Part shown: positions 1 through 51,166 of the stretch, in pieces
Layout: the number at the start of each line of letters is the position of its first letter
Numbering within the stretch: position 1 is the stretch's first letter
Source of the DNA: Phoronis ovalis
Lineage: Eukaryota > Phoronida > Phoronidae
DNA: 51,166 nt
Direction of reading: 5' to 3'
Assembly (NCBI GenBank): GCA_028565635.1
Contig: JAOXYB010025845.1
Coordinates: 1-51,166 of the forward strand
The notes under the pieces: generated by a model
What the model saw: only the letters and a program-made list of their open reading frames with translations
Database searches by the model: none
Told to the model about the DNA's origin: nothing
Program-made: the position numbers and the translations under genes

Positions 1-461
1 TCACTTCTACTGTACTTATAAAACATGTATGCTTCATATTAATAATATGCCATTCCTTTCGCTCAAATAGCCAATTTAAACAGCGTACAATGATGATTCT
101 TCAAATCGTCGTTGTCTTGTTAGATTTAACAACGTGTTCATTTATTATCTAAGATTTGGGACAGGATCTGCCTCCAGTAAGCGATAACTAGATTAAGGAA
201 AGCAAAGGATAATCTGTGTCCTCCTGCATCCAAGAGTTGTCACCATCACAGACAAGGAGTCAAGTTAACAATGAAAGATCAGCATTACAGACATTACAGG
301 AGTCAGCATGATACTAAAGCTTGGAATTTAAGCTTAATTTTCAACTTCATTTTTCAAATACTTATAATGATGTACAATGAAGTAAGAAATCAATTTTGTG
401 CATGATGACTTTAATAAGGCTAACAATTGAAACTTACCATGTTTAATTTGCTTTTTTCCAG
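1..461. other. Upstream intron sequence of beta-spectrin; nothing else seen
   Basis: AT-rich sequence before the first visible acceptor (a pyrimidine tract ending in AG at 460-461). No ORF with spectrin character was found here, so it is read as part of the intron preceding exon 1 of this window. Confidence 0.5.
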
Positions 462-3400
462 TTAACATTGATAAAAGACTTTGGCCAACAGTTAGTCAAC
501 TCGCAGAACTTTGATTCTGAGAACATAATGTCCACATTGCATTCTATTGAAGAAAGAAGAGCCTATGTGAAAGATATATCTAATGATAAGACAAGAAAAC
601 TTGAAGACTCATTGTTATATGCTAAATTCAATAGGGATGTATCAGAGGTACAATTTTTAATTTAAATAGAGTGGTTATATACTGTATTGATTAATACAAG
701 CTATCTGTTATTAAAATTTTAAAGCCTGAATGAGCTAATAATTATGTAAATTGTATTTCTCTTCTTATTCACCTACTTAAGGAATCAATTAGGTTTAAAT
801 ATGTGTACTGAATATAGAGACTGTTGTGTACTTATTTTAAGCTGGAGGCTTGGATTGATGAGAAGTTAACAACAGCTACAGAACAAACATTTGCTGGTGT
901 CAGCAGTTTACAAGACAAGATGAAGAAACTTCAGAAACACCAAGCATTTGAAGCTGAAATCATAGCAAATGCTGAACGAATGAAAAAGATCAAAAAGGTA
1001 AAAGATTCCCGTATGCATAGAAGATATGGTAAATTGTCTTTCCAGAACTAAGTATACCAGTTATAAACTTTCTGCAGAAGAACTTTATGGTGCTTTATGA
1101 TGCACCAATTTGTTACGCCTTTTGTCTGTTCGATCATCCTAATTTGAAAGAAACAAATATTTAGAAGAAACATAGTAATTTATCACAAATTGTCCTGAAA
1201 CATCTTCCATTTTTTTTTTCACTTATGCTATGTAGGATGGAGATATGCTGCTTAGTCGTCAATATGAGAATTCAAGCGAGATACAACATCGAGTTAACAA
1301 TCTACTATTGCAATGGAACCGACTCCTGGAAGCATCAGCTGATCGAGGGAAAGGCTTGGAGGAAGCAAAGGATTTGCTTGAATTCAACGAATCTGTGGAT
1401 CTTGTGGAAGCTTGGATCAGGGATAAGGTATATGGATGATAAATCACATTGTTACCGATAATGAATTGTATGTAATATATACATGGTACTAGGTTGGCAA
1501 CCAAGAAAATGATTTTTTTTTCATCAATAAAATTATTAGTAAAGACTGTGTTAGAATCTAACAGGATAAAATGTTGTGCATGTTTATCAAATGTCAGTGA
1601 TGAATTGACAGGTAGATCAATAACTTCACCATTAACAGTCTTCATCTATTCAACACAAATTCCAAAAATCATTAATCAACCTCAGAATTATTAAATTATA
1701 TTACAATTATGTAACTAATTCTCAAATCTACTTTACTATAGGAACTAATGGTACAAGCTGGTGACACAGGTAAAGACTATGAGCATTGCCTCCAGCTGCA
1801 GAAGAAACTTAATGATGTTGGTGCAGTAAGTCACTATTACAAAATTAATAATTTACATACTTCAGTGAACATCTGCTTTAATTTTATTCTCTGATAGTGT
1901 TTCTATGTACCTGGTGATGAGATAAAAAAGGAAGACACATTTTGGAGAAGTGACATGACAAAAGGGAATGAAGACATGAATAAACTATAGATTACACACA
2001 CACATATGTTAATTGACATAAACTGCATCAGATACATACATGTTATTAATTATAGAAACTTGTGGTTCATCTCTCCCCTAATTTTTGATCACTAGTTCTG
2101 TAGTCATTGTGTTTAGAACCTGGTACAGTTTAAGGTACCTTAAACACTATAATAATTAATGATAACTGTGTGATATTGTAGGATGTACAAGTTGATGAAG
2201 GGAAACTAAAATGTATCAACATTTTGGCTGATAAACTAATCACTCAGGGACGAACAGACAGCAGGGTGGTACAAGAAAGAAAGAGGGATGTTAATGAGAA
2301 GTGAGATAGTTAGAGATAAAATTCCTTTAGTATAACTATGCAAATTCCAGAATATAATAATCCTGAATCCCTATTATAATGGCTTTCCTGTACAATCAAC
2401 TATTATGTAATGTGTACCAAGTATTTTAATAATGTGAATATACATCGTTCCTTCCTTGTAATTATACTATATTAGTGTTTACTTAATAAAGTCGTAGATT
2501 CATAGCACCAGTTCTGCTTCATTTTGTTTGTCTGAGTACAGACCTTACTATTGAATTGTTCATATTTCAGGTGGAGGAAACTCCAGGGCTCATTTAGTGA
2601 TTATAAACTTAAGCTGTCAACAGCATTAGAGGTTCATGCCTTTAATCGAGATGTGGATGATATCAAGGAGCGAATTAATGAGAAAGCTATCCTGCTGTCA
2701 AATGAGGACTGTGGAAAAGATCTTTCAAGCGTTCAGGCACTCCAAAGGAAACATGAGGAGATTGAAAGAGATATGATAGCTGTACAAAATCAAGTGGAAG
2801 TAAGTAACACTATTATAATTAAGAAAACATGCAAGAATTGAGAAAGAATTTGAAGTAGTTTAAAACATAGTGTTAAAGATAAGAGGGCTTTTTTTAAATT
2901 TAATGCCATCTTTTAAGTTACCTCTTTATGTTACACTTGCTATATTATAATTGGTCACTTAAGAGAAAATGTAACATGTAGCACAAAAATTAAAATGATT
3001 ATTGGTTCACTGTTTGCTTATTAGTGTAAGCTGTAAATGGTAATGTAAACAGATGTCACATTCATGTCAGGTTTGTACCTTTTGGCTAACACAATCTATA
3101 AAATTTTTCAAAGAAATAAAATTTAAATTTGTGTCTGAATGATCTTTAGTATTACTTTGAATTAACTTAATATTTTGTTACTATAGAAATTAGAAAGCCA
3201 TGCCGGTAAACTAAGCAAACGATATCCAACTCAGAAAGCCACCATTCATCAGAAACAACAAGAGGTCTTGGACAGGTGGGAAGATTTGGAAACGCTGTGC
3301 GATATCAGGAAGCAAAAACTGGCATCATCATTGCAATACCACAAACTAGATCATGATGCCCGGGATTTAATTCAATGGGCACTTGATATGTGTAACCGAA

Positions 3401-6400
3401 TGTCCTCTGGTGACTTGGCTAAAGATGTCTCTGAGGCAGAGAAGATGTTAAGCATTCATCAAGAGAGAAAGGTACATAGCGAACGCAGAGTTCAAATACA
3501 CAATTATACATGCTGTCGTCCACTGCTAATCGTTGGATCTCAAGCAAAATTTCTCATCAAACTATTAAAAATTGCACAAAATCTCATCCAGATCTTAGAA
3601 AATATAATTCAAGAAGTACAGAAATAGAATTCAGGATGCCATTATTTTGATATGGTTTACACTTAAAGTTTGTATTTCTTGACAGGCTGAAATTGATGGT
3701 AGAACCCAGAACTTTCAGGCAATCAGAGAATTTGCCAGTTCTCTCATTAATCAAGATCACTATGCTAGTCAAGCCACACAGGAAACAATTGAAGACCTTA
3801 GAAATACAGAAAAAATGTTGCTTGATACGTGGGAAGAGCGAAAATGTGAACTCTCCCAGTGCCGTGACCTCAGGGTAAACTATTACAAATCATTTTGATT
3901 GGCTAATAACCTAATGCAGATTAGGTGTCAATTTTACAGTATCTTAAAATTGTAGACAGAAATATGATAATGATAATGTCATTTTACATATAAGTTGGAT
4001 GCCGAGCCATAACACTAGAATTCTGATGTTGAGTCTTGATTTGAATCAAACATTTTAAATTTTCATCATTCGTCTAATTTATTTGAGTGACTATAACTGA
4101 AATTTGTGGATAAATTTCAAACTGCATGCACATATTGAATCGCATGCATATATAGTTGATAAATTACTGGTTTAAGATGCTACACTATAACACTCTTGAA
4201 ATGAATGAGTGTCACAAACCAGTATTTAGTAGCAGAGCACAACTTGCAAATCTACTGTATGCAATCCTCATATAACATAGTTTTACCTGATTTTAAATTT
4301 CTTGTGATTCCATGTAGAACCTAATAATTAATTGGGCATCCAGTCATAGGCATTTGTGCCATAATGCAAGTATATCCTTTTGGATATTTGTGATTATTTC
4401 AATAGAAAACGCAATTTTATATTTTTATAAGCTACTTTATAAGCTACTATTTTTATAAGCTAAGTTCTATTGCAGGTATTTTATGAGTATGCTGAAAAAG
4501 CTGATGCATGGATTTCTACTAAAGAAGCTTTCATATCCAATGAAGATGTTGGGGTAAGATGTAATCTCACAGTATTGTCTTTTATATTTTTCTCTTGCTT
4601 CCCATTTGTCATATTTTGGAATAATATTTATAGAACTTTTCTCAGCTATGTTCAACTCCTTAGTTGTTGTTTCCTGTATTCGGATACTGAGATATACAAT
4701 TGAACGCGCAGTATTATCATACGATTATTTTTCCTTTGTAACATATGTGAGGCACATAGACACACACACATACGCGCACACACACATATATATATATATA
4801 TAATAGAGCAAAGTTTCAGAGTTTAATAACCCCGCTGGGACAATGACCCCGTTGACCTTAATTTCTTTGCATTTGAAACAAATCGCCACCTTTTAGCAAA
4901 TCATATTCTAATTTTTCACAAAATATATCTCTAAATGAAAGTTTAACATAATGCTTATCATTATCTATATTAACAAATATTGCTGGAAAAATGCAATTTA
5001 TCACATTTTCGTTAAAAAAATTAAAATGGTTACTGAGGCAACCGTTTTCATGAGGATATATGATAAAGATAGCGAACTCATTTACCTCCAAATTTCAAAG
5101 AAATCGTTTGATTACTTTTGTAGATATAGGCAATTACTTAAGATAACTACATGTATATTTCAGCAGTGTTACGCTATTGATAGGCAATACTATGCTTTCA
5201 ATATATAAAAAAAATACCTGTATCATATGCATATCTATCATATCTGCTGCTTGCAGTTGATTCACATTTTTTGGATCAATTTGCAACATTGCTTGCAATA
5301 AAATTATCCAAAACTATCCAAACTCCCCATAAAAAAATGCTGCCAAACTACAAGTAATTAATAATTTTTATGTATAATTCCCTTGCAGAAATGCATAGTG
5401 TCAAAGGAAAATAATCAAATCGCTATTTGCTCCATAAATTGCTTGACAGAGCCAAGTTTTATTATTTTCCTGTAATTTATGTTCATAAAAAAAAAGAATG
5501 AACTGTAATTCTACTTAGAGTGGACTTTAGTCACTTGTTGAGCATTAACTTTAAGAAATTGTAATCCAGGGAGCTTTTCCTCTATTCTGGTTACTAAAGC
5601 TAAAATACATGTAAGCCTGAACAGATTAAAGATTAGGAACTTCCTGTCTGAAATGTGACTGAACTGCATGTACAATTTTCCAACAATGAAAATTTAAACA
5701 TTTTTTTTTGGATATAATCTGCATTGGGTGTTTGGAAAACTGTCTTCTTGATTTTCTTATCCACTTCAGTAGTAACAAATGGTTGAATTTATTGTAATGA
5801 ACCTAACTCTACAGAAAATCCCATCCTGACAATTTTTCATGCAGGCTTAACCACTAAATTTTTTCTATGGCTGATTTATAACCGCTCAGTGGAAATTTCG
5901 AAAATCATGTAAAGTTAGTAAACCAAAGCACCACCCCCGCAAAATGATTCTGTCGTTTTTTGATAAAATTTGTATTTTCTCCATATTTGTGCAAAGTCAA
6001 AGCCATTTTCCACTAAAAAGGAATTCCCATGTAGCAATAGAAATTAGAGAAAAAAGTGCTTGTTAGTACTTTGTTGAATCTATATTTTTAATAAAAACGA
6101 CAGAGGCAACTGATGTAGCCTCCTAGTAGTTCTCTTGTGCCACAGTAATGATAGTGTCAAAGACAACTGATGTGGCCTGTGTTTCTGTTATGCCACAGTA
6201 ACAATAGCATCATAGATAACTGATGTAGTTGCCTAGTGGTTTTCTTATGCCCCTAACAATGAGTAAATTGAATTTGTTTGCTGAATAAGTCAGGTATATG
6301 CATTATAAACAGAGATAAATAGACAAAAAAAATCTGAAAAGCATTAAACCCAAACTTGTAGATTGTAGAGGGATAACCAACTCATCTGTATTAGTTTATT

Positions 6401-9400
6401 TTTGTAGGAGACATTGAGCAGTGTAGAATCTCTGATTAAAAAACATGAAGCATTTGAGAAAACATTGGAGGCACAAAGGGAAAAGATAGAACTATTAGAA
6501 AGATTTGCTGCAGACCTGTACTCACATGATCACTATGCAACCAATGAAATTAAAGCGAGATTAAGTATGGTGCTGAGCCGACGAGGTGACTTAAAAACCC
6601 TGGCAGAAAAAAGAAGAAATAAGCTGGTAGAATCAAGGAAGTTTCAGCAGTTTCTCTGTAATGTGTATGAGGTATAATAATACATACCTTCCAAATCTCT
6701 ACTTTTCAGTAAAAATTTATTGTTATTTGTGCACGATTTTATAAATACCACTATACAAGCACGAACACTATTATTTATCCCACTTATGTTTTTTGGCTTT
6801 TGTAACTGGCAAACAGTTTTTTAAAACATATTTTCTTATTGAATGACTTTCAGTTGTATAACAAAAAGGAAATGTGGATAATTAGAATTATAATACTAAT
6901 TGAACTTAAGTGTAATTGGAATTTTCTGTTTTCAACAATTAGGTGGCAAGTACCATTAAGTACACTTTTGTATTTAAACTACAAGTCTTCATGGAAAGTA
7001 AAATGAAAAAGTAACTAATTATGTAATCAGCTAGTGGGCTGTGTGGATAGATGTGCTTGTTGACAACACAAACTTCAATTAAATGTCCAACATCAAACCT
7101 AAGATGAAATTTTAGCGAGATTAACCTTCAAACTTCTGTGCTTCATAAATATATATTGTGTTTGGCTATTCGGCATTCTTGGTGTTACTTGCATAATAAT
7201 TAGTGACGCATAATCTCAGATAAAATTCATGCAATTCCCATGAAGTGCTAAAATATTGAGCTATCTATGTTATTATGTACAGATTAAACATTTGATATTT
7301 CAATTAAATTATATTTCATAAAACTGATTACATTTTGATTTTAAAATGGAAAGTCTGTATTTTTAGTGAGCTCTAAGTTCTTGCTAAGAAAAATAAAGTG
7401 ATATGATAATTATTTAATTTGTTAAATAGGTTACTGGGTGGATTAATGAAAAGATGCAAGTTGCTCTGGATGATTCATATAAAGATCTAACTAACTTGAA
7501 GGCCAAACTACAGAAGCATCAAGCATTTGAAGCAGAAGTAATCTCAAATAGAAAAAGGGTGGATGTTGTCAGGCAGGTATGTAGTTAAACTATTTTAAAA
7601 TAATTTGTATTGTGTAGATTTTAAATCAATGTTTATTAAGTTTATAAGTAATGCTTTGCTTTGCTGCAACATGTTTTTCTAGCAACTGCATATTTTTTCT
7701 GTAGAAATTGTTTACTTACATCAAATTGAACAGAAAATATTATTTCTCCACAAGCTGTTTTAGCTTTTTCCAAGAATTTGTATGTGTTTTAAAAATAAAA
7801 ATAATATGCTGTCTTATTTTCACAAGCTAGTAAAGAACATTGAAAAAGGTCGATTCTGTATTTTTTAGCATAATATTTTATAAAAAAACAATATTCCTAC
7901 TTCACTTTTTAACTTCTTTCAGGTTGGTCAGGACCTGGTATCTGTCTGCCATTCTCGTGAACATGACATTGTCAGTCTACTGAATCAACTAGATCTGTCA
8001 TGGCAGTCATTGGTCACAGCTTATGAGGAAAAGAAAAGAAAACTACAAGAGGCACAAAAGGTATTAATTTTATTATTTTAAAAAGTCTGAATATGATTAT
8101 TTGTCATCATGCAACAGTTACACTGCAGTTGGCTATCAGTTTTTACACTGTCTTCTATTCTAAGCTCATTTTACATTCAGTTAACCTTTTGAGGAAACAG
8201 ATTTGGTTGCAATGGATGATGATGACCATATGTACTCCTTCTTTATTCTGCACTTAAACAGTTTTATTTGATACTTTGTTTAACTCCTTTATTCCTGGCA
8301 GAACTTAGTAACAATTTGGTATAAATATATATTTCATAAAAATGAAGAACACAAAATAAGTCTTGGGGTTAGATTGGGTGATGCTTTCTTAAGACTTTGC
8401 ACATTTACATTTGAACGTCATTTTTACAATGAAATGAAAATTAAATTATTCTAATTTATTTGAATTTTTCCGCAGGCTCTTCAGTTCATTCGTACGCTGG
8501 ATGATCTTGACAACTGGATGGATGATGTTGAACAGAACTTAACCTCTGAAGATCATGGTAAAGATCTGATATCTGTGGTAAACTTACTGAAAAAACACGA
8601 GGTATGATAAAGATTTGATACAAATTACGTAAAATTCCGTGGAAATGCTGTAAGATATGGTCTGATAAGATATAGTTCCAGAATTCTTTAAAGAGTGGAA
8701 TTAAAAAAAAACAACTAATGAGTAGGAATTTTTAATTTAATACAAGAATTAGGTATTATGTGAAAAGTGGAATTTAATCAACCAAGTACACAGCTTTCTT
8801 ACATTGTTGCACTCGGCAAATTTTCCTGATAACAATGCTGTTGTTGTATCTGCAACCTTTTGCCTTTTGAAATTTAGAACCCATTTAAAATTTAAGATGC
8901 CTTCATATTAACCCTGGATTTTGACAGCACCCAGCTTTTAAGAAAATAAAAAAACAGTGTATACTTGTTGAATGTTGATAAAACTAGAGAATTCCTTGAA
9001 CATGAGGATATTTTTGACCTACATGTATGTATATGCATAAATAATAATGTTTTTGAAACCATTCTGTTGCAAAACCTTAAATCTGATACCCTTATGATAT
9101 GAGAGTTGTATTGTAGTGAATTATCATCTGATATCACATTTACACACAATGAAAAAGTTATATTTTTCTTTAGCTTCTTGAACAAGACATCAGCAATCAT
9201 GTGGAGAAAATTCAGGAAATCAGTGTGACGTGTAACTCATTGAAACAATCGAAACATTTCATGTCTGCGGATTTAGAGATACGATGCCAAGCAATCACAG
9301 AGAGGTAACTCAAAAACTAGTATTCATTTGATTCTGATAAAAGTTCACATTTGTTAATCAAATTTAGTCAATAATAGTACAAAAAATTCAACACGAAGCT

Positions 9401-12400
9401 GCTGATGCTATCTATGTCAAACAGTTCAGTATTCCATCAGGCAAGCCTCAATGTTTGTAATGAATATGAATCAACCTCAAAATAAGCCTAAAGTGATACT
9501 TAGGCTCTTGCTTTACAATGTAGGCATGTCTCTTTCTTTACATAATAAAAATCCAAAATGATCAGAAAAGTATATTCCTCCATCCAGGGCAATTTAGTCA
9601 CAACGAAGTGACATGTTAATGCAGACTGTTTCTAACACAGGAATTTGCTTCAGAGGGTATCGCAAATACATTTTCATTGCAGGTACCATGCACTTAAAGA
9701 TCCACTTCAGATCCGACATGATAACTTGGAGGAGACATTGATGATGCATCAGTACTATCGAGACATAGAAGATGAGTTGTCTTGGATACAAGAGAAGTGG
9801 CCTCTAGCAACCAGTACAGACACTGGCAATAATCTATCAACAGTTCAAAACATGCAGAAAAAACATCAGGTAATCACAGATAACAGATGTGAAAAAATTA
9901 CTCAATAATGCATAGAAATCATTGCTAAGTAAAATAATGTATTTCTTAGCATATTAAAATCGAACTTCAAGACAGCTTTAGCTGTTTCATTGAAGAAAAC
10001 ATGTTTTATTAAAGATTCTTGCTTTTATCCAGCTGCAGCACTAAAATCTCACAAGTATTTATTTCTAGAATTCTTAAAAGTACAATGGGCTGCATGGTTT
10101 TTATAATATAATTTAAACAACTAAGTAGGTAAAGCCTATGAACCTCTTACCATCAGTGAGACAATTTTTTTTTTGAAATATAACTTCTAGTTTTTATGAA
10201 GTGTGAATTTGCAGTTTACTTTTGTTAAGACTATTTCTTCCTTTGTTTTTAGGCTTTGGAGTCTGAGATTTTAGCCCATGAGCCCTTAGTTGAGTCTATA
10301 ACCAGCACAGCACAACACATGCTGGAATGTGGTCATCATTCCGCTGCAGACATTCAGGCTCAGCTTGATCTTCTGCATAAAGAACTGGGAAGTCTGAACA
10401 AACAGGCAAATAAAAGAAAAGCATTGCTAGCAGATGCATTAGAATCCCAAACAGTAAGTGTATAATTAGTTAAAATTAGTTGTCATTAGTGCATACTTAG
10501 TAGAATCTATTATTTGTTACATTTGTCATGACTAATCTTTTTGTTGATTTTGTTTTCATGTAACTATGTAGTAACTGTATGAATTGTTCTCTCATTGACA
10601 TTTAACCATTTCATCTATAGAATATGTAGTTAGATAAATTGATTTGTTGGTGCAGTTATTGCTTTCTCATTTGGCAGTATCAGTGGATACATGGTTACTT
10701 CACTGCTTTAGGAAAGCACGTTTATCTCTGCCTTGAACAGGAATTCTAACTTTTCTTAAAATCTGGGCCTACATATCCTTGTCTCGGAATGAGTGACTGA
10801 AAATTTATCTATTCTTTTGAGTATTATAACACTCAATTTTTGGTATTATCTTTTTGGAACACAGTTCTGATGAATATAATATTTTGTTTTTGAAACCCAC
10901 AATAAGAGTGTTTGGTTGTTTTTCGTTACTTTTAACACTCAATTAAAATGTCTATGCTTATTGTAGTTGTGTCCCCTGATACTTTGCCAATTTTTCTTTT
11001 AAAGCTCTGTTTACATTTTTTAACTTTTGACCTTTTCCAAATAGAAACGCTTTCCTCTGGCAGTGAAGAAGTTGCGTTGGGTTGGAGTAAGAAAATCATG
11101 ACACTGCTTATTTATTGCATGAAACAAACAAGCATGATATGACACCATTAATAAATATTTAGCTACAATATGATTAATGTTAAAATAAATCTTGCCTCTA
11201 CTCCTACTTAGAGGGATATGAGAGTTGTGGTTTATTGAGGCTATCAAGTAGTGCAATCAATAGTAGTTCTTCATTGAGCCTAAATAAAACATATATTTTA
11301 CACTGTCACACTACAAATATGTAATAAAATATCTCAGTTGCTGACACTTTTCTTGTATTCACAGTTAGTAAAAAAATTAAGCTTAATATTTTTCCGAGTA
11401 AGTTCAGTACCACTTTATGTGTATCAAGTCAGCAATTTAAAATTTGTGTCATGTGAAGGATGTACACCCAGTTTTCCTCCAAGTGGTTTACTTAATAAAA
11501 TTAAATTCCCGGATTGGACTTTCTAGTTGCAATTCTGAATTTGGCTTTTCTAGAATTAATAACTGTATTTAAATTAATCTTCTGCTGCAAAATGAATAAC
11601 TTGATATATATTTCAATCATTTTTAGACCCTTGGTATGAATTTGGAATGTGTAAATGATATTTTTCAGTATAAAGAGATCAAATGAAATTTTAAGAAAAA
11701 GTAAAATTTTTCAGGTGTCTAATTTTCTGCTAGACCACAAATCTCATATTTTCTCTCAATGCCTCCTGGGTGGATGAGATTTAAATCCAAAAGTTTTCTT
11801 ATTACTCACTCCATATTGTGGCAATTCCATGATTAAAATGTATAAAGAAGTTCAGTAATAATTGTGTAGGGAAATATTATGCATGGTGCATGATGTATAA
11901 CTCGATCACCTGTCACAGTACAGTGCAGTGCAGCTAAGAAGCAACCTAAGGCAATATAAACCATGTCCATAGTTGTTTGAGTTTGCACACAGATATTTGG
12001 GTGACATGCCATATTTGTGACTTTCAGTGGGTAATTAAAGAGAATCTTTGGTATGATGTATACACACCATGCCAAACAGTCTCTTTAGTTACCAAGTGAA
12101 AATCACAAATATTGCATGTCAAACAATGATGTATATACATCATATCAAAGATTCTCTTTAGTTACCCAGTTAAAGTCACAAATATTACACATATCTATTT
12201 ATTATAATATCATAAATGCCTTGTATGATGCTTTTAGAGCAATTTGCTTAATTCCTGTAATAAACAGTTGAGTATATCCATACACATCAGCATGTTTTTT
12301 CATGTATTGTAGTACTATAAGGAGGTAACAGAAGCTTTATCTTGGATTAGTGAAAAGATGCCAGTACTTACAAGTTCAGATGTGGGAAAGGATGAAGACT

Positions 12401-15400
12401 CTGTACAGGTATACACTGCAATGCTGATATGAAAAGATACCACAGCAAAAAGCCGTACAAAATTAACATCTTTAGTAGTTGAAGTGCTTTCTGTACTTAA
12501 TTTTCAAATGTCGATAGGGAGTTGTAAAAAAGAATAACTCAGTATACATATATAAATTACTGTGGAATTATTTTCCATTATTACAGACCCACTTAAAGAA
12601 ACTTGACACATTAGAATTGGATATTGAAAACTTTAGCAACACAGTTATTCAGCTAGCAAATATAAGTCAAGACTTGGTTGATCAGCAGCATTTTGAATTC
12701 CAGACCATCCGACAAACACAGGTAAATATACCCTGACAGGAGAATTTGATATAGGTCTGAGACAAGTTTTAACAAATTTCAAATATTAATAAAGTAATAG
12801 TTTAATGTTTTTTTTTTGTATTTTAGTATTGTTGTCTTGTATCATGACAGTAGTATAATTATATGTATTTGTTTTGTTCCATTAGACATTACTTCACTAT
12901 ACACTTTCAGAAATGTTTGTATGTCCTTATAAATACTAACATGCTCTTTTTGCAATCTTAATTTTATAGGCAAAAAAAACGCTCCATAAAATTAAGATGA
13001 CACCCTTAAAAATTATATAACCTTCCCATTATAATAAAGGCTTGAATAGAACAATAAAAAATAAGCTACAAATCGTGGCTGGCTTATTACTTATTTTTCT
13101 GGTTTGGTTTGAAAACTTTTTCCTGGAAAGCAACAAATCTATGCGTAATTATAGTTGTAAGAACATGAGTGTCGGGTTTCCATACTCCATAATTTAAGTA
13201 TACCTTAAAACTATGTTTTAGTCCCTGAATCAATGAATTTCACTCCCAGACATGAACGCATTGTTGAAAATAGCCACTATTGTGACCATACCATTTTATA
13301 TGATTCCCTACTGTGACAATGTAAAGAAAACGGCTTTATCTTGCTCTGACATTTTATTTCTTGTATACAAACAAAATTGTTCTCGTTATTTCGTGTCACC
13401 CTGTGTTTTTAGCTTTCAAGTGTAATGAGGTTTGTTAGTTTTTGAAACAAAATGAATTTTGGTTCAGTCTTTAATATATTAATAATTTTTTGTACATTAA
13501 TGTTAATCCTGCTATTTACGTGGTTGATGCCATGAGTCATTAGGGAGACTGAAAAGTTCCATGTATCATGATACTTGTATTGTCACTGAAATATAATAAA
13601 AACATGGCCATTGTTTTGATAATTACTCATTCATAATTTCCATTTGACATTTTTTTATTATTTATAGGTACTGTTTCAAAACAAATTTCCAGAGATTATG
13701 TTTTTATCCTACATAACATTCATTATGCATAATTCAAAAACAAAGCAACAATAAAATATATTAATTTATATATTTATTATTTATTATTATATATAAAGTT
13801 GCTTAATGATGATTTCTTAACAGGTTCATCAGAGGTTTTCCTTTTACTTAATTTGTTGAAAGGATTGTTTTCATTCTCTCCTTATTTTCATGACTGAGCT
13901 AACAACAGCTTTACGTAAAGTATTAACCCAAATTTTCATGCAGTGAGCCATATTAGTTCCTCCCAAACATATGCTGGCACTGGTTGCCATGGGAGAATTC
14001 AAGTTAAGTCGTGCGCAGCCCTTGTACCACCAACCAGCCCGTTTTAAAATTGCACAGTTACTACTGTATGTATCTCTGTCTTGATCACGTGTTGTAAAGT
14101 ACATTCCATTCACCTGACCAAGCTGATCATTAGTATCAGGGGCATCATCTGAAACTAGTAGCTTGTACCAATTGGCTTCATCTTCCACACGGAAATTGGT
14201 ATATGTATCTTTAACAATATGGCCCCCATCAATAAGGTCAACCTCAATCTGAATTGTGTAATTAGCCTGATTAGTAAGTAGATATGTGTTTTCGAGACCC
14301 AGCCAAAATTCTCCATTTAGATTTCCGAATCCAATTTTGTAGTCTTCCCATGGTTTATCAAAGTCAACACTGCCATCGAAACGTTTTTGTATGACTGTCC
14401 ATCCATTATCACATAATACATTAAATGATTTTGCTGCGCCCTTTGGTAGTATCTTATATATTCCCTGAGAAGATGAACCTAAATATATAAAACATTTGAC
14501 ATCTATAGTATCATTAGGAAGCACTGTCTCGATATCATGTAATTTCTACTTCCGTATGGTTACTCAGCAAAATTATAAATTAAATAACTGCATGGTCCTT
14601 AACTTAAAAGTGCACCCTTTATAGCCAGATAAAACTACACATTTCTTTATTTCATTAGTAGTCTAAGTATAGCAAGGTACATGCCACGAAGTATTTTTTT
14701 GTTAAATCTTTTATGGTAATCAAAACATTGTCACTCCTCAAAATTCATGCATTTTAATGTCAAAGTAGCTATGTAGACAGGCTAGTACACACAGTTTATA
14801 AGCAACCCTGAAGTGAAGGGTATACCTAAGTTTACATAACTATGATCAAATTTTAAAGTTACATTCCTTAAACAGGGTTCGTACAGTCTTGAAAAGGTCT
14901 TGAATTTTAAAGGGTTTCTTGAAAAAGTCTTAAATTTGGTTCAGCCTTGAAAAGGCCTTGCATTTTGGCCAAATGGCCTTGAAAGCCACTACATAGGTCT
15001 TAAATATCAAAAACCTTTGTATCAGTATTTCAAAACCTGCAAATTGATCCTCCTATCGATTAAAGTCGTCCCATAATATTTTTATCGCATAAAATATCAT
15101 CGTTGTTAATTAATCACATAACCAATTTTTGTCATACTAATGAGATTCTGAATGGTGGCGCCACCGTCGCATTCGGATCACTTCAGGTGTTTTTGGGAAA
15201 CTTCGGCACTTCTTCAACTGTCTGCCATTGTTCAGGAAATCGGAGTGTTTGCGTGATGGGAAAGTGCATGTTTAATTCATCGTGGACAGGTGTTTACAAG
15301 TGGGTTAGACCGGTGAACAAGGACAGGTATAAGGCATTGTGTACTGTATGTCACGGAAAGACGATCGATTGAACTATGTGGATTTTTCCAAAAAATGGAA

Positions 15401-18400
15401 ATAGGCTTGATCAAACTTTTAAGAGCTGGATGGAAATTATTTCCATTTTATAAAACCTTGATTTACTACTGACAGGTGATCTAACTAATATGTGAGTCTG
15501 TATTGGATTTGTTATGATGACAAATTTTTCTGATGACTACCTACGACAAGTGCTTGAAAGTTGAAATTTTTGCCTGGAAAAGGCATTAAAAAGTGCTTGA
15601 ATTTTTCCCTTAAAATCTTGTACGAACCCTGTTAAAGTAATACATTTTTTTTCTTATAGAAAAAAATTAATGCTGAATTAATTAGGATCAAGACAGCATT
15701 AAAAAAATCAATTTTGTTTATTTCCTGCAGCAAAGGTTAAAAGTAAAAAAATTAATCTAACAGTGGAACCTTTTGTTTTGTATGCTAAATTTTCTTACCA
15801 ATGTCCTCACAATCACTGGGTGTATTAATTTCAATGAACATATTCTCTGTGGATGTAGTTTCATTAAGCGGATCAAGCGAAGTCAGAGGAATAGCATCAT
15901 TGCTAATAAAGCCACACAAATATCTTTTCCGTGTAAAGGCAACATGTTTACATGCATCATCCAACTTACACAAACGAACACATTCTATCGCTGATCTAGC
16001 TTGCACAGTTTTATAAACAAACTCAAATGCAGTGTTATGTCTTGTTACAGTTCCAGTGAATGTTTCACTTCCAATTGATGAACTGATTAGAATAGTGATT
16101 GAGGAAAAAAGCCTGATTGTCTTGTTTAACAGTGGCATTATATTTGTTAGATTTATAAATTTATATATCTCTGAAAAAGAAAATAATTTTAATACACCTT
16201 ACATCCCTCTCCTATTGTTTTATTCCAATTCAAAAGCTATATTTTACAGGTTTACTCTTTTTTTTTCTAATTGCATTTCGATAACCATCATTGTCATCTT
16301 CCACTGGGACTAAAAAACTTTTGCTTGATTGTTAGATCGTTTTCCACTATGACTTCCAATAAAAAGTTGTTCAAAATAAAATCCAGGTAAAATGTTCTAC
16401 CAACTTGCTAGGTATGTATCATATAGACTGCACGTAGCAGTTGCAGCAACTACAAAATCAACCAAACTTTTACTACACTTATGTTCACTTCATATCAGCC
16501 TGGTGTATTATACCGGGTTTGACAGCACAACACACACTGAAAGACTGTCATAGTTGCTGCCTTCTCAGTGTTCAATTATGCATAATTATTGCAAAGTAAC
16601 TTATTACCATAACAGAAAGTGTTCTATAGATTACATTTTAGTATCACATTAATGTTTCATATGTGGCATTTTTTATAATTTACATACTAGTTGTATATAC
16701 TATTCACTGCCAATCAATCTTTGCAATTTCCAGAACCATAGCGTTTTTCTTTACATGATATTTAATTTAGAACCTGGACAAAAGTATAATTATATTACAT
16801 TTAGTATTTTTAAGCAAAGTTTTTTTAATTGAAGAGAAAGACATGTAAAAGTGTACATTTTTATAAAGATGATACAGTAACTGTAAACTTTACAAATCTT
16901 GAGGTTGTATCATTTCAATTTAAAGCATATTTTGTACAAATTAAGTTTACATAAATTGGTATAAGTATGCAATTAATTTCCCCATCCACTTAAAGACCCT
17001 GTTGACAATTCTTGTCGCCCAAATGTGGCAAGATGTACTACTTTGGTTGAGATGCATTTGTTATAATCAATTTTACAAGTCTTCAAGAGAAAATTGAAAA
17101 TAAGAAGCCATGAAATAAAAATTAACTTTTTATTTATTTTACAATGGAAAAAGCTTGAGATTAAGTTGATCTCTCGATATAGACCAAATGCTGAAACCAG
17201 GATTATTTTAAAATTAAATGTGAAATTCTTACACCCCTTGTAACAGTAACAAATTCCGACACAGGCAATCAAATCTTCTATCTGAAATTGCTTATTAAAA
17301 AGAAATTAACATCATTTATGGAAAAATAAAATACAAAAACATTGCATTATTTCTTGATTAGTTATATTCAGATAAAATATTTTGTTACAATGATAGATTT
17401 TATGTTTGCTCTATCTCAAACATATAGGAGTGCATGAGCGAATAATATTATATTGTATAGTAAACTTATCTAAAACTAAAGCTTTATCTAAAATTTTATA
17501 GAAAACATCTTATTAGTCATAAGAATATGTAAAAACAGGGCACAATTGTATGATGTCATTTGTTTGAAATTGTGTTATGCTGCTTTTTATTTTGTATGTT
17601 TATTCATGACATCTGCAAAAAATGGCACATTTGAATTTTAACATTTTGTAAAACACAGAAGAACCAAAGCAGGAATGCGAAAAATGTTAATGTGTACTAT
17701 GTTCTTATTTATTGCTTTTAAAGCCATCTGTTATAGAAGAAAGTTAATTACTTCCACTTTTTACAAAAAGTACAGCTGCACCATTCAGTTTCAGCACAAC
17801 CGCATTCTCCATAACCCTCTGCAGCCATCTCTATACAGCTACTTCTTTTTGCTACATCTGAAAATTGAATTTTAAAATTGTAAAGGAATAATTACTTTAA
17901 AATACAATTAAAAGTATTAAAATGTATAATGAAATATATACAATAGGAAATGATTTTTGACTTATTCAAACTATAAACTTCTTATCAAATTTTGATAAGT
18001 TAAAGATTGTAAAAGCATTTTAGAAATGTAATTATATGAAAACTTATTACCATATTTGTTTTCTTGTCTGCCACATGATTAATCAGTATTGTGGCCATTT
18101 TAAACTGCAAGGTATTTTAGTAGAAAAAAAGCATTTATTTATCATGTAGCAGATTTGTAATATATTTTGCTTGTTATGAAATAGGTTGAACTGGATGATA
18201 AGTACCAGGAAATGAGAGATGCATCTGTTGCTCGAAGACAACTTCTGGCAGAAAGTAAAAAAATGCATGAATTTTATCGTCAAACTGACGCTGTCATGGT
18301 ATGGATTGCTGAAAAAGAGGCTATTGCAGCATCTGAAGATTACGGAAGGGATGTTGAACACGTAGAGGTGAGACATTGTGATGAAATATGGTTCTTTAAA

Positions 18401-21400
18401 TGTTGTCAATTGCCATTTTGTTATCACATGTGTTTGGACTATGAAAAATATTTTTCACCACCAATACTGATTTTTATGCGCATTTAAAACCATGCGTTTT
18501 AGCACAAATCGGTGATCAGACATGTATGATATATCTTATTGACAGAAAAAAATAGAGCAATTATTGTGGATAAGGAAGTCCAATTTGCATAAATAGGAAC
18601 TGCTATGTTGTTAATTGTATGTCAATGTTATTTACTGCAATATTTCTGTATGATATGCTTGCGATTACTGAATGTAGTCCACATCTAATTGTTCCAGATT
18701 CTTGAGCAGCAGTTTAATGATTTCCTTCATGATCTGTATGCTAGCGAGGATCGCATAATCAATGTGAATAGTATGGCAGAAAAATTATTAGGTCAAGGTC
18801 ACAGAGAAAGTAAAGCCATACAGGAAAAATGTAATGAAATTAACCAGCAGTGGGTGGAGGTCAAGGACACAGCTCAGGCTAGGCAAGAGGTAAAGTCAAG
18901 GTTCACAGTAGTTCAAAGCTCGTTAAAATTACGTCATAGTTAATTAGAGGAAAGAGTGGAAAAAGCATCTTAACTATTCAGTTGTCAATAGGAAAGCTAT
19001 GTTATACCAATGAGTTTTAGTCCTTCGATCAACAAGTTATTGTTTGAAGATGTAACTCTATCACAAGTGTGTCAGGTATTTTTATTATGTAAAGCGCTTG
19101 TTATTTAAATTTATGCTGTAGGCTTTGGTTGGTGCTAAACAAGTGCATGAATTTGATCGTGATGTAGATGATTTGGTTGACTGGGTTGAAGAGAAACAAG
19201 CGGTCGTTTCGCAGGATGACTATGGACATGATGTTGAGAGTGTGCAATCTCTCATCAGGAGACACGAAGGTCTTGAGGTAAATCATAACAGTCACAAAAT
19301 TTAAGTTACAGGTTTTATAGAAAATTACTCTCCAAATTCAGTAAAATTAGCATAATAGTTGTCATAAGACAACACATTATGAAAAATGTTGATACCCTAT
19401 GGTTCATGGGATGCAACAATGTGCAAGGACCTCAAATGTGAAATACCTGCAATGTTGGTAGTTGTTCTTCTTAGTATACCTGGTCGTAAGATTATAAAAC
19501 TGGGATGAATTCTCAGGTACTGGAGTAGCCAAAATATCAGGATTAACGTCCAACTTTTACTTATGTACCCTACAGAGCCAAAATATCAGGATTAACGTCT
19601 AACTTTTACTTATATACCCTACAGAGCCAAAATATCAGGATTAACGTCTAACTTTTACTTATGTACCCTACAGAGAGACTTGGTTGCTATCAGTGAGAAA
19701 GTTGAGACCATCACTGGGGAAGCTAACAAGCTGATAGAACTATTTCCTGATGCCCAAGAGCACATTGCAGCAAAGCACGATCAGATGGTGCAGACATGGA
19801 ACGAAGTGCTAGATGTAACGGCTGTGAAGAAAGATCGGCTGCAGCAAGCCGAGAAGTTACAATTATACTTTGATGATTATAGGCAATTACTGTGAGTGAT
19901 CACTTGCAATTACACGTCATACAATACATATTAAGTACTGTACACATTATTTGCATATTTTAAGATGTGCTAGGTAACGTCTCTTGCACAGACATTTTTA
20001 ATTGTTTTAGTAGCACAATTGAACATGGCATTCATTGTTATATTTATGAAGTGTTTGACCATTTAATTTATTAATTTTTAAGTATTTCAGGTGTGAAAAA
20101 TTTAACTTTGTACTTTGAAGACTTAGTTCTGTTGTAATAATCAAACCTGGATTATGTGTGATCATTATACTTTACCCTGCTGTTTATAGTGCATGGTGTA
20201 ATGAAATGCTTGCTGTTATAACATCTGATGAATTAGCACGAGACGTCCCTGGTGCTGAAGCTATGCTAAGTCAACACAGAGAGTATAAAGCTGAAATTGA
20301 CAGCCAGTTAGACAGCTTCCAGAAATTTACAGAAACGGGTCAAGCTATGATTGACAACAAACACTTCCTAGCAACAGAGGTAAGGGATGCCATAAAAAGA
20401 ATTTCTTGAACCTTTTTTGTGTTATCAGGGGTTCTACAGAACTAATTTGCAAATGGAAGACACACAGGTTAAGTTGAAATTAGAAATAAAAGTTCACAAG
20501 TATTAACAAGGGGGTTGAACAAAATTATACAAAAATGGCATATTTTATTTAAATTACTATTGTTTGTGATATATATTGTAATTGTGTTTTTTTTGTCTAG
20601 ATTGATGAAAAAGTAACTCAATTAAATGACAGCTTAGAGAATCTAACAAAGACTTGGGAGCAAAGACAAATACTATATGAACAGAACTTGGATGTCTTGG
20701 TTAGCGTACATTATTCTTTAATTTATAAGTACCTGCTTCACTTCTGACAGTTTTTTGGTGGTATTCAGTGGGGTTCCTAAGAAACATCTTCTGTTAGTAG
20801 TGGTTACTGCATCTTTCAGTGGCAAAATAAAAAATAGAAATTCTTCTCTGATTGCATTTTGTTTTTAGTGCAATATATTTTTATCATAATTATTCATTTA
20901 CCAGTAATTACACTTTGTAATTTATATTTTTAAAGCAATTAAAACATGAGATGGACCAGCTTGAGACTTGGTTGAGTGTACGTGAAGCAATGTTGGAGGG
21001 AGACAATTTTGGAGAGTCTATCAGTGATGTGGAAAGTTTAATAAAAAAACATGAAGATTTTGAGAAGGCAGTAGAGGCATACGAGGATAAATTCAGTGCT
21101 ATAAACAGAAGGACTAAGGTACATGTATGGAACAACTGGCAAACTAATTATGAACTTAAAATTATCAAAATAATGCTATTTGAACAGTGTGTTCAGTATG
21201 ATTTACAAGTTGCTTTTTAGTGTAACAAATTGAAAAGACCGAGTTCAATAGAATTGTTAACCTGCTGCTATATGTACATACTCCTATCATATTGCAGTTA
21301 GAAGAAGCATTTTACGATCAAAAAGCCAGCGAAGCAGAGTATAGACAAGAACAGCGGGAGAAAGAACGTGCTCAAAAACTCAAACAGGAACAAGAAAGAA

Positions 21401-24400
21401 TATTGAGGGTATAATCAAATATTGTCTTTCAAAAAAAGTTTGAAATTTTTAATGCAAGTACTTGTATTATTCCTATCACTATTAAGAATGATAATGTGGG
21501 CTGACAGAAATCCATCTTATCTTCAATTGCACATTTGAACTAATAAAATTTACTTATTATAAGATGCACATGCTGCATTAATACTCAATTTTTGTCAAAC
21601 AACTGTTGAAATACATTTGGAACTGTATTAAAATGTCTTCCACCAAAACAGTCACATTTGTAACTCTATAAACAATGTATAGCCTGGACAATGTAGTGTG
21701 CTACAAATATTGGTCAGTTATCCTTCTAGCATGCTGGGCATGACTGTCCATGTATTTGGCTGTATTGTGTTTATTCTAAGCTAAAATTATCATTTTTCAG
21801 GAGAGACAACTTCAAGATTCCAGACGAAAAGTGGATAATAAACCAAATGGAGATAAAAATAGGTACATTGTTGTTTCTTCTGGTATTTGATGGAGGGTTC
21901 TCAAAATATGTTTTAACATATTTATCTTACCTGTTTTCTTGTTATAAGTTAAATGTTACTGTTTATGTAGTTTCTTCGTAGTGATTGTCTGTTTGTAAAT
22001 GTAGTTGCATGAATTGTGTTTTCTTCCTGTCCCCAGATCTCCAAATTTACAGAACAAAGTCAATCTCATCAGACAAGCTATCAGTACCGCACGCACATCA
22101 AGTTTTAAAGAAACTCCCGGATCACCAATTATTCCACGGCACCAGCTGGTAAACAGAACAAATTCGTTAAAGTCAGATGAAAGTAGTAGTGGAGGTCGAA
22201 CACCAAAAGTCAGACGAACTCCTAGTTTTACTACCAGGTGAGTATCATTTCTGTATTTATTGTACTAAACATGATCTATAATCATGACAATTTGTGGATA
22301 AAATTAATTTGAAGGCAAGTGCCAGGTAACATTAACTCCTGGGATGTATTGTACTTATTCCAACAGTTTCAATGTATAGAAATGGATCAGTGATCACCTT
22401 GTTGTTATCCTAAAGTAAGTGTGATTTTGTGGTACACTTTCATAAATTTACGGTTAAAAATTTCTAACTAACTAGTAAATATATTAACTTCAAACACAAA
22501 AGAATCTGTAGCTCAAAAGTAAGGAATAGCACAATTGCAGCTTTTTATGTTTAATAGATTAACACACCCTATGTAATAATGGCGGTGCTTTTACCATAAT
22601 AAATACTAATGTGGACATAGTGGCTTGAAAAATTGCAACTATTGTGATTATCTTTGCAGGAGACGCACACAAAGTTTCCGAGATAAGTACCGCATGCCTG
22701 CAGAACTACCTCCTACTGAGAAGGAGGGTATATTGGAACGAAAGCAAGAGTTACAAAGTGGAGGCAAGAAAGCTGCTATCAGATCTTGGAAAACATACTA
22801 CACAGTGCTGTGTGGACAGCTAATGTGTTTTTTCAAAGATAGACAAGGTAAATATATAATAAGGCAATCAAGATGATCTTAAAAAGTCTAGAAGAAAAAT
22901 GAATAATTTTGAGACATTAGAATTATATTTTTAACAAAAACACGAAAAATATGTATTTTATTTGAATGTATAGATTTTGTAAAACGTGAAATATTTTAAC
23001 ATTGTTTTATCTATACATTTCATAGTATGGATAAGATCAATTGATCATCCATGCACAATTTAACAGCATTGTACAACATTTGTAGAACTTTCTAGTGTCT
23101 CATTGTTTAACTTTATGCACAGTATTATTGCCCTATATTTTGTTATTTCAGCCCTGATTGACAACAATGCTGCATCTTCACCTATTAATCTGCATAATGC
23201 TATGTGTGAAGCAGCTGGTGAACATTCCAAAAAATCACATGTTTTCCGTTTGAATCTTTCCGATGGTGCAGAGTTACTATTTACAGCTTCCTCCAAGGAA
23301 GAAATGCAGGACTGGATAAAGAAGATTGTATTTTATGCTGGTACGTGAATGATGTGATATATTTTTGTTAAGAACAAAACTCAAACATAGTCACCTGCAG
23401 GCAAAGGGATGTGCATTGGTGTCAAAATCAAATATGCATTATTCTACAACAAGTGTTATGGTGTGCTACATTCAGCTGATTCAGGAGCATTCTGGCATGT
23501 ATTGTGTTGTAATTAACCATACATTTCCAGCAAAAAATTACATATCTCTTGTTGAAGTTGCAATGGAATTTGCACCATAATATAATAACCAGGATAGTTC
23601 ACCATGATGCATGACAATATTTATTTACATGTATATACTTAATTTGTTTATGCATTCTTTTTTATTTATTTCAGGTTTGCCACCATCGCTGCAGTTGATG
23701 ATATTTGATCAAGATAAGTGTTCTAACAGTCCAGCCGCAAGTAGCAATCACTCTTTGACAGGTAGTGCTACATCTAGTAGACCTGACAGTCCAGTAGAAG
23801 AATTACCAGTAGTGGTAGACTTTTCCCTGACTGATAGCCAATCAGAGACGAGCATGATTGAGCATACATCTGCTGACCAGACTCAGGCCATGGAACTAAT
23901 TACTGATATTGATGCACTACTTAATGAAGATAGTACATCATCTGAGGAAGAAGATTCAAAAATGGAGTCTCCAGTCAGGCCTCCAATTAATTTTCAACAA
24001 GCAAAATGTGCACAAGGATCCCCTACAGTTACCGAATGGAATGAAAAAGATAATTCTTCAGAAAATATGAACATACCTGTATCAGCCTTCAACAGATTAT
24101 CCAAATCACCATCAAGAAATAATAAACATGAAGCATCAGGGAATAATGCAGTGGAAACTTCAATCAATGAAAAATTAATACAAAATACTAAGACAGTTGT
24201 TCAAAGATCATCAAGTCCAAAGCCCGATGTTTTCAAGAAGACTTCTGTGGAAATTTTAGCAAGAAAGCCACTAAGTAGTCCAGTGATAGCTCGTAGGACT
24301 CCCTCACCACATTCTAGGGCATATAGCATTGATAGTCATGTCAGAACTCCCTCACCACGGTTGCAACACATAGATGATCCAGTCACACCAAGCAGGATTT

Positions 24401-27400
24401 CTGAGCCAAATAATCTTAGTAAATTAGATAGTTTAAACAAGTTCATCCCAAGATCAAGATCAGGTAGTGACAGGTCTAATTCAAGTGCTGAACTACCCAT
24501 CAGTCCTAGTCCACACAGGTTTGCTAGAAGTCCTAGTCCATACAGAGATGCTAGGAGTTCTAGTCCCTCTAGGTACATTGACAGAGCATTAAGTCCTAAC
24601 AGTACTAACCTAAACACATCTTCTAGAAGTCCTGTTATGTCCAGGAATCAAACGGATAGTCCTAATTCATATCGTTCACAAGCTAGTCCTGCTCTTAGTC
24701 ACAGTTCAAATGATTCAACTCCGCCGTTGCCTACTAAAGGTCCTCCCGTTCGGAGTCCAAGTCAACAATCTTCTGGGAGTAATTCAGAATCGTCACCAGA
24801 TGGCAGATTTGAAAAATCGTCACCAACAGATGACATTAGTACTTTATCTAAAATGGACAGTCCCTTAATGTCAAGATTTGGACATCCATTTGGCGGAGGC
24901 ATTGCGAGAAGTTTTCATGGTAACACGGGTCTCAAAATGACAGGACATAAACTACAGGAAAATTGGGCTCAGAGGAATATAGAGATTGTTTCTAAAGTTG
25001 AACCAAGCCCTGAACCTCTAAGAGCTCATAAAACTGAAAAGATAACTTCACAAATGGAAGATAGCTCAGATAGTGCTGATGAAAGTCCAAGAAATGACGA
25101 TTCTCTTTCATCACCTCGCCGTTCTGCTGTACCAATTCACGAGCGTTTAAAACTGTTTGGTGAAAGTAATTCTAATGTGCAAGCACGAGTTAGTCAGACT
25201 AATGAAATCAATCCTAATGTGCAGCCAGGTCTAGTACAAAGAGGGTCACAGAAAAAGTTTACTCCTTCCGTGTTTCAACCAAGTCCACAATTACAAACAA
25301 AATACGATCAGCAACCACAAACAAAACCTTCAGAAAAATCTAAAAATGTCTTGTCAAGATGGCCACCTGCATCTGCATCATCAATTGAACAGAATCCTGA
25401 GATTACAACTTCTTCTGTTCCACCCATAAATCGCTTTACTGGGGAACCAATGTATAGATCCAGATCTGATTCTCAACGCAGTAGTATAAGCGAAGATATG
25501 GGACGAAAAAGTAATGATTTCAATGACCAGATTGTTTCAGCCATGTATGGAGATATTGTGTTTGGTCCAAAACCGGGACGTAAAGGTCCCAAACCTGGCT
25601 ATGCATTTGACGATGGTGATGATGATGAAGATGAATTAGACAGCAGTACTGATGAAGAGGATGGCTTTAAACTTGCTGCTGTACCTAGCGCTGCTGTTAC
25701 TGATACAGATGAAGAAGATTGGCCTGATATTCCTGACAGACCAAAGGGTAAGTACCAGGACTATTTGTTAGTTTGCATTGACATACTAGTTTGTTGGAGC
25801 ATCATGTTTTGTATTTGCCTTTTCCACAGTTTAATTTTTAGTGAATTCAACATTATGTATGTAAAATAGCAACATTAGAAAGAATCATATTTCTACATAT
25901 TATATGTATTTTGTAAAAAAGATTATTCTGTTGTGGGCTACAAAGATGTCCTTGTTGAGTTATTTTGAACTATATTATTGAAATACCATCACATAGCAAA
26001 ACAAGTGCATAGAACAACATGATGATAATGAAGCTGCTTGTTGATGCAAATTATGTGACTTATCAGCTGCCTATTCTAAAACTGTACCAGTATTTTATTT
26101 CCTATTATTACACAATAATATTATCATGATACTAATTTCATGCTAACAATCATGAAGAATGTAAATATTGTGATGCTGAATGATAAACTATGCTTTATAT
26201 TTTGTTGCTGTAAGTTTGGTGATGGCAACAGGTACCAGTCTTTGTTGTGTAGTGATTTATTACTTTTGCATGATTTGTTCAGCATCTGATAACATAAACA
26301 TGTCGGAAGGCAAACTTTTCAAGTAGAGTAGCTTTCCTTGCAATATAAAACTGCCTATTCAGTTGTAATGACATCCAAATGCAAATTATGTACATCATAA
26401 GTCAGATTTAATTTATTTTATATCTGCTACCAAGAATTACTCTGGAAAGTTATTTCCTTGATGTGTGGCATATTTTTACTGGTACTGGAAAATATGTGTT
26501 TCCGAATATTGAACAAAAATGGTGTAACTGTACATAATTATGCTTTTCGTGTAAATAGATGTTTTAGCATGGCATATAGAAGTTGCCTTGTCACTCTTTA
26601 TGTCTGCATCACAGCTTTGCTGGTATTGGCTCAGTGCCCATGTGTAATTATAAATGTCTCAGTCTTTTATAATTTCTGTATATGAAAGAAATAATGCAGC
26701 TATTGCTTTTTGTCTTATTAAGCATATTTTCCATATGCGTCTCACCATTGGTTTGTTATTTTCTACCATGTGTCTGAGCTGATGTTTAAGTTTAAGGCTT
26801 ATTTGTTGTGTTCTTTTATTTAGCTACAGTAACTACTGCAAAAACAACTGAGACATCATCCCAGAAGGTGAGTTATCTTCTGTCATTCAACAGATACCAT
26901 CTCAGTAGTTGTTTTTTCCTCATACTAAAGTTAGATATGTATACATTGTATGTCTACAATGTGGTGGCTCAAAGTAGCTTAAACTCTTAGAATATAGGTG
27001 ATATTTTATTATATGCAAGTGGGTAGCTTTCTAGTTGTTCCTAAGAAAGTCCTAAACAAGGTTAAATGTAACTTTCAGCATGGTTTGTTCATGAAATCCA
27101 TATAGTCTGTTCAGTATCTTAAATTTGCACTGTTTGCTCAATACAAAAATTGGAGCTTATACTATGTGTTAGTGCTTACATGAAACTAGGACATGAAATA
27201 AATACATCAACATTTATTTTGTAGCTTGAAGCACCATTAACACCTAGTAAACCACCACGTCGACCAAAGACTCAAGCTCCGCCTCCTCCTCCAGTCAGCA
27301 TTGGTATTATACCACCCCAACCTAGCAGACCGGCACCAATACCTCCTGTGCAAAGTGAACCAACAGACATGACATGCGGTGACCATGAGAAAGTTACTGC

Positions 27401-27542
27401 AGCCATAGCTATCCTGCCTTCTGGTGGCGAGAAAATGGAAATTTCCACAAACGGGTTATTGTCTCCAGACGGGAAGAAGGAGAAAAAGAAGAATAAAATG
27501 TTTGGGCTATTTAAAAAGAAAAAATCAAAAGATAAATCCTGA
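462..27542 (+). CDS. Beta-type spectrin, probably beta-heavy (karst/SPTBN5-like); 5'-partial, 33 exons
   Basis: A membrane-skeleton protein that pairs with alpha-spectrin and ties actin to the plasma membrane. Thirty-three exons join with matching phases into 2449 residues ending in TGA at 27540-27542. Order: about 13 three-helix spectrin repeats (462-21118), a charged helical and then Ser/Arg-rich linker (21298-22720), a PH domain (about 22724-23340) and a Ser/Pro-rich tail (23675-27542). The last repeat is partial, as expected for the beta-chain end that pairs with alpha-spectrin. The first exon opens with an acceptor in phase 0, so the calponin-homology domains and earlier repeats lie upstream of the window. 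The beta-heavy assignment rests on remembered family character near the final repeats (LYFDDYRQLLAW, YEQNLDVL, TPSFTTRRRTQSFR) and at the PH start. Conventional beta-spectrin is the alternative; beta-spectrin of some kind is near certain. One intron (12722-18184) contains a whole antisense gene. Confidence 0.93.
4760..4803. repeat. (CA)n/(TA)n microsatellite
   Basis: A CA-rich dinucleotide run interrupted by TACGCG passes into a pure TA run. It lies inside a spectrin intron and overlaps no exon. Confidence 0.9.
6102..6263. repeat. Three diverged tandem units of about 50-58 bp
   Basis: Units start near 6102, 6160 and 6212. Each carries an AACTGATGTRG core followed by a TGCCACAGTAA-like or TGCCCCTAACAA segment and an ATGATAGTGTC/CAATAGCATC ending. 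The units differ from each other by substitutions and small indels, so this is an old local duplication inside the intron before exon 10. Confidence 0.65.
10454..12312 (+). other. Large spectrin intron (1.86 kb) with an inverted repeat
   Basis: GT-AG intron between exons ending ESQT and starting YYKEV. Apart from the inverted repeat near 12011-12186, nothing is recognisable. Open frames here (for example near 11020-11256 on the minus strand) have no family character. Confidence 0.65.
12011..12186. repeat. Inverted repeat with about 55-bp arms plus a partial third copy (foldback/MITE-like)
   Basis: The left arm (about 12011-12064) is almost the reverse complement of the right arm (about 12130-12186); both contain AAAGATTCTCTTTARTTACCCA when read in the same sense. 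A shorter third copy (CTCTTTAGTTACCAAGTGAAAATCACAAATATT) occupies about 12081-12113 in the loop, in the same orientation as the right arm. No target-site duplication was identified. Confidence 0.65.
13773..13785 (-). terminator. Candidate poly(A) signals for the PAN-fibrinogen gene
   Basis: Two AATAAA hexamers on the minus strand (TTTATT at 13773-13778 and 13780-13785 on the plus strand) lie about 90 nt past the stop codon. The position is plausible, but the region is AT-rich, so chance occurrence is possible. Confidence 0.5.
13871..16138 (-). CDS. Secreted PAN/apple plus fibrinogen C-terminal domain protein, two exons, nested antisense in spectrin intron
   Basis: Exon 1 is 15799-16138 and exon 2 is 13871-14478 on the minus strand. 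The junction codon is split G|GT, giving 315 residues with TGA at 13871-13873. The start at 16136-16138 gives a signal-peptide-like N-terminus (LFSSITILISSS). Next comes a PAN/apple-like module with spaced cysteines (ECVRLCKLDDACKHVAF, YLCGF). The splice then restores the fibrinogen start DCEDIGSSSQGIYKILP. The fibrinogen domain shows VLCDNGWTVIQKRFDGSVDF, GEFWLG, the calcium-loop-like TTRDQDRD, and NCAILKRAGWWYKGC. Proteins of this type are extracellular recognition or matrix molecules; the ligand cannot be told. The C-terminal strand departs from the usual ending (WVNTLRKAVVSSVMKIRRE). No disabling lesion was seen. Confidence 0.87.
14873..15631 (+). mobile_element. DNA-transposon remnant (759 bp) with 13-bp perfect terminal inverted repeats and a BED-like finger ORF
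   Basis: The ends are CAGGGTTCGTACA and its exact reverse complement TGTACGAACCCTG, flanked on both sides by TTAAA (14868-14872 and 15632-15636). Subterminal sequence is rich in CTTGAAAA-type words on both sides. An 89-codon frame (15103-15372) ends with GKCMFNSSWTGVYKWVR and ALCTVCHG. This resembles the N-terminal BED-type zinc-finger start of hAT-like transposases, but it stops before the histidines and no catalytic domain follows. It is therefore a truncated, non-autonomous copy. The superfamily is unsure: a hAT would normally leave 8-bp duplications, whereas 5 bp are seen. It sits in the intron of the nested fibrinogen gene. Confidence 0.8.
16139..18184. other. Upstream flank of the nested gene; no clear gene
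   Basis: AT-rich sequence that must contain the promoter of the nested antisense gene. No TATA box could be singled out. A short perfect hairpin (CTTATCAAA-T-TTTGATAAG) lies near 17979-17997. The only exon-like signal is the cysteine-rich frame near 17748-17857 on the minus strand. Confidence 0.5.
17748..17857 (-). other. Doubtful cysteine-rich terminal exon candidate
   Basis: On the minus strand a TTTTCAG acceptor is followed by an open frame of about 36 codons ending in TAA. It includes GYGECGCAETEWCSCTFCKK (six cysteines in about 20 residues). No upstream exon with matching phase was found. The nearest ATG-led frame with a donor (near 18050-18100) is in the wrong phase. It may be a chance frame, a relic, or the last exon of a small secreted protein. 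No family was recognised. Confidence 0.2.
19528..19674. repeat. Three tandem 49-bp units, each with a splice-acceptor-like end
   Basis: Units start at 19528, 19577 and 19626 and are near identical (GCCAAAATATCAGGATTAAC... ending CTTATRTACCCTACAGA). The array runs into the first base of spectrin exon 22. Each unit therefore repeats the branch-like ATTAAC, the pyrimidine tract and the CTACAG acceptor. Only the last acceptor keeps the frame, because upstream use would add 49 or 98 nt. Confidence 0.9.
21298..22237 (+). other. Linker between last spectrin repeat and PH domain (exons 26-28)
   Basis: Exons 21298-21408, 21801-21862 and 22037-22237. Exon 26 encodes an uninterrupted highly charged helix (QEQREKERAQKLKQEQE). 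Exon 28 encodes a Ser/Thr/Arg-rich stretch (SLKSDESSSGG, RTPKVRRTPSFTTR) that looks disordered and phosphorylatable. The arrangement of partial repeat, charged linker and PH domain is normal for beta-spectrins. A TPSFTTRRRTQSF-type motif directly before the PH domain is what recalled the beta-heavy class. Confidence 0.85.
22660..23340 (+). other. PH domain of beta-spectrin (exons 29-30)
   Basis: Exons 22660-22847 and 23152-23340. The domain starts near 22724 (EGILERKQEL) and runs to WIKKIVFYAG. Visible PH hallmarks are the first strand with Gly-Ile-Leu-x-Arg-Lys, a lysine-rich loop (GGKKAAIRSWKTYYTVL), the FFKD strand, and the C-terminal helix with its invariant tryptophan (EEMQDWIKKI). In spectrins this domain binds phosphoinositides at the membrane. 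The basic residues of the first loop are present, so lipid binding is plausible. Confidence 0.92.
23675..25747 (+). other. Giant tail exon of beta-spectrin: Ser/Pro/Arg-rich, apparently disordered
   Basis: One 2073-nt exon in the PH reading frame encodes 691 residues. The middle part (about 24220-24680) is dense in S-P and R-S-P-S motifs (RSPSPHR, RSPSPYRDARSSSPSR), typical of proline-directed kinase sites. Farther on are a basic glycine-rich block (FGPKPGRKGPKPG), a strongly acidic block (DDGDDDEDELDSSTDEED) and VTDTDEEDWPDIPDRPK. No folded domain is recognisable. The donor (GGTAAGT) follows base 25747 in phase 1 and meets a phase-compatible acceptor at 26824. Reading on through the donor would stop at 25869, so an intron-retained isoform with a hydrophobic end is formally possible. 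Confidence 0.85.
25748..26823 (+). other. Spectrin intron after the giant tail exon; nothing recognised
   Basis: A 1.08-kb AT-rich GT-AG intron. No exon with compatible phase and coding character was found inside it. Confidence 0.65.
26824..27542 (+). other. Last two exons of beta-spectrin: PxxP segment and basic C-terminus
   Basis: Exons 26824-26867 and 27225-27542. The penultimate exon encodes 15 Thr/Ser-rich residues. The last begins with a proline-rich stretch (LTPSKPPRRPKTQAPPPPP, PPQPSRPAPIPP) with several class I/II SH3-ligand patterns. It ends in a lysine-rich tail (KKNKMFGLFKKKKSKDKS) recalling the basic FFKK-like end of other beta-spectrins. The stop codon is TGA at 27540-27542. 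Confidence 0.85.
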
Positions 27543-28504
27543 AAAAAATTTTAGTTAATATATATTACATAAATTATGATAACGTTATAGCTGAAACTAG
27601 TACGTAGTCATATTGCAAATTTATTTTTACCTATAATGTAATAGCGGAGAGATGTGCAAAATTTAGATTGCTTCCTATTGTTTGTTTTATATTTTTATAT
27701 TGCATCTTGTGTGTATGTGAGCTGTTTGGTGCATTTTCCGTCCTCCCCTAGCTTGTCTGATATTAGTATTAGTAGTGGTTTAGCACAGATGTCCATACTT
27801 ATAGAAGTATTTCCGTATCATGTTTTTTCATATTTCCACATATAACTGGACATTTATTATGTCATATTATTTTACAATTTTTTGTGTAATGACTTTAGAC
27901 TTAAAAACCTACTTGAATTCCAAGTGAATGCTATAAAATTCAAATTCCCGTCCATTTGTTTCCATATTCGTTTCTGTAAGCCATTGGTGTAACCGTTTTC
28001 ATATATTTACATGGTACAAAGTAGGTTTAATGGCTTATATATAATATGCCATATTCTCATACTATATATTCCCGTGCATTTCAGTATTAATGCTAGAGTT
28101 CCATTGATGTGGCTATATTAATACTGTACGTTCCAAATCATTTTATATGTAATCTGCATCATTATTTTATATTATTATATATTAAAAATAGTTTTTTACA
28201 CAACTATTTAATGTCCTCATAGTTGTACTTTGTATATTTCAATATGTATGTTACATTGAACTTGTGTGTGAAATTAGTGATTTAGGAAAGTGTTATCATG
28301 GTTATTTTCAGTTTACCTATCTTGATTGATTTTAATGGCATACAATTATGTAATCAGTGAGTCCATTTGTTCTGTACTTAATTGTATATTTATATATGTG
28401 CGGAGCTGGAGAATCATTCCATTATTAGCAGCTATGTGATGTTGATAAAATCATGAAGTCAGATACGTAAGGAGAAAAAATTAATGCAAATTATAGTTAT
28501 TTAA

Positions 28505-29130
28505 AGTAATATTTATTATATTATACACATTCCATACAGAATAATTATTATAATACAATTTTACAATTAAAAATTATTTAAAAGGAACAACAGTGTCTTT
28601 TAAAATTTTAATGCATTCTGTGATTGTTTCTATCCATACAGTTACAGCTTTCATCACTTTTTATCTTCATTTTTATTATCCCAGTGCTAATTCTCTGGTG
28701 TGAAGTATAGGTATATGCACGGGTCCCCAAAATTAAGAGTGTGTTATTGTATCATCCTGTATGCAAAGTTAGCTCGTCAATTTTTTCTCCATGTATACCC
28801 ATAGAACTTAAACATAAAAACTGAATTGTGTCAATATTTGCCTGACAGTGTGTAATTTGTGTCACAACTCTTTGTATCTAGATTAAAAGGTAAAAAAGTT
28901 TGATTTAGATTTGGTTCAATTCCAATTTGGTCAACTGGTGGTCATTCTCGCGATGAGTTATGAGATGGTCACTGTCTGCCACCGGCCAATGCATACTTCA
29001 TGTTAAGAATAGTATTTATATTATACTATAAACATTCCATGCAAAAGAATGTGCAACAATGCAATTTTATAATAAAAAGCTGTTTAAAAAGTACAAATGT
29101 ACAGTGTACTTTTAAAAAATGTAAATATAT
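28505..29130. repeat. Pair of diverged direct repeats, each about 110-120 bp
   Basis: The first copy spans about 28505-28612 and the second about 29008-29130. Both run through ATTATAC..CATTCCAT, a CAATTTTA...AAAA segment and CAGTGTCTTTTAAAA or CAGTGTACTTTTAAAA in the same order. Identity by eye is only moderate. The unit could be a dispersed family or an old duplication. Confidence 0.5.
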
Positions 29131-29764
29131 TTCATTACTAACTGTTTAACCACATATTAATGTTTCACCATAAATAACCACATGTTATTGTTTATATCTG
29201 TTGTGAGACAAGAAAATAAGATGTGGATGGTATCCGACACTTTTAATAAAAAAAGTAGTTGTCATATACAAACTCCATCACTTTCTTAGTAGGAATGCTG
29301 GGGAAATAAAACAATTCATATATGACCAGCCCTCTGTATTACATACTTTCATGGTACATATCACAGCAGCTGGCTTCACAAGAAATCAACATGGAAATAA
29401 TTGTTAACAATACATATAGCAGTCTATCAGATCTTTGAACTACATTGTCTAAAACAACTTACAATAGTTGTACATAATCACATATTGAAATTCTGAAAAA
29501 CCCAGTAAGTTTGGCTAAACCTACCAGATAGGTTCACTGAATATTTATCCAAAAAACACTAACAGTTGTTTTAATATAAGCATCCCTTACTGGCAAGAGT
29601 TTGCATATTGCTCTGGAAGATTCTGTTATGTAATTATGCATGCACAAAGCATTATGAGCATCATAAGATATTACTTTAAACAAATAAAATTAATCCAGGA
29701 TCATAATACTGTTTACAGTCCTAGGAAGAAATAGCTAGTCGTCAATTCAATCAACTTTCATGCA

Positions 29765-29770
29765 TTTATT
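29765..29770 (-). terminator. Candidate poly(A) signal of the CFAP97-annexin gene
   Basis: AATAAA on the minus strand (TTTATT on the plus strand), about 150 nt beyond the TAG stop at 29920-29922. Confidence 0.45.
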
Positions 29771-29919
29771 CCGAGCTTTAATATCATTTCCATAAACTGT
29801 AATAATTGCTGTAATTATAATTGCTTGTAAAATACAATATTCCTGAGCACTAATTCTATCCTTTGAAGTGAACTTTGTGTTGTATAACGACAACGTATAC
29901 TTTATAATCAAAATGCTTC

Positions 29920-32900
29920 CTATACTCCCTTAACAACTGACAGCAAAAGCTTCTTATAGTCACCACTGCATTCATTGGCAATCCTATCTTCAAGAGACTC
30001 GCTATACATTTCTTGATATTTCATTTTTATTTCCACTAAATCAATCTGAAAACAAGACATTAAAAAACTTAAAATCCAAACATTTTCAAATACCATGGTA
30101 GCGGGTCTTTTTTTTGTAGTGCTTTAATCAAACAACTACAAGGAAAACAAAAATTTCATCCAAAACATCGGTTTCCTTTTATTGAATAAAAGTAAAAAAC
30201 AAGCCAATGACATTTTAATATATAACCAATAAGTAAAATTCAAGATTCTCAACACACAGTTTTCACATAAAATCTTAAAATTTGAAGGGAATTTTACATT
30301 GCACAACATCTTCATCAATTAGATTTGACTCAAAAGGTATTTTAACACAGCATTCCCAGGTAAAAAACTAGTAATAATTAACCTGGTGAGAAAATCAATT
30401 AAAATTGCTAAATTTCTGTTTAAAGCTTTTTTACGCTCAAAGTACATATTGCAGCAAAATGCTTCAATCTACAAAGCGTTCAAGAGTTGGGGAGGTGTAT
30501 GTAATTCAGCAATATGTATGTAATTTTAGTAATTAAAATGAAGAGATAGACATATAAAAGTAGACATTTTAAAAAAGTTAATATTTCAAATTTTACAAAT
30601 CCTGATGTTAAATAATTTGAATTCCATTATATGACCTAATAAAAGCCATTTTAGGGATAAAAAAGTGTTTTTTAAATTTTAATTTAAAAAAAAAATTAGG
30701 TCAAAAACCCCTGTATACCTACAAATTGAAACTTTGCACAGATGAGCTATACATGTATCTACAAAAAGGTGTCTTAGATTTTTTAATTTTGCTTTGTTGA
30801 AAAGTTATTTTAAGCTAAGCAAAAGTTTAAAAATTTGACACTGTTTTGTAGATCTTTATACTAAGATAATTTTTGCCAAGTTTCAGCTTTGTAGGTGCAA
30901 GGGTTTTTGATTTGAACTTTTCCAAATATTATAATTCAAAAAGCACGTTTTTCCGGAAATGCACGTTTATCAGATCATGAGAATTATAAGGGTTACATTA
31001 CTAACACCTCATATTTATATCTTATACTCTATATTTTATATCTTATATTCCATATTTGTGTTGATACATATATAGACCATCAGTGTGCGACATCTGGTGG
31101 ATAGTTTTTGAACCACTGTAGGGGAGTGAGGTTAGTAATCAGAGAGGAAAGAACAAAGTATGGTACGGACGTACCACATTCAGTAAATATAGATAATTTT
31201 TGTGAAGTTTAAATCTATTTTTTTGATATTACTGTAAATCTATAGTACTACCTTGTGTATTGCAAGTCACATTTATCCTTCAAACTTGACCACAGGTAAA
31301 AATTTATGTTGATGTTGCTGAACTATGTGTCTATAAAAAGTAGGCCATATATGATATACTGACTTTGGTGATTTAATTATCCGTCCTTGGAAGCTGTAAC
31401 TATAATTATAGTAGTCCCATATTCACTAGTTTATCATGATAGTTACGTCATTAGTATTTAGATATTATATTTTCAAGTATTATATAGTTTCTTTATTTAT
31501 TTGTAGTTAATCGTTGCAAGTTTGTGTATCTCTGAATCATACAGTATTTAAAGAGTTTTTCAAGAAAAGAACTTGTGATTTGTTGTAAAATGACTTGATG
31601 TAAGTAAACGCATTAACGAACTCTACAAGAATTGTTTTCAACATTATGCCTATGGATTCATTAAAATTGAAGAATAATCTTTTAAAAATTGTATACTTTA
31701 CATGTCTATCTCTTCATTTCGATTGTGAAAATTTATAAAGAAAGTTATATATAATAGTCAAATAATAGTGGTTTTTGTATCTCGAGTCCTTATTACCACG
31801 ACTCCCAAACATTTTGTACATTGAAGCATTTTGCTGAAAAGCGTGTTTTCATAAAGGTTTCAATTAAAAAATAAATAATTTATCCATTTTGTAGCGGTAG
31901 TGACATTTTGCATTCCATTCAAGAATTGTGAACTTTTAAAAAGATGAAGTGTGAGTAACACAGACATCCTTACCTCGGACCTTGAGACAATGAGTCTGAT
32001 CAACATGTTGTCATCTGTACCTAATCCATTCATTGCTTCATGTAAAGATTCGGTATAAAAACATATAGGGTCATCTAGTGCTTTTACTGAAAAAATATTT
32101 AGTCTTAAATAAGATTGCGGACAACAGTTTTATTTTATGCAGAATATTTCAATAATTGCAGTAAACCTCATACTATGAGTCAATTTTAAACATAAAATAT
32201 TGCTTATTTTGATAGTAGCTATAGTCTAAGGGTCATTGATGCAATACATAATATGGACTGTATGTCAATACAATCCTGTTACTAACTAATTTAGATGGTA
32301 AACTTGTTACAAACAAAATGTGGCAATTAATAGTTTATGACTTTATTCTGATGTGTATTTGATAATTTGCTTCAAAATAAAAAAATTGTTGTTTGCCTTA
32401 ATTAAAATTGACTTGGAGCCAATGATGCAATTGGCTGTTTTCTGGATAGTATACATGCAGGTACCTGCTAGCTTAGGTACAACAAAAAGAACTTATCTGG
32501 TCATATGTACTCACCAAGAGCAATGAGTGCATCTTCTAAGTCTCCAACTGTTGCCTGTTTAATGCCGTCCACCAATGAATGACCAGCTAGCTTCTTGTAC
32601 TCTTCAATTATTAGTTTGGCCTGTTGCCGATTCTTTTTAGTTAAGATTTCACGGAATATACCACTATTATAGTCGAAAACATTCTGGCCATCCTACAATA
32701 ACAAATACCAAATGTGCTAATTAAAAAGAACAATTAGACCATCTTTTACAACACCGAAGGAATAACTGTCAAATCTGTAGTAGGGATTGGTAATGTTGGC
32801 GACTTTATGAAATAGTGATGTTGAATTATGAAAATTTAGAACTTAGCCAAAAAAGGAAAATAACAGAATTAATGTAACTTTTTTTATGTTAATTTGCTAA

Positions 32901-35900
32901 GAATCAGAAACAGGTGCAATCACTGTATTACCTGATGCAGCCTAGCAGCATCATCCTCAGCATGTCCCTGATTCACGTCATAACTCTGATCACGATCCCC
33001 TTTTGCCAGTTTTAACATTAATTCAGCAAATTCTCCACTGGTATCACCTTTGATGTCCTCGCTTAGCTCTTTGCCATAAGCTGTTGGCAAAAAATTAGTA
33101 TTAAATCATTTGCAGGTATGAGATACTGACACTTCAGTATTTATCAGCCGATTTATTAGATGTGACAAATTTGCATCGAAGTCCCTACTGTTTTACTGCT
33201 TACATTATTATGATTTTTTTACCTCCATGTACATGTCATTTGTATATATTAATATAATTATGTTTATAAGGCTACAAATAGTAGAGTCAAACTTTTAGAA
33301 CAAGACATATGAAATAGGTGTATTATACTTGATAGCAATCAACATAAAGAATAGATGAATTATGTTGAAGGCATATAAGCTAGATTAGTCAGTTTAACTC
33401 CTTATTGCTCACTCAAACTAAGCAACCCAGTTAAGACATTATTGGAACAAACCTTTAGTGTACTGTCGCTTGATAGCCTCAAGTTCTTTTGATGTTCGAG
33501 TTACCAGTATTGCTATGAGAACACTCTCCTTTGTCCCCACTCCCATCATTGCTTCATGAAGACAATAGGCATCAAATCGAGATGGAGTCATCAACAAAGC
33601 CACAATCAACTCCTCAAAATTACCACCCAACTCAGACTCTAATACAGATTTCAAATCCTGAAAATAATATCAAATGCATCAAATCTGCAGCATTTTACTT
33701 GTCACGTACTTCTGGAAAAATTATGCTAACCTTATAAATGTAACCGACTCTTGAAAGATGTTGTGTAAAAGTCCCTCTCAAATGCTGACATTAATTTACT
33801 GTTCCTAAATTCTTTACAAGATTTACAAATTAAAACATACTAGACAGACCAACTAACCTGGTTATATTTGTCCATATACATTTTCCTTATCTGTTGCCTT
33901 TGTGCATTGCTTCTGCCAGCAAGTATATCAATCAGAGGCCCTTCATCTGTACCCCAACCAGCTATTGCGTCTTTGATGTCTTCTACATCCTTTTCAACAT
34001 TGAATGTTGCCGAGGGTTTCACTGTACCAGATGTTTTTGGTGGTGGTTTATTCACACTCTTTGTTTTCTTTTTTCGGTTCTCCTTATTTTTTGTTTCTTC
34101 TTTCGTTTCGACACTATTGCTCTGTTTCTCCCTAGGTGAGGTTTTCACTACTTTTTGGTTACTTTCTTTAGCCAGTGGATTTGAACGCATACTGTCTGGA
34201 GTTTTAGGTTTAGTATCAGGTCGTTTAACTGGTGAACGCCTCGGAGGACGCTGAATATGTATTGGTGATGTCTTACTCCTGGTTTTATATTGAAATTTGG
34301 ATGGTGGATTTCTGGATGCTAGAGACACAAGAGTATGTCCAATCTCTCCCTTACATTTACTTCTCATATCCACAGTTAATTCACGTCCATATTTCTTTTT
34401 ATAAGCATGTCTAATTTCTGGCAAATCTAGTTCTGCATGTGATAACAGAACTTTTATAAATTCGGGATTATGCGAATCCATTGTATTGCGTAATTTTTCT
34501 GCATAGAACATGTAAGGAGACGAAAGACATTTTTCTGAAATTTAAAAAAGACATCTTGTAGTCTAAAATCCTATATCTAACTGAATGCCTAATCAAAAAA
34601 AGGGTTTTGGAAAATACCTTTTGAAACCAAGTACAGACTTTTGTTCTTATACAATGGAAATCAACCCTGAACAATGATTTGTATAATTATGTATTTCACG
34701 TAAAACTACTCACCTAGCCTTTGAATTGCCTTTGCATAGTCAGGTGAACACTCTTTAGACACCATCTCCGATACACTAATACCTGCATTATATTGTTTAA
34801 ACATGGCCATTGTAGCACGGACATGAGCAAAGCTTCTCTCATTCAGTAGTTTAATAAATTTGCCACTATCACTTGTCCAACGACCATCACCAGACTCATG
34901 GAGATCTTCAGCCTCTTTTTCAACTAAACTTTCATCAATGTCGTTATTATCCACAGGAGCCTTCTGTGAAGGTAAAGAAAGTGCTGCTATATAATCACTC
35001 AAACAATTTCAATTTTTAAAAAAATGTAACAAACACTTAACTTATTCATCCATAAAGCCAATCAAAGGTGTTGCTTATGTCAAATTTGCATCAATCTGCA
35101 TAATAATAAGGAGAAGGGGAACAAGTCTGTGGGTATAAATACAATTAACACACCTGCAAACAGGGGTAGCTGATAATTAATTTCTCCAGTAGGTATAAAA
35201 ATAACATATAATAAATAAGACAAAAATGCAGTTTTGTATGTACCTATTTTCAATATTAATTTATTATGAATAAACTAAGAAAATGGTTCTTGCTTTACCT
35301 TGCACAGAGTCAAAAGCAATGATTGACATTCTCTGTTATCTATGTAAGATTTGATATCATCTTCTATACTCGAGTTATATTCTGAAAAACAGTTTTATTT
35401 GACATTGTTAATTTATTCACAGGTGCTGGGATCAAATGTGGAAGGTTCCAAACTCGTACGAATGTCTAAATAATAAATTAATTAATTAATTATAAACAAC
35501 TATAATATATTTATGAACTGCACAAGCAAGATTTGAAATGGATTACAGAAAATGGACATCAAACTAAAATGCTGACTTACTTTTTCTATAAGCGTTTTTG
35601 ACAGCTCCCACTGAAGATTCATTTTTTGTGCACAGTATTTCCACAAGATTTCCTACCTGTAATGCCCAACCAATAACAAATATGATAAAGTAAAATGTAG
35701 ACAACTGTGGAATAATAAATTAATGTAAAACTTTCAATGTCAGTTGGTGGAGAAGGGTTACTATAAGTACTTGAATGGTCAATATTTTCACTGGTCCTAA
35801 CTTTGGTACTGCACTTTAATGAAATGAAGTCAAGCTGTTACTTTGTAGAACCAAAGAAAATTAAAGTTCAATTTATGTGTAAAACTAAAACAGATAAAAA

Positions 35901-38900
35901 GAATGTACATTAAGAAAATATCAAAATCATACATCTTTACTCTCTACAGCATCATGTGTGGTGACTGCTGTGGCCATATTGGAATCACCTAGTAATAATT
36001 CGATCAACAGATCAAAATCACTATCAAGTACATCTCGCAGCTGAGCATCCAAGTCCTGGAAGAACAGTAATAATTTGAATATCTCTGATATGAAACTGAT
36101 TAGATACAATGTTGAAATCCACACATATAATTTTCAAGTTGGAATGCTAAACAAGACTTTTTATACAGAGCAAAAAGAAAAACAATGGACCAGTTGTTAG
36201 TAAAGATTTCTTACAAAATCACATTTGTGATTGATTTAAACTAGAATCAAACTGATTAAGTTAATTAAAAATAATTGGTGAGTTTGTTTTGAATTTTATG
36301 TCGACTACGTGTAGAATAATTAAGGACTTTTGTTGACTAACCAAATCATAGAGTTCTTTAAAACGGGTCTTGATCAACATTCTTTGTCCTCGACTTCGTC
36401 TAATGAGAGTTTTGTTCAAAGAATCTTGTACTGGTGCTAGAATAAAAACTAATGCCATTAGGATGACATAACATAAACCAAGAAGACTCTAGGAGAGTGG
36501 TTCAAGTCTTGTTCACTAGAGGGAGATCATGAAAAATCATGTAATTAGTCAGCCTAGTACTTAAGTATAAGACAAAATGGTATCTCTCCTGAATCCTAAA
36601 AGGTAGTCACTAAATTTACTTATTAATGAAGCTTCATTACACGCTATATATATAGCTTAGGCATAAATATATGGTTATCAAGTTTTTCAATATTTTGCAG
36701 CAGAAAAAGTTTCAGTTGCTGCCAACATAATTCAAAATTTCAAAAACTCTAGGTAGCAAATTGACCAATTGCTTGGAGATTGTGGTGATGGTATAAGTTA
36801 ATGACCTAAGACCTAAGCTGTAAAATGTATCCATAAAAACTAATTAATAAATACAAGAACAGAGAAATTGTTGTCAATAAAAATTACATACCCAAATTCT
36901 TACAAGCTCTGAAGAGAAGTTTAGCATCCTGATCCGTTTGACTTTCTCTTAACTGAAAATATAAAATGATCCCAATGTTTTATTTTACGAATGAGACTGC
37001 ATGATACACGAAGCAGTTATAATCTCATAAAACATGTTTAATATTATAAAACAAGAATTATATTAAAACTAGATGAAATGTAATCATGAAAAAATGAGAT
37101 GACAAGATAATATGTATTATAAAAGTTCACAAACATGGAATTCATATTTTGTATGAACAAATTATAAATCGAAGTACTAAAAATTAGTATTCTAAGATAA
37201 GTAATTAATATAATAATGTTAAATTATATAGTGCGAAGATGGGCATACACATATGTAAAGTAAATTTTGTGGTTAAGTGTTGTGTATTGTTGTATTGGGT
37301 ATTTATCATTTTATGCATCCTTTTGGCATATTTGAAAGTTTGAATTAACGTAGCTGCCATACTATCAAACAGCTAATGCATGCAACAGTTGAATAAAGAA
37401 TGAAAAACTCCAAATAACCACAGACTGATACAATTTCACAGAATAAGAAACTAGCATTCAAATACACTGTATTATTATAAACCATACTGCCTTGAAATAG
37501 TCTACCTAACCCATGAAATGTCAGTGGATCAATAAACCTGTTTAATATACCTGTACTCAGGAAATGATGACAAGGAAAACAGTGAGAATGCTAAAATAAA
37601 ACATTTGGTTTCTATATACACGCACAATACATTTAAGTCTAAGCCATTATAACATTTAAAATACTGATGATATGCTGGCAATGTAATTATATCACAAGTG
37701 TATACAACTGCATTGTTTATAAACTATTATTCACACTAGCAGTATGATTGCAGCAAGTCACAATCAAATAGACCACCTGGTGGAAAGCAATATTACTATA
37801 TCACAGCAAGGATTCTCCTAGTATAGATACTGGAACATTGAGTGTAATTACGAAATATCTAGTTCAGTTGATTTTTGTTACTGTTTGTAATTATGAGTCC
37901 TGACAATTACAAATCAGTAACAAGCATAGAGAATTGGTTATTTGCAATATTAACTTGTTATTCACACTGTAACATTTTAGTTGGGTATCAGATGTCATAT
38001 TTAGAAAACAGCAAAGGGATTAATCACACACTTTGGCAATAAATAATATACAAAACATGTCACTTCATAGCAAAAGCAGATATTAAATACACACTTCCTT
38101 GGCATATATATTTTACGTAAATCACATACTTTGAAAGCTGGCATGAGATTAATTGTATTAAAGTTAATAAAGCTGTTAATCACCTGTTTAGTTTTAGCTT
38201 TTATCTTTGGTAAACGTTGTACCTGAGGAGATTGTTGTTCTCGTAATTCCTGTTCCAGGGCCTGGTGTTCTTTCAGCTGCTGTTCCTGTAACATAAGTCA
38301 ACATGAAAAATCTAAACTTTTGAACTCAAACTTTGCATAATTCTTTACAAAACTGTTTGCTCAAATTTATGATTTATTTACTAAAAAACAATAATACAAT
38401 ACAAGGGAATTTATATCCTGTTTATCCTGAAAATATATCAATTTTTAAAGTAAATTGGGCAGTTTTAAATTTCTTATTTTATTTATCATATCAATGCAAA
38501 TTTAACCTATCCTCACAATAAAATTCCAGGGACAATTACAAAGACAAAACAGTACAGGTTTTTACAAGTTTGAAATAACTTAATGTATCCACTACATAGG
38601 TGCAATATAAAAGCAACACTCCGAACACTCACTGAATTTTTCACACTTCCTTTGCTATTTGTAATAAGGATTGAAGTTGACCTCCTTGACATTCTCTACA
38701 AGCAATAACCGTTAGCGTGCATGTTAGACAGTGATATCTGTACCCAAGGGGGTACCTTGGATATATTTTGGGGTGGGAGTGTGCCACTGAGGGTAACATT
38801 TTTGGACTAACTCTATACCAAAAATGTGGAAATTTGGACCTCAAGATTCCAAAAATTCCAAAATGAGTCCAGAAATATACCAAAACTTCAAAAACATGTC

Positions 38901-41900
38901 CCGAAATATACCAGCAATCAATATGTGGATCAACATCCAATGTCATATATAGTGTACAGCACATTCATTATTTGTTTTATTAGATATTATTCGCTATTTG
39001 TTTGAAAAGTAAACTTGAAATACATCTTTCCAAAAGAGTTCTTGACTAGGCCTCAAAAACTATACCCAAAATATATCACAGGAGCATATTAAAAGATACC
39101 CCGAAATATTCCAAAATTTGCCAAATAAGGTACCCGAGCCAATGGCACATCCCCGTCAGTTCCACACACTAAGAGACCCTGGGTAACTGTATTAGGTCGC
39201 AATAATTATTAAGAAGCTGTGCTTTGCAACGTTAGCAGACTGCATATTAATTTAATAGCATATTGATACATTTAGGTTGACATTTAAGTACAATGTTCAG
39301 ATCATGATCCCTGGTGTTACCTCTTCATTGTACATGCATGGACTACTGCCAATGGTGAGGAAATTAGAGAATGTCTATGTTTAAAAAAGGCTGCACTGAA
39401 TTCTCAATAAATGAGTCAGCTAATAAGCATAGTGCAAAACAATACTATCCACAGTAATAAACTAGATATACTAATTCTTTAATAAAATTTACTTATAGTG
39501 CTGTGCAAAATAGTTAAATTAATATAAGAATACTGTCAACTAAATTACTATGTTTTTGTACACGTTACAAGCATACCTCTTGCATAGATTTGACCTTGAG
39601 ATATTGGGCTGTACTTGCTGTTACTCCAAAATCATTTGTTGCTTCACTCCACACTTTCATAAGTTCCTCTTTCTTCTTATAGTCCTCCTCCTAACAGAAA
39701 ACAATTAATTCAAGAAAAATAATAATGATATTTTCTTTGCATAGGTGAGCAATATTAATTCATTTAGTCATTAATCTTCAATAGACTTTTTGCATGTTCT
39801 TGCCATTGACACCATCAGACCCTGTTGATCCTTCAGTTGCGTACAATTCCTGGTTTTCAAAACCTGCCTTTAAATATGTATTACATGGCGCAATTTTATG
39901 AAAGTAATAAAAATATAAATAACTGTTTAAAATATAAATTACAAAGGAGGGCAGTTCTTATATGGACAAGAAGAAAGGCTTCGTGACTTTCCAATTTGGT
40001 TAGATCCTTAAGAGTACAGTATATTTGTATATTATCTAAACAGTATCCACACCTTCTACTAATTAAGGCTAAAAAAGTTACAGGTAAATACTGTATATCT
40101 GTTTCGCCATATTGTAAGTAAACGTTACTGTCTCATTAGAACTTACATGTTCTACCAAGTTGATCTGTGGTTTGACATGCCGAAGACGTTTTGCAATTTC
40201 TGCATTCTGTTCAGCAATTTTTTGAAGTTCCCTTTCTCTATGTATTTGATTCAAACTGAAATATGAAACAGAAATTCTAATGTTGTTGCAGGAAGTACTT
40301 TTGCATTCAATTGTAACATAACCCTGACTTTACATGCAAAACCACAGAAAAAATATTTACATGTCAATAAAAAACTAAGAAAAGACAAAATAAATCATGT
40401 AACAGTAATTCTTTGTGCTAAACCTATTACTATGTAGTCAACAATTTTTTTTCCAGTGGTTTCTTATTGATATTTTCAGGTTCGAAGACTATTTCATTGT
40501 GGTAAATATAGAAGAAATACAAAGGAACTGTAAATACTGGAATAATGATAAAATAATAAACATGTGCAACAAATGCTGCTTATAGCTGGCGTACTCAGTG
40601 AAATGAAAATCTAAATTCTAAACTTAGGGTAAATAGAAAATTCTAATCATATCAAACATACTTTCGATGTTTAATCAAGTTAAAGGAAAACATTGAATTG
40701 AGTATTACATTTTACAGATGTAAGTAGTATGATGACAAAACTATTATTGAAAATTATGATGTTTATACTGAACAATGTTACCATAGAAACAGATTTACTT
40801 CCACATTTACATAAACATAATGCAATATGCAGAATACTTTTCATCATATTCTAATTTGAACAAAATACAATCATGAAATCTATCATATTCATTACTTTGT
40901 TGTAAATACATGAAGAAACATTGGGTACAGGCAGTATGATATTTTGAAATACTTATCATTCAAAGTTTTTTATGAATGAAAATAAGCATATATAGTGTTC
41001 TCAATTTGAGGCATACAGTACAATTCTACATAAAAGATTCCTGCCACAAAATTTGGACTTCAAAAAGTATTCTCAAGCCCATAATTGTCAAATCAATGAG
41101 AAATATCAAGTTTTATTAATTTGTACTAGGACTCACAGTGATTCTCACCTCTTTGTTTCATAATCATTCCAGTTATCTATCATTCCACGTCCCTTCATAA
41201 TACCAGACATTCTTGACAAAAGAATGGTATTGTCATATTCAATATTCGACTGGCGTTCTTCATCCAGCTAAACAACAACACACAATTAAAATTGGCTAAT
41301 TATATAATTATAGTATCCTATTTAAATGTTAAAAGAACTAAACAGGACAATTATTTTATCAAATAACTTAAACTAGTGTCAAAATATGTGTTGCACCAGC
41401 CAATTTGAAATTCAATTTTTTATTTTTTTTTCCAATTTAAGAGTGTTGTACAAGTTTTGAAAAACAAAAATGTGAAAAGAGTGTGTGGAAGAAGTTGAAA
41501 AATATAAAATATTGTTAATAAGAGTTTCTAACATTATACATGCACTTTTTGATAAAACATGTTGTAACAATGGAATCCAACAATTAAACAAATATTTAGT
41601 TCCGTTATTACGTTGTATCATAGAACACTTATTTCATATGGATTGAAATAACCCTTGAAAGTAGATGAACATAAGAACATCGCAAACACTTTCGTAGTAT
41701 CAATTCTTCGTTTTTGTTTCACCAGTTAAACAATTTATACATGTTACGGTTTTCTATGTTAGCTATAAACATAGGTATAGTTCCGTGGCATCATAATTTG
41801 GTTAAAAGATCTCATTAGAAACCAAAATTACCCCTTACTCAGTTCAAAATGTGAAGCAACATAAAAGTTTGGTATCAAAATAAATCTCAAGGCATGTATC

Positions 41901-44900
41901 CTTACTTTTAAAATGTGAAAAAGTTGTATTGCAATACTCAATTATTTGGTAAGTTGTTTGAAACTGTTGAAAGGATCCAAAATAGGCATACTTTCAGTCC
42001 TTTATGATTTTCATTGAATCATTTTTAACAGCTTTAAGTAACACTTAGACAAACCAAAGAAAAGAAACCATTTATGGATCCACAATCAAGAAGTTTAGTT
42101 ACAGCACAAAATAGGGTATTAAAAAGGTAATATGTTCATTTTGTCAAACTTGCCAAATTAAAATTTCATAAACAGTGTATGGAGTGCACTGTTCATTTTG
42201 CAGTACCTTTTGCGCAAATTATGCAATTTTGACAGTGTGGAAGAGTATGAATTTTAGGAAATAACAACAACCTACAAATTAATGAGACATATAAATTTTG
42301 AAGAAATTATGGAAATTTAAAAAAGGAATTTTGGTGCATAAATTTAGGAAAGTTATGCAAATTTTGTAAAATGGATGCAGGTTAGAAGCAAGGGAGATTA
42401 CAAGCAAGGGAATTGAGAATTTTAACTGTAGGACAAGTTTCCACACTTTAGTATTTACCTGCAACTTTTTTAGCCTGAGTAGCACGTGTGGATATTGTTT
42501 AGGAGGTGTGGTGTCCAATGTGCTCTTCCTGGAATGCATCTGCAATGAAGTAAATTTTACATGACAATTTGAAAGTTTGTATTATATTTTCCTTTTATAT
42601 AAATAATTTTGAAATAAATTTGAAATCCTTAGCTATGTATTTTATCAGAAATATGATACACTGTAAATAAATCTAACATTTCAGGTTGACTACTTTATGC
42701 AACACAATATTTTATTATGCCAACAATAAAAGGATATTTGCCACCAAATTGCCACCACAATTTTAATAAAGCAACATTACCAAATACATACTTCAAACCA
42801 GCTCATTGTGAAAAAGTACAAGGAGACCTTTGAACTCTAGAGTTCCAAAAGTATCCAAGCAGAAATAGCAATTTATTATCTTTATAAACACATATTATAG
42901 AAACTAATGTTTACTTGAATTCAGCCACAGTAAGTACATTATAAAGTTCCATTATAGTGCTATGGTTTGATGAAATAAATGTCAAACAGAAAATACTAAA
43001 AATGTCAAATAGCAAGTAGCTTTAAAATAATAGTTATCTCGCATACACAGCTGTTAATCTCCATAGTGACAGTTTTGAAAAAAACAGCACTTGTAACTAG
43101 GATGTCTAGGATGTAGCTGAATGTCCTATTAATTTTGAGACAGCAGTAAGTAAACCTATTTTGGATTTTTGATACTTAAATCAATTATACCTAATTCTCA
43201 TTTGTTTCATGCCCATTTAAATAATACACCTCTAGTGTTTTTCCAGTTATGGAAATTAATTGATTTCGGCATATCACTGAAATTAACCTGCAGGCATTCA
43301 ATTATTTTTTTTACATTTACCAATAATTATAAATGTTATATTAAAGCAATCTCCTTGTCAAACAGAATTAATTCTTAATAGTTCATTGCTTACGTCAATA
43401 TGCATTGTCAAGTCTTCACTTCACTATGATGCATCTAAAATGATTTATTAATTATCATCACAGCAATATTAATTTATCTTGGATACATACCTGTACAGCA
43501 AGTGTGTAATGAACCATAAGGACTTTGTTAAGAATGTGGCAGGAAATTAACCCCACTAACATACTAATCAAATCACTGTCTGGTCATTTTTATTATAGCT
43601 AATTACAATATACAAGTTTACTTTAATCGCGACATGCAAATACAATATATTTCTGCAAATTTTTAAATTCTAACTAAACTATATACAACTAATTTTATTC
43701 AAATAAATGAAAACTTGATAAAATCCCAGGAAACATGATGTATTTGAAAATTACTGTTAAAAAGGAAAATTATAGTAACCTATCAAAAGCAATTTGTGAA
43801 TGATCTATTAATTAATCCACTTACTGACGTAAAATGGGATTCTGTTATTTGAGGGGTGTAGGTGGGGGGGTCTCCATTCAGGGTGCAATGCTCCCAATTT
43901 GCAAATGCCCCTTGCTTAAGAGGCAAGTTAAAAAAAAAAGGTTGAAAAAAAAGCTTGCTGCTCGCATTTAAGAGACAATGGATGCTTGCAGCTTGGACTT
44001 ACTCGCAAAAGCCCCCTACAGCCCACTTATTTTATACACATGCTTCTTGAGTTTCCTGTCAATACACAGACCCAACTGGATTACATCAAGAATGCTTATT
44101 ACATAATATTTTTAAAATATTCAGATCATATTATTTATCACCAATTACTATTGCTTAGGTTAATTTATTTAACAAGCAGCATTAATGTTAATCCCATTCA
44201 TAATCCCACTTGTCAAAAGAACATTTTGTTTATTAGAATATGATCCTCAGAAGATAATAGCCAATACCACCTAGACAGTTGATAAGATAGGCTAAATACA
44301 CAATACAAACTCTACTTAAAACTGATAACACCAACTCAAATTGTGATCAAACAGTTATGACACCTATTGTAAGCTATGTTTCAATGAAAAAAACAACATT
44401 TTACTTGTTCCTGTTACAACTATGTTATAAAATGTTAACTAAATTCAATTCCTCCTGGGGGGGGGTTTTTAATGAAGTTTGCATGTTAATTTACATTTAA
44501 AATTAACTTTGTATGAAATTACTGAAATTGAAGCTGTTGAATTTTCTACAGTGTACTTTCTAACAGAAAGGCCATGCTATTTGTAATGGAATTTTATATA
44601 TTAACTGGATCAATTCTAATATACTCTACCTTTTGATTGAGGCCCATTATTATTTCACATGATTACAATGAAACGCCAGGGACTATTATATCTTTGTTTA
44701 ATAGTCCCAGACTGAAATCACACAGGTCGATCAGTACCAACTCTTTCATTGTCTGAAGTATGGCTCATCTTTGTAGTTTTATCTTCATTTACATTTGAAA
44801 ATCAGTAAACAGCAAAATACAGTATCCTAATCAGTATTTCTATTCTACTGAGCCCAGCTATCACAAGTCCTCTGTACCATTATACATCAAAAACTTTAAC

Positions 44901-45334
44901 TAAAAACGTAATTTTCTTTTATAGTAATACTATCTAAATATATTTTTAATATCTTAGACTGTCACATTGAATTTATTTTTATATTTCAAAGAATATAAAA
45001 AATCCTTTATAATCTGTTTGTTTGGGCTGGATCAATTTTTTGTTGCATGTATACTTACTAGGTATAGTTTATCAAATTTTTTTGTCAAACTTTTTAAAAC
45101 AGCAAATGATGGCGGGCATATATAGCCATGAACATTTATTAATGAGATCTCTTTATACAAGCATTCAGTCTATATTAACCTCTGGTTCTACACTGAGGAA
45201 AAACTGGGAGTTTCATTTTATAATTAGAAAAGGTATGCACTCACCTTCTCCTGGTGGGCTTTGTATGCTCTGTCCCGCCATTTCCTCTGTAAAAGCTTAC
45301 TACTCGGTGGAAAAGTGTCCGTCATTTTAGGCAT
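29920..45334 (-). CDS. CFAP97-domain/annexin fusion protein: one CFAP97 (Hemingway-type) module plus two annexin cores, 18 exons
   Basis: Minus-strand exons: 45245-45334, 42459-42539, 41149-41267, 40147-40255, 39577-39690, 38184-38285, 36892-36952, 36342-36436, 35933-36055, 35581-35656, 35299-35381, 34714-34963, 33858-34534, 33453-33657, 32932-33080, 32515-32692, 31974-32086 and 29920-30045. All phases agree, giving 916 residues. Residues about 45-130 form a CFAP97 domain, found in cilia and sperm-axoneme proteins. Residues about 206-509 and 613-916 are two four-repeat annexin cores (calcium-dependent membrane binders), with a basic linker between. The start chosen is the ATG at 45332-45334, the first after an in-frame TAA; a second ATG at 45325 is possible. 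No stop or new start separates the CFAP97 and annexin parts. Two adjacent genes wrongly joined remain the alternative. Confidence 0.85.
30046..31973 (-). other. Intron between the last two annexin exons, largely filled by an inverted-repeat element
   Basis: A 1.93-kb GT-AG intron splitting annexin repeat 8 in phase 0. Most of it is taken up by the element bounded by inverted repeats near 30446 and 31842. No coding signal was seen. Confidence 0.6.
30446..31842. repeat. Element with long imperfect inverted ends (about 1.4 kb)
   Basis: Left-end sequence near 30450-30490 (CAGCAAAATGCTTCAATCTAC) recurs in reverse complement near 31807-31836 (CAGCAAAATGCTTCAATGTAC). A second inner pair, containing AAATGAAGAGATAGACAT, lies near 30537-30556 and 31701-31721 in opposite orientation. 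The spacing of the matched blocks is similar on both sides, implying arms of about 100-150 bp. No transposase frame and no clear target duplication were found. The exact boundaries are uncertain. Confidence 0.6.
34004..34307 (-). other. Basic disordered linker between the annexin cores
   Basis: About 100 residues very rich in Lys, Pro, Ser, Arg and Thr (IQRPPRRSPVKRPDTKPKTPDS, KNKENRKKKTKSVNKPPPK). They are encoded in the same 677-nt exon as parts of repeats 4 and 5. Annexin A6, which also has two cores, joins them with a shorter connector, so this one is unusually long and positively charged. It could contact acidic partners such as tubulin tails or membranes; that is inference. Confidence 0.75.
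34307..36952 (-). other. First annexin core (repeats 1-4), degenerate calcium sites
   Basis: Repeat 1 has the helical hallmark RRSRGQRMLIKTRFKELYDLDL but reads ACKNLAPVQDSL where GxGTD should be. Repeat 2 has AVESKDVGNLVEILCTKNE and AYRKKYNSSIEDDIKS. Repeat 3 keeps a remnant (GDGRWTSDSGKFIKLLNERS). Repeat 4 has YMFYAEKLRNTMDSHNPEFIKVLL and AYKKKYGRELTVDM. The fold is clear from the repeat spacing, but no canonical type-2 calcium site (GxGTD/E) remains. The core was probably kept for structure or protein binding. Confidence 0.85.
38184..38285 (-). other. Joining exon between CFAP97 and annexin parts, with an alternative in-frame donor
   Basis: Encodes a Gln/Glu-rich helix (EQQLKEHQALEQELREQQ) followed by a basic stretch (QRLPKIKAKTKQ). 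It is phase 0 at both ends. A second good donor (CCTCAG|GTACAA, exon end 38223) lies 39 nt earlier, also in phase 0. Use of it would remove 13 basic residues without changing the frame. Confidence 0.75.
38737..39189. repeat. Possible MITE-like element with weak terminal inverted repeats
   Basis: The stretch begins TACCCAAGGG and ends CCCTGGGTA, near-inverted copies of each other. Inside it, GAAATATACCA-like words recur (near 38870, 38901 and 39100). Its composition differs from the surrounding intron. A 107-codon minus-strand frame here (38641-38964) follows the repeat and matches no family. No clean target duplication was found. Confidence 0.4.
39577..45334 (-). other. CFAP97 (Hemingway/KIAA1430-type) domain and following coiled segment (exons 1-5)
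   Basis: The signature runs across exons 2-4: PPKQYPHVLLRLKKLQ, then LDEERQSNIEYDNTILLSRM, then MKGRGMIDNWNDYETKSLNQ, then RERELQKIAEQNAEIAKRL. CFAP97 and CFAP97D1 have the same order: a PPK.Y.HL..KLKKLQ block, an EERL..IERDN..LL.KM block, a DNWN block, and an RE.EL..I..EN..IL.RI block. These proteins act in building or maintaining cilia and sperm flagella. Exon 5 adds a charged helix and VWSEATNDFGVTASTAQYLKVK, which I do not recognise. Confidence 0.85.
42540..45244 (-). other. First intron of the CFAP97-annexin gene (2.7 kb); nothing recognised
   Basis: AT-rich GT-AG intron with a few homopolymer tracts (G-runs near 43864 and 44457, an A-run near 43930). The open frames in it lack any family resemblance. 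Confidence 0.6.
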
Positions 45335-47526
45335 GGTTTATTACCTGTCAAACCATAGTGAACTTATTTATTTTCTGTACCTATATATGAAAAAGAAATA
45401 TTTACTTGATAAACCTGCAAATATGAACCATTTTAAGGAAAACACTTATCATAAGATTCAAGTTAAATATGTTGTCAAAATATCACCTACCAGAATGTCA
45501 GTTGTATTCAAAGTTAGTACATACCGTATTTATTTAATGCATATATCACTGGATATATTCATGATGATGGACTAATTAAGACAGAATTACTGAAAATATA
45601 CATTGATGAATAAAAAATTTAAAGGGGTACTCAGTATGTTAGTTACACAATCCTGTTTGTTCACGAAGTTGGATAGAAGGTATAAACTAAATTACAATGT
45701 CATCAATTTCAAATTGTATACTTACAAATTTATATTGGCAAACTTGTTAACACTAACCAATAAATACTCACTACCATTGGTTATATTTCAATAATAAGTA
45801 GTTCACAGTTTACCAACTTCACACCCTGTCTAATGTACATTGATTGTATCACAGGAAATCGGTAGGGTTAGTATAGCACATTAATCCCGGTCGATGTTTC
45901 TTTTCAACCTTGACAAGCACCCTTGGAGACCAACACACTTGAATACACAAACGATAGGCAAAGTAAACAAAAACACTTGCCTGTTGATTTTAAGCTTCTG
46001 TGTCCCCGGATAAAACACTCTACCTATAATCAGTGCTTTCTGGTTCATTTAAATAAATTATTTAAACAAGTTTTAGAATCGCTGTGTTATTGAACTTATT
46101 CCTACTTTTGATGCGCTTTTTTGCAAGTATTCACGCTCGAAAATACAGACTAAAATATCAGGTGCAACTAACGTTGATATTACTAGACCACAGTTCAAGG
46201 TCAAATGAAATGGGAGACTGGAGGTAACAACGCAGCAAACGGTTTTGTTGTTTTGTGTATTAGCGTTCACTTGTTCCTTTTGGGTAGCATTCTAGTAACT
46301 GTAACTTATGGATTGTTATGGATATCACTGGTACTGTTTTAACCAATCTGATATTTTAATACAGTTATAGACTGATTGTGGACGGAGCCTGACTCTGAGT
46401 CCGCTCAGTGAGAGCGACAGTTCTGTCCAGTCACTTCTGATTGGAGTTCTGACAATGCAAAGAATCTGACATGATCAGTACTACATTTTAGTGTACATTT
46501 TACTCCTAATAATAGGCCCAATATCTGGTACTAACACTTTCCTAGTCAAAAATAACGTTAAAGATGTATGCTCTCTCTTTGTAGTCGTCCAATACTCTTG
46601 TTCGTAAATTTAGTATATCAAAATATATCTTCTACTAGCTACTGGGGTTCTACTCCTATTAAAGTTATGTTTAATATTTTGCAGTTTTATCACTCCTATG
46701 TATAAGTTCACACTTTGTTCATGCAAGTATTCCTACATTTTTTGCTCTGTTGAGAAAGTATATTTACCCGTATATTTACTCCAGGGGTCCAACTCGAGGG
46801 AACTACTGGTACCCGTGTTTGTGAATAGGTTTTTGAAAAAGCCCCTAAATGCATTTTCCCATTTTTAAAACGTGACCCCTTTTCACTGACTAAAAGAAAT
46901 TTTTGGATGCCTTAAAGTGCGGTGAGAATTTTTTTATACCCTATGTGAGTTGAGAATGCTTTTTAACCATTTTCACCGCAATTGGTTGTACACCAATCCT
47001 ATAATACTGCTGTAAGCACTGTAATAAGTGAAGTCACATAGGTTTTCATTGTGTAATAGAGATACCCTTTTGTCTATTTTATAAAAAAATGCAACCCTTC
47101 ACTGCGTAACGAATGTTACCATGCTTTGCTTTAAAAAATCATCCTTTACGCGTTTTTGTTCACAAACATGCGTACCAGCCATTGATTTGAGTCGGACCCG
47201 GGATATTTACAACTTTTGTACTAAATCGATATGCAGCTGCAATTCTTTGTTACTCAATGCGGGTCGTAGTCACTGTATATATACATATGTCTCCGTCCAA
47301 TCCACAGTTACTGGAAGAATTGCTTTTTAATGTATATAATCTTCAGTATATATCTTCAGTCTTATTTCCTATATTAATGATGTATAAATGCTGATAATAT
47401 TAGCTATTATACATTTTTTTCATTGCTTTCAATATTCAATTTTATTACTTTGATCATTATGACGTTATTCTATATTTCTAACCAAAGTACTGTTTGTTAC
47501 TTGTTTTAGTTGTTTAAAACTGCCTA
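45335..47526. promoter_or_regulatory. Divergent upstream region shared by the CFAP97-annexin gene and PCMT1
   Basis: About 2.2 kb between the two outward-facing start codons. It must hold both promoters unless there are untranslated upstream exons. A locally GC-richer patch near 46380-46450, containing a GATTGGA (inverted CCAAT) motif, is the best promoter candidate by composition. No convincing RFX X-box, which would fit a ciliary gene, was found by eye. A MITE occupies 46780-47202. Confidence 0.45.
46780..47202. mobile_element. 423-bp MITE with about 45-bp imperfect terminal inverted repeats and 8-bp target duplications (hAT-like)
   Basis: The left end (from 46780) contains GGGTCCAACTC and CTGGTACCCGTGTTTGTGAA. 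The reverse complement of the right end (to 47202) contains GGGTCCGACTC and CTGGTACGCATGTTTGTGAA. The element is flanked by identical ATATTTAC copies at 46772-46779 and 47203-47210. An 8-bp duplication suits hAT-type elements. No coding capacity is left. It lies in the shared upstream region about 320 bp before the PCMT1 start. Confidence 0.85.
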
Positions 47527-49911
47527 ATGGTCCTTAACCTTGGGAAGGCTATACAAGCCACCACTCCTGTATTTCTATTACTGTGCATTTTACGACGATT
47601 GGGCACAATGGCCTGGAGGTCAACTGGTGATACCAATGGTCAGCTTGTAGATAATCTCAGAAGTAAGTGATTGCGTATATCTCCAAAATACTTTGTTATT
47701 ATATATCCCAGTGTAGCAAGACCTCTTAGTGCAGGCTGTGAAGGTCATTGATAATTCACCTAATGATGGCCCTTGCAGCTTAATCGGTACCACTTTACTG
47801 GCAATAGTTTTCAAGTCTAACATAACAAGGGGAATAAACCCCCAACAATCTTATAATTACTTATAAGGCTTTACGACCACCCTTGCATGTATATCTTGAT
47901 TCGTAATTGATCTGTGGTCCCCAGATTTTCATCTATTTGTGTTAACTACACGTCACCTTGTTATAAATGGGCAAAATGGAAAACAACTGAAATCTATTTT
48001 GTGCATTTTCATGTTTTGGCACAAAATGATACTTATTTACATAAATTATATCATTTTCAGGGAATGGCATTATTAGTGATGATCGTGTATACAAAGCAAT
48101 GCTGGCAGTAGACAGAGGCCTGTTTTGCAGTCACAATCCTTATATGGATTCTCCACAGAGCATTGGTTACCATGTCACTATTAGTGCGCCGCATATGGTA
48201 TGTATTATTTATATTCAAGGGAAAGGTACTTCAGAATTTTTCATTCATAATGCTACTAAAGTATGTGGTATTGAACTGATAGCATAGCTTAAGATCAATG
48301 AATGATCATGCAATAAGCTTGTGCATTAACAACTCAAATTTGTAGTTAATATCTATTAATGATTATAGGATTAAACTATTATCAGGGAGAAAGTAAACTT
48401 CAGCTGTGTCAGACTGAAATTGTTAAAAATGTTTGGTTTTGTCAAGAAAATGGATGACAGTCTATCCAATGATAATCAGTCTTGTAGATACCAGCAGTAG
48501 GTTTACACCAGAGACAATGGCTATTGTGTAGCCGGATATAAAAGGGGACTGATGTCCATTGCGCATGGTAGAGCATTTCATCAATCCTACATGAAAGGAC
48601 ATGATGATGGGGAGAGGAAAGATTCTTTTGCAATATATTATTTCGTATTTTCTAGCATGCCCATGCTCTGCAGATTCTTTCTGGTCATCTGAAGGAAGGT
48701 GCTAGTGCATTGGATGTTGGTTCAGGAAGTGGTTACCTGACTGCATGCTTTGCACTTATGGTAAGTTTACGTGTAATTTTTGTTTCTGTATGCAAGATGA
48801 CAGGCAAATTTATTCTTGTTTAATCCTTGCACACTATAATCATATGTATGGTACCACTGAGAAGAAAATTAGTATTATTATATGTTAAGGAATGTCACCA
48901 ACTTTTCTGCTCGAGAAGTGCCTTTGTGTTTTATTAAGGTGCTTTGTTATTTGCCATGAAATTCCTTCTTTGAAATGTGGGGGAAAGAAGTCTTTCACTT
49001 GTGGTTATTCTTCTGCTATCATAGGTTGGGGAGACTGGCCATGTTGTTGGTATTGATCATATAGATGAATTAGTAAACATGTCTATAAACAATATGCGGA
49101 AAGATCCTAACCTGGCTGACTTGATGGCCGATAATAAGATGGAACTAGTTGTTGGTGATGGAAGGAAAGGTTATCCACATGGTGCTCCATATGATGCCAT
49201 ACATGTTGGTGCTGCTGCTCCTGTGTTACCACAAGATGTAAGTTATTTTAAGATACCATTTTCTTATGTGCAGTTTAAAATTCTTTCAGTCTTTCAAGTG
49301 CGTGTTTTGCGTTTGGCCTCCTAAAATCCATTTTCTACTCTAGTTCTTTACTCCTAGGTCATTTGCAGAGTTCTACTATTTCATTTTGTAGAATGAATCA
49401 TTAACCAACCACATCTCAACTTTAGTTATATATCAATCAATTTGCCATATTCACTCAGACCTATAAATGAACAAATGTAAATGACTCTGAATGATAAAGT
49501 CTCCTCTGCAACTCAAATTTTGTCAAATGGAGTATGTAATTGGATGAAGTATGTTTTCCACTAGGGTATCCCACTCTACACACAGCTGGGATAATTAGGC
49601 TTTTACCATTTTAATTTTGCTAACATTTTATTAGTAGTCTTGAAACAGACACATCTGTGTTATTGCGAAACAATGTATTTTTTGTATTATGTTAGGTAGT
49701 TTGTTACCAATAAGTTACTGATTTATTGTAGTTGATTGACCAGCTAAAACCTGGTGGTCGCCTGATATGCCCTGTTGGTCCCGAAGGTCACAATCAGCAG
49801 TTGGAACAGGTGGACAAGCTTCCAGATGGAAGTATTAGAAGAGAGGATCTAATGGGTGTCATCTATGTTCCTCTAACAGACAAGCAAAAGCAGTGGTCAA
49901 GGTGGAAATAA
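47527..49911 (+). CDS. PCMT1: Protein-L-isoaspartate (D-aspartate) O-methyltransferase, five exons, with N-terminal hydrophobic extension
   Basis: The enzyme transfers a methyl group from S-adenosylmethionine to isoaspartyl residues in damaged proteins, starting their repair. Exons are 47527-47662, 48061-48197, 48656-48760, 49025-49237 and 49732-49911, with consistent phases and TAA at 49909-49911, giving 256 residues. Visible marks are [37 protein letters not shown], the SAM motif [16 protein letters not shown] (residues about 109-124), [36 protein letters not shown], and the end [13 protein letters not shown]. The classic start would be MAWRS (ATG at 47608; 229 residues, close to the usual 227). 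An in-frame ATG at 47527 adds 27 residues with a hydrophobic segment ([15 protein letters not shown]), like the long vertebrate form. Either or both may be used. Confidence 0.95.
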
Positions 49912-51166
49912 CTGCATGTATTTGTTCTTATTACAATTTGCTTTGACACTTTGTGAATTTGTTGACACATTGTTCAATTTTTTTGTCTTCTGTATGTGAT
50001 GTCACTTTCATGTAATCAGAAGTACAGAAGTTCATTCAGAGTGTTTCAAAACACCCCTAAATAGATACTTGTTTATGACATGATATGGCAACACTGTCAC
50101 ATGTAGATCCAAACTGTAATAAATGTTTGTTATACTTATTAATTAAAGTAGTTGAAAAACACAAAGAATATACACTGACTGGAAGTAAATGCTCCAAGTT
50201 TTAAACAAGTGTTACTCGAAGAATGTTGGTTAATGATTAGAAAATAATTGCATTGCTATCAACTTTGCAATACTAAACTTATCTGCTACATGTATATATA
50301 TCATTTATTTAATTTCGTATTGTTATTTTTGTACCCCTCCAGATATCAAGTGGTAATAAGATTTCACTTAGGAATATTGAAACAAGGGCAATAAGTCTAG
50401 CATACAAAGAATCATATAGTTTTTGTATTTTTACTTCCTTCATATTTAGTCTTCTGCTCACATATAAATAGACTTTTCTACGATTTCGTATGGGTAACGT
50501 CACGAAACACAAACATATTTTCCCACTTTAAAAAACTTCTGGAAAAACCCATTTTATACTGTCAAGTGATAAAATAGAACACCAATGATACACCTTCAGA
50601 ATTTTTGATTCATTTACCTGTTTCCACTTGCACAATTCTTACATTTGAAGCCAAGGATTTCTATTATATGTATGAATCTACCGGTGCAGCTGTGCAAAAC
50701 TTTCCAGAAAGTAGAGTTTTGTATTCTGCATCGGAGAGATTTTTCGCTGATTTCGTCTACTGATGTCCCAACTTTAATTCCTCTAGTGTGCCACACAACT
50801 TTGCTGCACTTTTAATAATTTTATATTTTAAGTTGAATTTAAAATATTAATGTTTTAGTTTTGAACATTTTTTACTTTAATCTAATGAAGGTGGATGTAA
50901 ATATCACATACTTTTGCTGACTTTATTATATTCAGGAAGCAGGAAGTTAAATTTCAGAATGTAACCATTATCAAATTGAATGAAGTATTATTACATTTTT
51001 GCTGTTTATCCTATCTATAGGATACCCAGCATTGGTATCGTCTTTTGCGGGATGATTTTCAATATTGAGTTTATTTTAAAGAAATTCCCTTTTAGCTAAT
51101 AATAACTGTTCCAGCATGAAAAAAGTGCGGGCAATAGGAATATGAAGTAGAAAGGGAAAAATATGT
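49912..51166. other. PCMT1 3' untranslated region and downstream sequence
   Basis: AT-rich sequence after the PCMT1 stop. The AATAAA at 50118-50123 marks the likely transcript end. No coding signal, RNA gene or repeat was recognised from there to the window end; the short minus-strand frames near 50309-50796 show no family character. Confidence 0.6.
50118..50123 (+). terminator. Poly(A) signal of PCMT1
   Basis: A canonical AATAAA about 207 nt after the stop codon, followed within 30 nt by a T-rich stretch. Confidence 0.65.

Follow-up and report, generated by a model that had tools for sequence, protein, structure and literature searches.

The locus considered here raises two questions: whether a CFAP97 domain and two annexin cores encoded on the same strand in Phoronis ovalis belong to one protein, and what such a protein might do. 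The window, the whole stretch of 51,166 nucleotides that was analysed, contains 18 minus-strand exons (45334..29920; Table 1) that join into a single frame of 916 codons. All 17 introns have GT-AG borders, the start ATG lies at 45334 with an in-frame TAA two codons 5' of it, and the stop TAG ends at 29920. Joining the exons anew reproduced the coordinates, the phases and the length of 916 residues proposed for them in the first-pass annotation. The fused protein of Owenia fusiformis (P0005) begins MPK, as the window protein does. An Rfam scan of the whole window gives zero matches.

Table 1. Exons and sequence features of the CFAP97-annexin gene in the window.
Feature	Position	Strand	Residues	Content
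Exon 1	45245..45334	-	1-30	Start ATG; MPK start also in Owenia P0005
Exon 2	42459..42539	-	31-57	CFAP97 domain
Exon 3	41149..41267	-	58-96	CFAP97 domain; both flanking introns as in C3711 CFAP97-type gene (place and phase)
Exon 4	40147..40255	-	97-133	CFAP97 domain end (Pfam stretch 27-121)
Exon 5	39577..39690	-	134-171	Extension C-terminal of CFAP97
Exon 6	38184..38285	-	172-205	Linker, weak conservation
RLPKI	38202..38216	-	195-199	LP[KR][IL] motif
Exon 7	36892..36952	-	206-225	First helix of annexin repeat 1; 3' end at phase-1 intron position of C475 annexin gene
Exon 8	36342..36436	-	226-257	Annexin core 1
Exon 9	35933..36055	-	258-298	Annexin core 1
Exon 10	35581..35656	-	299-323	Annexin core 1
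Exon 11	35299..35381	-	324-351	Annexin core 1
Exon 12	34714..34963	-	352-434	Annexin core 1
Exon 13	33858..34534	-	435-660	Core 1 (last repeat), linker, core 2 (first repeat)
Inter-core linker	34029..34316	-	508-603	Basic, lysine/proline-rich, net charge +20, NPL motif
Exon 14	33453..33657	-	661-728	Annexin core 2
Exon 15	32932..33080	-	729-778	Annexin core 2
Exon 16	32515..32692	-	779-837	Annexin core 2; calcium site of repeat 7 lost
Exon 17	31974..32086	-	838-875	Annexin core 2; repeat 8 loop GLGTDD
Exon 18	29920..30045	-	876-916	Annexin core 2; repeat 8 acid retained; stop TAG

The domain matches of the joined protein are far beyond chance. The Pfam scan places Hmw_CFAP97 at residues 27-121 with 73.1 bits (E 3e-20), exceeding the curated cut-off of 25.6 bits for family PF13879 and bearing out the N-terminal Hemingway-type domain recognised initially. 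Annexin (PF00191) is matched by eight stretches with 355.7 bits (E 1e-108) against a cut-off of 25, which amounts to the four-repeat core twice over. The N-terminal 133 residues resemble the CFAP97/CFAP97D1/Hemingway family. Compared with PDB sequences, the N-terminal 205 residues give seven listed matches at E <= 1: five CFAP97-family chains, led by 8snb_4T with E 3.6e-26, and two sequences with E of 0.7-0.8. The five chains come from axoneme structures. They comprise 158-231 residues, too few for an annexin core, whereas the fused protein has 916. The full window protein has its best match in annexin VI (E 1.4e-121). In the structure model for the related Owenia protein, both cores are almost entirely helical, and Foldseek places annexin VI first among the matches of this model.

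A type II calcium site consists of a GxGT loop and an acidic residue about 38-42 residues further. The GxG loop and the acid were scored in each repeat of 12 proteins, from molluscs to amphioxus. No intact site is present in core 1 of any of the 12 (0 of 4 in the window protein); core 2 of the window protein has three of four, in repeats 5, 6 and 8, repeat 7 having lost its site. The two annexin cores reported at first as complete are so as repeats, but core 1 falls short in its calcium sites. Of the 11 proteins that have repeat 6, 10 retain both its loop and its acid. Altered core-2 sites occur in repeats 5 and 8 of scallops, in repeat 5 of Lamellibrachia and in repeats 5, 6 and 8 of amphioxus. 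Because core 1 lacks an intact type II site in these 12 proteins, core 2 could be, judging by sequence, the only possible place for any calcium-dependent membrane binding. In each of the 12, one of the two tandem annexin cores has no intact calcium site at all and is conserved nonetheless.

One of the closest known counterparts is vertebrate annexin A6, which has eight repeats in two tandem cores, as the window protein does, and is its best PDB match in both sequence and fold, but which lacks a CFAP97 domain. The one annexin A6 compared (P0022) has both loop and acidic residue in repeats 1, 2, 4, 5, 6 and 8, in contrast to the first core of the window protein, and its inter-core linker is short with a net charge of -4, whereas that of the window protein is long and basic; the linker charge ranges from +9 to +20 in all 12 proteins. 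The stretch of the Owenia model that matches this linker (491-578) has pLDDT below 50. The window protein therefore differs from an annexin A6, taken as two calcium-competent cores and no other domains, by its CFAP97 domain and by a core 1 without an intact site. The fused proteins carry the database names 'annexin A6-like' or 'uncharacterized', and 'A6-like' is a database label.

The joined architecture is widespread. CFAP97 and annexin are both present in 19 of the 65 proteins returned by two database searches, which scored only 7,995 and 7,981 candidates sharing most words. The fused proteins belong to 14 named species in four phyla (molluscs, annelids, a brachiopod and amphioxus), and re-scanning for domains confirmed 12 of 12. 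The first-pass annotation had named the lack of any relative with this architecture as grounds for giving up the fusion; the 19 database proteins speak in its favour. It had also known of no described protein with the pairing; the literature searched contained no paper on it and gave no data on where a fused member is located or expressed or on what it binds. A search with residues 1-240 only found no match among 958 candidates, which reflects sensitivity rather than absence, since residues 1-916 retrieved 17 fused proteins. One relative, P0006, is a 934-residue fused protein on a transcript-like contig of 3,408 bases, whose source tag, we guess, denotes a transcript.

Could a CFAP97-like gene ending with exon 6 and a neighbouring annexin gene comprising exons 7-18 have been wrongly joined? 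Exon 6 is the least conserved exon, the join in the window is known from genomic sequence alone, and in two scallops the database models include isoforms without CFAP97 (P0019, re-scanned; P0020, by precomputed domains) alongside fused ones. These models go half way towards the transcripts starting anew before the annexin exons that had been set down as evidence against a single gene, and they suggest that the annexin part may be made alone. Against two genes, exon 7 has no in-frame ATG, the next methionine lying within repeat 1, and the relatives read through the exon 6/7 junction with the same joined order in all 14 named species of the four phyla. Exon 5 has 9-11 identities across 34-38 aligned residues with each of 11 relatives, and the LP[KR][IL] motif precedes core 1 in 10 of the 11, Owenia being the exception. 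The single frame is further supported by full-length relatives (the Owenia protein, 893 aa, has 44% identity over 100% of the query) and by matching intron positions. Introns 2 and 3 coincide in place and phase with those of a CFAP97-type gene on another Phoronis contig (C3711), intron 1 being off by about four codons, and three annexin intron positions are common to the window gene and an annexin gene on contig C475 (both compared by eye). Two wrongly joined genes are accordingly very improbable, and sequence comparison confirms the joined CFAP97-annexin frame as real and no artefact.

In the tree the window protein falls within the lophotrochozoan members, beside Lingula (87/85 support, a branch that is not firm). 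Branchiostoma and vertebrate annexin A6 are separated from the rest with 96/97 support; the tree is unrooted, and this split is compatible with a shared or an independent origin of the fusion. Shared features make an independent origin in amphioxus unlikely: Branchiostoma has KLPKI and a core 1 devoid of calcium sites, as well as the linker stretch NPLAxPSQR in common with scallops. Elysia P0063, with 16 annexin repeats and no CFAP97, lies on a long branch among the molluscan members. A cnidarian membership was considered through an Orbicella model (P0017) with 12 annexin stretches and no CFAP97; nothing follows from it, because the model starts mid-repeat and may be truncated.

What the protein does is a matter of interpretation, and our preferred reading, at a probability slightly above one half (about 0.52), is that of a single-gene axonemal adaptor of an old bilaterian family. 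In sperm, CFAP97D1 is described as one of the external doublet proteins and as associated with TSSK6, itself located outside the seam (PMC13066092; PMC11779644; PMC13406575), and loss of CFAP97-family proteins as damaging axonemes (PMC7444823; PMC10425847). By analogy, the CFAP97 domain would anchor the fused protein to the outer doublet wall. Core 1, with its repeats kept and its calcium sites lost, is probably a protein-docking unit, and the basic inter-core linker may be a flexible spacer, possibly binding tubulin. On a rise in calcium, core 2 would attach through repeats 5, 6 and 8 to acidic lipids in the ciliary membrane, so that calcium would control either a physical tie between doublet and membrane or a signal to the doublet. 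We infer expression in ciliated cells, the doublet position, the calcium-dependent membrane binding and the tethering. Two comparisons of ciliary cells, oyster with flatworm and oyster with sea urchin larvae, name annexins among the shared genes (PMC10396302). Nematostella apical-organ cells have an annexin whose sea urchin homologue is expressed in the apical organ and ciliary band (PMC4300403); the available text of both sources gives no architecture for these annexins. Several observations count against the adaptor: the scallop models and Elysia P0063 lack CFAP97; a home-made scan finds no X-box upstream of 45334; and no axoneme protein occurs among the PDB annexin matches (best 60 of 83 and best 60 of 75), all of which are by name annexins or annexin A2 fusions. 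The changed sites of core 2 in scallops, Lamellibrachia and amphioxus likewise weigh against a strict calcium tether, since such a role would not predict them.

These changes, together with the calcium-site loss in core 1 and the basic linker, would suit a ciliary protein whose annexin units are scaffolds for tubulin or other axonemal proteins rather than membrane binders, the calcium binding of core 2 being a relic. Flagellar annexins exist in diplomonads, alpha-giardins among them: alpha-14 giardin is an interaction partner of tubulin, and the label for Spironucleus annexin 3 surrounds the outer doublets (PMC4863580). The giardin comparison drawn in the earlier annotation holds as a parallel: the lineage is distant, and no CFAP97 domain is mentioned in the available text of that source. 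The sites kept in repeats 5, 6 and 8 of the window protein, and in repeat 6 nearly throughout, count against a relic, which would be expected to be lost, and we regard the scaffold role as unlikely. Less probable still is a joined protein working outside cilia, as a cytoplasmic linker of microtubules to membrane with its CFAP97 domain put to new use. It would fit the negative X-box result, the lack of ciliary data for fused members in the literature searched, and Drosophila Hemingway staining, which in the available account has no apparent localisation to mature sperm (PMC10425847); it fits poorly with the axonemal and flagellar phenotypes of CFAP97-family mutants (PMC7444823; PMC10425847) and with the five CFAP97-family chains that constitute the significant PDB matches of the domain.

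Microscopy shows that doublets are linked to the ciliary membrane, and few molecules of these links are known by name. An axoneme-type domain and a calcium-competent annexin core in one conserved protein make a direct, testable candidate for such a link, one that database names like 'annexin A6-like' conceal. The protein may be an old connection, sensitive to calcium, between the ciliary skeleton and the ciliary membrane. More tentatively, it could be an ancient bilaterian doublet-to-membrane tether, a single polypeptide seated on the outer face of the doublet and gripping the ciliary membrane as calcium rises, predating the protostome-deuterostome split and replaced or lost in vertebrates. 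If true, this would give a molecular handle on the coupling of axoneme and ciliary membrane and on how calcium changes the beat.

The window protein and fragments of its relatives served as queries against other contigs of the Phoronis genome (C3711, C475, C4051 and C789 whole, and 28,899 of the 30,903 bases of C1396), on which no second fused copy was found. C3711 carries the CFAP97-type gene with no annexin match; C475 and C4051 carry annexins with no CFAP97 match, and upstream exons could be cut off, as these contigs are only 11.7 and 10.3 kb long; C789 has one divergent annexin exon. On C1396 only the Pfam search shows a CFAP97-domain frame, and the contig's single match to the queries, a weak, low-complexity stretch against a coral annexin (E 0.017, 22% identity), was set aside. 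The search of the genome for the CFAP97 family reported C3711 and C1396 and passed over the window, whose domain is split across exons, so that a missing report does not mean absence. Four X-box sites scoring at least 10/12 occur in the window against 2.6 by chance, one of them (36715) within the gene. The COI gene on contig C1114 translates sensibly under the invertebrate mitochondrial code (table 5).

Joining the 18 in-phase exons of the minus strand, which are separated by GT-AG introns, yields a 916-residue frame extending from ATG to TAG between positions 45334 and 29920, as proposed in the first-pass annotation. The N-terminal CFAP97 domain and the annexin repeats placed after it are likewise confirmed: the Pfam scan of the joined protein assigns residues 27-121 to Hmw_CFAP97 (E = 3.3e-20; 73.1 bits against a cut-off of 25.6) and recognizes eight annexin stretches (E = 1.1e-108). 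Compared with the PDB, residues 1-205 match five CFAP97-family chains, including 8snb_4T (E = 3.6e-26) and 8otz_Z (E = 4.7e-19), the remaining two matches listed having E-values of 0.7-0.8. The best match of the entire protein is annexin VI (1avc, E = 1.4e-121), which is still matched by annexin core 1 by itself (E = 1.9e-54).

Three observations indicate that the CFAP97 and annexin parts form one protein: relatives share the joined architecture, their sequences continue across the boundary between exons 6 and 7, and the fused protein P0006 (934 residues) lies on a 3,408-base contig, a size that would suit a transcript. The single joined product assumed earlier is thus supported. The proposed search of other species was run, and among 62 proteins returned for the full-length query, with only those candidates scored that had the most words in common, 17 contain both PF13879 (CFAP97) and PF00191 (annexin) as precomputed domains. 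Two of them have no species name; the others represent molluscs (Haliotis rufescens, H. rubra, H. asinina, Mytilus californianus, Liolophura sinensis, Argopecten irradians, Mizuhopecten yessoensis, Pecten maximus and Ylistrum balloti) and annelids (Owenia fusiformis, Lamellibrachia satsuma and Ridgeia piscesae). When an alignment of 13 served as the query of a further search, four proteins were returned, three of them fused (Lamellibrachia again, plus the brachiopod Lingula anatina and the amphioxus Branchiostoma floridae). Together, 19 of 65 distinct proteins from 14 named species are fused, several being isoforms or near kin and not 19 independent cases. Re-scanning found both domains in all 12 fused proteins tested and no CFAP97 in eight others (P0004, P0017, P0019, P0021, P0047, P0057, P0062 and P0063). 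The Owenia protein aligns at 44% identity, covering 100% of the query. The exon 6/7 junction is continuous in relatives (Lamellibrachia ...KLPKIKSQKETSADADAKLLFRAVKQLA... against ...RLPKIKAKTKQLRESQTDQDAKLLFRACKNLA... in Phoronis). Exon 6 is poorly conserved (0/15 identities with Owenia, and 3-8 over 23-34 residues in the other ten relatives), with the exception of an LP[KR][IL] motif, which Owenia lacks.

The claim that no described protein combines these domains holds as far as titles and abstract openings go: no description was found in literature on CFAP97, KIAA1430 or hemingway with annexin, nor among the matches listed on annexin architectures and on annexins in axonemes and mollusc sperm; localization or binding results for a fused member did not turn up there either. 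Database names of the fused proteins are 'annexin A6-like', 'titin homolog', 'Annexin A13' and 'uncharacterized'. As far as searched, the architecture is deposited but undescribed.

An alignment of the Phoronis protein and 11 relatives, with bird annexin A6 (P0022) as the column reference, was used to read the type II calcium sites by their usual definition. Nowhere in core 1 do these 12 proteins combine the loop with the acidic residue: both are gone from repeats 1 and 4, repeat 2 keeps one element at most, a GSG in the Owenia protein and the acid in that of Branchiostoma, and in repeat 3 the acid persists without the loop. Core 2 of the Phoronis protein retains the sites of repeats 5, 6 and 8 and has lost that of repeat 7. 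GxG and the acid of repeat 6 are present in 10 of the 11 proteins having the repeat, Phoronis counted and Branchiostoma excepted, with I or S replacing T in scallops. The repeat 5 site is altered in Lamellibrachia, the two scallops and Branchiostoma; that of repeat 8 is altered in the two scallops and Branchiostoma, and unreadable in Lingula, Ridgeia and Liolophura. Every protein covering repeat 7 has lost its loop, and so has the annexin A6 compared; Branchiostoma retains the acid.

The linker between the cores is rich in lysine and proline. Its net charge is +20 in Phoronis and ranges from +9 to +16 among the 11 relatives, as opposed to -4 in the single annexin A6 examined. These fused proteins share an NPL motif or a variant of it (Owenia and the tubeworms have SPL, Lingula NPP). 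The AlphaFold2 model of the Owenia protein (P0005; 12-row alignment) has a mean pLDDT of 72.7, with values below 50 at residues 491-578, and nearly all-helical cores (block pLDDT mostly 70-93); its pTM is low (0.41), and the arrangement of the parts is therefore not predicted. Foldseek places annexin VI first (1avc and 1m9i; rmsd 24 over both cores), followed by single annexins at rmsd of about 2.

CFAP97D1 is reported among the external doublet proteins of mammalian sperm, in association with EFCAB3 and, outside the seam, TSSK6, and Tssk6 knock-out sperm lack both CFAP97D1 and EFCAB3 (PMC13066092; PMC11779644; PMC13406575). In mice, sperm of Cfap97d1 knock-outs are often missing doublet 4 (PMC7444823), and fly CFAP97D1 is described as ciliary in chordotonal neurons, whose axonemes break on its loss (PMC10425847). 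If the fused CFAP97 domain bound the doublet wall as CFAP97D1 does, the annexins would face off the wall towards the membrane; core 2 might then bind membrane with calcium, and core 1 might dock proteins. A parallel for annexins near the axoneme comes from annexin 3 of Spironucleus, which is labelled around the outer doublets, and from alpha-14 giardin, which interacts with tubulin (PMC4863580). Genes shared between the ciliary cells of oyster larvae and those of flatworm and sea urchin larvae include annexins, without further description (PMC10396302), and the sea urchin homologue of a Nematostella apical-organ annexin is expressed in the apical organ and ciliary band (PMC4300403); the available text of these two sources does not identify either with the fused protein. 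A scan for X-box-like sites gave none upstream of the fused gene start, which counts against a ciliary role, and members or isoforms without CFAP97 and the altered core 2 calcium sites of some lineages speak against the proposed mechanism.

A tree of 15 proteins places the Phoronis protein among lophotrochozoan members, adjoining Lingula (87/85, not firm), and separates Branchiostoma and two annexin A6 rows from the rest (96/97); being unrooted, it is compatible with annexin A6 lying outside a fused family, without proving it. Since the amphioxus protein has the fusion, the linker motif and the calcium-free core 1 of other members, sequence comparison suggests a single origin predating the protostome-deuterostome split. 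None of the vertebrate proteins returned by the full-length search, which scored only the candidates sharing the most words, has PF13879 among its precomputed domains; this does no more than suggest a loss of the fused gene among vertebrates. Eight annexin repeats without CFAP97 also make up the sea star protein P0021, and the Haliotis fused protein has a third core. Scallop models P0019 and P0020 lack CFAP97 but have the name and source-contig size of fused isoforms, and P0019 has the same annexin sequence as P0014; both scallop models seem to belong to the fused gene, which points to alternative 5' ends. At its N-terminus P0019 has a long alternative stretch, and a stretch of this kind occurs together with CFAP97 in Ylistrum P0015. 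Elysia P0063 lacks CFAP97, yet is placed among molluscs on a long branch, reflecting either loss or an incomplete model. Multi-core annexins without CFAP97 also occur, with 16 stretches in Capsaspora P0004, 16 in Elysia P0063 and 12 in Orbicella P0017, a model that starts mid-repeat and may be truncated.

Intron positions were compared by eye with two genes of the same genome. Introns 2 and 3 share place and phase with a CFAP97-type gene (contig C3711), intron 1 being offset by about four codons, and three annexin introns match an annexin gene (contig C475): after the repeat 1 loop position (phase 1), before DL (phase 0) and after the YTK/YRK stretch (phase 1). By this comparison the CFAP97-side exons stop at a phase-0 boundary ahead of the first annexin-core exon, which would be consistent with an origin by exon shuffling.

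The fibrinogen-C/PAN gene is apparently nested inside an intron of the spectrin-family gene. The first exons of PCMT must sit closer to the fused gene than its inner exon, making the two divergent neighbours.

Genes and frames neighbouring the fused gene
Feature	Position	Strand	Remarks
Spectrin-family gene, exons	3187-23348	+	Spectrin repeats 3187-3627, 9636-9908, 20119-20409; PH domain 23064-23348
Fibrinogen-C and PAN domain frames	13871-16198	-	Fibrinogen-C 13871-14545; PAN 15785-16198; between spectrin exons
Serine/proline-rich open frame, 753 codons	23608-25869		After the spectrin-family exons; no Pfam match at E 0.001
Protein-L-isoaspartate methyltransferase (PCMT) gene, inner exon	49025-49324	+	3.7 kb from the fused gene start

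Contig C789 of the same genome carries a divergent annexin exon (piece L019, 4499-4675) that is similar to the fourth repeat of the calcium-free core 1 and to repeats in coral P0017; it may represent a second degenerate annexin gene. Another contig, C1114 (L011-L013; 15.7 kb), is probably the mitochondrial genome. Its COI is sensible under the invertebrate code (table 5), which indicates a probable protostome, and ARAGORN run with the bacterial code detected no tRNA on the contig.
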